Positions 1 to 64,000 of a DNA stretch of 64,000 nt are shown piece after piece. The stretch's first letter is position 1; every line of letters begins with the position of its first letter. Origin of the DNA: Chitinophaga sancti (lineage in GTDB: Bacteria; Bacteroidota; Bacteroidia; Chitinophagales; Chitinophagaceae); contig NZ_CP139247.1 of assembly GCF_034087045.1 (NCBI RefSeq), positions 6,164,001-6,228,000 of the forward strand, written 5' to 3'. The position numbers and the translations under genes are program-made. Under the pieces are notes generated by a model. The model was not told the DNA's origin. It did not search any database and was given only the letters and a program-made list of their open reading frames with translations.

Positions 1-518
1 AACTGCTGCATAATGGATTCATAAGACAAGCCATGAAATCCATAGTGGATCACCCCCTCCTTCCACAATGCTCTTGGCAAAGGATAGTGCCGTGCTTCAA
101 ATGGCATATGCTGATGAAAAGCCGTATCAAAACATCCTACCTGCTTCACAGCTGGAAACGCCTCCTGCAATGCATGTATCACATCCAGCGAGGGCGGTAT
201 ATGCAAAGGCGCCAAAGGAACCAGTTCTTTCAACGATTGTAAAACACCGTCATCCAGTATAACCGGGTCAAAATGCTTTTCACCACCCTGTACAATGCGA
301 TGGCCGATAATACGTACATCGTATGACCGGGCTTGCAACACCCTCACCACCTCCGCTGCTGCCTCCTTCATCGTCACCGCACCATGCTCATGCCTTTCGT
401 CACCAATCTCTGTATAACCATCTGTTACATTACCCAATAAAAGCTGTTCCAGTTCTAAAGAATACAAAGCAAACTTCAAACTGGAAGATCCACAGTTCAC
501 CGTCAATATCGTTTCCAT
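1..518 (-). CDS. ackA: Acetate kinase, 5' part (gene runs off the window start)
   Basis: Acetate kinase interconverts acetyl phosphate plus ADP and acetate plus ATP in the cytosol. Reading the minus strand from an ATG at 518, the protein begins METILTVNCGSSSLKF, the phosphate-binding signature of the acetokinase family. Further family landmarks are GHRIVQGGE, LAPLHIPPSLD, CFDTAFHQHMP and YGFHGLSYES. About 172 of the roughly 400 residues usual for the family are present; the C-terminal half lies beyond position 1. A PAS-domain gene ends 11 bp upstream on the same strand, so the two are probably co-transcribed. Subfamilies with the YGFHGLSY form often sit beside phosphoketolase genes, but that neighbour would lie outside the window. 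The identity is near certain from motifs; the partner pathway is inference. Confidence 0.95.
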   Translation of the reverse strand, partial: METILTVNCGSSSLKFALYSLELEQLLLGNVTDGYTEIGDERHEHGAVTMKEAAAEVVRVLQARSYDVRIIGHRIVQGGEKHFDPVILDDGVLQSLKELVPLAPLHIPPSLDVIHALQEAFPAVKQVGCFDTAFHQHMPFEARHYPLPRALWKEGVIHYGFHGLSYESIMQQ

Positions 519-529
519 GGCAGAACATG

Positions 530-1078
530 TTATTTTCCCAAACGGGTATCCAAATCCACATCATCAGGATTCTCCACAACCGGCACTTCACGGTCTACAG
601 AGTGCCCCATAATGGGGTTCAGGTAATTGTTGTATACGCCGAGCAATCCATCCACCACATTGTCAGGTCCTAAAATCGGGCTATAGGAAAATGCGTAGGA
701 AATGTCTTCGTCATCCTCTTCTTTTTTCATGATGAAAAAACTACCTTTTATGAAGGAACCTGCATTTTCTGCCACCGCAGCTGTGGCCACAGGGGCTAAC
801 CGCATCCATTCATCCGCCCATATTTCAGATGCAGGACGCCCTAGTACGGAAGGATGTCCCTTGCCTGCAAATGGAATGAATGCATCGTTGTAAAGATGTA
901 TGAATTGCTCTCCCCACCAGATAAACATAGGTTGCACCGAAGTGAGCATAATACGTACAGCAGTGCGTAAATGAGGTGGCCATGTATCAGGAGTACCGAC
1001 AATATTGTTTTCCCATTGATAGATGTGCATCAATTGTCCGGTCTCCCCACCATTCACAAATAATTCTTTTGGGTCCAT
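530..1078 (-). CDS. Stand-alone PAS-domain protein
   Basis: This 182-residue protein has no signal peptide, membrane segment or output domain. The N-terminal pattern (TGQLMHIYQWENNIVGTPDT, then WPPHLRTAVRIMLTS, QPMFIWWGEQFIHLYNDAF, and later SYAFSYSPILGPDN) is the PAS variant normally found at the N terminus of large Bacteroidota and proteobacterial hybrid histidine kinases, where it senses a ligand. Here the PAS module stands alone and is followed after 11 bp by acetate kinase, suggesting a single operon. A role as a sensor or protein-protein adaptor for central carbon metabolism is possible but not shown. The C-terminal 30 residues are acidic and lack a recognisable fold. The start is the ATG at 1078. 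Confidence 0.85.
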   Translation of the reverse strand: MDPKELFVNGGETGQLMHIYQWENNIVGTPDTWPPHLRTAVRIMLTSVQPMFIWWGEQFIHLYNDAFIPFAGKGHPSVLGRPASEIWADEWMRLAPVATAAVAENAGSFIKGSFFIMKKEEDDEDISYAFSYSPILGPDNVVDGLLGVYNNYLNPIMGHSVDREVPVVENPDDVDLDTRLGK

Positions 1079-1230
1079 GCGTATCTTTTACAATACCTAC
1101 TCACTAATCATGCCTAAGGAATATGTTCACCTTTAATAATAATTAACATCTTATTAGTTATTTATTGAGTATTTTAGATAGTTCTTACTTTCATACACCA
1201 CTCTTCTGCTCACCTTTAAATTTTAACCAT

Positions 1231-1650
1231 ATGAAACAGCAGCAGACAGTTTTAATCATTGATGATGACGCAGATGACAGGCTTTTTTTGACAGAAGCAA
1301 TCACAGATGTTGTACCCGGATCACGCATGCATAGCTGTAACAGCGGTATAGAAGCCCTGGACCTGTTGAGTAAAAAGAAGATCGCCTTACCTGATTTTAT
1401 TTTCCTTGACCTGAACATGCCTAAGATGAATGGAAAAGAATGCCTCGTGGAATTAAAAGGGCTCTTGCGCCAGACATTCACCAAGATTATTATTATGAGT
1501 ACATCGGATATGAAACGGGATATCGACGATGCGCTCAAACTAGGTGCTCATGTATTCTTTACAAAACCCGGCACTTACACGGAACTGTGTAACCATGTCA
1601 AGAAGATCTTTTACTGTAAATCGGCTCCACTTAGTTTTGAACTGAAATAG
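1231..1650 (+). CDS. Single-domain response regulator (CheY-like)
   Basis: A 139-residue receiver domain without an output domain. Visible features are the acidic cluster in VLIIDDDADDRLF, the phospho-acceptor Asp in FIFLDLNMPKMNG, the conserved Ser/Thr in IIIMSTSD and the Lys in VFFTKPG. It should accept phosphate from a histidine kinase and act by protein-protein contact. An in-frame upstream start at 1165 exists, but the ATG at 1231 begins directly at the receiver fold and is the better start. This REC subtype is common in Bacteroidota as a partner of orphan hybrid kinases. It reads divergently from the PAS gene across a 152-bp gap (1079-1230) in which I see no convincing promoter consensus. 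The partner kinase is not identifiable here. Confidence 0.9.
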   Translation: MKQQQTVLIIDDDADDRLFLTEAITDVVPGSRMHSCNSGIEALDLLSKKKIALPDFIFLDLNMPKMNGKECLVELKGLLRQTFTKIIIMSTSDMKRDIDDALKLGAHVFFTKPGTYTELCNHVKKIFYCKSAPLSFELK

Positions 1651-1781
1651 GTAATTTTTCATTGAATTTGAAACTACAGTCACCTTGTAGCAACTCCATA
1701 GTTTCCCCTGGGAAACCAGGTGTCCGTTTTCCATTATCTTTTATTGTCCGATCTTTGCGGCACGAAAAAAAGGAGTAAACA

Positions 1782-2822
1782 ATGGAATTCGGTATCAGCA
1801 CTTTTGGAGAAGTTACACCAGATCATGTACCTGGCAAGGCGGTTAACGCTCATACCCGGATGCAGGAATTACTGGCAGAAGCCAGACTATCCGACGAAAT
1901 CGGACTGGATGTATTTGCCGTTGGCGAACACCACCGGCCTGACTACATTATTTCTGCACCAGAGGTCGCACTGGGAGCTATTGCCGCGATTACTAAAAAT
2001 ATCCGTCTATCGAGTTCGGTAACGGTATTGAGTTCTGCCGATCCGGTGCGTACTTTCCAGAACTTTGCCACGCTGGACCTTATTTCCAATGGCAGGGCCG
2101 AAATTATGGCTGGCAGGGGTTCTTTTATTGAATCATTTCCCCTGTTTGGCTACCACTTGAATGACTATGATGAGCTTTTCATTGAAAAACTGGATATGCT
2201 CACCAAAATAAACAATAACGAAATAATCAGCTGGCAAGGCAAGTTCAGGGCACCTATCCGGGACAGAGGGGTCTATCCCCGTCCTTTTCAGTCAAAACTG
2301 CCTATCTGGCTCGCTATCGGGGGTACCCCTGCTTCTGCTGCCAGAGCTGGTAAAATGGGACTTGGAATGACCGTAGCCATCCTGGGAGGCCTACCCAAAC
2401 AGTTCGTTAATATCGTAAAATTGTTCCGCCAGTCCGCCGCCGATGCCGGTCATGACCTGACCACTTTGCCACTGGCTATCAATTGCCACATGTATATCGG
2501 GGAAGACGGAGAAACCGCTGCCAATGAGTTCTGGCCAGTGTACGAAAAAATCATGAACCGTGTTGGGGAAGAAAGAGGCTGGCCCCCTATCACCCGTGCT
2601 CAGTTTGAGTACTTACGCTCTCCCGAAGGACCTCTTTTTGTGGGCAGCGTACAGGAAATAGTAGACAAGATTGTATACCAAAGCAAACTGTTTAATCATA
2701 CCCGGTTCCTGGCCCAAATTCTCAAAGGAGATATATCACATGATAAGATATTGAATTCCATTGAGTTATTTGGCAGAAAAGTGTTGCCAGCTGCTCGTTC
2801 CCTATTGCAGACCGAACAGTAA
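1782..2822 (+). CDS. LLM-class flavin-dependent oxidoreductase (luciferase-like)
   Basis: A 346-residue protein of the bacterial luciferase-like monooxygenase superfamily, a TIM-barrel family using FMN/F420-type flavin. It shows the N-terminal MEFGISTFGE strand, the AVGEHHRPD segment, the RLSSSVTVLSSADPVR region and the GRAEIMAGRGSF segment near residue 105 that contacts the flavin in relatives. Length fits the family. The substrate cannot be deduced. It stands alone: 131 bp follow the response regulator and a separate promoter precedes the next gene. The start is the ATG at 1782 and the reading is unambiguous through the TAA at 2822. Confidence 0.9.
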   Translation: MEFGISTFGEVTPDHVPGKAVNAHTRMQELLAEARLSDEIGLDVFAVGEHHRPDYIISAPEVALGAIAAITKNIRLSSSVTVLSSADPVRTFQNFATLDLISNGRAEIMAGRGSFIESFPLFGYHLNDYDELFIEKLDMLTKINNNEIISWQGKFRAPIRDRGVYPRPFQSKLPIWLAIGGTPASAARAGKMGLGMTVAILGGLPKQFVNIVKLFRQSAADAGHDLTTLPLAINCHMYIGEDGETAANEFWPVYEKIMNRVGEERGWPPITRAQFEYLRSPEGPLFVGSVQEIVDKIVYQSKLFNHTRFLAQILKGDISHDKILNSIELFGRKVLPAARSLLQTEQ

Positions 2823-2850
2823 ATTTCAATACCAGTCATCCTGAAAATTC

Positions 2851-2889
2851 TTGGCAATAGACAGGGTTATATTTACATTTGCACCCTGT
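2851..2889 (+). promoter_or_regulatory. Bacteroidota-type promoter flanked by an inverted repeat (PfkB gene)
   Basis: A -33 TTG (2851-2853) and a -7 TACATTTG (2874-2881) are 20 bp apart, matching the Bacteroidota sigma-A consensus. The -7 box is enclosed by perfect 7-bp arms ACAGGGT (2861-2867) and ACCCTGT (2883-2889), which could be an operator or a 5' hairpin. Transcription would start near 2887. Confidence 0.6.
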
Positions 2890-2918
2890 TAGGATCAACG
2901 CTATAAACCGGACTAAGC

Positions 2919-3818
2919 ATGTATGACATTTGTTGTATAGGACATATCACATTAGATAAAGTAGTAACAACCCGCTCGGTGGTACATATGCCAGGTGGAA
3001 CTTCCTTTTATTTTTCCAGTGCCATCCGGAATATGGATGTGAAATATGCGATGGTAACCGCACTCGCTGCCAAAGAGATCTACATCGCGGACGAGCTGAG
3101 AGCAAAAGGCACTGAAATCGTGGTACTGCCCAGTACCAACACCCTCTACTTCGAGAACATTTACTCTGAAAATCAGGATCATAGAACACAACGTGTAAGT
3201 CAGCTGGCAGATCCGTTCACCCCGGAACAACTGTCTGGTATGGATGCGCATTTCTTTCACCTCGGCCCACTGGTAGCGGATGATATTCCGGTATCCGTGA
3301 TCAGGGAACTGGCAAAGAAGGGGAAAGTTTCCCTGGATGTGCAAGGATACCTGCGGAAGGTTGAAAATGAGCAGGTGATCCATATTGACTGGCCAGCAAA
3401 AAAAGAAGCCCTTCAATATATATCCATCCTGAAAGCCAATGAATCTGAAATGGAAGTGCTGACCGGTACAAACGATGTACGCAAAGGCGCGATCACTTTA
3501 GCTTCCTGGGGCGTGAAAGAGGTGATTATTACCCTCGGTAGCCGTGGTTCTGTGGTGTACAAGGACCAGACTTTCTACGATATTCCCGCTTATATCCCAA
3601 CTACTTCCGTAGTAGATGCCACTGGGTGTGGCGATACTTACATGGCAGGTTACCTGTACCAGCGCTCGAAAAACGCAAATCCGCAGGATGCAGGAGAATT
3701 TGCTGCAGCCATGGCGACTTTAAAAATCGAAGGATCCGGACCATTTAGGGGTAATGCGGAAGATGTGACAAAGTTCCTTGCTGCTAATCACAGTTTTACA
3801 TTTTCACTCACGGCTTAA
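2919..3818 (+). CDS. PfkB-family carbohydrate kinase
   Basis: A 299-residue ribokinase-fold kinase that would phosphorylate a sugar, sugar derivative or nucleoside with ATP. The N-terminal substrate-binding strand is YDICCIGHITLDKVV, followed by the diglycine segment MPGGTSFYFSSA. The C-terminal signature DATGCGDTYMAGYL, near residue 230, contains the anion-hole and catalytic Asp region; the usual GAGD is GCGD here. Length is normal for small PfkB members. The gene has its own promoter and is closed by a strong terminator, so it is monocistronic. The motif spacing does not reveal the substrate; inositol or fructose kinases are possibilities only. Confidence 0.88.
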   Translation: MYDICCIGHITLDKVVTTRSVVHMPGGTSFYFSSAIRNMDVKYAMVTALAAKEIYIADELRAKGTEIVVLPSTNTLYFENIYSENQDHRTQRVSQLADPFTPEQLSGMDAHFFHLGPLVADDIPVSVIRELAKKGKVSLDVQGYLRKVENEQVIHIDWPAKKEALQYISILKANESEMEVLTGTNDVRKGAITLASWGVKEVIITLGSRGSVVYKDQTFYDIPAYIPTTSVVDATGCGDTYMAGYLYQRSKNANPQDAGEFAAAMATLKIEGSGPFRGNAEDVTKFLAANHSFTFSLTA

Positions 3819-3841
3819 TAGCCTGTAAATAATTGATAGAC

Positions 3842-3878
3842 AGACCCGTTTGCTATATTGGCAAACGGGTCTTTTTTT
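3842..3878 (+). terminator. Rho-independent terminator of the PfkB gene
   Basis: A perfect 12-bp stem (AGACCCGTTTGC / GCAAACGGGTCT) with a 7-nt loop is followed by seven T residues. It starts 24 bp after the PfkB stop codon. Confidence 0.92.
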
Positions 3879-4011
3879 CGTAATAAAATCCCTGTTTACA
3901 GTGAGGTTATACATTGTGATATTATTTAAATTCGCCTTAATAACCGGATTCATCTATTAATCTGGCACAATTTTGCAGGTCTATATCCAGATGAATTTAA
4001 AAATTACGACC

Positions 4012-4467
4012 ATGAAACAGATATTTCTAGCTTTAGCAACATCAGCCGTATTATTCGCATGTCACAACTCAGCAGATCAAGCGGCTATCGAAGCAGCCAA
4101 ACAAGAGGCTGTGGATTCAGTAACGACAGCAAACGCCATCAGGCAACAGGTCATTGACTCTGTGAACGATGCAAAGGCTGCCGCACGTGAGCATCATGCC
4201 GCCGTAGCAGCTCAGAACAATAGCAGCTCGTCTGCTTCTGCAAGTACAAACACCGCTACTACAACGACTACCACTAAGAAAAAAGGTTGGAGTCATACCG
4301 CGAAAGGTGCCGTAGTAGGTGCAGGTGCGGGTGCCATCACCGGTGCGATCGTTAACCCGGATCACGTGAAAGGTGCTGCCATCGGTACAATCATCGGCGC
4401 TGGTGTAGGTGCAGGTACAGGTGCGATCGTGGACCACTCCAAGAAGAAAAAAGCGGCTAATCAATAA
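4012..4467 (+). CDS. Small lipoprotein with C-terminal glycine zipper
   Basis: A 151-residue protein with a lipoprotein signal peptide, MKQIFLALATSAVLFAC, whose Cys would be lipidated. An Ala/Gln/Asp-rich probable coiled coil follows (about residues 20-65), then a Ser/Thr linker, then a glycine zipper of the YMGG type (AVVGAGAGAITGAIV and AAIGTIIGAGVGAGTGAIV) ending in a lysine cluster. Such zippers insert into or pack along membranes, as in the SlyB/OsmB-like class. The start at 4012 gives a clean signal peptide; in-frame starts at 3973 and 3991 only add residues in front of it. The function is unknown beyond a likely envelope location. A terminator follows directly. Confidence 0.8.
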   Translation: MKQIFLALATSAVLFACHNSADQAAIEAAKQEAVDSVTTANAIRQQVIDSVNDAKAAAREHHAAVAAQNNSSSSASASTNTATTTTTTKKKGWSHTAKGAVVGAGAGAITGAIVNPDHVKGAAIGTIIGAGVGAGTGAIVDHSKKKKAANQ

Positions 4468-4486
4468 TAGAGAATAAGACATTTTG

Positions 4487-4521
4487 ATCCCGGCTACAGC
4501 AATGTGGCCGGGATTTTTTTT
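4487..4521 (+). terminator. Terminator of the glycine-zipper lipoprotein gene
   Basis: ATCCCGGC (4487-4494) pairs with GCCGGGAT (4507-4514). The inner ACA/TGT pairs close a GCAA tetraloop and a run of Ts follows. Its position rules out the in-frame TTG at 4484 as the start of the next gene. Confidence 0.9.
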
Positions 4522-4534
4522 ATCTTTATCTCCT

Positions 4535-6742
4535 ATGCAACTATCTTTTCGTACATCCCTGCTTTTTACATTCATTTTTCTTGGCTTCAAGGCCCTCCCG
4601 ACGGTAGGCCAGGACAAACAAGCCATTGACGACCTGGTGAAAAGAATCATGCGATCACAGGCCATGCATTTTCAAACCCGCTTTATTCCACAGGAAAAGG
4701 GGCACGATGTGTTTGAACTGGAATCGCAGGGCAATACCATCCTCCTAAGAGGTAGCAATGGTCTGAGTATAGCTAGTGCGCTCAATTACTATCTGAAAAA
4801 TTATGCGCATTGCGATATCAGTTGGAACGGTACCAATATGGACCTGCCAAATCCATTGCCAAAGGTGCCCACGAAAGTGCATAAACGAACCCCTTATCAA
4901 TATCGTTATTACCTGAACTATTGTACGTTCAACTATACCATCAGCTGGTGGAACTGGGAGCGCTGGCAATGGGAGATTGACTGGATGGCGCTGAATGGGG
5001 TGAATATGCCACTGGCACTGACAGGCCAGAACTCAGTGTGGAGCCGCGTGTACAAGAAAATGGGATTCACAGAGAATGACCTGAATAGTTTCTTTAGCGG
5101 ACCTTGTTTCTTTAACTGGTTCTGGATGGGAAACCTGGATGGATGGGGCGGTCCGCTGCCACAGCAGTTTATGAAAGACCAGGAAGACCTGCAGAAAAAA
5201 ATTCTTGCACGCGAAAGATCATTGGGTATGAAGCCTGTATTGCCTGCATTTACAGGGCATGTACCACCTGCGTTCAAGAAAAAATTCCCGAATGCAAAGG
5301 TGAAGAAAACCAACTGGGATGCGGGTTTTGATGATGTATATATTTTAGAACCGGAAGATCCGATGTTCTCAAAGATCGGGCAGGAATTTATTGAAGAAGA
5401 GACAAGGACTTTTGGTACTGACCATTTTTACTCTTCTGATACTTTTAATGAGAACTTACCCCCTACCAACGATTCTACTTACCTGCATACAATTAGTAAG
5501 AAGATCTTCCAGGCCATGACAGAAGCAGATCCTAAGGCGATCTGGGTGATGCAGGGATGGATGTTCCACTATCAGAAAGACTTCTGGCATCCGGCACAGA
5601 TCAGGGCTTTGCTCACGGCAGCGCCGGATGACAGGATGATTGTGCTCGATCTGTTTAGTGATAACTTCCCTGTGTGGAACAGAACGAATGCTTATTATGG
5701 TAAGCAATGGATCTGGTGTATGCTGCAGAACTTTGGTGGTAATATTGGGATGTATGGCAGGATGGATCATGTAGCGCGCGATCCGGCAAATGCCCTGCAT
5801 GACTCTACAGCGGGAAACCTGGTAGGAATTGGTTGTACACCGGAAGCGATAGAACAGAATCCTGCGATGTACGCATTGATGATGGATAATGTGTGGAATG
5901 ATCAGCCGATAGAGCTGGATAGCTGGTTAAAAGCGTATGCGTGGCGCCGTTATGGCAGGCAGAATGCAGATGCAGAAGCGGCATGGGCGATCTTACGCAA
6001 AACAGTGTATGATGGTGGGTTGACGGAAGGTACGCCAGAGAGTATTCTGACTGGCAGACCTACATTTGATACCGTGGCACATCGCACCTTGACACATTTG
6101 AATTATGCTCCGGGCAATTTGTTGCCGGCATGGGATCATTTGATTACAGCGGCAGATGTGTTGAAAGGGAGTGATGGATTTAGATATGATATTGTAGATG
6201 TGACAAGACAGGTGTTGGCGAACTATGCGGATTCTTTGCAACAGCAGGTGGCAAAGGCTTATAAGGCAAAGGATGGCGAACGCTTTAAGAAATATAGTGC
6301 GGAGTTTTTGGTGTTGCTGGATGATATGGATCGTTTGCTGGCGACAAGGAAAGATTTCCTGTTGGGCAGATGGCTGGCGGATGCGAAGAGCTGGGGAACG
6401 AATCAGCAGGAAAAAGCACTGTATGAAATGAATGCGAGGGATTTGATTACGTTGTGGGGAGATAAGAAGAGTCCATTGCATGAGTATAGCTCAAGACAGT
6501 GGTCAGGGTTGGTGAAGAATTTTTATGCGGCAAGGTGGAAGCAATTTTTTGAGTATGCAGGAGAGAGTTTGAAGACAGGTCAGGAAATGGATTTGAAAGG
6601 GTTCGAGGAGAAGATGCAGGATTGGGAATGGAATTGGGTGAATGCGAAGGAGGTGTACCCGGTGGTGACGAGTGGTGATGCGGTTGGAGTGGCAAAGGAG
6701 ATGCATCATAAATATCGGGAAGTGCTTAAAAAAGTATATTAG
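4535..6742 (+). CDS. GH89 alpha-N-acetylglucosaminidase (NAGLU family)
   Basis: A 735-residue secreted enzyme that should remove terminal alpha-linked N-acetylglucosamine from glycans. Residues 1-26 form a signal peptide ending near PTVGQ. The N-terminal alpha/beta domain is followed by the NAGLU TIM barrel, recognisable from YRYYLNYCTFNYTISWWNWE, MALNGVNMPLALTGQ, and SSDTFNENLPP, whose Glu306 corresponds to one of the two catalytic glutamates of human NAGLU. GIGCTPEAIEQNPAMYALM precedes the helical C-terminal domain. Length agrees with the family. The ATG at 4535 follows the upstream terminator and begins the signal peptide. The gene stands alone between two strong terminators. It may act on host or mucin-like glycans; the natural substrate is inferred only from the family. 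Confidence 0.94.
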   Translation: MQLSFRTSLLFTFIFLGFKALPTVGQDKQAIDDLVKRIMRSQAMHFQTRFIPQEKGHDVFELESQGNTILLRGSNGLSIASALNYYLKNYAHCDISWNGTNMDLPNPLPKVPTKVHKRTPYQYRYYLNYCTFNYTISWWNWERWQWEIDWMALNGVNMPLALTGQNSVWSRVYKKMGFTENDLNSFFSGPCFFNWFWMGNLDGWGGPLPQQFMKDQEDLQKKILARERSLGMKPVLPAFTGHVPPAFKKKFPNAKVKKTNWDAGFDDVYILEPEDPMFSKIGQEFIEEETRTFGTDHFYSSDTFNENLPPTNDSTYLHTISKKIFQAMTEADPKAIWVMQGWMFHYQKDFWHPAQIRALLTAAPDDRMIVLDLFSDNFPVWNRTNAYYGKQWIWCMLQNFGGNIGMYGRMDHVARDPANALHDSTAGNLVGIGCTPEAIEQNPAMYALMMDNVWNDQPIELDSWLKAYAWRRYGRQNADAEAAWAILRKTVYDGGLTEGTPESILTGRPTFDTVAHRTLTHLNYAPGNLLPAWDHLITAADVLKGSDGFRYDIVDVTRQVLANYADSLQQQVAKAYKAKDGERFKKYSAEFLVLLDDMDRLLATRKDFLLGRWLADAKSWGTNQQEKALYEMNARDLITLWGDKKSPLHEYSSRQWSGLVKNFYAARWKQFFEYAGESLKTGQEMDLKGFEEKMQDWEWNWVNAKEVYPVVTSGDAVGVAKEMHHKYREVLKKVY

Positions 6743-6760
6743 CAAATAAAAATGTTCTAG

Positions 6761-6803
6761 CAAATAAAAAAGCTTTTGCCAAAGGCAAAAGCTTTTTTAT
6801 TTG
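6761..6803 (+). terminator. Bidirectional terminator between GH89 and the lipoprotein gene
   Basis: A perfect 20-bp stem with an AAA loop (6781-6783), containing A and T runs on both sides of a GCTTTTGCC/GGCAAAAGC core, lies between convergent genes and can serve both strands. Confidence 0.92.
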
Positions 6804-6889
6804 TGCAAGGCCTGCGGCCGGCTTTGAATGAAGCGATTCTGGCTTCAAGGAAAGCACTTATGTCTTTGACTAAAGCGTTTCTTTTAGCC

Positions 6890-7465
6890 CTATATTTTAC
6901 CAGTAGCCAGTAATGATTTTATTTTTTCTAACTGCTCTGGAGTAGTATACTCTACAAAAATCTTCAGGTCAAAACAACCGTAGTTTTTAAAGACAGTTAT
7001 AGTAGTTGTACCTCTGGCTGTTTTGGCAGAAGCGCCTTTCAGGTGTTCGGAGCCGATAGTGAGTTCTCCGTTTTCTTCTCCTTTAGGTTGTACATCAGTC
7101 AGTGCGAAGCCGATGGTAGCACCGGCACCTTCTTCGGGATTCACGTCGCGGATGGTGAAGAGAGCACCTTTGTTGGCCTGAGCATCTGCAAGGGTCAGGG
7201 TCTTTTGACGGACCATATCTTCTGGTGCATTTTTACTCAGGGGAACGTAGTACTGGATTCTTCCTAAGGAAGTTTGTAAGTACCATTCGTTGGGCAGGTT
7301 TAAGGAGAAACCCAGTTCTTTGTTTTCATACTTCCAGTTACCATCGAAGTGACTGGAAAGAACGCCGGTGGAAATGGCGGTAGTTTTCGTACAGCTACTA
7401 CCACATCCCGTCCCTATCAGACAGGTGATAATAGCTGCCAATAACAGGAATTTTGCCTTTGGCAT
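6890..7465 (-). CDS. Lipoprotein of unknown function
   Basis: A 191-residue protein with a lipoprotein signal, MPKAKFLLLAAIITCLIGTGC, giving lipidation at Cys21. The mature part contains NKELGFSLNLPNEWYLQT, a segment resembling the PsbP-like or DUF fold in which a cell-surface beta-sandwich protein begins with a 'GFSLNLP-W' strand. No catalytic motif is visible. It is downstream of the GH92 gene on the same strand. The codons around its ATG (CCTATGCCAAAGG...) are nearly identical to the tandem repeats in the preceding spacer (compare CCTATGCCATAAG in the copy at 7546-7611). This suggests that its start region was captured from, or gave rise to, the repeat array. Confidence 0.75.
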   Translation of the reverse strand: MPKAKFLLLAAIITCLIGTGCGSSCTKTTAISTGVLSSHFDGNWKYENKELGFSLNLPNEWYLQTSLGRIQYYVPLSKNAPEDMVRQKTLTLADAQANKGALFTIRDVNPEEGAGATIGFALTDVQPKGEENGELTIGSEHLKGASAKTARGTTTITVFKNYGCFDLKIFVEYTTPEQLEKIKSLLATGKI

Positions 7466-7748
7466 AGGGTGTCATTTTTGGTTTTATAGCACGGGAATAT
7501 TCCCAATATATTATTAAGTAGTTATTTCATCAGGTAAGAAATTTTGGCTTATGGCATAGGATTATCCAATGCATGAATACTTAGTTTTTCAACAGGATCA
7601 GATAAAATTTTGGTTTATGGCAAAGGAGTATCTCCAATGCATGTAAAATTAGTTTTTCATTTGGATTCGGTAAAATTTTGGTTTATAGTACAGGAATCTC
7701 TCCAATACATTTACAATCAGTTATTTCAATAGGATCAGAAAAAATTTT
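7449..7748 (-). repeat. Degenerate tandem copies of the GH92 gene 3' end
   Basis: Four consecutive units of 66, 66, 68 and 69 bp (7480-7545, 7546-7611, 7612-7679, 7680-7748) plus a partial one (7449-7479) share the frame GGTTTATRGCAYAGGA...TCCAAT...GGATCAG...AAAATTTT. The 7680-7748 unit is the last 22 codons of the GH92 gene and its stop. The others lie in the spacer. The distal unit still reads IGNIPVL-stop against IGEIPVL-stop in the gene. The partial unit contains the ATG of the downstream lipoprotein gene. Confidence 0.85.
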
Positions 7749-10700
7749 CGCTTGCTGAATATAGCCTTTGAAAATACGGGTTCCGGGAAATTCTTCATTA
7801 CGTCCTAACGTCCATTTATTCCCTACGGACAGGTTAACTGGCGTGTCCAGTTTTGTCTCCCCTTTCAAAACGCCGTCGATATATAACTTAAGCCCCTGTT
7901 TATCACATACTCCGGCAATATGATGCCAGTGGTTCAACCAATGTTCCGGCAAAGGTACGGTAATATCTCCCCTGCCCCAACCCCCAGCAAAAAAACTTAA
8001 CATTCTGCCGTCAGTAATCTGAAGAACGTGGGTGTCTCCTTTGGAGAATACATCGACAAGACCGGGGGTTTGTTCTGTTGGGTAAATCCAGGCCATCATC
8101 GTGAGCGTGGTACCTAATTCATCGAGAGAACGGGCGTTTGGGACCTCGATGTAGTAGTCAGGGCCAAAGAGAGGGTTTGCAGCTTTGGAAGAACTGCCGG
8201 AGGCAGAAGTGCTTTGAGAATTTTCAGCGGCTACCGTATTGCCAGAGGCAGTAACATGCTGTGATTTTTCAGTAATAATATTCTGACCACTGGCAGTTCC
8301 TTCCTGCGAATTTTCAGATATAATTACCTGACCATCATTCCCAAACCCTGACACATCCTTCGTCCCTTCCAAAGCCAATAACAAAGATTCCATTGGATCC
8401 TTATACACCTTACATCTCTCCCTGATCCCTCCAATACTCACCGTCTGCCAACCAATCATGGTCGCCTTTAACTGACAGGTCACTACCTTTTGCTCTCCCG
8501 GCTCCAATGTAAGTTTAGCTGTATAAAACGCTTTGCCATTCAGATTCACGGGAATGGTAAAAGCCTTTTTAGTCCCTTGCTTATTCATCACAGCAAAGGC
8601 AATACGTTGCACACTATCCTTTTTAATCAATGGTTTTAATACCAGGTCAGAAATAACCGGCGCTACATTCACCAAAGGCACTTTGATCTGCACGCTTCGC
8701 TCCGCCTCCTCATTCAACTGCAATTTATTCTCCCCTGCTTTGTACAGGTATACCTGAATCGAATCGCGGAGCCTCGCCCCTTTGCCGATCAGGCAATTCT
8801 TTGATCCATATAGTTTACCATTTAGGGTCACATTGATCCTGTATACCCCGGCATCCCCATTGTTTATCATTGTAAACCCAATTGGAAAAGGTTGATCAGG
8901 CATAGCGACCGAATCCATACTTATCTCCGTCAGTCTGATGACAGTACGGTTGATATTGTCGCGGGTCACTACCGGCACAGTACCTGTTTCAAATTCCAAA
9001 GTACCACCCCGTTTGATAAACTCATGGGCCATATTCAGTCCCCGGTACTCCACACCATTCAGTCGCACCTGTTGTACATAAGGTGTATGCGTATCATTGT
9101 TTTTAATAGTCAGTACCTTCCCATCTTTCAGGTGGATCTTCATTTCACGGAAAGCAGGGATACCCAGTGCATACAGGGGTTTACCTGGTGCCACGGGGTA
9201 CAATCCTATCGCACTGAAAATGTACCAGCTGGAAGTTGAACCCAGATCATCATTCCCTGGCAACCCACCGGGTGTATTTGAAAAACGATCCTGCATAATC
9301 TTTCTTACCCACAACTGCGTGAGATCTGGCCTGTTGGCATCGTTGAAAAGGTAAGGAACATGAAAAACGGTTTCATTGTCAAAGATGATATGTTGCTTTT
9401 CAAGCGCCGTATCCAACCGGAGAGAAAACAACTCATCTCCCCCCATCCTATTAATCAATTCACGGGGATGCTGTGGTACGAAGAAAGAATACACCCATTG
9501 ATCACCTTCTTTATAACCGGTATTACCAGGATTGAGTTTGAACTTCTCTTTATTGCGTGGCAACAGGAATAACGAAGGGATGTGCAATAATTGTTGGAAG
9601 GCTAAGCTCCTGTCGTCACTCACTTTTGCATGCATTGCTTCTTTTGCAAACAGGTTCAGCGCCCAGTCATCGTAGGCATACTCTACGGTACGGGTCACGG
9701 ATTCAGGATATATAGATGGTACATATCCCAGTTCGTGATAAGCCGGCATATCAGGTTGCAGGTAAGGTGTGTCATTGATGCTTTTTTGCATCGCCTTGTA
9801 TACTTCTTCCTTATCCATCGGGATGCCTTTGAAATAGGCATCGGTAATGATAGGGATGGAATGATTGCCTGTCATGCTCTCTGTAGGCAAATGACCGGTG
9901 CTGTGATAAACGTCCAGCATAGAGCGGATCATGGCAGCCTGCAGGTCAGGATATAGTAGACTGAGTAATGGATGTAAAGTGCGGAAAGTATCCCATGGGG
10001 AAAAACCGCTGTATTTACCTTCATGCAGCCATGGTAGTAAGAGGGAGTGATAAAGGGCGGTGTAGAAAATAGCTTTACCTTTTTCATTGTCATCATTAAT
10101 CTCAACCACTGATAATAGGTCGTTCCATTGCTTATAGGTAGCTGCTCTGACAGCATCAAAGGAACGCTGTTCCTTACCGATCCGTGCTTCAATAATGGTT
10201 GTACCTTTGGGAAATGTATAGACAGTGCCATTGGTTAAGACTTGCTGGTCAATGGGCTTTATGCTAAACTGAAGAGGGCTGCTTGTAAAGATGTGAGGTG
10301 TGCCCTTAGCTGAAAAGTTCGCAGGCTTGTCCTTTGAAGGGTTCGCAGGCTTGTGCTTAGCTGAAAGGTTCTTGGAATTGCTTTTATCAGGAAAGATCCC
10401 AGGTGTGCCCTTATCAGAAAAGGTAAACCTAAAAACCCCGCCATCAGGAGAGGCCGTCATTTCAATTAAAGTATGGTTATCTCTGAAAAGTACCCTGTAA
10501 TAACCCGGTTCCGCATATTCGTCCTTGTGAGTAAACCGACGGCTATAGTGATCAGCATCAAATGGCTGGTTATCACCTACAGGCATTACAAATACGCTCC
10601 CCGCCGATCCACCGGGAAAACCACTATGGTGATCCATACAGGTGAAATAACAAATGGAGCTATCCTGAAAGTCATAGCCTTTAGCCCCCGTCCTTCTCGT

Positions 10701-10904
10701 CTCAGGGGTCAGTTGGTAATAACTGTGAGGAGCCACAGCACCGGGATAGCAGCCGCCTTCATTCCCCCATTTAGTCAGCACTGCACTTTTGGTCGTACCG
10801 ATGAATGGGTTGACATATGCTACCGGAGATTTTACCTGGGCGCCAGCGGCGTTGGAAAATAAGATCAGTAGCAGGATGTGGCGGATGTTGGCTGAAAGAT
10901 TCAC
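7683..10904 (-). CDS. GH92 alpha-mannosidase-like protein with C-terminal LamG domain
   Basis: An exported exo-alpha-mannosidase-type enzyme of about 1073 residues. After a signal segment (HILLLILFSNAAGAQ) come the GH92 landmarks YVNPFIGT, GNEGGCYPGAVAPHSYYQLT, MDHHSGFPGGSAGSVFVMP, FSPWDTFRTLHPL, ESMTGNHS and GGLPGNDDLGSTSSWYIFSA. Residues 600-830 are Ig-like/CARDB-like beta segments. A LamG/concanavalin-like domain fills about residues 915-1073. Two low-complexity stretches are odd: a Lys/Pro/Ser-rich insertion near residues 161-198, and three 15-residue repeats of the form xENSQxxTASGx near 858-910. The GTG at 10904 is preferred because it starts the signal peptide; the in-frame ATG at 10970 would add 22 poorly hydrophobic residues. 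The 3' end is duplicated downstream as a tandem array. Confidence 0.88.
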   Translation of the reverse strand: MNLSANIRHILLLILFSNAAGAQVKSPVAYVNPFIGTTKSAVLTKWGNEGGCYPGAVAPHSYYQLTPETRRTGAKGYDFQDSSICYFTCMDHHSGFPGGSAGSVFVMPVGDNQPFDADHYSRRFTHKDEYAEPGYYRVLFRDNHTLIEMTASPDGGVFRFTFSDKGTPGIFPDKSNSKNLSAKHKPANPSKDKPANFSAKGTPHIFTSSPLQFSIKPIDQQVLTNGTVYTFPKGTTIIEARIGKEQRSFDAVRAATYKQWNDLLSVVEINDDNEKGKAIFYTALYHSLLLPWLHEGKYSGFSPWDTFRTLHPLLSLLYPDLQAAMIRSMLDVYHSTGHLPTESMTGNHSIPIITDAYFKGIPMDKEEVYKAMQKSINDTPYLQPDMPAYHELGYVPSIYPESVTRTVEYAYDDWALNLFAKEAMHAKVSDDRSLAFQQLLHIPSLFLLPRNKEKFKLNPGNTGYKEGDQWVYSFFVPQHPRELINRMGGDELFSLRLDTALEKQHIIFDNETVFHVPYLFNDANRPDLTQLWVRKIMQDRFSNTPGGLPGNDDLGSTSSWYIFSAIGLYPVAPGKPLYALGIPAFREMKIHLKDGKVLTIKNNDTHTPYVQQVRLNGVEYRGLNMAHEFIKRGGTLEFETGTVPVVTRDNINRTVIRLTEISMDSVAMPDQPFPIGFTMINNGDAGVYRINVTLNGKLYGSKNCLIGKGARLRDSIQVYLYKAGENKLQLNEEAERSVQIKVPLVNVAPVISDLVLKPLIKKDSVQRIAFAVMNKQGTKKAFTIPVNLNGKAFYTAKLTLEPGEQKVVTCQLKATMIGWQTVSIGGIRERCKVYKDPMESLLLALEGTKDVSGFGNDGQVIISENSQEGTASGQNIITEKSQHVTASGNTVAAENSQSTSASGSSSKAANPLFGPDYYIEVPNARSLDELGTTLTMMAWIYPTEQTPGLVDVFSKGDTHVLQITDGRMLSFFAGGWGRGDITVPLPEHWLNHWHHIAGVCDKQGLKLYIDGVLKGETKLDTPVNLSVGNKWTLGRNEEFPGTRIFKGYIQQAKIFSDPIEITDCKCIGEIPVL

Positions 10905-11123
10905 TATGACGTTGTGGTTTGGGCGTAAAATATAAAAATTATACAACAGTGTGTGCAAAAAAGGACACATCTCTCAAAGAAATTGAGTACTGGTAGGCTC
11001 ATCGGTGGAAATGCCGGATAGAATTGGGTATAGGTATTTTATTATAATGCATAAATGATTGTTGGCATAGTATTCGTCCCTATTCCGATATATATTATTT
11101 ATTAATCCTTAAATTTTTTCACA

Positions 11124-11450
11124 ATGGCAAAGTATTCAGGAAAAAGCGGCGAAAAAGTGGAGAAAGCAATGAAGGAAATGCATGAAGGAAAGTTGAAAAG
11201 CGGAAGGAGTGGCAAAAAAGTAACGAATCCAAAACAAGCAATAGCAATAGGATTGTCAGAAGCGAGAGAGGAAGGTGCGAAAGTGCCGACCAAGGCGGGT
11301 TCAACTTCTACTAAAAAGGCTACAACGACAAAAAAATCAACTGCTAAAAAGGCGACTTCCGCTAAAAAAACTACGGCTAAAAAAACCGCCGCCAGAAGAA
11401 CTACTGCAAAACGTGCTACCAGCAGGAAGAAAGCAGCAGCACATGCATAA
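11124..11450 (+). CDS. DUF6496-type protein with histone-H1-like lysine-rich tail
   Basis: A 108-residue very basic protein. Residues 1-55 (MAKYSGKSGEKVEKAMKEMH, then KLKSGRSGKKVTNPKQAIAI, GLSEAREEGAKVPTK) match the small DUF6496 family, which is common in soil bacteria. Residues 60-108 are repeats of K-K-A/T-T-A (TTAKKTAARRTTAKRATSRK), the composition of histone H1-like C-terminal tails. It probably binds DNA or polyphosphate non-specifically and may be stress-induced, but this is inference from composition. It is monocistronic. A stable hairpin element follows the stop codon within 7 bp. Confidence 0.85.
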   Translation: MAKYSGKSGEKVEKAMKEMHEGKLKSGRSGKKVTNPKQAIAIGLSEAREEGAKVPTKAGSTSTKKATTTKKSTAKKATSAKKTTAKKTAARRTTAKRATSRKKAAAHA

Positions 11451-11456
11451 AAATAA

Positions 11457-11512
11457 AGGGATCAGCTATAGGATATTGCGTGAGCAATCAAGGTCTGTCT
11501 TAGCTGGTCCCT
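11457..11512 (+). other. Structured hairpin element downstream of the histone-like gene
   Basis: A 12-bp outer stem (AGGGATCAGCTA / TAGCTGGTCCCT, one G-U pair) encloses an inner hairpin, ATTGC-GTGA-GCAAT, with a GNRA tetraloop. No clear T run follows, so it is not a textbook terminator. A separate perfect 18-bp palindrome (AAATGGCAGCTGCCATTT) lies at 11522-11539. Both fall between convergent genes and could act as a 3' UTR structure for either. Confidence 0.6.
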
Positions 11513-11587
11513 ATACCTATTAAATGGCAGCTGCCATTTTCGCTTGTGCACGGGCGAAGGCTACACCCCAAAAGAATGCTGTCAGAT

Positions 11588-12892
11588 TTATTTATTCAGA
11601 TGCAAACTAAACGTACTCCCTTTCCCCTCTTCACTCAATACTGACAAAAAACCATTATTCTTCTGCGCAAACTCCTGACTAAGGCTCAACCCCAATCCTA
11701 TCCCCTTCTCATTGCCCGTACCTGGCGTGGAATAGATATTATCCGCTGCAAAGATCTTCTCCTGAATATTGGCCGCAATCCCAACTCCAAAATCCGCCAC
11801 TGAAATGATCACCTCATCACTCTTCTCTTCCATATTGATAACAATCGTAGCTTCCCTATAGCTAAACTTGATCGCATTGCTCAGTAGATTCCGGATAATC
11901 AGGCGTACATGCTCCTGATCTGCCTGAATGATACAGCTATACTGTGCAATATCATTTTGTAATTGGATATGCTTCTTTTGCAACTGGGGTTGTAAAAATG
12001 TAATTACCTCTTCTATCAAAACGACGAGATTAAAATGTACTGGCTGGGGCGCAATGCCTTTCATCTGGGTATAACACCATTGCAACAGACCATCCATATT
12101 CTCCTGCAGGTTCTTGGCCTGTAGTATGAGCAGTCGCGAGGAGTCGGCAAAGTCCTTGCCCGACAACATATCTTCCTGCAACAGATCCAGCATAAAAAAT
12201 AGCGTATTGATGGGCGAACTCATATCATGAGCCAGAATTGAAATCAGTTTCTCGCGGGTCTTGTTAGCTACATTCAGTTGCCGGTTAGATTCTTCCAGCT
12301 CCTTTGTATATGCCATGATCTGCAACCTAAAATAATATAAACAGAACAATAACATGATAAGCCAGATGACCGCATTCATAATCCTCCTGGCCTCAGTAGC
12401 CTGGTGAATAACAGTAATTGGGGCCAAACGGTGCGTAACACCCAGCAGGATGGCGCTGAAAATGCCCAGGGCCAGCATCACCCATTTATTGTTCAGTAGT
12501 ATCAGGGAAAGGCATACCACCAGCAACAGGTACAACTCCATGTTGTTGTTATATATCAATGCACTGGCAGACAACTGCAATGCACAGACAGGCATGGTGA
12601 TCATCGGTCCCAGGTCGTACTTTTTCTTTTCATTGAAGTACACCATGCTGTACAGGCAGGCCATCGTGCATATATTGATCAATGCCAGCAGGTAATTGCC
12701 CAGGCAGGTATTGATCAAACTAAACATCAGGGAAACCGTACCGCCTACAACCCCGGCTATATTCACAGTTCTGATCTGACGGTTGCGTGCAATGCCATTT
12801 GCTTCGTGTACCCCGGTATTTAAAATTCGATTTATGAAATGGATGATGTTTGGGAAAACAACACGTTTAAGGTCTGTTTGTACATTATTCAT
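11588..12892 (-). CDS. Membrane-bound sensor histidine kinase
   Basis: A 434-residue kinase. Residues 45-180 form about six hydrophobic membrane segments with no extracellular sensor domain, resembling a 5TM/7TM-like membrane sensor. A short coiled linker (YTKELEESNRQLNVANKTRE) leads to the H-box ISILAHDMSSPINTLFFML with phospho-acceptor His222, then the N-box IRNLLSNAIKFS, the G1 box VADFGVGIAANIQEKIF and the G2 box GIGLGLSLSQEFA. All catalytic elements are intact. No response regulator is adjacent; the nearest is the single-domain receiver at 1231-1650, too far away to assign. The gene converges on the histone-like gene and diverges from the FtsX permease gene. Confidence 0.93.
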   Translation of the reverse strand: MNNVQTDLKRVVFPNIIHFINRILNTGVHEANGIARNRQIRTVNIAGVVGGTVSLMFSLINTCLGNYLLALINICTMACLYSMVYFNEKKKYDLGPMITMPVCALQLSASALIYNNNMELYLLLVVCLSLILLNNKWVMLALGIFSAILLGVTHRLAPITVIHQATEARRIMNAVIWLIMLLFCLYYFRLQIMAYTKELEESNRQLNVANKTREKLISILAHDMSSPINTLFFMLDLLQEDMLSGKDFADSSRLLILQAKNLQENMDGLLQWCYTQMKGIAPQPVHFNLVVLIEEVITFLQPQLQKKHIQLQNDIAQYSCIIQADQEHVRLIIRNLLSNAIKFSYREATIVINMEEKSDEVIISVADFGVGIAANIQEKIFAADNIYSTPGTGNEKGIGLGLSLSQEFAQKNNGFLSVLSEEGKGSTFSLHLNK

Positions 12893-12974
12893 TCATAACC
12901 ACATTAAGTTAATTGGTGCTCTCGGAAACGCTTCGCAATTTATGTCAAAAAGTATTAATAATCAATCTATGAAT

Positions 12975-13012
12975 TGCCCATTTCCGGACATATAATGTAC
13001 CATAAGCGAACA
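12975..13012 (+). promoter_or_regulatory. Paired dyad elements upstream of the FtsX permease gene
   Basis: TGCCC-N6-GGACA (12975-12990) and TGTAC-N7-GAACA (12996-13012) are two imperfect dyads. Within them CGGACATAT and CGAACATAT are repeated exactly 22 bp apart, two helical turns. They lie about 95-130 bp before the permease start and 85-120 bp before the divergent kinase start, where an activator could bind. No promoter box is convincing. Confidence 0.4.
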
Positions 13013-13106
13013 TATCCGACCCTTATCTTAGTATAATTGCTTAGTTTTCAATAAGGCCGGATACGGCATTTTCTTTGTCTGAACCAGGGTACCCAAACCC
13101 ACTTTT

Positions 13107-15515
13107 ATGCTATTGAACTACATCCTGATTGCCTGGCGGAATATGAAAAAGAACCGCTTTCATGCTATCCTGAACATTGCCGGGCTTGCTATAGGCATTG
13201 CTTTTACCGGTATGATCATGGCACATGTTTGGAACGAGCTGCAGGTAAATAAGGAACTCAAAAATGCAGACCGGCAGTATGTGATTAAAAGTAAGTGGAA
13301 GGACAAGAATATGGGTTTTGACCTGTCGACTTCCGGGGCCTTGCCCAAAGCACTGAAGGAACAATATCCCACCCTGGTAAAGAACTTTTACAGGTGGGAC
13401 GGGGTGACGCTCACCGTTCATGGAAAGGAAAAAGACTTTAAGGAAGCCGTGCAGATCGGCGATACTACCCTGCTGGATATGTTTGGATTCAAAGTGTTGG
13501 CCGGTAATCCCACCAATGCGTTGTCTACGCCAACCTCCATGATCATGACAGAGCCGGTGGCAAAGAAATATTTCGGTACCGTGAATGCCATTGGCCAAAC
13601 GGTTGAAATAGAAAATATGGCAGGACAAAAACAGCCTTTTATGCTGACAGCCGTGATCAGGGTAGCGCGCGATAACGGGGTGACGGACCTGATTTCCAAC
13701 TACAGGAATGGAATTATTTTGCCCGAAAGTTCCATCAGCTACTTTGGACGGACGATCGATAACTGGAATAATATGTTTATCGTAGGGTATGTTGAATTGC
13801 AGCCAGGGGTAAATCCCAGTCAGTTAAATGGCCCTATTTCAAAACTATTAAAAGAGAATATCTCTCCGAATTTATATGCAAACCTAACGCCACAAGTCAT
13901 TAATTTACGGGACAATTACCTGGAACAGAATAATGGATTAGTGAAAAGGATGTTGTTTACCCTGTCAGGTATCGGGCTGTTCATATTATTGATGGCAGTG
14001 ATCAATTTTATCAATATATCTGTAAGCCGCGCCGGATCAAGGATGAAGGAGATTGGTATGAGAAAGGTAATGGGCGGAAGAAAACATCAGCTGGTATGGC
14101 AGTTTTTAATTGAGTCAATGATCATTGTTTGTATCTCAACCCTGCTGGCATTTGGCTGTTATTTGTTGTCAGGCCCCTTGTTTGCACAGCTGGTCGGTAA
14201 GCCATTGCCTGCGCTGAGTGAGTTCCCTGTCTATTTTGCGGAATACCTGTTATTATTTGTCGCGCTGATAGGATTGGCTGCTGGCCTATATCCGGCGTTT
14301 GTATTATCTGCCCTGCCATCATTAAGCAGCTTGAAAGGGAGTTTAAAGTCAGTAAAGGAAAATATACTATTAAGAAAGTCGCTGGTAGCGTTTCAGTTCT
14401 TTACGGCGGTGGTGGTCCTGATCGGAGCGTTTATTGTGACAAAGCAGGTACAGTTCTTTTTTAGTAAAGGGATTGGGTATGACAAAGAATTTGTGGTCAG
14501 TGCACAGGTACCGAGAGACTGGTCACCGGCGGGTGTGGCAAAGATGGAAGGCATCCGGAAACAACTGGCAGAAAGTCCAGTAGTAAAGGATGTAACGCTA
14601 TCTTACGAGATCATGGATGGCAACAATGGTGGGAGTTTGAGTGTATTCCCGCTGGGTGCCGATGCCACTTCGGCGATCACCGCTTTTCAGTTGAGTACGG
14701 ATAGGCACTTTGCAAATACGTTCCAGGTACCCATGGCAGCAGGTGTGTTTTTAGCCAGAGAAGGAATGCCAATAGATGTACATAAAATGGTGATCAACAC
14801 CAGGCTGGCAGTGGCATTGGGATACAGGGACCCCGCTGATGCGGTAGGAAAACAGGTGAAATTTGCAGAGCTGACAGATACGTATACCATTGCCGGAGTG
14901 ACAAAAGATTTTCATTTTGGGTCCATGCAGCAATCTATACAACCAATGGTAATTATCCCGGTAGAGGTGTTTAATATTTTCAGATATTTTTCGATCAAAC
15001 TGAAAGGCGGAAATGTGCCAAAGGCTATTGAAACGCTGCACCGGCAATGGGCCGCACTGATGCCGGGAGCACCGTTTGAATATAAATTCATGGATGATAG
15101 TTTAGCCAAGATGTACCAGACGGAATTACAGTTGAAGAAGACGGCATATACAGCAACCGTGCTGGCTCTGGTAATTGTGTTGTTAGGCGTGATCGGGTTG
15201 GTGTCGCTGACGGTGCAGAAGCGTACGAGGGAAATGGGGATCCGCAAAGTACTGGGAGCTTCAGTAAATAGTATCATTAGTTTGTTTATAAAAGATTTTA
15301 TGGCTGTAATGATAGTGGCGAGTGTAGTGGCTTGTCCGGTAGCATATTACCTGATGCAATATTGGTTGAATAGTTACGAATACCATGTAGAAATCACTGC
15401 TTTGCCAATCATGATGATCATCCTTTCATTAGGTATACTTACTAGTGTGATGATTGTGTTGCAGACATTGAAAGTGGCAGTAGCCAATCCGGTGAAGAGT
15501 TTGAAAGTAGAGTGA
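13107..15515 (+). CDS. ABC transporter permease (MacB/FtsX type, duplicated)
   Basis: An 802-residue permease with the Bacteroidota double-unit layout. The first unit starts YILIAWRNMKKNRFHAILNI with a membrane helix (residues 20-43), a MacB-type periplasmic domain (about 45-270) and three FtsX helices with INFINISVSRAGSRMKEIGM. A second helix near 425 (FQFFTAVVVLIGAFIVTK), a second periplasmic domain and a second FtsX unit (VSLTVQKRTREMGIRKVLGA) follow. It would need a separate ATPase, which is not in the neighbourhood. Relatives export antimicrobial peptides or lipoproteins, or transmit envelope signals by mechanotransmission. The substrate here is unknown. A terminator follows. Confidence 0.9.
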   Translation: MLLNYILIAWRNMKKNRFHAILNIAGLAIGIAFTGMIMAHVWNELQVNKELKNADRQYVIKSKWKDKNMGFDLSTSGALPKALKEQYPTLVKNFYRWDGVTLTVHGKEKDFKEAVQIGDTTLLDMFGFKVLAGNPTNALSTPTSMIMTEPVAKKYFGTVNAIGQTVEIENMAGQKQPFMLTAVIRVARDNGVTDLISNYRNGIILPESSISYFGRTIDNWNNMFIVGYVELQPGVNPSQLNGPISKLLKENISPNLYANLTPQVINLRDNYLEQNNGLVKRMLFTLSGIGLFILLMAVINFINISVSRAGSRMKEIGMRKVMGGRKHQLVWQFLIESMIIVCISTLLAFGCYLLSGPLFAQLVGKPLPALSEFPVYFAEYLLLFVALIGLAAGLYPAFVLSALPSLSSLKGSLKSVKENILLRKSLVAFQFFTAVVVLIGAFIVTKQVQFFFSKGIGYDKEFVVSAQVPRDWSPAGVAKMEGIRKQLAESPVVKDVTLSYEIMDGNNGGSLSVFPLGADATSAITAFQLSTDRHFANTFQVPMAAGVFLAREGMPIDVHKMVINTRLAVALGYRDPADAVGKQVKFAELTDTYTIAGVTKDFHFGSMQQSIQPMVIIPVEVFNIFRYFSIKLKGGNVPKAIETLHRQWAALMPGAPFEYKFMDDSLAKMYQTELQLKKTAYTATVLALVIVLLGVIGLVSLTVQKRTREMGIRKVLGASVNSIISLFIKDFMAVMIVASVVACPVAYYLMQYWLNSYEYHVEITALPIMMIILSLGILTSVMIVLQTLKVAVANPVKSLKVE

Positions 15516-15541
15516 TATAGATTTACATATTGTTTTTTGGG

Positions 15542-15571
15542 AAAGCCTCTGCATCTGCAGCGGCTTTTTTT
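15542..15571 (+). terminator. Terminator after the FtsX permease gene
   Basis: AAAGCCTCTGCA and TGCAGCGGCTTT form a 12-bp stem with one mismatch and a 2-nt spacer, followed by seven Ts. Confidence 0.75.
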
Positions 15572-15595
15572 GTTATACCATTAAATAAACATGTG

Positions 15596-15683
15596 CCATT
15601 TGTACTGGTGAGTCCCATGTGTGTCTCTACATTGAAAGGGTGGGTAGGGGTCCTGTTCTTAATGTATGTACCGTTTGTATTGG
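15596..15683 (+). promoter_or_regulatory. Two copies of a CCRTTTGTAYTGG motif upstream of the MarR gene
   Basis: CCATTTGTACTGG (15596-15608) and CCGTTTGTATTGG (15671-15683) are imperfect dyads 75 bp apart. Similarity extends about 5 bp on both sides. A -7-like TATCTTTG (15748-15755) lies 8 bp before the MarR ATG, without a clear -33 box. The repeats could be operator sites or a dispersed repeat remnant. Confidence 0.35.
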
Positions 15684-15763
15684 TGTTCATCAAAACGTCA
15701 AAAAGCGAGAATGAACCTGGCGGATGCAGCGCATTAACAAAAAGCAATATCTTTGCAGAACAT

Positions 15764-16213
15764 ATGTCGTCACAAACAACCGCAGAAAAAGCAAAGGAAC
15801 TATTGCGATCGATGGGTGAGGTAAGGAATACCTTGCGTCAGTATATTTCCGTGCGTATCAGGGAAGAGGAGATGGATATTACCTTTGAACTGCTGGAGAT
15901 CCTTGCTTATTTAAATAAGAAGGATGGGATCAATCAGCAGGAGATTGCGGATATTATGTTGAAGGATAAATCGAGTATGACCTATCAGATTGATGGGTTG
16001 GTGAAGCGGGATCTGGTAAAGAGAATGGAGGATGAAAATGACCGGCGGAATAAACTGATATTTCTCACGGAGAAAGGAAAGGATTTGCAGCAGACTATGC
16101 AGGGTTGGGTAGCGGGGTTGTATGATAAATCAATGGAGGGGATTGATGCCGGAACGATAGATATGGCGCTGGCAATGGTGCAGAAGATGCATACGAACCT
16201 GAATCGTAAATAA
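15764..16213 (+). CDS. MarR-family transcriptional regulator
   Basis: A 149-residue winged-helix dimeric repressor. The helix-turn-helix reads GINQQEIADIMLKDKSSMTY, followed by the wing DENDRRNKLIFLTEKG and a C-terminal dimerisation helix. The ATG at 15764 starts the family-length protein; a longer in-frame reading from 15530 runs through the upstream terminator and is rejected. If TATCTTTG at 15748-15755 is the -7 box, the mRNA would have a very short leader. The regulated gene is not evident: the upstream permease is separated by a terminator, and the downstream gene is convergent. Confidence 0.9.
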   Translation: MSSQTTAEKAKELLRSMGEVRNTLRQYISVRIREEEMDITFELLEILAYLNKKDGINQQEIADIMLKDKSSMTYQIDGLVKRDLVKRMEDENDRRNKLIFLTEKGKDLQQTMQGWVAGLYDKSMEGIDAGTIDMALAMVQKMHTNLNRK

Positions 16214-16236
16214 GGAAATTCTGAGATCAGCAACAT

Positions 16237-16271
16237 AAAACGCTTATGTCTTTTTCGACATAAGCGTTTTT
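16237..16271 (+). terminator. Bidirectional terminator between MarR and GH32 genes
   Basis: A perfect 14-bp stem (AAAACGCTTATGTC / GACATAAGCGTTTT) with a 6-nt loop lies between convergent stop codons. A and T runs allow it to work on both strands. Confidence 0.9.
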
Positions 16272-16280
16272 GTTTTATGA

Positions 16281-17687
16281 TCATAATTGCCACACTTTAA
16301 GGGTTTTTACTTTTATATTTCCCCCTTTTGCAAATATGGATACTTCATGCTCCTCTTTAGGAGGGTATACCAGAAACGTAATCACCTGTGCACCTCCATT
16401 TACAAATACTTCTACCGAAGATTTATCCTGCAAAACCTGTAATCTCACATTTCCTTTTGGTACAGGCAGTGTTTTCTTTCCGTCTTTCCAGGCTATTACT
16501 AATTGCCCCTGCTGGCAAGTAATTTCTGCCTGGGGCAATTTTACGCCATAAGCAGTAGCGGTACCTTCTCCGAAGGTGACATCTATCCAGTTCGTATTAT
16601 TTTTAAACTGCTCTAATTTAAAAGGCTGGTCACTGACCACAAGGTTCTGTTTTTCCAGGTTACCTGCAGGTAGTTTAATCACCTTCGCAGGTTGCTGGAA
16701 TAACCGCACGCCCTGGGGAGTTGTTTTCAATGCAAGATCTCTTGGAATAGACATCTGCCCTGTCCATGGATACGCCGGCTGGTTGGAAGGCATGAGCCAT
16801 CCTATCATCGTCTTTCTGCCATCAGGCAGGTTATTATATGGAATGGCGGCATAAAATGTAGGACCATAGTCGACAAATTGTTGATGCGCGGCATCATGAT
16901 CATTTTTGAATTCCTTTCCGTCAAAGTCACCGGTGAAATACTGTAAGCCGGTTTCCCCGTCCTGATTGCCGGAGGAAACCATCAGTAACCATTTAGTTTT
17001 TTTAGGATCTCCATCTACATACATCGGAGTCAGAGACGGGCACTCCCATATCTTGCGGGTATCGCCCTGATTCCCAAATTCACTGAGCAATGTCCAATGT
17101 TTCAGGTCAGTAGATGTATAAAACTGCACCATTTTCTCATTGGGTAGTGCCACTGTCATCAACCAGTGTTTTTCCTTTTCCAGCCAGATGACATTCGGGT
17201 CACGGAAATCCTTTTTATGCAGGTCGATTACCGGGTTGCCCGCATACTGCTGGTAGGTCAATCCTCCGTCATTGCTATAGGCGATGAACTGGGATTCCTT
17301 TTGCTGGGTAGGCTGGTCGGCGGTGTAAATAGCCACGATGGCGTTTTTGCCAAAACCGCTGGTATTGGCTTTGTCCAGCACAGCCGAACCTGAGAAGATC
17401 AAGGTGGTGGTATCAGGTTTTACCATCTCCGGAATGGCTACCGGCAGGTGGTTCCAGTGCAGGAGGTCTTTGCTTACGGCATGCCCCCAGCTCATATGTC
17501 CCCATTTGGTGTCATATGGATTGTACTGGTAATAAAGATGATATTGACCGTTAATATATATCAGGCCGTTAGGATCATTGATCCAGTTTTTGGCAGCCGT
17601 AAAGTGATAGACAGGACGCTGGGTAGTATCTACCTGAGCCTGGGTGGCAATGGGCAACAGCCAGCATAATAAATGGTATAATTTCAT
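16281..17687 (-). CDS. GH32 fructan hydrolase (levanase/inulinase type)
   Basis: A 468-residue exported enzyme that hydrolyses beta-fructosidic bonds in levan, inulin or sucrose. A signal peptide, MKLYHLLCWLLPIATQAQ, is followed by the five-bladed propeller: nucleophile in WINDPNGLIY, FSGSAVLD, transition-state Asp in FRDPNVIW, and acid/base Glu in IWECPSL. The C-terminal beta-sandwich ends at KVKTLKVWQL. All three acidic residues are present and length is normal. A LacI-type operator lies immediately upstream, fitting induction by fructose-containing sugars. No transporter or regulator for fructans is in this window. Confidence 0.94.
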   Translation of the reverse strand: MKLYHLLCWLLPIATQAQVDTTQRPVYHFTAAKNWINDPNGLIYINGQYHLYYQYNPYDTKWGHMSWGHAVSKDLLHWNHLPVAIPEMVKPDTTTLIFSGSAVLDKANTSGFGKNAIVAIYTADQPTQQKESQFIAYSNDGGLTYQQYAGNPVIDLHKKDFRDPNVIWLEKEKHWLMTVALPNEKMVQFYTSTDLKHWTLLSEFGNQGDTRKIWECPSLTPMYVDGDPKKTKWLLMVSSGNQDGETGLQYFTGDFDGKEFKNDHDAAHQQFVDYGPTFYAAIPYNNLPDGRKTMIGWLMPSNQPAYPWTGQMSIPRDLALKTTPQGVRLFQQPAKVIKLPAGNLEKQNLVVSDQPFKLEQFKNNTNWIDVTFGEGTATAYGVKLPQAEITCQQGQLVIAWKDGKKTLPVPKGNVRLQVLQDKSSVEVFVNGGAQVITFLVYPPKEEHEVSIFAKGGNIKVKTLKVWQL

Positions 17688-17699
17688 AACGGGCTACAG

Positions 17700-17732
17700 T
17701 TTAAACGATTGTTAAGTTAAACATTGTTTAAC
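17700..17732 (-). promoter_or_regulatory. LacI-type operator upstream of the GH32 gene
   Basis: GTTAAACATTGTTTAAC (17716-17732) is a palindrome with 8-bp arms. The adjacent TTTAAACGATTGTTAA (17700-17715) is a second, imperfect copy. Both have the AAACxxTTGTTT core typical of LacI-family operators, and they end 13 bp before the GH32 start codon. Confidence 0.6.
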
Positions 17733-17912
17733 TTTTTTACATGAAAAAATTGTTGAGACAGGCTAAAAATAATGTAAATTTATATAGAAGATTCCACTGA
17801 TTGTTTACAGCTGTTTTAACGATTGAAATCATATTCCTCCGCAAGCTTTTTGCTTAAATTTATTACAACGTATAAGGCTGAAGCCTTCATTGAATGATCA
17901 AAATTTTGTATT

Positions 17913-18761
17913 ATGAAAACGATGCTTATTCCCGTTGATTTCACGGCTACAACTGAAAATACGATTCGTTTTGCAAGTGAGTGGGCACACCGGTTTGGGT
18001 ACGATCGGATTATTTTGTTAAAGACCTTTTATGATACAGTTTTTGACAATATTGCAGTATCTGCGGAGTATGCGCCAGTAAGCCAGGATTTCAGGTGGCA
18101 GGAACGGAAAGAGAGTACGGAGAAACTGGATCATATGGCGGATGAGCTCAGTGCCAGGATGGAAGACGATATGGCGGTATTGACGGCGGTGAGTGAGGTG
18201 CCTTTGTTACGGGCTATTAATGAAACGATCAGAGCGGAAAGTGTGGATATGGTGCTGTTGGGTAGTGATAGTTGCCAGTCAACTAGTAATAGTTTTATAG
18301 CGGGGAATATAATCAGTATAGCAAAGATTTCTCCTGTTCGGGTATTGGTGGTGCCTTCTCATTATAGTTTCCGTCCTATCAATGATGTATTGCTGCCTTG
18401 TGATTACAGGATGATGGGAAACCTGGCGAAGCTGAATGACCCGAAGGATTCTGCGATGGCGAAGGAAATATACTTACATGTGCTGAATGTAGATGCAAAA
18501 GAGCGTTATATAAACCCGGATGAGAATTTTAAGGACCTGGAGGCGCATTTGCATAGTTATCTGCAGAATTTTAAGCATGATATTAATTATAGTAATGAGA
18601 AGAATATTATTGATGGGATTATAAAGTATACGAATGTGAATGATTTTCAGTTGATCATTTCATTGCCGGGGAAACATAGTTTCTTATATTATTTGACGAA
18701 TAAGAGTATTAGTGAGGCGATATGCAGGAATGCGAAGGTGCCGGTGCTGATATTGAAATGA
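17913..18761 (+). CDS. Tandem universal stress protein (two Usp domains)
   Basis: A 282-residue cytosolic protein. The N-terminal Usp domain starts MKTMLIPVDFTATTENTIRF and contains the nucleotide-binding pattern VLLGSD...GNIISIAKISPVRVLVVP, consistent with ATP binding. The second domain (from about residue 150) lacks the full glycine signature and ends in ICRNAKVPVLILK. Such fused Usp proteins respond to stress or growth arrest in Bacteroidota, but the specific role is unknown. It diverges from the GH32 gene over 225 bp and is closed by a terminator shared with the convergent PorP gene. Confidence 0.88.
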   Translation: MKTMLIPVDFTATTENTIRFASEWAHRFGYDRIILLKTFYDTVFDNIAVSAEYAPVSQDFRWQERKESTEKLDHMADELSARMEDDMAVLTAVSEVPLLRAINETIRAESVDMVLLGSDSCQSTSNSFIAGNIISIAKISPVRVLVVPSHYSFRPINDVLLPCDYRMMGNLAKLNDPKDSAMAKEIYLHVLNVDAKERYINPDENFKDLEAHLHSYLQNFKHDINYSNEKNIIDGIIKYTNVNDFQLIISLPGKHSFLYYLTNKSISEAICRNAKVPVLILK

Positions 18762-18830
18762 GCGTATTGAATTTGCTGATATTAAAAATACAAATTTTGC
18801 AGTAAACCATTACTGAAATAAGCCAAAAAT

Positions 18831-18868
18831 AAAAAGGTGTACCGAATAAATCGATACACCTTTTTTTT
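18831..18868 (+). terminator. Bidirectional terminator between Usp and PorP/SprF genes
   Basis: A 15-bp stem with one C-A mismatch (AAAAAGGTGTACCGA / TCGATACACCTTTTT) and an ATAAA loop lies between convergent genes, with T runs in both directions. Confidence 0.88.
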
Positions 18869-18884
18869 GTAGCTATTTCTAATT

Positions 18885-19853
18885 CTAAAACACCCTTGGA
18901 TTAGCCATTCTCGCTTTGAAACCGGGGAAAGTATACCCTACTGATACTTCATGTGTACCACTGCTATACCCATTCAATGGGCCGGTAGTAATATCATAGG
19001 CATACCCTACCCTCATATTCGGCACCGGGAAAAGCTCGATGGCGGCTACTACAGAGTTGCTGTAGGTCAGCGCGCTTTGTAAATAACCTTTATCATACAG
19101 GTTCACCCTGGTACGATAAGAGCCTCCCAGCCAGAGAATGTCCTTGTAGAGGATAAATGTATTTAAGTCCAGACTGGTCGGACCACCTAAATCATCTTTC
19201 AGAAGAAAAGACGGCTTTAACTGGAAGTCTTCATTCAGTGGCAACAAACCACCTGCGGTGAGGTAGTAGTGCATTTTTGATTGTGGTACCAGTTTATACT
19301 TACCGCTTTTCAGGTAGTTAATGATCATATTATCAACCGAGAAACCAGCAAAGAAGCGGTCGTTGGAGAAGTAGACCCCTGCCCTTGCATCTGGCGACAC
19401 CGTGCGCTGAACACCTGCCGGCATATTGGTTTCAGGATCATTGGTGACGAGTTCCGAAGTATTGATGCTCTTTTGCAAAATTCCGAAACTTACACCGAAA
19501 GCCAGCCTTGAGCTTCCGTCGGGATTCAGACGGATACGGTAGGCATAGCTACCGTATCCTCCCAGGGTGCTCTGTGCACCCAGTTTGTCGCTGGTGACCT
19601 GGAAGGCCAGACCAACGTTATCACTTGCTACAGCAGCATCTACAGCTATTGAGAATGTACGGGGAGCACCGCGGATACCGGTCCACTGACTGCGATAAAA
19701 GCTATGCGCGTTCAGTTGCTCCTTGTAGCCGGCATATGCGGGATTGATATAGATCCCGTTAAACATATACTGGCTGTACTGTGCATCCTGCTGGGCTTTC
19801 AGTGTCAATGACCCTGCGAATAATAAGCCTGCAATTAAAAATATCTTTTTCAT
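18885..19853 (-). CDS. PorP/SprF-family type IX secretion outer-membrane protein
   Basis: A 322-residue predicted outer-membrane beta-barrel with a signal peptide (MKKIFLIAGLLFAGSLTLKA). The conserved start of the mature part, AQYSQYMFNGIYINPAYAG, together with FYRSQWTGIRGAPRTFSIAV and the C-terminal HEVSVGYTFPGFK, defines the PorP/SprF family. SprF-like proteins are encoded next to, and are needed for secretion of, giant adhesins with type B C-terminal domains. Here the gene lies 20 bp downstream of exactly such an adhesin gene, so the two should form one operon and a dedicated secretion pair. Confidence 0.95.
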   Translation of the reverse strand: MKKIFLIAGLLFAGSLTLKAQQDAQYSQYMFNGIYINPAYAGYKEQLNAHSFYRSQWTGIRGAPRTFSIAVDAAVASDNVGLAFQVTSDKLGAQSTLGGYGSYAYRIRLNPDGSSRLAFGVSFGILQKSINTSELVTNDPETNMPAGVQRTVSPDARAGVYFSNDRFFAGFSVDNMIINYLKSGKYKLVPQSKMHYYLTAGGLLPLNEDFQLKPSFLLKDDLGGPTSLDLNTFILYKDILWLGGSYRTRVNLYDKGYLQSALTYSNSVVAAIELFPVPNMRVGYAYDITTGPLNGYSSGTHEVSVGYTFPGFKARMANPRVF

Positions 19854-19873
19854 GGTTTTCAGCGCTAATCACA

Positions 19874-22800
19874 TTAATTGTTAAAGTTCCTTACCAGTGT
19901 AGTGTATCCTTTGATCACTTCCCATCCTGAACTAGCTGTGCGTTTGATTCGCAGCAGGTAGAAATAAGTCCCTTCGTTCAAGCCATCTCCTTTCCATGTA
20001 TTCTGGTAGTTCTTTTGTCTGAAGACTTCATTACCCCAACGGTTTACGATGATCAGTTCAGTTTCAGCGTACTGGCTGAGGCCCCTGATTTCGAATACAT
20101 CGTTCTGCCCATCGCCGTTCGGTGTGAACAGGGTTGGTACGGTGATCTCTGCGAATGAGGTAGAGATCCTGACAGTAGCGGTGTTGGTAGTTTTACCATC
20201 AGCGGTTGTCACTGTATAAGTGAAGGAGTCTTCACCGGTGTAACCTGTAGCAGGTGTGTAGGTGATGATACCGTTGCTGTTTACGACTACTGAACCGTGG
20301 GTAGGTTGATCTATGATAGTTACAGTACCCGGATCGAAGGTCGAAGTACCTGCGCTGTCGTTGGCGAGGACGTCGATGTCGAGTGGTGTGTTGGCGACTA
20401 CTGTTACGCTGTCGTTAACGGCAATCGGGTTGTTGGAGGTGTCAGGTGTTACGGTAACGGTGACTGTCACCTCGGTAGTACCGCCTTTGCCATCGTCTAC
20501 GATAACGGTGAAGGTGTCATCGCCGGTGTAGCCTGGTGTTGGTGTGTAAGTGTATGTACCGTCAGGATTTACTACTACAGAGCCGTGGGTTGGATCGTCG
20601 CCTTTGGTGAAGGTGAGTGGATCGCCGTCTGGATCGGTAGCGGTGATGGTGCCAGTGGCTGGGTTGTCCTGCTCAGTGGTGATGGTTTGGTCACCGGTTA
20701 TTACTGGATCGTGATTGACTGGATTTACAGTAACTGTCACGGTGATTTCGGTAGTACCACCTTTGCCATCGTCTACGATAACGGTGAAGGTGTCATCGCC
20801 GGTGTAGCCTGGTGTTGGTGTATAAGTATATGTACCGTCAGTATTTACTACTACGGAGCCGTGGGTTGGATCGTCACCTTTGGTGAAGGTGAGTGGATCG
20901 CCGTCTGGATCGGTAGCGGTGATGGTGCCAGTAGCTGGTTTGTCTTGCTCAGTGGTGATGGTTTGGCCACCGGTTACTATTGGATCGTGATTGACTGGAT
21001 TTACAGTAACGGTAACAGTGATTTCGGTAGAGCCACTATTGCCATCGCTAACGATAACAGTGAAGGTATCGTTGCCGGTGAACCCGGTAGATGGTGTGTA
21101 AGTGTAGGTACCGTCAGGATTTACAACTACGGAGCCATTTGATGGATCAACACCTTTGCTGTAAGTCAGCGGATCGCCATCTACATCAGTAGTGGTTACA
21201 CTGCTGGTCAGTGGAGTGTCTTCATTTGTTTGTTCAGTGGTGTTTGAGCCAGATGGATCATCGTTTACAGGATTGACAGTGATGTCAATACTGATAGTGC
21301 TAGTGCCACCATTGCCATCGCTTACTGTTACTGTAAAGCTATCAGGACCATTATAATTAGTGGTAGGAGTATAAGTATATGTACCATCATTATTTACCAC
21401 TACTGAACCATGTCCTGGATCAGTAGCCTTGGTATAAGTCAGCACATCGCCATCTACATCAGTACCGGTTACCTGACTGGTCAAAGCAACATCTTCATCC
21501 GTTTCTTCTGTAAAGGTACCTCCTACTGGTGCATTATTTACAGCGTGTACTGTGATATTGACTGTAATTGTAGCAGTTTCTGTTCCATCGCTTACTGTTA
21601 CTGTGAAGCTATCAGGACCATTATAATTAGTGGCAGGAGTGTAAGTATATGTGCCATCACTATTTACTACTACTGAACCATGTGATGGATCGGTTGCCTT
21701 GGTATAAGTCAGCACATCGCCATCTACATCGGTGCCGGTTACCTGACTGGTCAAAGCAACATCTTCATCCGTCTCCTCTGTAAACGTACCTCCAACAGGC
21801 GCATCATTTACAGGATGTACTGTGATGTTGACTGTAATTGTAGCAGTTTCTGTTCCATCACTTACTGTTACTGTGAAGCTATCTGCACCATTATAATTAG
21901 TAGCAGGAATATAAGTATATGTACCATCACTATTTACTACTACTGAACCATGTGATGGATCGGTAGCCTTGGTATAAGTCAGCATATCGCCATCTACATC
22001 GGTGCCGGTTACCTGACTGGTCAAAGCAACATCTTCATCCGTTTCTTCAGTAAAGGTGCCTCCTACTGGTGAGTCATTTACAGCGTGTACTGTGATATTT
22101 ACTGTAATTGTACTTGTCCCACCATTACCATCGCTTACTGTTACTGTGAAGCTATCAGGACCATTATAATTAGTAGCAGGAGTATAAGTATATGTACCAT
22201 CACTATTTACTACTACTGAACCATGTGATGGATCGGTAGCCTTGGTATAAGTCAGCACATCGCCATCTACATCAGTACCGGTTACCTGACTGGTCAAAGC
22301 AACATCTTCATCCGTTTCCTCAGTAAAGGTGCCTCCTACTGGTGCGTCATTTACCGGATGTACTGTGATATTAACTGTGATTGTTGCAGTCGCTGTTCCA
22401 TCACTTACTGTTACTGTGAAGCTATCAGGACCATTATAATTTGTAGCTGGTGTGTAAGTATATGTGCCATCGCTATTCACCACTACTGAACCATGTCCTG
22501 GATCGGTAGCCTTGGTATAAGTCAGCACATCGCCATCTACATCGGTGCCGGTTACCTGACTGGTCAAAGCAACATCTTCATCCGTCTCCTCTGTAAACGT
22601 ACCTCCTACAGGCGCATCATTTACAGCGTGTACTGTGATATTTACCGTAATTGTACCTGTCCCACCATTACCATCACTTACCGTTACTGTGAAGCTATCA
22701 GGACCATTATAATTTGTAGCTGGTGTGTAAGTATATGTACCATCACTATTTACCACTACTGAACCATGTCCTGGATCGGTAGCCTTGGTATAAGTCAGCA

Positions 22801-25800
22801 CATCGCCATCTACATCGGTGCCGGTTACCTGACTGGTCAAAGCAACATCTTCATCCGTCTCCTCTGTAAACGGACCTCCAACAGGCGCATCATTTACAGG
22901 ATGTACTGTGATGTTGACTGTAATTGTAGCAGTTTCTGTTCCATCACTTACTGTTACTGTGAAGCTATCCGTACCATTATAATTAGTAGCAGGAGTGTAA
23001 GTATATGTACCGTCACTATTAACTACTACTGAACCATGTGATGGATCGGTAGCCTTAGTATAAGTCAGTACATCGCCATCTACATCAGTACCGGTTACCT
23101 GACTGGTCAAAGCTACATCTTCATCCGTCTCTTCAGTAAACGTACCACCTACTGGTGCGTCATTTACCGGATGTACTGTGATATTAACTGTGATTGTTGC
23201 AGTCGCTGTTCCATCACTTACTGTTACTGTGAAGCTATCAGGACCATTATAATTTGTAGCTGGTGTGTAAGTATATGTACCATCACTATTTACCACTACT
23301 GAACCATGTCCTGGATCGGTAGCCTTAGTATAAGTCAGTACATCGCCATCTACATCAGTACCGGTTACCTGACTGGTCAAAGCAACATCTTCATCCGTCT
23401 CTTCAGTAAACGTACCTCCAACAGGCGCATCATTTACAGGATGTACTGTAATGTTGACTGTAATTGTACCTGTCCCACCATTACCATCACTTAAAGCAAT
23501 TGTGAAACTATCCGGGCCATTATAATTAGTAGCCGGTGTATAAGTATAAGTACCATCGCTATTCACTACAACCGTGCCATGTGCAGGATCAGTTCCTTTT
23601 GAATATATCACCGCATCACCATCCACATCCGTAGCAGTTACCTGACCATTCAATGCCACATCCTCATTCGTCTCTTCATTCGTATCCGGACCAGATGGAT
23701 TATCATTCACCGGATTAATAGTGATATTTACCGTAATCGTCGCAGTGCCACCATTACCATCACTTACCAGGACCGTGAAACCATCTGTTCCATTATAATT
23801 AGCAGTCGGAACATATGTATAAGTACCGTCTGTATTCACCGTCACCGTACCATGCGCAGGATCAGTGCCTTTGGTATATGTCAGGCCATCACCATCTGCA
23901 TCTGTCGTACTTACACTGCTGTCCAACGTAACATCTTCATTAATCGTATTATTTACAGTTGCATCTACAGGATTATGATTCACCTTCTTCACAGTAATAT
24001 TTACTGTAATGGTTGAACTACCTCCATGACCATCACTCACCGTCACTGTAAACGCATCTGTACCGATATAACCTGTAGTCGGTATATATTGATATGTACC
24101 ATCACTATTCACCGTCACCGTACCATGAGAAGGATTAGTCAATAAAGTAAATGTAACCGCATCCCCATCCAGATCTGTAGCCGTTACGTTACTATCCAGC
24201 TCAGTATCCTGATTTGTTTCTTCATTCGTATCAGGTCCCGTCGGCGCATCATTCACAGCTGTAATACCCAGGGAAATCGTACCCGTAGCCGTCATCGTAC
24301 CACCACTTCCGGTATTCCCATTATCAGAAATAGTCACCGTAATTACCTCTGAAGCCGGAGGCGTATGTGAAGCAGAATAGGTCAGGTTACCACCCGAGAT
24401 ATAACTAGTGATGGCAGACAATGTACCTGACAATGTAATACTTCCACCAGTTCCCGTCACCGTCACACCCGCTACTGTAGCAGTATTGAACCAACCAGTC
24501 GGCACAGTAAAGGTCGCTGTTACTGTACCCGTACCCGCATCCACATCTGCAAAAGATACATCTTTCAATGAAGCAGGCGTATCTTCTGTCACCGCCAGGC
24601 CCGTAGGCAGGGAAATAGTCGGTGCATCATTGACAGGTGTAATATTAATCGTCATAGTCGCTGCTGTGGTTGCATAAGATGTACCATCAGAACCATTCCA
24701 CTGGAATGATGTCGTACCATTCCAATTTGCTGTCGGCGTAAATACAATCTTAGACAGATCAGCCGCTGCTATTTCCTGTCCTGCAGTAATAATGACACCG
24801 TTCAGTTTGAAGCTGCCATTCTGTGGCAAGCTTACTATCTTGATCTTTGACAATGCCGTTCCGTCAGGATCTGTATATACACTGGTAAAGTTCGCTGCTG
24901 TAAAAGTTAATGGATTATCTTCTGCCGCTGATACACTATTATCCGATACAGCCGGCAGGTTGTTCACCACCGCCGATACCGTGAATGTATATGTAGCACG
25001 ATCCGTATTACTATCATTATTCGTGATCGTAATTACGGCTGTGTAAGTACCAATCGCATGTGATGCAGGATTGAAGGTCACGGTAAAACCAAGACCCGAA
25101 CCACTTGTGATCGATGTACCAGTAGGCTGTGAAGTCACACTAAAACCAGCATCTCCACTGATTGCCACAATCGGAGAACCCGTCAGTGTGATCGTACCTG
25201 TACCTATGTTCTGTACAATAAAGGTATTACTCACAGACCCATCTGTTGGCGTCAACACGCCGTAGTAAGTACCATCGGTTGCGGAAGTCGTCGTCTTGTT
25301 GTCTGCAATGGAAGAACCATTACCTGTTACATTGACTCTTGGAGATGTTAAGATATAGATACTAGTGGTTGACGAAGGCCCCGTTTCTTTACCATCATTC
25401 AATGCGATCGTGATGGTACGGGTCGTAGTCGTTGGCGAAGCCTTTGTATTCATGTACTGAATCAGCTTCAACGCCTCTGCATAATCAGCAGCAGATGCCA
25501 CACCAGATAAGGTTATCGTTGTTGTATTTGCACCGGAAATGGTAATGCCTGAAGGCAGTGTTCCATTCAGTATCAGGTATTCTGATGTACCATCCAGGTT
25601 ATTCGTCAATGTGATCGTCGCGCTGGAAATATTATCACCATCCGGATCTGTCACCGTTACATCATTGTCAGTCACATTGGCACCAGTCGTACTACCCGCG
25701 GCAAAGTAATTGATATAATTCTTTGTGGTGGCGCCAGAACTGCTATCTGCATCCAGGTTTACCACCGGACAGTTATTCACCGCAATCTGAGCAGTGATCA

Positions 25801-27712
25801 GGTTATTGTCGTAATAACATTCTTTATAAGTACTGTTCTGATTCGCCAGGCTCGATAATGTGAAAGGTGTACCTACTGCATGCCCTACTCCACCACTTAC
25901 AAATGAACCATTATCATTCAGTATCATCGTCAGCGGAATATTCACATTGCTGAAACTGCTGAGGTCCAGGTCAAAATCAAAGGTACGGCACACACCCTGT
26001 GGTATATCCTGGCTGAATGTACCTGTATATATTAATATCGCTGATGGATCTGTAGTCGGATCACCAGAGTAAAAGGATACCGGCATGCCACCATTGCTAT
26101 TACCAGCACCGGGGTTACATACGTTCACAGATGCCTTAACAATATTACAGGAACTACCTTTCGAGAATGTAATGCCCGTAGTACTAAACGCCACATCCGG
26201 ACGTGAACCATAATAATCACACGAAAGGAGGAACTGGTAACTAGGGTTAGCCAGACCTGTTTTATTGATGACTGTCAGTTTACTCTTGTCAGAAGACAGG
26301 AAGAAACTAATATCATATACTCCACCGGAGGAGTTCTCGAACCCAACTGTTCCCGAAGCACTACGTGTACTGGTACTATCCAGCGGTACATTTTTAAAAG
26401 CATAGTTGTCATCCCTTCTGATTGTACCACTCAGACCTACCTGCTGGTAGAAGTAACCGGTCACGGTTCCTGCTGTCAGGTCTATATAGCCGTAGGCCGC
26501 CAGTGAGTTTTCATTGCTCTCCCTGTCGGTGTTTACTGCATTACCCGATTCATTAAAATATATAAAGTTAGTACCTGAAGGAATGGTGAATGTACGCTTC
26601 GCGCCCCAGGCATAACTACCATCCAGAATGGCGGAAATGTCAGAATCGATAAACTCTGTACTCATCCCCAATCCCACACGGGAGTAAAATTCTATTACAT
26701 ACGCATCATCAAAGTCTCTTGCATAGTTCGCATCTCTTTTTATAATCAGGTTCCCCCCGGATACATAAATCGTAGGATCATATACGCCCACACCACCTGC
26801 CAATACTCTCTTACTCGAATAATCACCTGCAATGACGCCGGATGATAGCATGCTGGCGGTAGCGGTAGCCGACTTATTATTGATTACATAAGTAGATCTT
26901 CTGTCTACCGAACCTCCATTTGCCAATGTCACAAAACCATCCAATGTACCGGCTGTAAGGTCAATACCAAAACGCATATTAGCATACCCTTCTTCTGTAC
27001 CGGATGCTGAATTCAGGTCGCTATAACTGGAGTTTGTACCCTTGGCCGAAATCATAACAATTTCAGCCCCGGAAGGAATGGGAATACTCAGATCGGTATT
27101 CGTTGTCGATGTTCCGTGCAGCAATGCCCTGATCTGTGGTTCCAGCGGACTAAGCGAGTTGTTGTAAGGCGACAGGTATTCTACATAATAAGAGGAGTGA
27201 GTAGCTGTTGCATTTTCTGTAATAGTCAGGGTAGATCCTGAGATAGAAAACTTCACATTGTTCAGGTAAGGCGTCGCATCCCCGATTTTACTGGTCTGCT
27301 TAATGGTATCGCCCAGGGCCACATTCTTCCATCCATATACGTTGGTACCAGAACCATCGGTATTGGTATTCTTCGCATAGTTTACATAACCGGAAGATGT
27401 AGCATTTCCCACATCAATGATTGCATTAATGGTGATGAAGTCCTCATCTCCCTGGTCATAATCGGAGGCCCCGGTGGTTATACCTGTTTCGGAAGAAACA
27501 TACACCGCGATGGATTTAGTCCCGGTCGGAATGGTAAAGGTGGGGGCTGCGCCTCCGGGAGCTCTGTATTTGGCTTCTATGCCTAATACGTCGGCTCTTT
27601 TACCGCCGCTTGGACTACATGGACTGTAAGGTAACTGGGCCTTTGCCAGAAACGGGAACGCTATTAAGCAGATGCAAATGCTTAACGCTACTTTAATGAA
27701 ATTTTCTTTCAT
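19874..27712 (-). CDS. Giant repeat adhesin with T9SS type B C-terminal domain
   Basis: A 2612-residue cell-surface protein. Signal peptide residues 1-25 end AFPFLAKA. Residues 25-560 contain three related blocks of about 160 residues with the pattern 'IDLTAG...GY'. A choice-of-anchor-D-like domain occupies about 790-920, then cadherin/Ig-like domains. From about 1160 to 2430 come 14 bacterial cadherin-like repeats with the Asp-rich Ca2+-binding core [12 protein letters not shown] and the [14 protein letters not shown] strand. Units 4-11 (about residues 1427-2149) are nearly identical. A last Ig-like domain leads to the type B sorting domain [20 protein letters not shown]...[15 protein letters not shown] (2525-2612). 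It should be exported by the type IX system with the adjacent PorP/SprF protein and act in adhesion or gliding. Confidence 0.95.
21265..23430 (-). repeat. Eight nearly identical ~270-bp tandem repeats inside the adhesin gene
   Basis: The landmark GTCAGCACATCGCCATC recurs with few changes near 21440, 21710, 21980, 22250, 22522, 22792, 23061 and 23331, a period of about 270-273 bp (90-91 codons). Variation concentrates at a few sites (PGHG or [20 protein letters not shown] or DGNGGTxTI), the pattern expected from recombination among copies. Flanking repeats are clearly more diverged. Confidence 0.9.
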
Positions 27713-28049
27713 AGGTATGCGAAAAAGTGCGCGGACGTGAAGCCAGTGATTTCATAGATTTCAGGTGAGTGTTGTACCATGGAAGTGGTCAAGACATACC
27801 TTGGCCCAAAGAAAATACAGGTGACGAATCAGACCTCACGAACAATGCGAATTTTTACTGAACAATGCGTTTGGGATAAATGCAACCCATAATTTTCGTA
27901 CGGATTACGGGCTTACATTTATCTAAGGGGCAAATATATAAATATTTGTCGTATATATTTAAAAAATAATTTCAGATAATGTTTGATTTATAGCGAGTAA
28001 GGGGATTTACCGCCACAGGAAAAAGATCTGCCTGTAAAAGCTCTTAGAA
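27713..28049. other. Intergenic region upstream of the adhesin operon
   Basis: This 337-bp spacer contains no gene. On the minus strand a -7 box TATATTTG (27938 down to 27931) would give an untranslated leader of about 210 nt for the adhesin mRNA; no good -33 box is visible. GAACAATGCG occurs twice (27840-27849 and 27860-27869), 20 bp apart, and would lie in that leader. The rest is AT-rich. Confidence 0.5.
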
Positions 28050-28418
28050 TTACTTACCTGTTGATACCCAATGCACTGCTTCGGAAAACTGTTCCGCCCC
28101 AAATCCTTTGAATGTGCCTGGTACGAACATGCCAAACACGTCGGTAAATTTATTCAGCAAATCAGAACCTGATACGATCGCAACCCTGTTCCATTTTGAA
28201 ATCTCCATGATGCCGAGTAATGCATCTTGTAACCAGGCTCCCATCGTCCAGTTTTTTAACGGGGTTTCTATGATCATCAGGTAATTGAGTTCGCCGGTAC
28301 GACTGACCAACTCCCTCACTACCGGATCTACGATGTTGAGAAAATTGTCCTGCGTAACTTCGCCGGTGGCTTTAAAGCCGACCATATTATTGGGCATGGC
28401 TGGAAGGATCTCTATCAT
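28050..28418 (-). CDS. SpoIIAA-like (STAS/SEC14-type, DUF3478) protein
   Basis: A 122-residue cytosolic protein of the SpoIIAA-like family: MIEILPAMPNNMVGFKATGE, then the pattern ELNYLMIIETPLKNWTMGAW, WNRVAIVSGSDLLNKF and the C-terminal AEQFSEAVHWV. The fold is a STAS/CRAL-TRIO-like alpha/beta domain thought to bind lipid or act as a protein switch. The canonical anti-anti-sigma phosphoserine motif is not evident. No sigma factor or anti-sigma gene is nearby. It stands alone, and the biological role is unknown. Confidence 0.85.
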   Translation of the reverse strand: MIEILPAMPNNMVGFKATGEVTQDNFLNIVDPVVRELVSRTGELNYLMIIETPLKNWTMGAWLQDALLGIMEISKWNRVAIVSGSDLLNKFTDVFGMFVPGTFKGFGAEQFSEAVHWVSTGK

Positions 28419-28726
28419 TGCTTTCTTTTACTACCTGTGGTACAAAAGTCTTGCCTACATTTGTTGTATGACAAAGACACACGCCATTCAGGAATAGATA
28501 TGCAGGACCTGGACCGTGAAATCAACATCAATTTAACAGGACCCACCTGTATCATTTAACAGTTTTACCACATTTAATAACAAAGAAATATACAGGAGTA
28601 ACCACTGCTATGAAAAATCATGCACAGACTGGCGACTAATTATTTGTTAAAACACCTACCCAACTCGTTGTAGGTGGCTAAAGAGTAAAAAAAATTAATA
28701 TAATTTTGCCCTATAACCATATTTTT
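28419..28726. other. Intergenic region upstream of the GH114-like gene, with promoter
   Basis: This 308-bp spacer holds no gene. A -7 box TAATTTTG (28701-28708) lies 18 bp before the ATG at 28727. An inverted repeat CACCTAC (28653-28659) / GTAGGTG (28670-28676) sits just upstream, about where a -33 region and operator would be. No exact -33 TTTG is seen at 20 bp. Confidence 0.5.
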
Positions 28727-29743
28727 ATGAGACCTATACTTTTGATTCCATTTGCGCTATTTGCCCTAAGCGCCTGTAGCAAGAACAATGATTCTGATAC
28801 CACTTCAGGGTCCAGCAATGACAGCGCCGATGTCGACACCACTACCAGCGATTACAAACAATCTATGCGTGACTTTGTGATTGGCATCAGCAAGTATGCC
28901 AAGGCAGCACATGCCGGGTTTATTGTAGTACCACAGAATAGTATTGAACTGGTAACTAAGAACGGGGAAAGCACCGGAACACCGGATACCGCCTATCTGA
29001 ATGCCATTGATGCTAACGGTCAGGAAGATCTGTATTATGGATATAATGACGATGATGTAGCCACCCCTGCTTCTACTATCAATTACCTGACCCCCCTGCT
29101 GAAAATTTCGAAAAATGCAGGGAATACCATCCTCGTTACTGATTATTGCTCTACGCATTCCAAAATGACGGATTCTTATACCAAGAACAATGCACAAGGT
29201 TATATTTCCTTTGCAGCAGACTCCCGGGGACTGGATGATATTCCTGCTTTCCCATCCCCGATCTATGCAGAGAACACCACAGCTGTGACGAGCATTGGCC
29301 AGGTAAAGAACTTCCTTTACCTGATTGATCCGGCAAGTGGGTATAATTCTAAAACCGCCTTTATCAATGCAGTAAAAGCTACGAATTATGACTTATTGAT
29401 TACTGATCTGTATTTTGATAACAGCGCATTTACGGCTGCTGAACTCGCAGAGCTGAAAAAGAAAGCAAACGGTGGCACAAGACTGGTGATTTCTTATATG
29501 TCAATTGGCGAAGCAGAAGATTACAGGTATTACTGGCAGACCAGCTGGACAAACACAAAACCAGGCTGGTTAGATGCAGAAAATCCTGACTGGCCGGGGA
29601 ATTACAAAGTGAAGTATTGGTATAGCGACTGGCAGAAAATCATTTATGGAAATGATAGTTCTTATACAAAAAAGATACTGAATGCAGGGTTTGACGGGGT
29701 ATACCTGGATATAATAGACGCATTTGAGTATTACGAAAAATAA
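28727..29743 (+). CDS. GH114/TM1410-like lipoprotein, putative endo-alpha-galactosaminidase
   Basis: A 338-residue lipoprotein: MRPILLIPFALFALSAC gives lipidation at Cys17, followed by a Ser/Asp-rich linker. The catalytic TIM barrel belongs to the GH114/TM1410 group: YDLLITDLYFDN, LVISYMSIGEAEDYRYYW, PGWLDAENPDWPGNYKVKYW and FDGVYLDIIDAFEYYE near the C terminus. Family members cleave alpha-1,4-linked galactosamine polymers, such as exopolysaccharides of fungi and bacteria. The N-terminal half (residues 45-200) is less conserved, and the long unstructured linker is unusual. The in-frame start at 28706 falls inside the -7 box and is rejected. Confidence 0.82.
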   Translation: MRPILLIPFALFALSACSKNNDSDTTSGSSNDSADVDTTTSDYKQSMRDFVIGISKYAKAAHAGFIVVPQNSIELVTKNGESTGTPDTAYLNAIDANGQEDLYYGYNDDDVATPASTINYLTPLLKISKNAGNTILVTDYCSTHSKMTDSYTKNNAQGYISFAADSRGLDDIPAFPSPIYAENTTAVTSIGQVKNFLYLIDPASGYNSKTAFINAVKATNYDLLITDLYFDNSAFTAAELAELKKKANGGTRLVISYMSIGEAEDYRYYWQTSWTNTKPGWLDAENPDWPGNYKVKYWYSDWQKIIYGNDSSYTKKILNAGFDGVYLDIIDAFEYYEK

Positions 29744-29763
29744 CCTGCATAATAGGATGCATC

Positions 29764-29855
29764 AAAAATAAATGAACCTCCTGAGAACTGCATAAATGGA
29801 AACCGGGCGCCACATTCAAATTATAAGAGGGTGTAATTAACTTTTACACCCTCTC
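29764..29855 (+). repeat. Dispersed intergenic repeat, copy A
   Basis: The segment AATAAATGAACCTCCTGAGA, the following ACTGCATAAATGGAAACC, and AAGAGGGTGTA...TAACTTTT match the reverse complement of 52381-52480. About 32 of the first 36 positions agree, and the hairpin end is also shared. It follows a glycosidase gene, as copy B does. Confidence 0.75.
29827..29853 (-). terminator. Hairpin terminator between GH114-like and TfoX-like genes
   Basis: GAGGGTGTAA pairs with TTACACCCTC around a 7-nt loop, directly after the minus-strand TfoX stop codon. The plus-strand side is followed by CTCATTTTTT. It forms the end of dispersed repeat copy A. Confidence 0.7.
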
Positions 29856-30192
29856 ATTTTTTCTTCTTCTTAGCCGATTTTGCATTAGGATTATGTTCCA
29901 GCGCCAGTTCAATCCAGTAATCGAACTCCGCCTTTGTTCTCATCCCCGTTTCATCTACCAGCACATATCCTTTCATAGGGCGATTGAACTCCATTTGCCT
30001 GCAACCATTTCGCTCCAGCGCTTCATGCTCCTTTGCAGGATCGATCCGCACCATCATATCTCCTTTGTAAACCCCTACCAGTATTTTATCATTATACATG
30101 AAGGCTAATCCTCCCATCATACGGATTTCTTTTAAATTGGAGAGATCTTCGAGCCGTTCACGGATGCGGTTTGCGAGTATATCATTATCCAT
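29854..30192 (-). CDS. TfoX/Sxy N-terminal-domain protein
   Basis: A 112-residue protein consisting only of the TfoX N-terminal domain: LANRIRERLEDLSNLKEIRM, MMGGLAFMYNDKILVGVYKG, DMMVRIDP, and FNRPMKGYVLVDETGMRT, ending in a lysine tail. In gamma-proteobacteria Sxy/TfoX coactivates competence genes with CRP, but these short Bacteroidota versions lack the C-terminal domain and have no proven role. The gene ends at a hairpin and starts 13 bp downstream of the nitrilase stop codon, so it may belong to the nitrilase operon. Confidence 0.88.
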   Translation of the reverse strand: MDNDILANRIRERLEDLSNLKEIRMMGGLAFMYNDKILVGVYKGDMMVRIDPAKEHEALERNGCRQMEFNRPMKGYVLVDETGMRTKAEFDYWIELALEHNPNAKSAKKKKK

Positions 30193-30205
30193 GGAGGAAA
30201 GATAA

Positions 30206-31138
30206 TTATTTTTCCGGGGTCAGCCATACGACCTGCTGGGAAGAAACATGTTCCCCACCAATTATATCCCTGTACAATTCCGGTCTTCTTGCCTGCAAAT
30301 AACGATGTCCTCCTGCCTGTGCCAGTTTTTCTTTTGTAAGCAGTGCAGTCGCCATATCATTATCTAGTGCACAACATGCTGCAATGATATCGCCAAAAGG
30401 ATCGAGGATCATGGAACATCCATTTTTGAGCTGGTCATCGTCCATGCCGATGGCATTGGCAAAGATGCAATATACCCCATTGTCATACGCCCGGGCAGGC
30501 AACCATTTCATGAGCCATTTTCGGCCTTTTAAGCCGTCGAATTCTATGCGAAGGCTAGTGGGGTCAATCAACCTGTTTTCCCACAATTTCGGGTCTGCAA
30601 AGCCCGCTCCCGGACGAGTGGAAGGCGTGCACATGGTAACATGTGGCATCAGGATAATTTCTGCTCCCAGCAACCTCGTGGCCCGCACATTTTCAATTAT
30701 ATTATTATCATAGCAAATCAGCATACCGATCTTCCAACCATGGAGGTCGAATACACAGTATTCATTCCCTGGTGTGAGGTGAGGGTTAATGAAAGGATGT
30801 AATTTTCTAAACTTAGCCAACAGGCCGGTTTTGTCTACACACACGTAGGCTTTGTAAATATGATCTCCTTCTTTTTCAAATAAACCTGCGGCGATGGCGA
30901 TGTTGTATTTGCGGGCTATTTCAATTAAGACATTGATAGAAGGCCCGTTCGGTATTGGCTCTGCCAGTTCCCATAATTGTTCCCGCGATAAATGACGGGC
31001 AAAGGTATACCCGGTAATGGAGCACTCATGGAATACGATGAGATCAGATCCCCCCGTAGCTGCATATTTTTCTATGACGGAAAGGTTGTACCCCTTATCC
31101 CCACTGCGATGTTCGAATTGTACGGTAGTAACTTTCAT
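30206..31138 (-). CDS. Carbon-nitrogen hydrolase (nitrilase superfamily)
   Basis: A 310-residue amidase/nitrilase with the complete catalytic triad: Glu38 in IVFHECSITGY, Lys112 in FRKLHPF and Cys142 in GMLICYDNN. It should hydrolyse an amide or nitrile; the substrate cannot be assigned. The ATG at 31138 starts at the first beta strand (MKVTTVQFEHRSGDKG); the in-frame start at 31162 adds eight residues that overlap the regulator's stop region. An AraC-family gene ends 28 bp upstream on the same strand and is a likely local regulator. The TfoX-like gene follows after 13 bp. Confidence 0.92.
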   Translation of the reverse strand: MKVTTVQFEHRSGDKGYNLSVIEKYAATGGSDLIVFHECSITGYTFARHLSREQLWELAEPIPNGPSINVLIEIARKYNIAIAAGLFEKEGDHIYKAYVCVDKTGLLAKFRKLHPFINPHLTPGNEYCVFDLHGWKIGMLICYDNNIIENVRATRLLGAEIILMPHVTMCTPSTRPGAGFADPKLWENRLIDPTSLRIEFDGLKGRKWLMKWLPARAYDNGVYCIFANAIGMDDDQLKNGCSMILDPFGDIIAACCALDNDMATALLTKEKLAQAGGHRYLQARRPELYRDIIGGEHVSSQQVVWLTPEK

Positions 31139-31166
31139 GCCACTAAGGTACCATCTCACCAAAACC

Positions 31167-31889
31167 TTAAATTGTACAATTCCGACTTAGGAAGTTACTC
31201 GCCAAAGGGTAATTATTGTGCAGATAATGGCGGGGCGTTAAACCGGTGAGCTTTTTAAAATCCTTGATGGCATGAGACTGATCACAGTAACCATTTTCAA
31301 AGACCAGCGGCGTTATTCTTTTATTCTTATGAAGGGACTTCAAAAAAGCATGTGTCCTTACGATATTACAATACCTGGCAGGACTGATTCCCACACTCTC
31401 TTTAAACCGTCTTTCCAGTTGTCTTTCCTGATACCCGGTAAAGACCTGCAATTGTGGAATAGAAAGCTGCCCCTTTTGCTGATCAATATAATCTATAGTA
31501 GCCTGTGTAAGTGAGCAGGTATGCTGCTGTAATGAGCTAAAGAATTCATTGACATTGTCTCTGGCGGGCGGCTTTTTGAAAATCATTGAGAGGTCAATGA
31601 ACTGGTCTTTCAGTGCTGTAGCCGGAATACCCGTCAGGGCATGCAACCCATAGGGCCGGAATACCACTATCAATAACGATCCTGCGTAATATAGATCTTT
31701 GTAATGCGTGATCTGTCCGTAAGCAAAAGCTGGAGGTAAATAATTGCCTTCCAGTATGATCTCGCCATCGCAGAATACGATACCCGGGTTGCCATCAGAG
31801 AAAAAACGGATAGGTGTGCGGGCAGGATTCTCTATGAATAGATAATGCCGGATAAATGGGCGAAGCGATATGGAAGGCAGCACCTGCAT
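31167..31889 (-). CDS. AraC-family transcriptional regulator
   Basis: A 240-residue regulator. The N-terminal DUF6597-type sensor domain reads MQVLPSISLRPFIRHYLFIE and FSDGNPGIVFCDGEI. The C-terminal double helix-turn-helix contains LSIPQLQVFTGYQERQLERR, FKESVGISPARYCNIVR and FENGYCDQSHAIKDFKKLTG. The ATG at 31889 is chosen because the longer in-frame start (31916) lies inside the terminator of the upstream gene. It precedes the nitrilase gene by 28 bp, suggesting that it controls that operon. The effector is unknown. Confidence 0.9.
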   Translation of the reverse strand: MQVLPSISLRPFIRHYLFIENPARTPIRFFSDGNPGIVFCDGEIILEGNYLPPAFAYGQITHYKDLYYAGSLLIVVFRPYGLHALTGIPATALKDQFIDLSMIFKKPPARDNVNEFFSSLQQHTCSLTQATIDYIDQQKGQLSIPQLQVFTGYQERQLERRFKESVGISPARYCNIVRTHAFLKSLHKNKRITPLVFENGYCDQSHAIKDFKKLTGLTPRHYLHNNYPLASNFLSRNCTI

Positions 31890-31900
31890 ACTGTAAATGT

Positions 31901-31931
31901 AAAAAAAAGAGGCCACTTCAAAAGTAGCCTC
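31901..31931 (-). terminator. Terminator of the MFS-isochorismatase operon
   Basis: Read on the minus strand, GAGGC and ACTT pair with AAGT and GCCTC around one mismatch and a CAA loop (31909-31931). Eight As on the plus strand (31901-31908) follow, giving the U tract. Confidence 0.8.
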
Positions 31932-31941
31932 TCCAAAATCG

Positions 31942-32487
31942 TTACTTCCACTCCGCCACTGTGATCACTTCTCCCTGTTTCGGGAAGATCTTCGTCAGCA
32001 GGAACTCATGCACATCCTCGTCCCTGTCAGCGCATCCGTCAGACAATACAGTAATACGGAAATCCTTATCTGCCGCTTCTCTCAAAGTAGACAGCACGAC
32101 ACCACTGGTAGCAATGCCTGTCAATACTATATGGTCGATCCGGAATGCCCTCAGAACCACTTCCAGGTCACTGCCGGCGAAGGCACTTACACGACGTTTT
32201 ACTGTCACCACTTCATTCTCCTGTGGTGCCAGATCCGGATGTATCTGCATAAAATCTTCCGGCTTTACATGGCCCACCATTTGCTTTGCGGCCATAAAAC
32301 CCATGTTGTTTTCACTGATCTCGGGAGCGCCGGGTCTGAAACCTACGACTACATAAATCACCGGGATACCTTTGTTCCGAGCACTGGCTATGGCGCTGGC
32401 CACCCTGCTTGTTACAGCAGCGCCATTGGGGATCATGCCCAACATCGCTGTCTGCATGTCCATTACTAATAATGCGGTGTTACTCAT
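31942..32487 (-). CDS. Isochorismatase-fold hydrolase lacking the usual catalytic Cys
   Basis: A 181-residue protein of the isochorismatase/cysteine-hydrolase fold. Asp10 in TALLVMDMQTAML and the Lys in EVVTVKRRVSAFAGSDLEVV are conserved. The loop that normally carries the nucleophile (G-I-A-T-x-x-C-V) reads GIATSGVVLSTLREA, with Val in place of Cys. This variant is a recognisable subgroup, so the protein may be a Cys-independent hydrolase like true isochorismatases or a binding protein. It overlaps the MFS stop codon region by 4 bp and is therefore translationally coupled to the transporter. A terminator follows 11 bp later. Confidence 0.88.
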   Translation of the reverse strand: MSNTALLVMDMQTAMLGMIPNGAAVTSRVASAIASARNKGIPVIYVVVGFRPGAPEISENNMGFMAAKQMVGHVKPEDFMQIHPDLAPQENEVVTVKRRVSAFAGSDLEVVLRAFRIDHIVLTGIATSGVVLSTLREAADKDFRITVLSDGCADRDEDVHEFLLTKIFPKQGEVITVAEWK

Positions 32488-33701
32488 TGTTTTGTTTTGA
32501 GATAGTTTGAAAATATAAATGCTGTGACCAGGGCAATACCACCCTGTATCAACATGGTCGTCGGTGCTGATATCTTTTGCGATGCTATACCTGCTAATAG
32601 GCTACCCAATGGCAGCATGCCAAAGTATGCCATAGCGATATAACTCATCACTCTTCCACGCATATGTGCCGCTGCTTCTACCTGTATAATGGTGATACTG
32701 GCCGTCATGGGTACCAGCGATGCCACACCAATAATTACAGCAAAAGGAATGGCGGCGTAAAAAGAGGTACAGCGGGAAAATCCAATTAATCCAATCCCCA
32801 GTATTACAATACTCACAAGGAGAATGCGCATCAGATGGCCACTCTTTTTCAAAGATGCTAAGAATAAACTCCCTGTAATGGAACCTAATCCTATTGCACT
32901 GGCGATATATCCAAAGGTGCGGGCATTGCCCTGGAAGATAGTTTTTGCAAAGACAGGCATCAATGTATCATACGGCAATACTAAAAATCCCATGCACATA
33001 ATTAAGATAATGATGATCCCTATACGTGGCGTTTCCCGCAGGTACACTAAGCCTTCTGATAATTCGGTCAATGCCTTCTTTTTATGTAAAGGCGTTACAA
33101 ATGGCGGTAGTTTAATTAATAGTAAAGACCCGATTACCGCCAGAAAACTCACTGCATTCAATGCAAAGCAGGTATGTGCGCCATATGCCTGTAATACAAT
33201 ACCCGACAGTGCCGGACCTATTAACCGTGCTATATTTACCATGGCAGAATTCAGGGCCAGTGCGTTCGTGATATCTTCCTTGTCATTGACCAATTCATGT
33301 ACCATGGGTTGCCGGGCTGGCGTGTCAAATGCATTGATAATACCCAACACCACACTCAGGGATAAGATCTGCCAGATCTGAAAATGGTTGGTCAGCGTAA
33401 GGATCACCATCATTAAAGATTGAGCCAGTGAAGCCGTTTGCGTAATTAGCAGGATCTTTCTACGACTATACCTGTCAGAAGCAATACCCCCTAATAATGA
33501 AAATAAAAACGAAGGAAACTGCTGCATAAACACGGCCAGTCCCAGCATGTAAGCAGAATGACTAATGGAATATACCACCCAGCTCACCGCCGTTCTTTGC
33601 ATCCATGTGCCGATCTGCGAGATGGACTGTCCACAAAAGAACAGGGCATAGTTCCTGTTGCGAAATGCCCTGAAGGCGTTGCTTTTTCCTGTTTGTATCA
33701 T
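32484..33701 (-). CDS. MFS exporter (EntS/DHA3-like)
   Basis: A 405-residue inner-membrane transporter with 12 predicted helices. It begins FRAFRNRNYALFFCGQSISQ and IGTWMQRTAVSWVVY, typical of the DHA3/EntS subgroup that exports drugs or siderophores, and has the loop motif GGIASDRYSRRKILL between helices 2 and 3. A TetR repressor gene lies directly upstream. A TetR-type operator (33720-33748) covers the promoter region, so export is probably induced by the TetR ligand. The coupled isochorismatase-fold gene downstream may act on the same compound. Substrate unknown. Confidence 0.92.
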   Translation of the reverse strand: MIQTGKSNAFRAFRNRNYALFFCGQSISQIGTWMQRTAVSWVVYSISHSAYMLGLAVFMQQFPSFLFSLLGGIASDRYSRRKILLITQTASLAQSLMMVILTLTNHFQIWQILSLSVVLGIINAFDTPARQPMVHELVNDKEDITNALALNSAMVNIARLIGPALSGIVLQAYGAHTCFALNAVSFLAVIGSLLLIKLPPFVTPLHKKKALTELSEGLVYLRETPRIGIIIILIMCMGFLVLPYDTLMPVFAKTIFQGNARTFGYIASAIGLGSITGSLFLASLKKSGHLMRILLVSIVILGIGLIGFSRCTSFYAAIPFAVIIGVASLVPMTASITIIQVEAAAHMRGRVMSYIAMAYFGMLPLGSLLAGIASQKISAPTTMLIQGGIALVTAFIFSNYLKTKQ

Positions 33702-33719
33702 ATATATCTCCTATTGACC

Positions 33720-33748
33720 TTTCGACATTATTTGATAAAGTGTCGAAA
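33720..33748 (-). promoter_or_regulatory. TetR-type operator in front of the MFS gene
   Basis: TTTCGACA-N13-TGTCGAAA (33720-33748) is a perfect dyad 18 bp before the MFS start codon. The half-sites and the 13-bp spacing are identical to those at 34360-34388 upstream of the TetR gene. Confidence 0.85.
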
Positions 33749-33765
33749 TAAAGACAAAAAAAAAG

Positions 33766-34338
33766 CTAGCCCTGAATGGCCAGCATTGTCATACGTACCA
33801 GTACATCGATCGCTGGTTCCATACGCGCATAACTATTTTCTAAATCCATCTCGCGTTTTAACCCGCGCAGACTACTTGTAAATACAAATATAACGACCGC
33901 TTTATCTGCTGCATTATACCCATCCAACACCCGGTTCAGTAGCGTCAGTTCGTCGATTCTGATCTTCTTCTGAATGACCTTTTTCCGTTGTGTATATTGT
34001 GAGAGTTCATCGGCATTCATCCCGGTTTCCAGCATATCGAAGAATATTCTTCTTTTGCGGCCGATCTTTGTTTTGGTAATAGCAAAGGCTCGTAGTTTGT
34101 CGGCTACTGTATCCGCTTTATCCACCATGCGGGTGATTTCGGCTACGATGTCATCGATCTCAGCACCCACTACCGCATCAAAGACTTCGTCTTTGTTCTT
34201 ATAATAGTAATACAAGGAGCTTCTCCCCTTGCCGATCGCCTTCGCAACATCATCCATGGTTACCTTCTGATAACCATGTTTTTGAAATAGCTGCTGAGCG
34301 GCCTGCAGAATCTGCTGTTGTATTATATCCTCTGCCAT
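33766..34338 (-). CDS. TetR/AcrR-family repressor
   Basis: A 190-residue repressor. The N-terminal helix-turn-helix reads VTMDDVAKAIGKGRSSLYYY (about residues 26-46), followed by an all-helical ligand-binding and dimerisation domain without sequence clues to its ligand. The ATG at 34338 begins the family-length protein; the in-frame start at 34368 would fall inside the operator and promoter. The -7 box TACCTTTG ends at 34345, so the transcript would begin at or within a few bases of this ATG and be leaderless or nearly so. Identical operators sit in front of this gene and the MFS gene, showing auto-repression and control of the exporter operon. Confidence 0.92.
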   Translation of the reverse strand: MAEDIIQQQILQAAQQLFQKHGYQKVTMDDVAKAIGKGRSSLYYYYKNKDEVFDAVVGAEIDDIVAEITRMVDKADTVADKLRAFAITKTKIGRKRRIFFDMLETGMNADELSQYTQRKKVIQKKIRIDELTLLNRVLDGYNAADKAVVIFVFTSSLRGLKREMDLENSYARMEPAIDVLVRMTMLAIQG

Positions 34339-34344
34339 ACCATA

Positions 34345-34389
34345 CAAAGGTAAAACTATTTTCGACACTTTAACAAAAAGTGTCGAAAA
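34345..34389 (-). promoter_or_regulatory. TetR promoter with embedded operator
   Basis: On the minus strand a -33 TTTG (34377-34374) and a -7 TACCTTTG (34352-34345) are 21 bp apart. The -33 box lies in the centre of a perfect dyad with 13-bp arms TTTTCGACACTTT (34359-34371) and AAAGTGTCGAAAA (34377-34389). Confidence 0.85.
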
Positions 34390-34392
34390 TAA

Positions 34393-37300
34393 TTATTCTT
34401 CCTTTCCCTCCTGCAAGTCCATATCCTTGTTCCTCCCCAGTTTTACATTAGGATTATGTTGGGTACCCGTCACGCTAAACGGAATTCCCCAGATACCTAA
34501 TGGTGGTAATCCTACCCGGCCTTTCAGGTTAAGCCGGCCATCAAAGCTCACCTGGCCTTCAAAGCGGGGACGCATACCTGCTATACGGAGTTTGGTCCTT
34601 TCGATGGTAATGATATTATTTGCTATAGAACTACGGATATTTACTTCTGAGAGGCTCGGATCTTTAATATCCTCCTTACCCGTTTTGCTACTTACCGTAT
34701 TTAATAACTTAAACCCTTTCAGTTTGATCCGCTTCAATGTCAATACCCCCTCTCCTTTCAGGGATGGATATGACACCTTCATATCCTCATCCAGACGGCC
34801 ATTGATATGATATTCCAATCCCACGATACCGCTTGCTGCAGATGCAGAGGTAGCCATGTCATGGAATAACCTGATCTCTTTATAGGCACGTTTGATATCA
34901 AACTCCTTTGCACTGATATGAAAATCGAATTGTGCTTTTTGTGCACTCAGGCTTGTATACTGTGCATCCATCACCACAGGTGCATCAATGATATTGAAAC
35001 CTGTATTACTCATATTCAGTGTACCATTGTCTATAGCCAGCTGTCCATGGAACCGATGCAGGTCGATACTGTTATAATTCACTCTATCAGCAGCTGCATT
35101 TATGGTGAGCGATACATTTGCAGGAATGATCACTACACCCGGTACACCGGCAGCGGCATCCGCAGGGTCACTGTTGCTGGTATAAGCAGCCAGTTCATCC
35201 ACCTGTATATAATGGCTCTTCAGGTCCAGGGCACCTTGTAAATGCTGATCCTTCTGTGTCATATATCCGATCAGGTTATTGAGGTAACCATCCAGGTGCA
35301 GGTCTGATTTCCCATAGTGCACATCGAATTTATCGAACCACATTTTATCATCTGCAAAGCGGAACACACCGTCGTTGATATAGAAAGGTAATGGGAAGAT
35401 ATTTGCTTTGACAGTCACACCTTTTATGGTCAGCGATCCTTTATTATTTAGTTTTGCATACCGGCCGGACATTGCATCGCTTTGTGTACCATGCAGAGAC
35501 AGGTCTGCTTTGATCATACCATCTACATCATATCCTTCCTTGCCCAGTACCTTGTAAATCTTACCCAGGTCAATCGCACCATTCGCTACGATATCATAAT
35601 GCGGATCATTGAAGTTGTCTACAGATGCTTTTAAATGAAAGGTTTGGCCTTCAAATTCAAAAGCCACCGGTTTGATATCAAACTTCAATGCCTGGAAGTT
35701 GCCCGTTGTATCCACCAGCATTGCATCTACATTGATCTTTTCGACCGGATGCGGGTAATACTTTGTCTTTACCGCACCATTGCTCATTTTAAGGGAAGCA
35801 GTGGTAACGGGGAACAAATGCTGTGCTGGTACCCATGCCCCTTTACTGAGGATGTTTACATTCACATCACCCTGCAGGTCAATACCATCGATGGGATAGA
35901 ATTTCTTTATTTCCTCCATGTGTAGTAAGCCGGTCAGGTTTGCATCGATCTGTGGTGCAAGGGCATTGTTTATTTGCACATATCCTTTAATGTAGTTGCT
36001 CAATGCTTCTGCGTTGATCTTGTTTACATTTAAATGGACATTAGAATAATTGTTATCCTTACTATAGGCTTCAATAGCAAAACCAATATTTTTGATGGGT
36101 TCCTTCACATCTTCAAAGTGCAGCGAACCATCGCTGAAGGTTGCATGGAAATCAAAGGCAGGAACACTTATATTCGGCACATATCGGCCATCAGCTGTAA
36201 GCTTTGCCATCAGGTGTCCCTGCAGTTTAAATTTATCATACCCAATAGCTTTGGTCCATTGCTCCATATCGATGTCGGCATCCATCTTTGCTTTTACAAG
36301 CGGTTTGTTCAGGCCGGTGACTTCGATATCCGCATTCAGGTGACCTTTATCCAGCTGGAATGATAAGGAATCTAAGCTGATATTCAGACGGTCCGGATTC
36401 ATTTGTGGCAGGCTGGTGATGAAATCCAGTCTTAATTTCTCAATCTTGCTGGAAGCGCCTGAACTGGAAATTTCTCCCTCTCTTACTTTTATTTTAAAAG
36501 TAAAATCAGGCATCCTGTTCGCATTGGCGAGGTACTTCCCTTTCAGAGAGGCAGAAAGTTCTGCATCCCCTTCAATATCTGTATGCTCCATCCAGGAGAG
36601 GTACTTGGCAGGCAGGGCACTGAACAGCGCTGCCAGCGTAGAGGCACCGGAGCCAAGCCGGAAGTCCATTTCATAACCATTCCGGAGAAAACTGAATTCG
36701 CCTTTGAACTGAACGGGTAACTGGTTAATCTTCAGGTCGTTCTTTTCAAATACCAGGTCGAGTGACTTCGTATTGATCTTTGTGATCAGATCGCCTTTTA
36801 GTTTTTTGGATTGTATATAAGGCACACCTCCATAAGACAGGTCGAATGAATTGATACCGATGTGCGAAAAGAGATCGAACTTATTGGATTTCAGGTTGCC
36901 CTTGCCTACATAATTTACATCGTTCGCTTTGATATTCAATGCGAGAGAACGATCATTGTAAACAATACGACAATGTTCCAGCTGTATCCTATCTATGTGT
37001 AGCGACGCACCGCTGGTATCTTCCTTCGTCGCCCTGGCAGGCGCAGTGGATTGATAAATATTGTAATTAGGCCGTCCATCAGTATCTACCTGCACGTGTA
37101 CGTTTCCTTTTGTGAGGTAGATCTCATTGATCTTTACGGTTTTAGAAAATACGGTAGATAAGTCTACACCTAATGAAACTTCGGAAGCCACGATAAGCGT
37201 ATCCGATTCAAAAGGTGCAGACCCTTTCAGACTGAAATCATAGAGGGTGAGTGTTAAAGATGGAAAGTGGTTAAAGAAGGATAATCTGGCCTTCGAGAAA

Positions 37301-37467
37301 TTCAGCTCACTGGTTATGCTATTATTGGCCCAGGTCTTAATTTTGTTTGAAACAGCCTTTGGGAAAAGCAAAGGCAGGATAAATAGCAATAGTAATACTC
37401 CTCCGAAAGACAAAGAAATTACTTTCAATGCTTTCCTGGAGGACTTCTTGAATCTGGCACTTAGCAT
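34393..37467 (-). CDS. AsmA-family envelope protein
   Basis: A 1024-residue protein anchored by one N-terminal membrane helix (VISLSFGGVLLLLFILPLLF) with a long periplasmic beta-rich body. It shows the AsmA N-terminal pattern (ITSELNFSKARLSFFNHFPS, then LTLTLYDFSLKG and ISKTVKINEIYLTKGNVHVQ-like strands) and the C-terminal AsmA_2 region FDGRLNLKGRVGLPPLGIWG. Such proteins are related to the TamB/VPS13 bridge family and are linked to lipid transport and outer-membrane homeostasis. The stop codon is 4 bp from the operator arm of the TetR gene. It is monocistronic as far as can be seen. Confidence 0.9.
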   Translation of the reverse strand: MLSARFKKSSRKALKVISLSFGGVLLLLFILPLLFPKAVSNKIKTWANNSITSELNFSKARLSFFNHFPSLTLTLYDFSLKGSAPFESDTLIVASEVSLGVDLSTVFSKTVKINEIYLTKGNVHVQVDTDGRPNYNIYQSTAPARATKEDTSGASLHIDRIQLEHCRIVYNDRSLALNIKANDVNYVGKGNLKSNKFDLFSHIGINSFDLSYGGVPYIQSKKLKGDLITKINTKSLDLVFEKNDLKINQLPVQFKGEFSFLRNGYEMDFRLGSGASTLAALFSALPAKYLSWMEHTDIEGDAELSASLKGKYLANANRMPDFTFKIKVREGEISSSGASSKIEKLRLDFITSLPQMNPDRLNISLDSLSFQLDKGHLNADIEVTGLNKPLVKAKMDADIDMEQWTKAIGYDKFKLQGHLMAKLTADGRYVPNISVPAFDFHATFSDGSLHFEDVKEPIKNIGFAIEAYSKDNNYSNVHLNVNKINAEALSNYIKGYVQINNALAPQIDANLTGLLHMEEIKKFYPIDGIDLQGDVNVNILSKGAWVPAQHLFPVTTASLKMSNGAVKTKYYPHPVEKINVDAMLVDTTGNFQALKFDIKPVAFEFEGQTFHLKASVDNFNDPHYDIVANGAIDLGKIYKVLGKEGYDVDGMIKADLSLHGTQSDAMSGRYAKLNNKGSLTIKGVTVKANIFPLPFYINDGVFRFADDKMWFDKFDVHYGKSDLHLDGYLNNLIGYMTQKDQHLQGALDLKSHYIQVDELAAYTSNSDPADAAAGVPGVVIIPANVSLTINAAADRVNYNSIDLHRFHGQLAIDNGTLNMSNTGFNIIDAPVVMDAQYTSLSAQKAQFDFHISAKEFDIKRAYKEIRLFHDMATSASAASGIVGLEYHINGRLDEDMKVSYPSLKGEGVLTLKRIKLKGFKLLNTVSSKTGKEDIKDPSLSEVNIRSSIANNIITIERTKLRIAGMRPRFEGQVSFDGRLNLKGRVGLPPLGIWGIPFSVTGTQHNPNVKLGRNKDMDLQEGKEE

Positions 37468-37563
37468 AAAAAGGTATAGGAGCGTTAATTAGGATTCCGC
37501 TTGCGGGCGCAAAGATAGAGATTCTCCAACCTGTTTTTCAAATAATTTTAACACTCCCTGTTT

Positions 37564-38403
37564 TCAGGTAAAAATTTCCTGGAATGCTTTCATATTCGGC
37601 GTCGCAGCGCTCTTATCCAGAACTGCAAAAACGACTGATTTAAAGCATTTACTGTACTTTCCTTCGTTTAATAAATAGCTACCGAAATAACGCGCGATAT
37701 CTTTGGGATCATTTCTAAACACGCCACATCCCCAGGCGCCTAATAATAAATGTTCGATATTATGATGTGCAAATACGCCCAGTAACCTGTCCATTCTGCG
37801 GAGCATGACATCCTCAGTCTGTGCTTTTTCGTGGGGGCGATTATTGAGGATCGCACCAACGTTTACAGCAGGACTGGTGATGAACGAGACAGGATAGGGA
37901 TCCGGCAGCAGTTCGCCATTATCGTTGCGGAAAACGGCTACATCCGGGCTCCAGATCATATGATCCGAGTACAGCAGCGTAGGCCTGGCCCTGTTATACT
38001 CGTACATCTCAAAATGTTTTGAGAGCGTTGCGTACAATGCTGATGACATAGCTAGACTTTCTTCCTGGGCAACGGCGCCCCCCAGAAAGCCGCCTCCGGG
38101 GTTCTTGGCGGAGGCGAAATTGAGGCAACCGATCTTCTTGTTCTGGCGGATCATAGCCGCTGCAGCATCGAGTACTGTGGTGTTAATCACTTCGAACGTA
38201 GTTACTTCGTTTGCTGCGGCGGCTTTTTGGGCTACCTCCGGCATGAGGGTGTTGAAGTCGTCAGGGGTGTACAATTTGCATTCTTCGAGCATAGTAGCAA
38301 TGGATGCTTTGATGTTGACAACCTCTTCTTTCACACGATAATAGCCCTGGTCAATGATCTGCAGGGTCTCCTGGGCCTTCTCGGCCCGTGTTGTTTTTTT
38401 CAT
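37564..38403 (-). CDS. Bacterial-type poly(ADP-ribose) glycohydrolase (TIGR02452)
   Basis: A 279-residue macrodomain-fold protein. The signature FASAKNPGGGFLGGAVAQEE (about residues 94-113) carries the GGG-x(5-8)-QEE catalytic element of microbial PARG enzymes, which remove ADP-ribose chains from proteins. YSDHMIWSPDVAVFRND and LLGAWGCGVFRNDPKDIARY are further family blocks. The ATG at 38403 overlaps the stop of the preceding acyltransferase in a TAATG arrangement, so translation is probably coupled; the in-frame start at 38430 is possible. No ADP-ribosyltransferase gene is present in the window. Confidence 0.92.
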   Translation of the reverse strand: MKKTTRAEKAQETLQIIDQGYYRVKEEVVNIKASIATMLEECKLYTPDDFNTLMPEVAQKAAAANEVTTFEVINTTVLDAAAAMIRQNKKIGCLNFASAKNPGGGFLGGAVAQEESLAMSSALYATLSKHFEMYEYNRARPTLLYSDHMIWSPDVAVFRNDNGELLPDPYPVSFITSPAVNVGAILNNRPHEKAQTEDVMLRRMDRLLGVFAHHNIEHLLLGAWGCGVFRNDPKDIARYFGSYLLNEGKYSKCFKSVVFAVLDKSAATPNMKAFQEIFT

Positions 38404-39521
38404 TATGTAATGGATTTCTTTTTCAGCCATGCCCGTACGGGTTCATCATACAGTTTGAGGCTGGCATAACCCACAAGAACGGCTACAGCAAAAGTGAGCA
38501 GTCCATAGCCGATGGCTAGTGACGGAGCTGCCTGCCTGTTGTCGTAGGCCCATGCGGTGTAAATGTAAATAAATGGGTAATGGGTGATGTAAATTGGGTA
38601 TGAGATGTCACCCAGGAATTTGCATACTTTATATTCTTTGGTGCTGTGGGTCTGCCCACCTGCGCCGAGGTAAACAATCAGCGGAAATACAAATATAATG
38701 GCCAATGCTTCGTACAGACCATTGGCCCACAGGCGTTCGGCGCCACCTATTCTTGGCATGAACAGCACTACTGCCAGCAGGAGACTTGACCACAGGAATG
38801 CATTTTTAATACGTTTCGGTTTCGTTACCCTGGCCAGTAATAAACCGCCAAAGAAGGGGAACATCATCCTGATAAATCCTATCTTGATCTGCTCAGGCGT
38901 GAGGGACCAGCCACCGACAATATCGCCTCCCTGACTGGTAACGGTATAGTACATTAATACAGCACCAGAAAGAACAACCAATGCAGCTAATAGTCCTTTT
39001 GAAAAACGTCGGATACCTAATCCGTATAAAATATTTGCGATGTACTCGTAGAATAAAGACCAGCCCGGACCATTCAGCGGATGTAATTCCTGCCAGCCAC
39101 GGATGTCCATAGACACGGGTATAGGCAGCAGGGTGAAACCTACGAGCATGGTCAACAATACCTGCCATACAGGTACCGTATGGATCTGGGGAAATAATAC
39201 AGGGGAATCACTAAAATAAAAGCAGATAGCACCGATGATCATCCCCATGATCACCATAGGCTGCAATCGTTCGAGACGACGGCGGAAGAAGTTGCCGACA
39301 GACATTTTGTGCCAGCGGTCATCGTAAGCATAGGCGATCACGTAGCCCGAAAGCAGGAAGAAGAAGTCAACGGCCAGGTATCCATGATTAATGATCTGTG
39401 TAAGATGACTAGTAGCATGGGCTTCAAAAATGTGAAAGGCGACTACAATCAAAGCAGCGACACCTCTTAATCCATCCAGAATCTGGTAATGAGGTTTGGA
39501 TGGGAGTGGATTTGCATTCAT
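38403..39521 (-). CDS. Acyltransferase family 3 membrane protein (copy 1)
   Basis: A 372-residue integral membrane O-acyltransferase with about ten helices. It starts with the family signature HYQILDGLRGVAALIVVAFH (catalytic His in the VAFH motif), followed by GYLAVDFFFLLSGYVIAYAY and the basic FFRRRLERLQP loop. These enzymes transfer acetyl or succinyl groups to sugars, lipids or exported glycans. It diverges from a paralogue at 39617-40684 with about half of the N-terminal residues identical. It is translationally coupled to the PARG gene by TAATG. Substrate unknown. Confidence 0.92.
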   Translation of the reverse strand: MNANPLPSKPHYQILDGLRGVAALIVVAFHIFEAHATSHLTQIINHGYLAVDFFFLLSGYVIAYAYDDRWHKMSVGNFFRRRLERLQPMVIMGMIIGAICFYFSDSPVLFPQIHTVPVWQVLLTMLVGFTLLPIPVSMDIRGWQELHPLNGPGWSLFYEYIANILYGLGIRRFSKGLLAALVVLSGAVLMYYTVTSQGGDIVGGWSLTPEQIKIGFIRMMFPFFGGLLLARVTKPKRIKNAFLWSSLLLAVVLFMPRIGGAERLWANGLYEALAIIFVFPLIVYLGAGGQTHSTKEYKVCKFLGDISYPIYITHYPFIYIYTAWAYDNRQAAPSLAIGYGLLTFAVAVLVGYASLKLYDEPVRAWLKKKSIT

Positions 39522-39616
39522 AACGGTATTAGATAAAAGTAGGGGGAAAGGTAGTAAAAACAGTTTGAAAATTTACTATTTGTAATTCTAAATACGGATG
39601 ACTATTTTGGGTAAAT

Positions 39617-40684
39617 ATGAAAGGGGACTTACAATCAAAGCAGCATTACGAAATCCTGGATGGCCTGAGGGGTGTTGCGGCTATTGCCGTGGTGACGTTT
39701 CATTTTATGGAGATCGTCTTTTCGGATTATAGCAAAAACTTTATCGGGCATGGGTTCCTGGCAGTAGATTTTTTCTTTTGCCTGAGTGGGTTTGTGATTG
39801 CATATGCGTATGATAGTCGTATAGGTCGGATTGGGTTGAAGGAGTTTTTTACGGCGAGGATCATACGTTTACACCCTTTGGTGGTATTGGGTTCCATATT
39901 GGGACTGTTTGGTTTTCTCTGGGATCCGTTTGTAGCTCCGCCCGCTGGGTATGGATTTGGGAAGGTGGCGCTGCTTTTTGTCACTTCTATACTAATGATT
40001 CCTTATCCGGTGGTGGCAGAGCGGTGGTTTAACCTGTTCAATCTGAATGCCCCATCATGGTCATTGTTTTGGGAGTATGTAGCGAATATAGTGTATGGGG
40101 TGGTGTTGTGGAAATTGAACAGGCGGGTGTTGTCAGGCTTGCTGGTCATAGCTGCCGTGGGAATATTGTATGTGAGTCATAGTGCCGGTAACCTGATGGA
40201 GGGATGGAGTGGCGGTACTTTCTGGCAGGGAGGTGCGAGGATTGCATATAGTTTTCTGGCGGGGATGCTGGTATTCAGGTATCAACTGATATTTCGGAAT
40301 AAATTAGGATTTTTAGGGTTGTCAGTGATGTTACTGGCGGCATTGATGATGCCGTATACAAGTTTTAACTGGCTGGCAGAGGCGTTGGTAGTGATAGTGT
40401 ATTTCCCGCTTTTAATAGCATTGGGGGCAAGTGCGGGTATGCATGTCGCAACGAAGGCGATTTGTAATTTTTCAGGGAAGATCTCCTATCCTTTGTATAT
40501 GACGCATTATATGGTAATGTTTGCATTTGCGAATTATTTGAACCAGTATAAGCCGGGTACAACGCAGCTGACGTGGATCATTGTGATTGGATTGGTGGTG
40601 TTGGTAGGGTTTGCGTGGTTAGCGATGGTATTGTATGATATGCCTGTGAGAAAATACTTAACTAAAATACGAAATGATTCGTAG
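39617..40684 (+). CDS. Acyltransferase family 3 membrane protein (copy 2)
   Basis: A 355-residue paralogue of the divergent neighbour, with HYEILDGLRGVAAIAVVTFH, GFLAVDFFFCLSGFVIAYAY and FNLFNLNAPSWSLFWEYVAN matching the corresponding blocks in copy 1. About ten membrane helices are expected. The two genes are separated by a 95-bp spacer that must contain both promoters. An inverted duplication of one ancestral gene is the simplest explanation, with subsequent divergence. The acyl acceptor is unknown. Confidence 0.92.
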   Translation: MKGDLQSKQHYEILDGLRGVAAIAVVTFHFMEIVFSDYSKNFIGHGFLAVDFFFCLSGFVIAYAYDSRIGRIGLKEFFTARIIRLHPLVVLGSILGLFGFLWDPFVAPPAGYGFGKVALLFVTSILMIPYPVVAERWFNLFNLNAPSWSLFWEYVANIVYGVVLWKLNRRVLSGLLVIAAVGILYVSHSAGNLMEGWSGGTFWQGGARIAYSFLAGMLVFRYQLIFRNKLGFLGLSVMLLAALMMPYTSFNWLAEALVVIVYFPLLIALGASAGMHVATKAICNFSGKISYPLYMTHYMVMFAFANYLNQYKPGTTQLTWIIVIGLVVLVGFAWLAMVLYDMPVRKYLTKIRNDS

Positions 40685-40743
40685 CTTAGTTTTTATAACT
40701 ATTTGATTTATTCCATCCTGATAATAAAGAAGCGGCGGCACAG

Positions 40744-42273
40744 CTAAAATGAATAAGAGTAATTCATAGTGCCGGTATATTCTCTTACAGCGTCTTTTTG
40801 CAAATAGAGTAACGAACTACTTATATTATGTTTCTTCCCTTTTGGCGTGTAACCTAGTGTCAATCCGGTATTAAACAGATCGGTTTGTGTACTTGCCACT
40901 TTTGTTCTATTATAGGTTGTTACTAATGCGACTTTACATGTTTTATTAAAGAATTGCTTACTGATATTTAGATTGGGGCCGAAGAATTCGGTATTGAATC
41001 CTGCGGAGGTATTGTAGTAATAGTTGAAGGCAGTAGTAAGAGACATGTCCTGTTTTTTGAGGAGGTAGGTATAACTCAGATTACTTGTGAAAAAACTGCT
41101 CAGGTTATCATTGGCATCGCTTTTGTCGCTGGCATGCTGGAATGAAGTATTGAGGGTAATGGCGCTGTTGTTTATCCTGTACATGAGCATACCGTTGTAG
41201 GTAGTATTTAACTGGTAATAGTCAAGTGTATCTAGTGGATTGGTAAAGTAAGGATCGGCTAGCGGGCGCACGCGGGTAAACGTATTGAAGTTGGAGTAGT
41301 TTGCTGACATGGTCCAATGATCATTGGGGGTGATGGCGGTGTTGATATTGGCTACCCAGCGGCGGGTATCACTCATTTTTTGATGGTTGAGGTTATTGAC
41401 TTGCAGACCGGCGTTGCCGGACAGGGTTATTTTCCCTTTCCAAAACTGTAAGGTGGGGGCGATAGTAATATTACGCATATCGTTTACTACTGTATAAGCG
41501 CCTAAGGTGGTGTAATCAGGTGCCACCCGTTCATAGCGAAGTTGAATAGAATAGGTATTGGCAGTATATCCTAAGCCTGCCTGAATGGCATCATAATACA
41601 GGTTATTAAGGAGGGAGATGGAATATTCTGCATCAGCAAAAATGCGTTTGGTAATATGTTGTTTTATGGCGAATGCGGCGGTTTGATTTTTTGTAGTGGC
41701 ATTTGCAGCAGTAGCATCATGAGCTGAATCATCATGGGCTGTAGCATGTTGGGGGATACCATCCTTTGCTGTAAATAACGCTATACTATAACTATTTCCA
41801 TTGTTTTCATAGCCTAGTTTCGTTCCATATCCTTTTCTGTTCAGGGATTTTTCCAGTGTACCATACATGGCTGCTATGCGCCATTTGCCGGGAGTGAGCT
41901 CCACTCCTGCCCCATTGAATACGTGGCCGGCCAATGTGTAATTGGAGAATTGCATACTGGTAGTGCCGAGGTACAATTTTGCCCATTTGTAGGAGGGGGC
42001 AAAACGATATTGATTAAAAGGTTGGGAATATTGAGTGCCCTGGTTGCTATAGCTGAATGAAAAAGGCATGGCATAGCCGAAGAGGTGTATATTGATATTA
42101 CCATTCATGTACCAGGCGAGTGGGTCACGGCGTTGATTCATGCCAAAGGCTTTATATTTGGTTGTACTGGTATTGATACTGCCATTCATGGTAATGCCTT
42201 TTTTTACGCCTAGCTGGTCGATGGCCTGGGCGGATGCTTGTTGAATAAACAGGATGTAGATTAGGTACTTCAT
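40744..42273 (-). CDS. Predicted outer-membrane beta-barrel protein, unknown function
   Basis: A 509-residue protein with a signal peptide (MKYLIYILFIQQASAQ) and alternating beta strands rich in aromatic residues throughout, ending TGTMNYSYSF with a terminal Phe as in outer-membrane barrels. There is no plug domain and no family motif that I recognise. It is the last gene of a three-gene set reading from 48714. The start at 42273 gives a normal signal peptide. The in-frame ATG at 42297 adds MRKIIHYP, which is a copy of the MSKVVEVI repeat encoded at the end of the upstream gene. Confidence 0.7.
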   Translation of the reverse strand: MKYLIYILFIQQASAQAIDQLGVKKGITMNGSINTSTTKYKAFGMNQRRDPLAWYMNGNINIHLFGYAMPFSFSYSNQGTQYSQPFNQYRFAPSYKWAKLYLGTTSMQFSNYTLAGHVFNGAGVELTPGKWRIAAMYGTLEKSLNRKGYGTKLGYENNGNSYSIALFTAKDGIPQHATAHDDSAHDATAANATTKNQTAAFAIKQHITKRIFADAEYSISLLNNLYYDAIQAGLGYTANTYSIQLRYERVAPDYTTLGAYTVVNDMRNITIAPTLQFWKGKITLSGNAGLQVNNLNHQKMSDTRRWVANINTAITPNDHWTMSANYSNFNTFTRVRPLADPYFTNPLDTLDYYQLNTTYNGMLMYRINNSAITLNTSFQHASDKSDANDNLSSFFTSNLSYTYLLKKQDMSLTTAFNYYYNTSAGFNTEFFGPNLNISKQFFNKTCKVALVTTYNRTKVASTQTDLFNTGLTLGYTPKGKKHNISSSLLYLQKDAVREYTGTMNYSYSF

Positions 42274-42276
42274 AGG

Positions 42277-42513
42277 ATAATGGATTATTTTGCGCATGAT
42301 GGATTAATGGATTACTTCGAATACTTGGGAATAGCGGATTAATAAATCACTTGGATTATTTTGTTCATCGCGATAAATTAATCACTTCGATCATTTTTCC
42401 CATGGCGGATTAATAAATCACTTGGATCACTTTGCTGATCTCGGATAATTAATCCCTTCGATCATTTTCCCCATGGCGATTTAATAAATCACTTCGACCA
42501 CTTTGCTCATCGC
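42277..42513 (-). repeat. Degenerate tandem copies of the FN3 gene 3' end
   Basis: Units of 34-36 bp at 42301-42336, 42337-42371, 42372-42407, 42408-42443, 42444-42477 and 42478-42513, plus a partial one at 42277-42300, share GATTAATAAATCACTTCGAT...CATGGCG. The 42478-42513 unit is the last codons and stop of the FN3 gene (MSKVVEVIY-stop). Spacer units still read MGKMIEGINY, ISKVIQVIY-stop, MGKMIEVINL and MNKIIQVIY-stop. Alternate units are more alike, indicating a 71-bp higher-order period. Confidence 0.88.
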
Positions 42514-44448
42514 AGATTTTATATCCCCACGAAGCACAGCGGTAATTTTATATTTGTATACATTTCCAAGGAAGAGCATATTGTCTATAAATTCAGTTTT
42601 AGTACCATCTTGTGTAGTATACAGGGTAAACAAATCATTATTCTTAGCGCGGTAAATGCGGTATTGCTTTACATTTTCGGCATTATATTGCCAGTGTAGT
42701 TTAATTGCCTTGTTTTGTTTACTGGCGCTCCATGTTTTGACAGCTGGACGGATACCTGTTTCAAACCAGACGTCGCCGCTGGTTTCAATAGCGTTATTTC
42801 CTGAATCATCATACACTGCTATTTGGTAGAAGTAGGTATTGCCTTGTTGTAAGGCAGCATCTTTTAAAGATATTTTTAGATGGGAGGTATCCCAGATAGC
42901 GAGTTGCTGGCGAAGGCTATCTTTTGTATTGATCCGGTAAAGGGTATATCGCACTGCGTCTTCGCTGGAGCTGTTATTCCATTCTAATATAATAGCAGTA
43001 TCGGTACTGAAGACTTTTGTAAATAAAGCAGGTGATGGAGCGATTGTATCTGGTCGTTTTAATTGTATTGATAAGGAATAAGGAGAAGTATTATAATTTT
43101 TATCTACGGCAATGACTGTATAGTAGATGCTGCTGCTGAGGGTATGTAGGGTAATGGTATCGGTGAATGAGGGTGTATTAATCACTTTACCCGCAACTTC
43201 CACAAATTCTTCTTTTAGGCTATTGGCACGAAATACCCTGTAACCCAGTAAATCAGCTTCTGTATTCCCATTCCATTGGAGGAACACAATGCCTGCAGAA
43301 TCTACTACTCCTTTTACACCTGTAGGTGTGGCTGGTGGAATAGTGTCGATTAATTGTGCGAAGTAAGGGAAAGAATAAATAGCCTTGCCTTGTTTGGTAA
43401 TTCCTTTAATTCGATAATAGTTTGTAGCACCAGGTTTTAAATCCGTATAAGAATAGGCTATACCTTTCAGGGTAGCAATAGCAATAAACGGTCCTTTACT
43501 ATTGTTAGCTCTTATAATTATGATCTTTGATAACTGATCTGGAAGATTACCAGGCAGGAGCCAGCGTATTTGTATTCGTTGATTATTCTGAATGATGATC
43601 GTATCGAGTTGAGGTCTGTCATCAACTGTTGGCATGCCCATGCCATATACTGTTTCTGAGTAAGGGCCGTACTCGCCGAATGCCGTGATGCCTTTTACCT
43701 TGTAGGAATATTTATGATCATTTTCTGGCAGGGTATCTTTAAAATGAGGTGAGACCACGGGGAGGTCCGAAATCTTTTGGAAGTTTTTCCCATCAGTGGC
43801 ACGCTCTACGATGTAGGCAGAATACGCGTCTTTCCGCCATGCTAAGGCGGCAATTGAATCAGTACAAATGATAGTAAGTTCACGGGGTCTGGCCAGTAAG
43901 GTAGGCACAGCCACTACCACAGCAGTGTCAATGAGCATGTTTTTGGGTTGCTGTGCTAATGATATTCGGTATATATAGCGGTTGCCTGCTTTGATGTCAG
44001 AATCTTCAAAATACAATCCGGCACTTTTGGCTGCCAGTGGAGATAAGTCACAGGATAACAAAGCCATGGACATCCGCCATTCATTTCTATTTTGGGCTTC
44101 ATAAAATGCGCCAAAGCCGTCTTGTTCAGGTGTTGGGTGGTCTCCGTAAATGACTTCAGCTACAATGGCGACACGCTCATCAATGGTATCCATTTGGGAA
44201 AGTGGATAGGGTTTGATAGGTTGTGGAGTCACTAGGGTGGGCTTGTTATGATCAGCATTGTTTTCACCAATGATAAAGCGGTCTATATTATAACCATATT
44301 TGATCCCCATTTCCCAACCAATAATACTGGATGGTGCCCAACGCAACCTGATCAGACCGGGTTTTACATCTGCCATGGCGGCGATATGGTGGTCCTGCCC
44401 TATTGCCCACTGGCTATAGAACAGCAAAAAAAATAAGATACGGTACAT
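42481..44448 (-). CDS. Exported multi-FN3-domain protein, unknown function
   Basis: A 655-residue exported protein. A signal peptide, MYRILFFLLFYSQWAIG, is followed by an unclassified domain (residues 20-185) and then about five fibronectin type III-like beta-sandwich domains. The recurring pattern is 'P-x-V-K-x-W-x-A...I-x-L-x-W...Y-x-I-Y-R-A' (for example GVKGVVDSAGIVFLQWNGN and NKAIKLHWQYNAENVKQYRI). No enzymatic motif or type IX sorting domain is visible. It lies 6 bp after the 1419-residue protein gene, so the two are co-transcribed and probably work together at the cell surface. Its last 12 codons are repeated six times downstream. Confidence 0.82.
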   Translation of the reverse strand: MYRILFFLLFYSQWAIGQDHHIAAMADVKPGLIRLRWAPSSIIGWEMGIKYGYNIDRFIIGENNADHNKPTLVTPQPIKPYPLSQMDTIDERVAIVAEVIYGDHPTPEQDGFGAFYEAQNRNEWRMSMALLSCDLSPLAAKSAGLYFEDSDIKAGNRYIYRISLAQQPKNMLIDTAVVVAVPTLLARPRELTIICTDSIAALAWRKDAYSAYIVERATDGKNFQKISDLPVVSPHFKDTLPENDHKYSYKVKGITAFGEYGPYSETVYGMGMPTVDDRPQLDTIIIQNNQRIQIRWLLPGNLPDQLSKIIIIRANNSKGPFIAIATLKGIAYSYTDLKPGATNYYRIKGITKQGKAIYSFPYFAQLIDTIPPATPTGVKGVVDSAGIVFLQWNGNTEADLLGYRVFRANSLKEEFVEVAGKVINTPSFTDTITLHTLSSSIYYTVIAVDKNYNTSPYSLSIQLKRPDTIAPSPALFTKVFSTDTAIILEWNNSSSEDAVRYTLYRINTKDSLRQQLAIWDTSHLKISLKDAALQQGNTYFYQIAVYDDSGNNAIETSGDVWFETGIRPAVKTWSASKQNKAIKLHWQYNAENVKQYRIYRAKNNDLFTLYTTQDGTKTEFIDNMLFLGNVYKYKITAVLRGDIKSAMSKVVEVIY

Positions 44449-44454
44449 GGAATA

Positions 44455-47400
44455 TTATAGTTTGTAATAAATAGATTTGGTGATAAATGATGTGATATGG
44501 TTTGTGCCTGGTAGCCGGTAGCTGATATCTACAGGATAATAAATATTCTGCTGTAAATCAGGATACAGGCTGGTAAGCAATGGAGATGATGGATTTATTT
44601 TTGCGGTTTTGTTTAGTAATTCATGGTAGTCAAGATTTGCTTCGCAGGATACATAATAGATCATTCTGGCACGTCCGGCAGTGTAAGTATCATTTGCAAG
44701 ATAGACGGCATCCAATGGCGGTGTAGAACGAGATATATCCTTAGACGTTCTTTGAGCGGTAACCTGAGATGTTTCTAAAGTTATACCCTGAGATGTTCCC
44801 TGAGTTATACCCTGAGACGTTCCCCGAGTTATACCCTGAGATGTTCCCTGAGTTATACCCTGAGACGTTCCCCGAGTTATACCCTGAGACGTTCCCCGAG
44901 TTATACCCTGAGATGTTCCCTGAGCTATACCCTGAGACGTTCCCCGAGTTATACCCTGATCTGTCGCATTGTTATAAATCAATGGTATAATCTGATTTTG
45001 CAACCAGCTATTGTTTGCATTCGCTTCCAGAAACACAAGCCCATTTAATTCATACTGATCGAAAGTCTCCTCCATATCCCATCGCTGGCCAATTACACTG
45101 ATATAACCAGTCCCTACATCAAAGAAATCCCGTGAATTTGTAACCCCACTCATTTTTTCAATGAATGTGTTGTACATACTGGTACGGAACCCAAAACCAA
45201 TCAGCTCTTTACTGATAGCTGCGGTAGCATTACCTTTTAAACTATTTTGTGTAATAGTCGTCGTGTCTCCATCTGAAGAAGTAATTGAATGATTGCCGGC
45301 AATTACATTATTAGTGTCAGCCCTGCTCTCCCGTACTACACTCAAAGAATACGAAGTTTCTTTGATCATACCCAATGGTATCGCAAAGTCCAATTGGGCC
45401 ATACCAGAATCATAAGCAAAAGCCGTTTTTATTGACTGCCCACTTTCCGACACCATATTCACTACTATTTCATCTGAAAACAAATACGGCTGCCCGCGTT
45501 TTAGTTTGATATAACCAGCAGGTGATTCTTTTGGCAGAAAATGATACTGGTCTTTTATAGGGTATTCATAGGCAACATTCTCCCATGGTATGTAATCAGG
45601 TGCGACCCCTGTTGTAAAGCTGGTAGATTTCGTTTCGCTATCATCCAGCACCATCCAGCCAGCACCATTCTGTCTTTCTATATGCACCTTTGCTGTTGCA
45701 TTCAGGGTACTGGTCGGTGGTAATATGTCTTTTAGGTGTAACAATGCTGTCGTACCGTCTGATGAAATTTCAGTTGTACCCGTAATAGCAGTTTTATCAT
45801 TCAATAATGTAATCCCATCCAACTGCACCCGATAAGTTGCTACTTCATCATAATTATTCAACATCGAAAATGGCTTAGTAATGGGAATATTGAAAGCCAC
45901 CTGTGGTGTAGCAAATACACTGACTTCATCCGATTGGTGAGCTGGTTTGATATCATTGATAATAGGAAGATCAAGCTCCTTGCCTCCTTCTATTTCGCAT
46001 TGCGAACCCAGTTCTACTTTGATACTTGCAGTACCATGTACCATCCCTCCCAATACTGAATATTTCACACCCACCATTCCTTTCATCCAACTGGGATTCG
46101 GCATTTTTGCCTGTAACAATACCGCTGCTGCCAGTTTTGCGATAGGAAAACCTCTTTTCTTACCAAATACTTTTACCCGCATCCCCACTTCCCCATTCAG
46201 GTAAGCATATGCCTGTCCGGAGGCATACCATCCATTGATACCAATCACCTCATTACTCCCTTTACAACGCGCCTCTCCATAATCGCGGAGACAGATATCT
46301 GCACCTGCACCAATCACAAAGTCTCCATACACGCCATAATCAAAACTAAAATTCGTAGAAAAATGCGCACCAAAAGCTAGTCCGCCGCCGGATTTCAACG
46401 GATATTCCATTGTATTGGAATATGCTCCCAATACATCACTGACTTCTTTGGGCAAAGGTGGCATTTCTTCCAGCTGAGACCCGGTCATGAAATAAGTTTT
46501 AACAGTTGCCAGTCCGGCAATATCCAGGTTAAACATCTGTGAAGGCCGGCCTATATAAAAGTACCAGTCATCCGGCCCTATATGCAATGCGCTTTCGCCA
46601 TTCCCTTTTATAAAGCAATTGATATATGTCTTTGCAATGGCATCGAATGTACTGTCCACATTATCATAACGCATTTTTAAGGTGATACGAAGAGGCGCAC
46701 TTTCATCGCCATTGGCATCTTTACTATTCTGCGCCTTTACTGGTAAATGCAACACATACCCTGCACCATCAAACTGTGCATAACGGAAACCGCCATCTAT
46801 ACCGAACTGCACTTCCAGCGAAGCATTGACATTTACGATCATTTCTTTTACAAGTGCCAGCGATACCCCTCCCATAAAACCCAGCCCGGCCTCCTTAGAG
46901 GGAATATATTGAAAGATCTCATCCCCCTCTTTCAATCCTCCTTTCTGGTCTACCACATTCCGCGAGGCATAAGGATCAAAATTTCCCGGTCTTTCCATAT
47001 GATAAGATAAACCACCCATTAAGCCTGTGAGATTAAGCATCGGTGGTATCGGAATATTCGTACCTACATACGCATCAACATGATAATACCGGTAATCATC
47101 TTTTGAACCAAAATAAGCAGTAGCTTTTGCTTCAGGAATAGGTCCCGGCAATCCGAATTTCAGATACCCCCTGAAACCATTGCCATATAAAGGATGCTTG
47201 TCAAAAAGCGTCAATATCCCATCCATTTTAAAAGCCATCACCGCTACCATGAGATGAATATCGCTGATACTCACTTTCCCATCTGTCACTACGAAGGACG
47301 TAGATCCGCTAAACCCTTTATCAGAAGCATTCATGAAGTTCAATCTCACCCCTGCACCAATGGCGATCCTACCTTCATTAATCCCCAGTCTGATACTATC

Positions 47401-48714
47401 AAATGAAACTGGAAAGGCAGCCATCTTACTACTATTGCTATTCAAGGAAAATGTACCGCTGTGTACATAAGGTTGTTGCGTAGAAAGCACCAGGTCTTCA
47501 AATGCGACACCCTGTATATTCAATACCCCTTTATTAATATTGACCTTTCCATGCAGGGTGGCCACAGGTACAAAATCCCTGACCTCAATCCGGGAATTCT
47601 TATTTAATATAATTTCACCTGCAAAGCATTCGTATTTCCTATCTTCTGCTATTGACAAACCAAATATATAGTACGGATCACTCCCCCGCATATTTACCGA
47701 AGCCTCATAATCAATAGGTGTTTTACCCAGGAAACCTATTTGCAACTGGCCGCCCAGCGTACCTCCATTCAGTTTGTTCTTACTAAAACTGATTCCCAGC
47801 TTATCTATAGAAATAGGCCATCCGCTCAAATTAGCATCTCCTGATTTTACTATATCTGTAGCAGTTAAAGCACCACTCACTCCCTGATCATCTATGATAA
47901 AATCGGTCACCTTTATTGATGGCCGGCCTAATTGGGAAGGCAACCCGACCTCCAGTTCCTGTAAATAAAATCCTCTCCATAATACATCTGTTTCTCTGAG
48001 ACCATCAGGGTTCATTAGGTCACTGAGATCTACCACCGCATTCCGCACTTTGAAAGAGAAATCCTTCAAACCTGTTATATGAAAAGGGGGCAAATCTATC
48101 CCAGCGACAATGTCATTCAAATCAGTAACATGTACCTGTAAAACTGCTTTCAATTTTTCTTCCAATGGGTCCTCCGGCGTCAGCCAACCTTTATCAAATT
48201 CAAATACAGCGCTTAAGTTAGCCCCATTAAAGCCATTGCAATCCCATTCGATATAATTACGCCCATCACCAGGAAAAACAAGATCTACATGCTCATTGAC
48301 AGCAACCTGCTGATCTTTCAGTAATACCAACCTGGTAGCACCGGATACACCTATCCCGCCAGGTGTAAAAGCAATATCCCTCCCACCGAAAATCAGTTCA
48401 TGCTCCGTACCGGGAAAAGGAAATCGGAAATATGCATTCAGGTAAGCACCTGTAGGCGTGAACCGCGCACTGTCAATAGCAATGACATAGATCCTGCCAT
48501 TGATCTCACGGACAAGACCCACCGGCAAGCGACCCATTTCCTGCGTGCCAAGTGCGCTGACATAACGCCCGCTATCCTGAATTTCTTTGAATATACCTGC
48601 TACGTAGTTTGTATCTGATATAGCGCCTGCCAGGGATATGGCGGGGGAAAACAGACATAAGATCACCAACCACAATTGCTGTAGTACAGGTATAGGGTTA
48701 CTATTAAATTTCAT
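44455..48714 (-). CDS. Large exported beta-rich protein with a C-terminal minisatellite, unknown function
   Basis: A 1419-residue exported protein with a signal peptide ending LFSPAISLA. Residues 30-650 are long runs of beta strands with repeated layer-like patterns (for example TLHGKVNINKGVLNIQGVAF), resembling AsmA-like or translocation-type beta-solenoid proteins. Residues 650-1100 contain further beta domains such as GGGLAFGAHFSTNFSFDYGV. Near 1248-1312 an eight-residue unit, SQGITRGT, is repeated about eight times. There is no type IX sorting domain and no family that I recognise. It heads a three-gene set with the FN3 protein and a barrel protein. Confidence 0.72.
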   Translation of the reverse strand: MKFNSNPIPVLQQLWLVILCLFSPAISLAGAISDTNYVAGIFKEIQDSGRYVSALGTQEMGRLPVGLVREINGRIYVIAIDSARFTPTGAYLNAYFRFPFPGTEHELIFGGRDIAFTPGGIGVSGATRLVLLKDQQVAVNEHVDLVFPGDGRNYIEWDCNGFNGANLSAVFEFDKGWLTPEDPLEEKLKAVLQVHVTDLNDIVAGIDLPPFHITGLKDFSFKVRNAVVDLSDLMNPDGLRETDVLWRGFYLQELEVGLPSQLGRPSIKVTDFIIDDQGVSGALTATDIVKSGDANLSGWPISIDKLGISFSKNKLNGGTLGGQLQIGFLGKTPIDYEASVNMRGSDPYYIFGLSIAEDRKYECFAGEIILNKNSRIEVRDFVPVATLHGKVNINKGVLNIQGVAFEDLVLSTQQPYVHSGTFSLNSNSSKMAAFPVSFDSIRLGINEGRIAIGAGVRLNFMNASDKGFSGSTSFVVTDGKVSISDIHLMVAVMAFKMDGILTLFDKHPLYGNGFRGYLKFGLPGPIPEAKATAYFGSKDDYRYYHVDAYVGTNIPIPPMLNLTGLMGGLSYHMERPGNFDPYASRNVVDQKGGLKEGDEIFQYIPSKEAGLGFMGGVSLALVKEMIVNVNASLEVQFGIDGGFRYAQFDGAGYVLHLPVKAQNSKDANGDESAPLRITLKMRYDNVDSTFDAIAKTYINCFIKGNGESALHIGPDDWYFYIGRPSQMFNLDIAGLATVKTYFMTGSQLEEMPPLPKEVSDVLGAYSNTMEYPLKSGGGLAFGAHFSTNFSFDYGVYGDFVIGAGADICLRDYGEARCKGSNEVIGINGWYASGQAYAYLNGEVGMRVKVFGKKRGFPIAKLAAAVLLQAKMPNPSWMKGMVGVKYSVLGGMVHGTASIKVELGSQCEIEGGKELDLPIINDIKPAHQSDEVSVFATPQVAFNIPITKPFSMLNNYDEVATYRVQLDGITLLNDKTAITGTTEISSDGTTALLHLKDILPPTSTLNATAKVHIERQNGAGWMVLDDSETKSTSFTTGVAPDYIPWENVAYEYPIKDQYHFLPKESPAGYIKLKRGQPYLFSDEIVVNMVSESGQSIKTAFAYDSGMAQLDFAIPLGMIKETSYSLSVVRESRADTNNVIAGNHSITSSDGDTTTITQNSLKGNATAAISKELIGFGFRTSMYNTFIEKMSGVTNSRDFFDVGTGYISVIGQRWDMEETFDQYELNGLVFLEANANNSWLQNQIIPLIYNNATDQGITRGTSQGIAQGTSQGITRGTSQGITRGTSQGITQGTSQGITRGTSQGITQGTSQGITLETSQVTAQRTSKDISRSTPPLDAVYLANDTYTAGRARMIYYVSCEANLDYHELLNKTAKINPSSPLLTSLYPDLQQNIYYPVDISYRLPGTNHITSFITKSIYYKL
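44779..44970 (-). repeat. Coding 24-bp minisatellite
   Basis: About eight copies of AGTTATACCCTGAGAYGTTC plus CCYG, period 24 bp, encode the octapeptide SQGITRGT/SQGITQGT in frame. C/T variants alternate (GACGTTCCCCG and GATGTTCCCTG). Flanking codons (TSQVTAQRT, TSKDISRST) look like older, decayed copies. Confidence 0.93.
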
Positions 48715-48916
48715 TATTATCAGGTTTCAAACAACATTCTGAATATATGATTATTTTCGCATAACAAAATATTTAATTATCTCTAAAAAAGTCTTATGAT
48801 CAAATTGCATTGTTGCAGGTATTTAATATGAACCACAATAGAATTTATTAACTAACAAAAGTCAAGTAGATTCCCTCTCACAGTGCTGACATTTGTGCTA
48901 TCAAATCAAAACAACA

Positions 48917-49927
48917 ATGGCACAAAAGAACTTAGCACTTGTATCCGGCGCAAACGGACACTTAGGCAACAACCTTGTAAGACTCCTTATTAAAAAAGGT
49001 ATCCCTGTCAGGGCCACCGTCAGAAATATCAATAACAAACCCCCTTTCCACGGCCTCGACTGTGAAGTCGTTCAGGCCGACATTACCGACAAAGCCTCCT
49101 TTGTTAAAGCCTTACAAGGCGTTGAAACCTTCTACGCTGTTGGCGCCTCCTTTAAACTATGGGCAAAAGATCCGAAAAAGGAGATCTACGATGTGAATAT
49201 GAATGGCACCCGCAATACTATCGAAGCTGCTGCTGCCGCAGGTGTAAAACGAATCGTATACGTCAGCTCCATCGCCGCACTCAATTATAACAACCTCCCC
49301 ACCAAAGAAAGCAACGGCTACAATCCCGACCGCCGCGATATGTATTACAACTCTAAAAACGACGGTGAAATACTGGCCTTTCAATTGGCAAAAGAACTGG
49401 GCATAGAACTGGTTTCTGTCATGCCATCTGCTATGATCGGCAGCGATGCCTTCCTGCCACTGAACGTATCATATGGTGTATTGAAACTCATTCTGAATAA
49501 ACAGATCCCCATGGATACCCGCATCACACTGAACTGGATTGATGTGAAAGACGTTGCCGAAGGCTGCATCCTGGCTGCTCTAAAAGGCAGGCCAGGTGAA
49601 CGTTACATACTGGCAAATGAACAATGCATGACCATCACCGATACGACCAGACTGGCACAGGAATTATATCCTGCACTAAAACTAAAAATCCCCGGCTCGG
49701 TTCCTAAATTCATGCTCTTCGCCATCGCAGGGATCATGGAATTCTCCGCCCGCATGAGCAATAAAGCACCCGTACTGACCAGGAAAGATATCGCCATGTT
49801 CTCTGGTTTACAACAAAACTTCGACATCTCCAAAGCCAGAAAGGAACTGGGCTTTAATCCCAAATCACCAAAACAGGCTGTAACAGAAGCATTCGCTTAT
49901 CTCATGGAACACAGGGAATTATTGTAA
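48917..49927 (+). CDS. NAD(P)-dependent epimerase/reductase (extended SDR)
   Basis: A 336-residue protein of the extended short-chain dehydrogenase type, closest in pattern to dihydroflavonol-4-reductase-like enzymes. The Rossmann motif is LALVSGANGHLGNNLVRLL. IVYVSSIAAL supplies the Ser, and MYYNSKNDGE supplies the YxxxK catalytic pair. The substrate may be an aldehyde, ketone or nucleotide sugar, and cannot be fixed from sequence. The ATG at 48917 is preferred over 48893. A Crp-like regulator gene starts 8 bp after the stop codon, so the pair is likely one operon. Confidence 0.9.
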   Translation: MAQKNLALVSGANGHLGNNLVRLLIKKGIPVRATVRNINNKPPFHGLDCEVVQADITDKASFVKALQGVETFYAVGASFKLWAKDPKKEIYDVNMNGTRNTIEAAAAAGVKRIVYVSSIAALNYNNLPTKESNGYNPDRRDMYYNSKNDGEILAFQLAKELGIELVSVMPSAMIGSDAFLPLNVSYGVLKLILNKQIPMDTRITLNWIDVKDVAEGCILAALKGRPGERYILANEQCMTITDTTRLAQELYPALKLKIPGSVPKFMLFAIAGIMEFSARMSNKAPVLTRKDIAMFSGLQQNFDISKARKELGFNPKSPKQAVTEAFAYLMEHRELL

Positions 49928-49935
49928 CTTTGGAG

Positions 49936-50514
49936 ATGCATAAAAAATTGCTGGAATACATCGCTTCTAATATAACCTTTCAAAAAAAGGATATAGCACT
50001 GATAGAAAAATATTTCGAACCAGTGCTATATCCTAAAAACCGGATATTGGAAGAAGAAGGAAAGGTTCCCCTGTATCTTTACTACATCGTATCCGGCCAT
50101 CTCCGGCTCTTTCATTACAATGAAAACGGGGATGAGGTGACCACACATATTAATTGTCCACCAGGATTTTTCACCTCTTATTTCAATTTTATCAATCAGA
50201 CAAGATCGGACGAAAATGTGGAGTGCATAACTGATTGCGAACTACTGAGAATTACCAAAGAAGACCTGGATCTATTGACGGCCGAAAGCGAAATAATGAA
50301 GGACTTCAGTATCCGGGTATTCCAACAGTCTATCACCTATAATGAGAACCGGTCCAGAGAACTGGCTAGCCTCACCGCAGAACAACGTTATGTAAAACTG
50401 ATCAACAACTACCCTGATATCCTGCATAATGTTCCTGTTCAATACATTGCATCCTTTCTTGGTATGAAGGCCGAAAGCCTGAGTCGCATCAGGAGAAAAC
50501 TGAGTCAATCATAA
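49936..50514 (+). CDS. Crp/Fnr-family transcriptional regulator
   Basis: A 192-residue regulator with an N-terminal cyclic-nucleotide-binding-like beta-barrel (RILEEEGKVPLYLYYIVSGH, LRLFHYNENGDEVTTHIN) and a C-terminal helix-turn-helix (VQYIASFLGMKAESLSRIRR). The characteristic phosphate-binding arginine cassette of true CRP is not complete, as usual for Bacteroidota members whose ligand is unknown. It lies 8 bp after the epimerase gene and may control that gene. The ATG at 49936, preceded by TTTGGAG, is used rather than the TTG at 49930. Confidence 0.9.
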   Translation: MHKKLLEYIASNITFQKKDIALIEKYFEPVLYPKNRILEEEGKVPLYLYYIVSGHLRLFHYNENGDEVTTHINCPPGFFTSYFNFINQTRSDENVECITDCELLRITKEDLDLLTAESEIMKDFSIRVFQQSITYNENRSRELASLTAEQRYVKLINNYPDILHNVPVQYIASFLGMKAESLSRIRRKLSQS

Positions 50515-50676
50515 CTCTCCATAACAATTTATGGTATTTCATAAAACCGTATATCAAATTCACGAAATACCGTAACGTTTATCCCTACCCATTTTCCACA
50601 ACTTACTCATTGGCAAACCATTGTTAATATGGCATAATATTCGCCAACCCCGTTGCCAGAAATAACCAATATTCTT

Positions 50677-52371
50677 ATGATGAAAACCTTTCTCACCACT
50701 GGGCTACTGCTTGCCCTTTTATCTGGCTGTACAAAAAAAGAATTGAGTGAAAAAGCCCCCACTGTTGCAGCAGCTGATGCTGCCAGCTCTCCTGTAGGCG
50801 ATGTCGTCGGCAAAGTGACCGTTGGCTACCAGGGATGGTTCAATGCTCCCGGCGATGGCTCTGCCGTAAACAGATGGACACACCAAAACCTGGATATGTG
50901 GCCGGATATGCGTGAATATGAAATCACCTATGCCAGCACTTTTCCTAACCTTGCAAATGGAGATACTGCAAAGATGTTTTCATCTTATGATCAATCCACT
51001 GTAAACACACACTTCAGATGGATGCAGGAAAACGGTATTGATGCCGCGGCACTTCAGCGTTTCTCCGGCGAACTGGCTGATCCGGCTTTTAAATCCATGC
51101 GTGATAACATGGCGCAAAAAGTAAGAACGGCAGCGGAACTTACCGGCCGTAAGTTTTATATCATGTACGATGTTTCGGGCGATGTCAACATGCAGGAGCG
51201 TTTAAAATCTGACTTTACCAATACCATTCTCGGCACATTAAATCTGCTCTCCTCTCCTGCTTATGCCAAACAAAATGGTAAACCTGTGATCTGCATTTTT
51301 GGTATGGGCTACCAGGGAGCTCCTGCGCCCGGTCCCGGCGATTCTGCACAATGTCTGGATGTGATCAAATGGTTTAAAGATCAGGGATACTATGTGATTG
51401 GTAGTGTGCCGATGGACTGGCGTACACCAAACGTGTTTTCAAGAAGCAACTTTACCAGCGTATACAATTCATTCAATATGCTGGCTCCATGGGCGGTGGC
51501 TGCACAAGTGGGATCTACTTATCAACCCTGGATCCAGGGAGATTTTGATTACTGCGAAGCGCATGGTATGGATTATCAGCCTATCGCTTATCCTGGATTT
51601 TCTTTCCATAATTCGAATGCAGGCAGTCCGCTGAACGAAGTGCCAAGAAATCATGGCGACTTCATGTGGGCACAGGTCGCCGTGATGAAACAGGTAGGCG
51701 TACATAGCCTGTACATTGCCATGTTCGATGAGGTGAATGAAGGTACCGCGATCTTCAAAGTAGCAGAGAATGCTTCTCAGACACCTGTGAATACCAGCTT
51801 TGTAAACCTGGATCAGGATGGCGTAGCGGTGTCTTCTGACTTCTACCTGAGATTGGTGAATGATGCGGGTAAAATGATCAAAGGTGAAACTCCTTACCAG
51901 GCCACACATCCTACACAACATATTATTGGAGGCAGTGGTCCGCTGGCAGATGGTACCTATAAGATCATTAACAGGAATAGTAACCTTGCCCTCGATGCAG
52001 CAGGCCAGGGTACGGCCAATGAAACTGCGATACAGCAGTATACTTATAGCGGTGGTACCAATCAGCAATGGACGATCACAAGTGTAGGTGGTGATCATTA
52101 TAAAATAACCGGGGTACAAAGTGGTAAAGCACTCGACATTAAAGGACAATCCCTGTTGGATGGTGCCGGTCTGCAATTGTATGATTACAATGGTGGTGCG
52201 AACCAGCAGTTTATTTTATCCCCTGCTACCGGCGGATATTTTACGATCCAGGGTGTACAGAGCGGTAAGTTACTGGAAGTACCGGCGTTCTCTACTACAG
52301 CCGGTACTAAGATAGAACAATACCAGGCGAATAATGGCGCGAATCAGCAGTGGATCATTACCAAATTATAA
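50677..52371 (+). CDS. GH71/99-like glycosidase lipoprotein with C-terminal RICIN domain
   Basis: A 564-residue surface lipoprotein (MMKTFLTTGLLLALLSGC). The catalytic region, residues 40-420, has VGYQGWFNAPGDGSAVNRWT, MFSSYDQSTVNTHFRWMQEN, DAAALQRFSGE and AMFDEVNEGTAIFK, the pattern of 'glycoside hydrolase family 71/99-like' proteins, which cleave alpha-glucan or mannan-type bonds. Residues 430-564 form a ricin-B (beta-trefoil) lectin domain with three Q-x-W-type repeats (NQQWTI, NQQFIL, NQQWII). The next gene carries a nearly identical RICIN domain on a different catalytic domain, suggesting that both enzymes bind the same polysaccharide. ATGs at 50677 and 50680 are equally possible starts. 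Confidence 0.85.
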   Translation: MMKTFLTTGLLLALLSGCTKKELSEKAPTVAAADAASSPVGDVVGKVTVGYQGWFNAPGDGSAVNRWTHQNLDMWPDMREYEITYASTFPNLANGDTAKMFSSYDQSTVNTHFRWMQENGIDAAALQRFSGELADPAFKSMRDNMAQKVRTAAELTGRKFYIMYDVSGDVNMQERLKSDFTNTILGTLNLLSSPAYAKQNGKPVICIFGMGYQGAPAPGPGDSAQCLDVIKWFKDQGYYVIGSVPMDWRTPNVFSRSNFTSVYNSFNMLAPWAVAAQVGSTYQPWIQGDFDYCEAHGMDYQPIAYPGFSFHNSNAGSPLNEVPRNHGDFMWAQVAVMKQVGVHSLYIAMFDEVNEGTAIFKVAENASQTPVNTSFVNLDQDGVAVSSDFYLRLVNDAGKMIKGETPYQATHPTQHIIGGSGPLADGTYKIINRNSNLALDAAGQGTANETAIQQYTYSGGTNQQWTITSVGGDHYKITGVQSGKALDIKGQSLLDGAGLQLYDYNGGANQQFILSPATGGYFTIQGVQSGKLLEVPAFSTTAGTKIEQYQANNGANQQWIITKL

Positions 52372-52380
52372 AGAGAAAGA

Positions 52381-52480
52381 TGGGGGGTATCAAAAGTTAG
52401 CATACACCCTCTTAAAATCCGGGTACCTGATAGAGACAGGTTCCATTTTATGCAATTCTCAGGAGTTCCATTTATTTCTG
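52381..52480 (-). repeat. Dispersed intergenic repeat, copy B
   Basis: The minus strand reads AATAAATGGAACTCCTGAGA, then ATTGCATAAAATGGAACC, a variable centre, and AAGAGGGTGTA...CTAACTTTTGATACCCC. It matches copy A at 29764-29855 in the opposite orientation, including the hairpin end. It lies between the two RICIN-bearing genes of the polysaccharide-utilisation cluster. Confidence 0.75.
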
Positions 52481-52557
52481 ATATACCTCTTCTTTTTCTG
52501 CAACACCCTGTAAGGGCGATTACGATTTATAAAGGTCATTTCAAATTAACCTAACTC

Positions 52558-54048
52558 ATGCTACGGAATTATATCCTAATATTGCTCACCCTTCTCATCG
52601 GTGCCTGCACCCCGAAAGGCGCAAATGACAACAATATGCTCAGAGCAGATCAATTAGCTTACGTCGCACCCACTACAGGCTATGGCAGTCTGAAAGATTC
52701 CAATATCCTTTACTTTGGCAGATGGGATTTCAGTGATAGCACGAAATTCAATGCTTACTGGGGAGGTGCTTATATCAAGGTGAACTTTACAGGAACTACG
52801 GTAAAACTAAAGACCGCTAATACCAGCAATTTCTATGCGAGTATAGATGGTGGTCCCTGGGTATCCTACAAAAACGTAGGTGGTATCATAGACCTTACTG
52901 CAACACCTTTGTCTGCAGGCAACCACAGCCTGAGTATTGCACAGGGCAGAGATTATGACTACCTGTTTAGTTTTCAGGGCCTGCTATTGGATGCGGGTGC
53001 AACCACCAGCAAGCCTGCGGCGTCTGATTATCTGATTGAATACATTGGCGATTCTATTACAGCCGGTTATCTCGATGACCAGGCAAATGTATCGGATTAT
53101 GCATGGATCTGTTCCGAAGCATTAGGTACCGAACATACACAAATCGCCTATCCCGGTATTGCACTGGTGAGCAGTTCAAGACATGGTGTGGCAATGGATA
53201 GCCAGTATTTCAAATTACAACCTCCGAATTATACACCACGTGTAGCATGGGATTTTACAAAGTATACCCCAAAAGCGGTTGTATTAAACCTGGGTACGAA
53301 TGATGGTGATTATGAAGATTCGGACAGTACCTTTCAGGCGGTATATGAATACCTGTTAAGTGGGATCAGAACTAAATTTCCGCAGGCAGAGATATTTGTA
53401 TTGAGAACATTCCTGGGAATCCGGTCACAGCCTACGGCTGCTGCTGTAGCGGCACGTATTGCAGCGGGTGATAAGAAGGTACATTATGTAAATACGGATG
53501 GCTGGATCACTCAATCTACTGCAGATTACCTGGCAGATAACCTGCACCCGAGTGAGTCAGGACATATTAAAATCGCAGGGTTGTTGCAGGCAGTACTGGC
53601 TCCTTATGTAAAAGGTACTTCTGTTATTCCTGACGGCACCTATGCGATCGTAAATAAAAACAGTGGTCTGGTGATGGATGCTGCCGGTCAGGGTACTGCT
53701 GCCGGCACGGCTATACAGCAATGGACGGATAATGCTGGTACAAATCAACGCTGGCAGGTAACTTCGTTAGGGAATAACCGGTATAAGATCATCGGTGTGC
53801 AGAGTGGAAAGTCGCTGGATATAAAAGGCCAATCCCTGGCCAATGGCGCTGCACTGCAATTGTATGATTACAGTGGTGGTGACAACCAGCAATGGATGAT
53901 CACGAAAAATGCGGATGGCTATTATACTATTACAGGCGTACAAAGCGGTAAGGTATTAGAGATCCCGGCGCTCTCTGTTACACCCGGTACTGTGGTGGAA
54001 CAATATGAGAACAATGGCGGAAGTAACCAGTTATGGTCGTTTCAATAA
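52558..54048 (+). CDS. CE2-like SGNH esterase lipoprotein with C-terminal RICIN domain
   Basis: A 496-residue lipoprotein (LLTLLIGAC). Residues 30-150 form the N-terminal jelly-roll typical of CE2 acetyl-xylan esterases (ILYFGRWDFSD, FTGTTVKLKTAN). The SGNH hydrolase domain follows with block I IEYIGDSITAGY (nucleophile Ser), block III VVLNLGTNDGDY and block V DNLHPSESGH, giving Ser-Asp-His. Residues 355-496 are a ricin-B lectin domain with three QxW repeats, closely similar to that of the preceding gene. The enzyme should deacetylate polysaccharides so that the neighbouring glycosidase can act. It is closed by a hairpin terminator. Confidence 0.9.
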   Translation: MLRNYILILLTLLIGACTPKGANDNNMLRADQLAYVAPTTGYGSLKDSNILYFGRWDFSDSTKFNAYWGGAYIKVNFTGTTVKLKTANTSNFYASIDGGPWVSYKNVGGIIDLTATPLSAGNHSLSIAQGRDYDYLFSFQGLLLDAGATTSKPAASDYLIEYIGDSITAGYLDDQANVSDYAWICSEALGTEHTQIAYPGIALVSSSRHGVAMDSQYFKLQPPNYTPRVAWDFTKYTPKAVVLNLGTNDGDYEDSDSTFQAVYEYLLSGIRTKFPQAEIFVLRTFLGIRSQPTAAAVAARIAAGDKKVHYVNTDGWITQSTADYLADNLHPSESGHIKIAGLLQAVLAPYVKGTSVIPDGTYAIVNKNSGLVMDAAGQGTAAGTAIQQWTDNAGTNQRWQVTSLGNNRYKIIGVQSGKSLDIKGQSLANGAALQLYDYSGGDNQQWMITKNADGYYTITGVQSGKVLEIPALSVTPGTVVEQYENNGGSNQLWSFQ

Positions 54049-54055
54049 GTTTAAC

Positions 54056-54082
54056 AGGCTGCATCTGTAACAGATGCAGCCT
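54056..54082 (+). terminator. Hairpin after the CE2-RICIN gene
   Basis: A perfect 12-bp stem (AGGCTGCATCTG / CAGATGCAGCCT) with a TAA loop lies 8 bp after the stop codon. The T tract is weak. Confidence 0.75.
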
Positions 54083-54134
54083 TCCATTTATATTTCATCA
54101 GCTACTGCTGACATGGAAAACAAAGTAAATCTGA

Positions 54135-54512
54135 CACGCCATCTCCATCCTCAGAACCGTCGCCCCCTCCATCGATCATACCCTCGCTAATTTCGAAAAC
54201 CCTTATAAACTGGACCTCATCGATTTCATGGAAAAACATTACATGTTTAACATGCCACTTGAGAAATTCAGACACCTTAAGGGCAGAAGTCTTTCTACCT
54301 TTCACCGGGATTTTAAAAAGAAATTTAATACCTCCCCCCAGAAATGGCTGACCAGGAAAAGATTGGAATTAGCGCACTACCAGCTCAGTGAGAAACAAAT
54401 GAAACCCGCTGAAGTATACCTTGAATCCGGGTTTGAAGATCTCTCCCATTTCTCCTTTGCCTTCAAGAAACACTATGGGTACTCACCAAATAAAGTTGGC
54501 CATCTATCCTGA
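54135..54512 (+). pseudogene. AraC-family regulator remnant (C-terminal half only)
   Basis: The frame is open from 54135, just after a TGA at 54132, and reads HAISILRTVAPSIDHTLANF and then MEKHYMFNMPLEKFRHLKGR, SLSTFHRDFKKKFNTSPQKW and SGFEDLSHFSFAFKKHYGYS. This is the DNA-binding half of an AraC regulator with both helix-turn-helices intact, but the sensor domain is missing and the upstream sequence has no start codon of the same family before the stop. An ATG at 54228 could still express 94 residues. It sits just before a SusC gene, where AraC or hybrid regulators often lie, so it is probably a decayed local regulator. Confidence 0.75.
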
Positions 54513-54797
54513 ATAATTTAAATTAAAGTAAGCTTAACTTTGAATTAACAACAAATTCCCGAAAGCGCACTATCATTACAGCTAGTTTTATAAAGGTAGT
54601 CGCCTATATGATCAATTGAATTTTGCGAAATCGCACCATGCGTTCTGATTGTGGTATTTCCAATGGGGTTTATTTAGCGTGTATCGTCAAGTAGCATACC
54701 CACTTTACGCATCATTTCAACCTGGTAAAAATTATTCACTGCCCACCGGGCGAGGACTTACTATGTCTTTTAACATCAAGCATAATAGCAGATTGCA
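54513..54797. promoter_or_regulatory. Region upstream of the SusC gene
   Basis: No gene is present. A -7-like TAACTTTG (54535-54542) without a -33 box 19-23 bp upstream would give a leader of about 250 nt. I see no other clear promoter, operator or hairpin in the remaining 250 bp. Confidence 0.35.
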
Positions 54798-57700
54798 ATG
54801 AACAATCAATTACTTTTAATGCTAGCCGTATGGCTCTCGGCCGCAAGCCCTGCCATGGCAGCTACGGGTACCCACAGTATCTATGAACAGGCAATTCGCC
54901 AAACGCCTGTAAAGGGGATCGTAGTCGGAGCTGATGGCACACCACTTCCCGGTGTATCTATCAAATCTGTTGCATCCAACAAAGGAACTACAACCAATGA
55001 TCGCGGAGAATTCTCTATCGACGCCGCTCCTGGTGACCAACTCGTGTTCACCTTTATCGGCTACACACAACAAACTATTGCCGCTACCAGCACACCTATG
55101 AAAGTAACCCTCTCCACCAGCAACAGTCAGCTGGGTGAGGTAGTTGTGGTAGGTTATGGTAGCCAGACCAAAGCCGATGTAACTGGTGCACTGACCCAGT
55201 TGAAAGCTGATAATATCAGACAGGGTGCTCCTATCTCTGTAGACAATATGCTGCAAGGTAAAGTATCCGGTGTGCGTATCGCACAATCCAGCGGTGAACC
55301 CGGTGCAGGTGTGGATGTATTCATCCGCGGTGTGGGTTCTATCCGTAGCGGTAGTACACCGCTCTTCGTTGTTGACGGTGTTCCTTTGAGTAATGATAAC
55401 GTGAGTGCAGGTGGTCCAGACTTCGGTCTTGGTTCTTCTGAACCCAAGAACCCGCTGAACTTCCTCAACACCAGCGATATCGAAACCATGACGATCCTGA
55501 AAGACGCTTCTGCCGCAGCTATCTACGGTGCAAGAGGTTCTAACGGCGTTGTCCTGATCACTACCAAACACGGTAGCAAAGGCGCCCCTACCCTCACCTA
55601 CGACATGTATGTAGGTAACTCTAAAGTGATCAAAAAACTGGACGTTCTCAATGCTGGGGAATACCGCAAAGCACTGGTAGATCCGGCTTACGATCACGGT
55701 GGCAACACTGACTGGCAGGATGTAATTTACCGGAACGGTTTCCTTCAGAACCACAACGTATCTTTTGGTAAGACGACCAACACCGGTAGCTACCTCGCTT
55801 CCCTGTCACGCATGTCACAGGATGGTATCGTTGAAAAAAGCAGCTTCAAAAGAACCACTGCAAGACTGAATGCTGAAGAATCTTTCCTTGATGACAAACG
55901 TCTGACTGTAAAGATGAACCTGACTGCAAGTGATATCAACGAAACCGGTATTCCAAACGGTAACACCGCAGGTTCCGATGGTCAGCTCATCATTCATGCA
56001 CTGATGGCGAACCCAACCCGCTCCCTGCGCGACTCCACCGGCGCTTACACCAACTTCAACATGAACGCGCATTACAACCCTGCGTACCTGCTGAGCATAT
56101 GGGATGATCATACCAATACCTTCCGTGTACTGGGTAATATCGAAGCTGCTTTCAGGATCCTGCCAGGTTTGAACTACCGCTTCAACTACGGTGTAGACAA
56201 GTCTACTTCTGAACGTAATACGACTATTTACCCTAACTATACCGATAGACAGCCGACTGGTGCTTACCAGCAGAACAACCTGAAGTCACTGACTACACTG
56301 ATTGAGCACTACCTGACGTACAACAAATCATTCAACAAACACAACCTGGAATTACTGGGTGGTTTCTCTTACCAGAAATTCTCTTTCTCCGGTACGACTT
56401 ATGGTCTGCAGGGCATCGCAGCACAGGGTGTAGGTGTGGCACCTGAATACAATCCTGGTTATTCCGGTACCACTACAAGCCCTAGCGGTTATGCGCAGGA
56501 GAATGAACTGCAATCAGGTTTTGGTCGTATCAACTACAACTACGACAGCCGTTATATGTTCACCGCCTCTTTACGTGCGGATGGTTCTACCCGTTTTGGT
56601 AACAACAACAAATACGGTTATTTCCCTTCCTTCGCATTGGGCTGGACCATTTCGCAGGAAGATTTCATGAAAGACCTGAAAATGGTACAGGACCTGAAAC
56701 TCCGCGCCAGCTGGGGTCAGACTGGTAACCAGGAAGTAACGAACAAGATCACCCAGGCGAGTTACTCCCTGTCAAGTGCATCTGGTTACTACCTGTACAA
56801 CGACCAGACTTTGATAAATGGTGTTACTGTAAACCGTACTGCAAACCCTGACCTGAAGTGGGAAATGGTAGAACAGCTGAACATCGGTCTGGACTTCACC
56901 CTCCTCAAAGGTAAACTGTATGGTTCATTAGAATATTACAACAAGTCGACGAAAGATCCTATCCTGAACATCCCTTCAGGGCCACTCAGTCCAACCACGA
57001 CTGTATGGAAAAACGTAGATGCAAGTATCGTGAACAAAGGTTTTGAATTCACACTGGGTACACAGCTGCTTCGTACAAAAGATTTCAGCTGGACACTGGA
57101 TGTAAACGGTTCGACCCTGAGCAACACGATCAAAGACCTGCCTGTATCTGAGCTCTACTCTGGTAGCATCTCCGGTCCGGGTCTGTCTGGCGTAAATGCA
57201 AACATCTACAAGAATGGTTATGAGGCAGGTTCCTTCTATATGCTGAAACACCTGGGTTATGACAAGGATGGTAAAGACATCTTTGAAGATAAAACCAAAG
57301 ATGGTGTGATCAACTCTGACGACAGGGAGATCTTCCAGGGTGCACTGCCCAACTTCAACTTCGGTATCAACAGTAACCTGCGTTACAAAGCATTTGACCT
57401 GGGCTTCAACTTCATTGGTCAGACTGGTGGTTTGCTGGTAAACAATACCGCACTGGATCTGAACATCAACAGCCTTGCATCTGACCGTAACGTACTGAGA
57501 AAATTCTACGCAGCAGGAGCCAGCACAACCAACGCGGTACAGCTGTCTTCTCTGTACCTGGAAAAATCAGACTTTATCCGTCTGGCTAACCTGCGCCTGG
57601 GTTACACGCTGATCATCCCTCACCAGGACTGGCTGAAATCAATCAACCTGTATGTGAGTGCACAGAACCTGTGGACCATCAGTGGTTACTCCGGTTACGA

Positions 57701-57812
57701 TCCGTTGGTAAATACAACCAAGACCGTAGGTGGTAACCAGTCACTGGGTATTGATTACACGACTTACCCTGCTGCTAAGACATTCCTGTTAGGTGCAACT
57801 GTTAAATTCTAA
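54798..57812 (+). CDS. SusC/RagA-family TonB-linked outer-membrane transporter
   Basis: A 1004-residue TonB-dependent receptor that should import oligosaccharides. A signal peptide (MNNQLLLMLAVWLSAASPAM) is followed by a carboxypeptidase-D-like domain (VKGIVVGADGTPLPGVSIKS, residues 37-115), a TonB box region (VVVVGYGSQTKADVTGAL), a plug with VDGVPLSNDNV and GSNGVVLITTK, and a 22-strand barrel with the C-terminal KTFLLGATVKF. The SusD gene starts 5 bp after the stop codon. Together with the two RICIN-bearing hydrolases upstream it forms a polysaccharide-utilisation locus. Codon use in this gene and SusD is strongly biased towards frequent codons, suggesting high expression. Confidence 0.96.
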   Translation: MNNQLLLMLAVWLSAASPAMAATGTHSIYEQAIRQTPVKGIVVGADGTPLPGVSIKSVASNKGTTTNDRGEFSIDAAPGDQLVFTFIGYTQQTIAATSTPMKVTLSTSNSQLGEVVVVGYGSQTKADVTGALTQLKADNIRQGAPISVDNMLQGKVSGVRIAQSSGEPGAGVDVFIRGVGSIRSGSTPLFVVDGVPLSNDNVSAGGPDFGLGSSEPKNPLNFLNTSDIETMTILKDASAAAIYGARGSNGVVLITTKHGSKGAPTLTYDMYVGNSKVIKKLDVLNAGEYRKALVDPAYDHGGNTDWQDVIYRNGFLQNHNVSFGKTTNTGSYLASLSRMSQDGIVEKSSFKRTTARLNAEESFLDDKRLTVKMNLTASDINETGIPNGNTAGSDGQLIIHALMANPTRSLRDSTGAYTNFNMNAHYNPAYLLSIWDDHTNTFRVLGNIEAAFRILPGLNYRFNYGVDKSTSERNTTIYPNYTDRQPTGAYQQNNLKSLTTLIEHYLTYNKSFNKHNLELLGGFSYQKFSFSGTTYGLQGIAAQGVGVAPEYNPGYSGTTTSPSGYAQENELQSGFGRINYNYDSRYMFTASLRADGSTRFGNNNKYGYFPSFALGWTISQEDFMKDLKMVQDLKLRASWGQTGNQEVTNKITQASYSLSSASGYYLYNDQTLINGVTVNRTANPDLKWEMVEQLNIGLDFTLLKGKLYGSLEYYNKSTKDPILNIPSGPLSPTTTVWKNVDASIVNKGFEFTLGTQLLRTKDFSWTLDVNGSTLSNTIKDLPVSELYSGSISGPGLSGVNANIYKNGYEAGSFYMLKHLGYDKDGKDIFEDKTKDGVINSDDREIFQGALPNFNFGINSNLRYKAFDLGFNFIGQTGGLLVNNTALDLNINSLASDRNVLRKFYAAGASTTNAVQLSSLYLEKSDFIRLANLRLGYTLIIPHQDWLKSINLYVSAQNLWTISGYSGYDPLVNTTKTVGGNQSLGIDYTTYPAAKTFLLGATVKF

Positions 57813-57817
57813 GAAAC

Positions 57818-59581
57818 ATGAGAAAGAAATCGTTATATACATATATGGGTATTGCGCTTACTGTAGCAATGGTAAGCTGTACTGACCTGAAAGAAAAAGT
57901 GATTGATGAGGTATTGGGTTCTAACAACTCTAACCCTGAGAATGCCATTGCTGCTGCTTATGGCCAGCTGGGTAGCGGTACCTTTGTAGACCATGCGAAC
58001 GTATTTGGTTTGCAGGAGTATTCCACTGACGAAGCCCTGCTGCCTACCCGTGGTAGTGACTGGGGTGATGGGGGCATATACCGCGCTATCCATGAATTTA
58101 CCTGGGGGCCTGATAACACACTCGTAGCAAATGGCTGGAACAACCTGAACAGTGGGATTACCAAATCACTGACTGCTGTAACCAGTGCTTATCAGGCAAA
58201 TGGTAATGCCAACCAGGCATTGTTCCTTGCCGAAGCAAGAGGGCTGCTCGCTTTCTATACATTCCACACCCTGGACCTGTATGGTCAGGCGCCTTACAGA
58301 AATCCATATGTAACGAATGCACCATTGGAGATCAAGAGAGCAGATACTGCGATCGATGGCCTGATCAGGGAAGTAGAAGCGATCATTCCTACCCTCGCTA
58401 ACCTGAAAGAACAGAGTACACACAATGGTCGTTTTACCAAACAGGCTGCTTATGGCTTGCTGGCAGATATGTACATGAACCGTGCGGTATTCAAAAACCG
58501 TTACGGTGCCAGCTTTGACTTTACCGAAGCCGCTGTAGATGGAAACGGCACAGATATGGACAAAGTGATCCTGTATACGACGAAGTTGATAGACGATCCT
58601 CAGTTTTATCTGGAAACAAACTATTTCAGAAACTTTGATATCGACAACGCCGGCAGACCGGAGCTGATCTTCGTGGTTTCGCAGGACATCAATACCCTGC
58701 GCAGCAGTGATAACGACTTCGCTTATATGCCGATGGAAAGAAACCAGAAGCCTTCTTCGGCAAACAGAGGTACCAATGCGGTATGTACTACGCCTCAGTT
58801 CTATGCTACCTGGGATGGTAATCATGATGACCCGCGTTTCTCCCGCAAGTACCAGTATGCTGATGGTACCTGGTTTAAAAACGATGGTACTGATGTGAGC
58901 GTACCTGCTACCAGCCTTGTGCCAAACAGTGCTTCACTGCCATGGTTCCACTTTAACCGTGGTTTCCTGGAGGGTCAGCAGTATGGTCCGATCCTGTTGT
59001 CCACCGGTAGTCTGAAGATGACCAGCGATGGCAGGATTGCAGTTGAAAAACTGTATTGCGAAAAGAACACGGCACTGGCAATGGACTTTACCCCTGCACT
59101 GAATTTCGACAATGCTGCACAGTCTGTATTTACACAGGCACAGATCAACCGTGGTGTACGTATCTTCAAGTTTGAGTTCGATCCTGAGAAAGATAACGGA
59201 TCAAGCAATGTAGATATCCCGTTATATCGCCTGGGTGGTATGTATTGTATGCGTGCAGAAGCTTATTTCCGGAGCAATCAGACTGCCCTGGCAATGGCTG
59301 ATATCAATAAGCTGCGTACTACCAGAACCCGCGAAGCATATTATAACAATGCACCGGGTGTAGCAATCACTTCCCTGGATGCAAATACCCTGTACAACGA
59401 GATTGCATATGAAATGTACTGGGAGCAGTGGAGAAGAAAAGAAATGATTCGCTTTGGTAAGTTTGAAGCTGCAGATGCAGGTTCTGCAAAACCAGCGTCT
59501 GAAACTTTCAGAAGAATTTATCCTATTCCACAGTCTGCTATGGATGCAAGCGATGCATTTACACAGAACCAGGGATACTAA
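57818..59581 (+). CDS. SusD/RagB-family substrate-binding lipoprotein
   Basis: A 587-residue surface lipoprotein with signal LTVAMVSC (lipidation at Cys21). The TPR-rich SusD fold is recognisable from NPENAIAAAYGQLGSG, WGDGGIYRAIHEFTWGPDN, FYTFHTLDLYGQAPYRNP, and the RagB region YRLGGMYCMRAEAYFRSNQT, ADINKLRTTRTREAYY and MYWEQWRRKEMIRFGK. It forms the lid of the SusC channel and captures the glycan. It is 5 bp from susC in the same operon, and a strong terminator follows. Confidence 0.96.
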   Translation: MRKKSLYTYMGIALTVAMVSCTDLKEKVIDEVLGSNNSNPENAIAAAYGQLGSGTFVDHANVFGLQEYSTDEALLPTRGSDWGDGGIYRAIHEFTWGPDNTLVANGWNNLNSGITKSLTAVTSAYQANGNANQALFLAEARGLLAFYTFHTLDLYGQAPYRNPYVTNAPLEIKRADTAIDGLIREVEAIIPTLANLKEQSTHNGRFTKQAAYGLLADMYMNRAVFKNRYGASFDFTEAAVDGNGTDMDKVILYTTKLIDDPQFYLETNYFRNFDIDNAGRPELIFVVSQDINTLRSSDNDFAYMPMERNQKPSSANRGTNAVCTTPQFYATWDGNHDDPRFSRKYQYADGTWFKNDGTDVSVPATSLVPNSASLPWFHFNRGFLEGQQYGPILLSTGSLKMTSDGRIAVEKLYCEKNTALAMDFTPALNFDNAAQSVFTQAQINRGVRIFKFEFDPEKDNGSSNVDIPLYRLGGMYCMRAEAYFRSNQTALAMADINKLRTTRTREAYYNNAPGVAITSLDANTLYNEIAYEMYWEQWRRKEMIRFGKFEAADAGSAKPASETFRRIYPIPQSAMDASDAFTQNQGY

Positions 59582-59595
59582 TATTTACTTTATTT

Positions 59596-59630
59596 AAAAA
59601 AGCCCTCCAGTGCTGGAGGGCTTTTTTTTT
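59596..59630 (+). terminator. Terminator of the SusCD operon
   Basis: A 15-bp inverted repeat centred on CCCTCCAG/CTGGAGGG with A and T flanks (59596-59627), followed by a run of Ts, begins 14 bp after the SusD stop codon. Confidence 0.95.
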
Positions 59631-59639
59631 GAATTAAAT

Positions 59640-59686
59640 TTTGCGAAACCGAATGGTTTCATATATATTTGCAACCATATGGTTTC
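59640..59686 (+). promoter_or_regulatory. ArsR-operon promoter with two operator dyads
   Basis: -33 TTTG (59640-59643) and -7 TATATTTG (59664-59671) are 20 bp apart. Dyad 1 GAAACC-GAAT-GGTTTC (59645-59660) fills the space between the boxes. Dyad 2 GCAACCATATGGTTTC (59671-59686) covers the start site. The centres are 26 bp apart, and binding of the ArsR protein would block the polymerase. Confidence 0.85.
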
Positions 59687-59703
59687 ATAAATAACCTTTA
59701 CCC

Positions 59704-60024
59704 ATGAGAAGAGACATATTCCAGGCCATTGCGGACCCGACCAGAAGAGCGATTATAGGATTATTGGCCATGCAGGCAATGACGCCGAACGGCATTGCGG
59801 AGCACTTTCAGACCACGCGCCAGGCTGTGTCAAAGCACCTGCGGGTATTGACGGAATGCGAGGTAGTGAAACAGGAGTATCAGGGCAGGGAAATTTTTTA
59901 TCACCTTGAAATCCAGCGTATGAAAGAAATTGACAAATGGCTCGAACAGTTCCGTCAATTGTGGGAGACGCGTTTCGACCAGTTAGATAACGTATTAGCA
60001 AACCTCAAAAAAAATAAGCGATGA
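59704..60024 (+). CDS. ArsR-family transcriptional repressor
   Basis: A 106-residue winged-helix repressor: MRRDIFQAIADPTRRAIIGL, then the helix-turn-helix MTPNGIAEHFQTTRQAVSKH and LRVLTECEVVKQEYQGREIF. No metal-binding Cys cluster (ELCVC) is present, so it belongs to the non-metal group usually paired with an AHSA1/SRPBCC protein. Its stop codon overlaps the next start by 4 bp (ATGA). The promoter contains two dyads that fit auto-repression. Confidence 0.94.
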   Translation: MRRDIFQAIADPTRRAIIGLLAMQAMTPNGIAEHFQTTRQAVSKHLRVLTECEVVKQEYQGREIFYHLEIQRMKEIDKWLEQFRQLWETRFDQLDNVLANLKKNKR

Positions 60025-60974
60025 ACAAAGCGATCCTCTTTAACTTCGATGTAGACAAGGCAAACAAAAAGATTAAGGTAGAGCGGTCTTTTAATGCGCC
60101 CCTGGACCTCGTGTGGGCCGCATGGACAGAGGCTGACATTCTTGACCAGTGGTGGGCCCCCAAGCCTTATAAGGTAGAGACAAAGTCTATGGATTTCAGG
60201 GAAGGCGGCAGATGGTTTTATGCCATGGTGAGTCCTGAAAATGAAAAGCATTGGTGTATCTTCGATTATGAGACCATTCAACCAGAAAAAATGTATGCAG
60301 GTAAGGATGCTTTTTGTGATGAGAACGGGGTGATAAATACGTCTTTCCCCAGTACTAACTGGACAAACAATTTCGCTGAAACAGACGCTGATTCCACTAC
60401 TGTAACCTGTGAACTTCAATTTAAAGCGTTGGAAGATTTAGAGACCCTCGTGAAGATGGGCTTCAAGGAAGGATTTACAGCAGGACTGGAAAACCTGGAT
60501 CAGTACATCAGCACACAGTTTTACCTGCGTAAACAGAAGAAACCAGACAATCGGAACAGGGTATCTTATTATGTAAATTTCCCTGGTAATACTGAAGAAG
60601 CATTTAACTTTTATAAATCTGTTTTTAAGACTGATTTCGTAAATGGCATACAGCGGTTCGGCGATGTACCTGGTCAGGAAGTAAATGAATCATTGAAGAA
60701 CATGGTTATCCATGTGGAATTGCCACTGATAGGCGGGCATATTCTGATGGGTACAGATGCGCCAAAGGAAATGGGATTCACCGTGACACAGGGCAATAAT
60801 ATGCATATCAATGTAGAGCCATCTACAAGAGAAGAAGCGGAGAGATTATTCAATGAATTGTCTGTAGGTGGAAATGTAACCATGCCCTTGCAGGATATGT
60901 TCTGGGGCGCTTACTTTGGAAGCTTTACAGATCAATTCGGGATCAACTGGATGATAAATCACCAAAATATATGA
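60021..60974 (+). CDS. AHSA1/SRPBCC-VOC (PhnB-like) fusion protein
   Basis: A 317-residue two-domain cytosolic protein. Residues 1-165 are an AHSA1-type SRPBCC hydrophobic-pocket domain (VERSFNAPLDLVWAAWTEAD, then DQWWAPKPYKVETKSMDFRE). Residues 178-317 are a vicinal-oxygen-chelate domain of the PhnB/3-demethylubiquinone type (VSYYVNFPGNTEEAFNFYKS, IGGHILMGTDAPKEMGF, WGAYFGSFTDQFGINWMINH). The two are normally encoded by separate genes in ArsR operons. The fusion keeps both domains full length. It overlaps the ArsR and DoxX genes by 4 bp each. Function unknown; binding or modification of a small hydrophobic molecule is likely. Confidence 0.92.
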   Translation: MNKAILFNFDVDKANKKIKVERSFNAPLDLVWAAWTEADILDQWWAPKPYKVETKSMDFREGGRWFYAMVSPENEKHWCIFDYETIQPEKMYAGKDAFCDENGVINTSFPSTNWTNNFAETDADSTTVTCELQFKALEDLETLVKMGFKEGFTAGLENLDQYISTQFYLRKQKKPDNRNRVSYYVNFPGNTEEAFNFYKSVFKTDFVNGIQRFGDVPGQEVNESLKNMVIHVELPLIGGHILMGTDAPKEMGFTVTQGNNMHINVEPSTREEAERLFNELSVGGNVTMPLQDMFWGAYFGSFTDQFGINWMINHQNI

Positions 60975-61348
60975 AGAAAATAATCTTTAACATTCTGTCT
61001 GTATTGTTCGGGCTATTGCTCCTGAATGCTGGTTTGGCCAAGTTCTTTCACTACATGCCCGAACCAAAAGATTTGCCACCGGCTTTGATAGCAGACAATG
61101 CTGCCTTCAAGGAGATCTCCTGGCTGATGCCGCTTGTGGGAATCGCGGAAATACTCGGAGGTATATTAATTATTATTCCTAAAACAAGGGCGTTAGGTGC
61201 TGTAGTCATTTTTCCTGTAATGGTGGGCGTTGCGTTGACAAATATTACGGTGGCACCAGGTGGATTGCCGATGGTTGCTGTAATATGGGCGATATTGTTG
61301 TGGATTATTTTCGAGAATTGGAAGAAGTACCTGCCAATGATCAGGTAA
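60971..61348 (+). CDS. DoxX-family membrane protein
   Basis: A 125-residue four-helix inner-membrane protein: ILSVLFGLLLLNAGLAKFFH, LMPLVGIAEILGGILIIIP, GAVVIFPVMVGVALTNI and MVAVIWAILLWIIFENW. DoxX-like proteins are linked to redox or thiosulfate-quinone chemistry, but the small members in ArsR operons are uncharacterised. The start overlaps the fusion-protein stop by 4 bp. It is the last gene of the operon and is followed by a terminator. Confidence 0.9.
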   Translation: MKKIIFNILSVLFGLLLLNAGLAKFFHYMPEPKDLPPALIADNAAFKEISWLMPLVGIAEILGGILIIIPKTRALGAVVIFPVMVGVALTNITVAPGGLPMVAVIWAILLWIIFENWKKYLPMIR

Positions 61349-61374
61349 GTTTAAAAAGGATGTATCATGTGTTT

Positions 61375-61415
61375 GGAGTGCTCCAAAAGTTAGACTTTTG
61401 GAGCACTCCTTTTTT
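61375..61415 (+). terminator. Terminator of the ArsR-AHSA1/VOC-DoxX operon
   Basis: A perfect 15-bp stem (GGAGTGCTCCAAAAG / CTTTTGGAGCACTCC) with a TTAGA loop is followed by six Ts. The AAAAGTTAG core also occurs in dispersed repeat copy B. Confidence 0.95.
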
Positions 61416-61512
61416 GATTCATGCTCTTTGGAGCCAGGGTTTTGAAGCTCAAAAGGATGGTTTTTATAGACTGTGAAGATATTGACTTTAATAAATGATT
61501 TACATTTAGGCC

Positions 61513-62790
61513 ATGAGATGTTTTTTGCTCCTTTTTTTGTTGCAGGCAACAGCCTGTAGTCATACTGAAAGCTTTCCTACCGGGAAAGTTATTGATACCG
61601 TGACCTGTAAGGCCGATCCATCGCAGACCTATGCCCTTTATATACCGCTGGATAACAAAGGAGCAGTTATTTATTGCTTTGATGCCCATGGTGCAGGTGT
61701 ATTGCCTTTGAATAATTATAAAGCGCTGGCAGACAAGTATGGGTATATACTGGTGGGGAGCAATAATTCGAAGAACGGGAACGACTGGAGCACGACGGAA
61801 AACATCTGGCAGGCACTGGAAAAGGATACAAGAGCGCGATTGCAGATTGATACCAACCATGTGTACACCCTTGGATTTTCAGGTGGAGCAAAAGTGGCGG
61901 GATATGTAGCATTGAATCATCCGGGTATTAAATCGGTGATTGTCAATGGTGCAGGATTACCGGATGGTACGCCGCCGGGAGATTTTCCTTTTACCTATAC
62001 CACAGTTGCAGGCGAAGGAGACCTGAACCTGACAGACCTGCTGGGGTATCATATGGCGCTGAACAAAACCAACACGAAGCATCACCTGATCACTTACAAT
62101 GGCAAACATGAATGGGCGCCGGCTACGTCCATGGATGTAGCATTTGCAGGTATCAAAGCGGATGAAGGTGCAGCGCCGCCGGATTTTATGGCGAAGACCC
62201 GCACAAGGATGGAAATGGCTGTACAGTCAAATCAGTTCCTGAAAGCGGAAACAGAGTGCAGGTTATTGCTTAGTTATATGCCAAATGATAATTTCTTTAA
62301 AAATCAATTAGATATCATCCTGAGTAATCCTGCATATAAAACACAGTCGCAGGAGCAGATGGCGATATTGGTAAAAGAGCAAAACACCAAGGAGGCTTTT
62401 AATGCGAAACTCGGTACCCAGGATACCGCTTACTGGCCCAAAACAATCAGCAGCCTGATTGCGGGGGCACAACTCTCCTCTTTTGAAGGCGCTATGAACC
62501 AACGGCTATTGGCTTACCTGTCTTTGATGTTCTATTCTGTAAGTAACCATTATATGGCGAGTCATACCGATGGAGTAGCGAGGCATTTTGTAGACCTGTA
62601 TGAACTGGCGGATCCTACCAACAGCGAAGCGTATTATTTCTCTGCGATATTGTATGCACGTGCAGGGGAAGCGGATCATGCAGCAACAGCATTAAAAAAT
62701 GCGGTGAAGAATGGTTTTAAGGATAAAGCACGGTTTGAACAACAACCAGAATTTGCGACAATGAAAAATTTATCGGGTATAGTGAAATGA
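61513..62790 (+). CDS. Alpha/beta-hydrolase lipoprotein with C-terminal helical region
   Basis: A 425-residue lipoprotein (MRCFLLLFLLQATAC, Cys15). Residues 30-220 form an alpha/beta hydrolase of the dienelactone hydrolase/PHB-depolymerase-like type: VIYCFDAHGAG (oxyanion region), nucleophile in VYTLGFSGGAKVAG, NGAGLPDG and the His in TYNGKHEWAP. Residues 240-425 are helical, resembling TPR repeats and ending ATALKNAVKNGFKDKARFEQ. The combination is seen in Bacteroidota surface esterases, but the substrate is unknown. It is monocistronic, and the next transcription unit starts within 20 bp of its stop codon. Confidence 0.82.
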   Translation: MRCFLLLFLLQATACSHTESFPTGKVIDTVTCKADPSQTYALYIPLDNKGAVIYCFDAHGAGVLPLNNYKALADKYGYILVGSNNSKNGNDWSTTENIWQALEKDTRARLQIDTNHVYTLGFSGGAKVAGYVALNHPGIKSVIVNGAGLPDGTPPGDFPFTYTTVAGEGDLNLTDLLGYHMALNKTNTKHHLITYNGKHEWAPATSMDVAFAGIKADEGAAPPDFMAKTRTRMEMAVQSNQFLKAETECRLLLSYMPNDNFFKNQLDIILSNPAYKTQSQEQMAILVKEQNTKEAFNAKLGTQDTAYWPKTISSLIAGAQLSSFEGAMNQRLLAYLSLMFYSVSNHYMASHTDGVARHFVDLYELADPTNSEAYYFSAILYARAGEADHAATALKNAVKNGFKDKARFEQQPEFATMKNLSGIVK

Positions 62791-62806
62791 AATTAAAAAA
62801 ATCCTA

Positions 62807-62814
62807 TACCTTTG
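62807..62814 (+). promoter_or_regulatory. -7 box of the leader/RNA-ligase unit
   Basis: TACCTTTG matches TAnnTTTG exactly and lies 17 bp after the hydrolase stop codon, predicting a start near 62820. I see no good -33 TTTG about 20 bp upstream. Confidence 0.55.
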
Positions 62815-62832
62815 CTCCCGCAAAACATTAAA

Positions 62833-62922
62833 ATGAAACAAGTACAACAAATAGCACCAATGATCAGCGGAGGCGAATATCGCCTTTATCCGCTGTGTGG
62901 GGCTTATTGTACTGATAAATAA
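62833..62922 (+). CDS. 29-codon ORF, possible leader peptide
   Basis: An ATG 13 bp after the predicted transcript start opens a 29-codon frame, MKQVQQIAPMISGGEYRLYP then LCGAYCTDK, ending in TAA. There is no family match that I know, no run of one amino acid as in classical attenuation leaders, and no signal peptide. The codons for GGEYRLYPL lie in a hairpin (62866-62894). A terminator starts 28 bp after the stop codon, and the RNA-ligase gene begins beyond it. It could be a leader peptide controlling ligase expression or an independent small protein with a CxxxC motif. Expression is unproven. Confidence 0.5.
   Translation: MKQVQQIAPMISGGEYRLYPLCGAYCTDK
62866..62903 (+). other. Leader hairpin and possible antiterminator segment
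   Basis: AGCGGA (62866-62871) pairs with TCCGCT (62889-62894), and inside it GGCGA pairs with TCGCC. Directly after it, TGTGGGGC (62896-62903) is complementary (one G-U) to GCCCCGCA, the left arm of the downstream terminator. An alternative structure could therefore disrupt that terminator. Confidence 0.5.
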
Positions 62923-62949
62923 AGGATTACCTTATTCCGTATAATACAT

Positions 62950-62980
62950 GCCCCGCAAGCAATTGCGGGGCTTTTTCTTT
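62950..62980 (+). terminator. Terminator/attenuator upstream of the RNA ligase gene
   Basis: GCCCCGCAA and TTGCGGGGC form a perfect 9-bp stem with a GCAA tetraloop, followed by TTTTTCTTTTT. It ends 22 bp before the ligase ATG. Confidence 0.9.
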
Positions 62981-63002
62981 TTAATCCCAACCTACATTTA
63001 AC

Positions 63003-64000
63003 ATGAGAAAACTAGCAAGCATCCAAAGGATCAAAAAACTGGAACCTATCGAAGGTGCTGATGCCGTAGAGAAAGCCTTTGTGCTTGGCTGGCAGTTAGT
63101 CGTAAAGAAAGATGAGTTTAAACCCGGTGATCTCTGCATCTATTGCGAGATCGATAGTTTGATGCCCCCTAAACCCGAATTTGAATTCTTACGGGCCAGA
63201 GGCATGCGCATCAAGACTGCCAGGCTAAGAGGCCAGATCTCCCAGGGCATTGCTTTTCCTCTCTCCTACCTGCCTGCAGGATTTGAGGTGGAGGAGGGTG
63301 CTGATTGCACTGATGCACTGGGCATTACCAAATACGAACCTCCTATGCCTGCATGTCTGAATGGCGTGGCGAAAGGCACCTTTCCCGGTTTTATACCCAA
63401 AACGGATGAGACCCGGGTACAGGTATTGCAGGATATCCTTGACAAGTACGTTGGCGAGACCTGCTACATCACTGAAAAGCTGGATGGCAGCTCTACCACT
63501 TACTTCATCAACAATGGTGAATTTGGCGTATGTAGCCGTAACCTGGAACTCCTGGAAGATAGTGAGAACAGTCTGTGGAAAGTAGCCAGAGAGCAGGATA
63601 TTGAAAACAAACTTCGATCGCTGAATGGCAATTTTGCCTTCCAGGGAGAGATGGTTGGCGAAGGTATACAGGGTAATAAACTGAAGTTACGTGGACAGCA
63701 CATCCGGTTCTTCAATGTATTTGACATTGACAATGCTGCATACCTGGACTTTGATAGATTCACTTCGATGATGTCTTCACTGGAACTGAGCACTGTACCT
63801 GTTTTGAATACGGATTACGTGTTGGAAAATGACATCGGGGAGCTGGTAAAGAAGGCCACTATCAGGAGTAGTATCTGTACAGAGGCATGGGCGGAGGGCA
63901 TTGTGATCCGTCCTGTAAAAGAACGGATAGAGTTGTACAACAATCACTTTGTACATAGCAGGGTGACCTTCAAAGCTATCAATCCTGAATTCCTTTTAAA
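63003..64000 (+). CDS. DraRnl-type RNA ligase (DRB0094/TIGR02306 family), 3' end cut by window
   Basis: 332 residues are present; the family is about 340 long, so only the last residues are missing. An N-terminal OB-like domain (MRKLASIQRIKKLEPIEGAD, FKPGDLCIYCEIDSLMPP) precedes the nucleotidyltransferase core. Motif I is ITEKLDGSSTTYF with adenylated Lys159, and the downstream motifs include FAFQGEMVGEG, AEGIVIRP and FKAINPEF. Deinococcus Rnl seals 3'-OH/5'-PO4 nicks in RNA, needing a ribonucleotide end on the 3'-OH side, which supports a repair role. The ATG at 63003 lies 22 bp after a terminator, so expression requires read-through, antitermination or an unseen promoter. Confidence 0.93.
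   Translation, partial: MRKLASIQRIKKLEPIEGADAVEKAFVLGWQLVVKKDEFKPGDLCIYCEIDSLMPPKPEFEFLRARGMRIKTARLRGQISQGIAFPLSYLPAGFEVEEGADCTDALGITKYEPPMPACLNGVAKGTFPGFIPKTDETRVQVLQDILDKYVGETCYITEKLDGSSTTYFINNGEFGVCSRNLELLEDSENSLWKVAREQDIENKLRSLNGNFAFQGEMVGEGIQGNKLKLRGQHIRFFNVFDIDNAAYLDFDRFTSMMSSLELSTVPVLNTDYVLENDIGELVKKATIRSSICTEAWAEGIVIRPVKERIELYNNHFVHSRVTFKAINPEFLL

Follow-up and report, generated by a model that had tools for sequence, protein, structure and literature searches.

The analyzed window, a stretch of 64,000 nucleotides from the genome of Chitinophaga sancti (8.32 Mb, a single contig), contains three consecutive minus-strand genes, the second and third of which are separated by an imperfect tandem array (Table 1). 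The second gene (hereafter the FN3 gene) encodes fibronectin type III domains, and its last ten codons (MSKVVEVIY-stop) are located within the first unit of the array. The product of the 509-aa downstream gene, which is matched by no Pfam family, is predicted to be a protein of outer-membrane type; the closest named carriers of this gene are [Flexibacter] sp. ATCC 35208 (93% identity) and Chitinophaga silvisoli (77%). Coding repeats are observed elsewhere in the window, namely an in-frame 24-bp repeat (44763-44959) in the C-terminal part of the 1419-aa gene, directly upstream of the FN3 gene, and 270-276-bp repeats (20449-23678) within a 2612-aa gene (19874-27712); the region of the related genome G053 corresponding to the latter, matched by position only, carries a period-270 array of 3.4 kb, by which the gene call is split.

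Table 1. Genes, array units and putative mini-ORFs (positions are those of the window)
Feature	Positions	Strand	Description
1419-aa gene	44455-48714	minus	first of the three consecutive minus-strand genes
FN3-domain gene, 655 aa	42481..44448	minus	fibronectin type III domains (Pfam fn3, 1.9e-10)
Tandem array	42274..42510	minus	imperfect, seven units, between the FN3 and 509-aa genes; TRF and unit alignment
Unit 1	42510-42475	minus	36 bp; the FN3 gene's own 3' end including the stop
Unit 2	42474-42440	minus	35 bp
Unit 3	42439-42404	minus	36 bp; begins with ATC
Unit 4	42403-42369	minus	35 bp
Unit 5	42368-42333	minus	36 bp
Unit 6	42332-42298	minus	35 bp; without ATG, shifted by a 1-bp deletion
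Unit 7	42297-42274	minus	24 bp; 9 bp shorter in the alignment, without a stop, abuts the downstream gene
Mini-ORF of unit 2, MGKMIEGINYPRSAK-stop	42427..42474	minus	putative; starts 6 nt past the FN3 stop and runs into unit 3
Mini-ORF of unit 4, MGKMIEVINLSR-stop	42365..42403	minus	putative; from sequence
Mini-ORF of unit 5, MNKIIQVIY-stop	42339..42368	minus	putative; ATGA overlap with the mini-ORF of unit 4
Downstream gene, 509 aa	40744..42273	minus	start MKYL at 42273; start context common to G053, G048 and G045
Second gene-end array	7449..7748	minus	3'-end copies, donor the GH92/LamG gene (7683-10970); TRF 7539-7748, period 68; relatives

The array is described by TRF with a period of 71 bp (2.6 copies, 85% matches, score 268) and, in a second solution, with a period of 36 (5.2 copies, score 202), the longer period being found because the units alternate in an A-B-A-B order. 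The initial annotation had recognized seven units repeating the last codons of the FN3 gene; TRF and unit alignment bear out this description, the peptides decoded from the units are as given there, and the ATGA overlap reported among them is present (units 4/5, 42368-42365). This overlap is the sole one and it is internal to the array, while the listed frames overlap neither of the flanking genes. The further claim that start, short peptide and stop are preserved in every unit does not hold: ATG-to-stop frames begin in only three of the five inner units (2, 4 and 5, with the gene's own end excluded), units 3 and 6 lacking an ATG at the respective position and unit 7 lacking a stop, and the next ATG after the stop of the unit 5 mini-ORF is 41 nt away. 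A longer reading of the downstream gene, beginning with MRKIIHYP, exists because unit 7 carries no stop, and the initial annotation had assigned this peptide to the N terminus of the longer reading; an in-frame TAA directly precedes the shared start in two relatives (TAA-CCT-ATG in G053 and TAA-ACT-ATG in G048), and the true start is, judging from this shared context, at 42273. A search of the array region against its own genome returned one matching place at E<=0.001. Region 42200-42600 contains no terminator-like or sigma-70-like site, and the Bacteroidota motif TANNTTTG has two matches in L008, none of them inside the array.

Comparison with relatives reveals the source of the units. The FN3 gene adjoins the downstream gene (79-93% identity) in four genomes of the same genus (G053, G052, G048 and G045). 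In G048, the junction sequence of which is identical to that of C. silvisoli (L003), the two genes are 3 nt apart, and in G045 they are 4 nt apart (TGA-TACT-ATG); neither genome has an array, and the C-terminal peptide of the FN3 protein is nearly kept in both (MSRVIEVIY and MSKVIEVIY, respectively). The position of unit 7 corresponds to the place where the gene end directly precedes the start of the next gene in these array-less relatives. Copy number differs between the close relatives, with seven units in the window, only the one gene end in each of G045 and G048, and 14 units at the same place in G053 (35-37 bp, mostly of a lineage-specific variant), the 37-bp units of which break the reading frame. 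The intergenic separation is accordingly ~207 bp in the window and 476 bp in G053. In five more distant relatives that have the gene pair (L024, L026, L027, L028 and L030), no array was detected by TRF, and 90-107 bp lie between the ends of the protein matches. In the draft genomes of [Flexibacter] sp. ATCC 35208 (L002) and G052 (L010) the array is mostly a run of N, which makes their copy number unreliable. Given the array-less relatives on the one hand and the 14 units of G053 on the other, the array grew from the FN3 gene's own tail, i.e., the donor of its units is the 3' end of this gene. The simplest history would comprise one gain in an ancestor shared by the window species and G053, followed by separate expansion, with an independent gain as a possible variant. 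The ATG/stop pattern, the conservation of which in relatives had been proposed as a mark of function, is largely not conserved, G053 retaining it in some units only.

Overall, we interpret the array as a gene-tail minisatellite formed by slippage, and we place the probability of this reading at roughly 85%. The ancestral state would be one with the FN3 and downstream genes only a few bases apart. In a recent ancestor, the terminal ~30-36 bases of the FN3 gene, together with the stop and a few bases beyond it, would have been duplicated head to tail, after which the array may have grown, and become partly homogenized, via replication slippage or unequal exchange. It would persist because additional sequence between a stop and the next start costs little; both slippage as the molecular step and near-neutrality are inferred. 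The mini-ORFs would be inherited passively, as the duplicated segment chanced to contain an ATG nine codons before its stop, and they are more likely a side effect of slippage than a device for passing ribosomes. Such an array resembles known bacterial minisatellites (VNTRs) in its head-to-tail imperfect units of tens of bases and in the copy number difference between close relatives (7 vs. 14). It differs from them in that its unit is traceable to the last codons of the upstream gene, and in that the array-less state is found in two near relatives.

The second gene-end array of the window (7449-7748) had been considered to share the same architecture, and this likeness holds in one respect. 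It comprises the gene end and three further units of ~68 bp in the window, more units in G053 (TRF period 134, 3.1 copies) and one decayed extra copy (22/30 bases) in G045, and it arose in the same way from gene-end copies; the chain of starts and stops, on the other hand, is not shared, its length being 0 in this array. Nearby, a 19-bp array (6727-6796) lies over the 3' end of a gene of ~736 aa; an 18-bp array is found at the orthologous end in G053, and no array was detected by TRF at the orthologous end in G045.

A broader survey covered 2.0 Mb of the own genome (8.3 Mb in total) plus 0.4 Mb each of G053 and G045, i.e., related genomes only. Among 186 tandem arrays detected in the own genome, 88 are intergenic, 51 intragenic, 40 extend over a 3' gene end, 3 over a 5' end, 3 over both and 1 is mixed, the 3'/5' counts being dependent on a simple in-house gene caller and some classes being blurred by TRF boundaries. 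The same direction is seen in the relatives (11 arrays at 3' ends vs. 0 at 5' ends, with 1 at both, in G053, and 4 vs. 0 in G045), giving combined totals of 106 intergenic, 65 intragenic, 55 3'-end, 3 5'-end, 4 both and 1 mixed. A TRF-free test, in which the 30-base end of a gene had to recur at >=21/30 bases within 300 bp downstream, yielded 38 of 1448 gene ends vs. 6 of 1448 gene starts tested upstream in the own genome, 11/277 vs. 1 in G053 and 4/236 vs. 0 in G045, with controls of 0 (reverse complement) and 1 (permuted partner). Gene-end arrays are unevenly distributed in the own genome, with 1 in the 1.4-1.8 Mb block (L066-L085) and 7 to 12 in each of the other four blocks, and clusters are seen near 0.30-0.38, 3.13-3.34 and 4.75-4.99 Mb (survey blocks L046-L145).

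The initial annotation had proposed that the array hands ribosomes from one gene to the next: every unit would terminate and restart translation, and coupled ribosomes would thereby be carried from the FN3 gene across the widened gap. Several features of the locus agree with this proposal, including the spacing of 3-4 nt in the absence of the array (near enough for coupling), a first link located only 6 nt past the stop, and the ATGA overlap as another link. We traced the chain from each stop to the closest start, applying four rules in which links could be at most 20 or 40 nt long, and compared it with 500 dinucleotide shuffles per rule. The chain extends over 54, 142, 142 and 142 of 207 nt and never reaches the next gene, whereas 68, 254, 169 and 397 of 500 shuffles do. 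The failure to reach depends on the 40-nt limit, as the break is 41 nt: once 41-nt links are permitted, the chain closes via the ATG of unit 7; however, shuffles arrive too, 265 of 500 with ATG as the only start and 417 of 500 with ATG, GTG and TTG. The comparison with shuffles is independent of this limit; as a relay, the array is not superior to shuffled sequences, which arrive at the gene too. Of the 13 ATG frames in G053 (a count that includes the gene's own end), 6 are short and end at the TAA of their own unit, and the other 7 continue into the following units.

The genome-wide data do not fit a general ribosome-relay design either. Among 51 gene-end arrays of score >=90, a first link is present in 30 (vs. 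25.1 expected from control points inside the arrays), which is in favor of such a design; however, the chain runs through to the end of the array in only 7 cases, and in 16 no co-directional gene follows that could receive the ribosomes. Arrays occur independently of a co-directional next gene (at score >=50, at 18 of 440 convergent ends vs. 26 of 1011 ends with a co-directional next gene; at score >=150, at 8 vs. 24 such ends). Their periods are not tied to multiples of three, the distribution of period modulo 3 (0:1:2) being 23:21:11 for 3'-end and 40:34:18 for intergenic arrays, as compared to 57:2:3 for intragenic ones. ATG is depleted on the sense strand of 32 arrays (163 vs. 195 in shuffles, sd 8), and the stops are mixed (TAA 178 vs. 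163.6, TGA 201 vs. 181.2, TAG 86 vs. 123.4), all of these deviations being overstated by the treatment of repeated units as independent. On the grounds of the chain-following comparison, the wider rules and the frame pattern in G053, we rejected the relay as the likely function of the array and regard it as quite improbable.

The slippage reading leaves to be explained why gene ends carry arrays so frequently. A clade-specific mutational process, or a function of the 3'-UTR (e.g., in transcription termination or mRNA stability), might make or keep arrays at gene ends, an explanation suggested by the ratio of 40:3 between gene ends and starts and by its same direction in both relatives. We have compared the observed positions with those expected if the single unit of each array were placed randomly within the collapsed gap. 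In tandem gaps, the 3' end is overlapped by 26 of 76 arrays and the 5' end by 5 of 76, vs. 15.4 expected at each, and the arrays are nearer to the stop (on average at 0.36 of the collapsed gap, n=70). The 3' excess mirrors the 5' deficit, and loss of arrays at gene starts therefore suffices to account for the asymmetry, with no need for a process directed at gene ends. In convergent gaps, stops are not significantly preferred: overlap with a stop is observed in 17 of 38 cases vs. 13.7 expected at score >=50 (P 0.08, a slight non-significant excess) and in 8 of 19 vs. 10.4 expected at score >=150. A gene-end-directed mechanism, as raised by the 40:3 ratio, is thus weakened by the convergent-gap test.

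Among 32 arrays examined for folding, z falls below -2 in 9 for the sense strand and in 4 for the antisense strand, which would be compatible with a function of the 3'-UTR; however, the sense strand has no advantage on average (mean z -0.84 vs. -0.82, Wilcoxon P 0.99). For the array between the FN3 and downstream genes, z is -1.49, and the terminator-like and sigma-70-like sites looked for in its surroundings are absent, as described above. A structured RNA is thus not supported on average, despite the nine sense folds.

The persistence of arrays in related lineages bears on the same question. In the 6.0-6.4 Mb block, in which G053 has a median protein identity of 96.6% to the own genome (209 reciprocal best hits), eight of nine array-bearing gene ends are matched by an array at the G053 ortholog's end. 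This sharing could reflect retention by selection instead of slow decay, and any room for selection comes mainly from this result. At the orthologous ends in G045, by contrast, no array was detected by TRF (0/7 in this block), and of the four arrays of G045 itself, three have an array-less ortholog in G000 and the remaining one lacks an ortholog within the block. Sharing with G053 but not with G045 indicates that arrays turn over between these lineages. Taken with the convergent-gap and folding results, this leads us to consider a special process or function at gene ends very unlikely as the explanation of the array.

Other described repeat systems provide additional points of comparison. Mycobacterial interspersed repetitive units (MIRUs) are presented in the cited text as mobile short intergenic repeats with an ORF coupled to the neighboring gene at -4 nt (PMC12548453), and their copy number varies, with 2 and 3 copies of 77 bp reported at senX3-regX3 in two BCG strains (PMC9392950). 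As far as these descriptions go, the likeness lies in intergenic repeats with small frames and variable copy number; the difference is that MIRUs are mobile, whereas the unit of the present array is private to its gene. The insertion of a MIRU-type mobile interspersed repeat at the stop/start junction, to which the coupled ORF of MIRUs might point, has a negligible probability and was rejected, as the array is unmatched elsewhere in its own genome at the above threshold (no dispersed homologous copies), forms no ATGA overlap with a flanking gene and is built of the host gene's own conserved tail.

The tandem repeats of Borgs are described as consisting of perfect, A-enriched units, with 14-38% of the intergenic unit lengths divisible by three (PMC9879509). 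The present array is different in being imperfect, and the 32 arrays analyzed here are not A-enriched (31.1% A vs. 30.6% in array-free flanks). Intergenic TAACTGA direct repeats of Beggiatoaceae, of which many sets are mentioned for one genome in the text cited (PMC4679880), are similar in the presence of many intergenic direct-repeat sets per genome; they differ, according to the same text, in having one shared short motif, while no common unit is seen by eye among the arrays of this study. Among the matches listed in a search of the open-licence PMC literature, as represented by titles and abstract openings, none dealt with arrays that span a stop codon, either in Chitinophaga or in another bacterium.

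A duplication that spans a stop converts a nearly touching gene pair into one whose members are ~207 bp (in the window) or 476 bp (in G053) apart, and a striking chain of mini-ORFs can appear on the way without any selection for such a chain. The controls applied in this study (shuffled chains, convergent gaps, ATG content and period modulo 3) are useful for judging other arrays at gene ends. One may speculate, with low expectations, that gene ends in this Chitinophaga clade seed private arrays, which would arise repeatedly at different genes, be retained for some time and remodeled, and serve as fast-evolving 3' spacers tuning or uncoupling the next gene, with partial mini-ORF chains softening the loss of coupling in pairs that once touched. 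The many arrays of this clade represent a ready set for measuring the effect of gap growth on formerly coupled genes.
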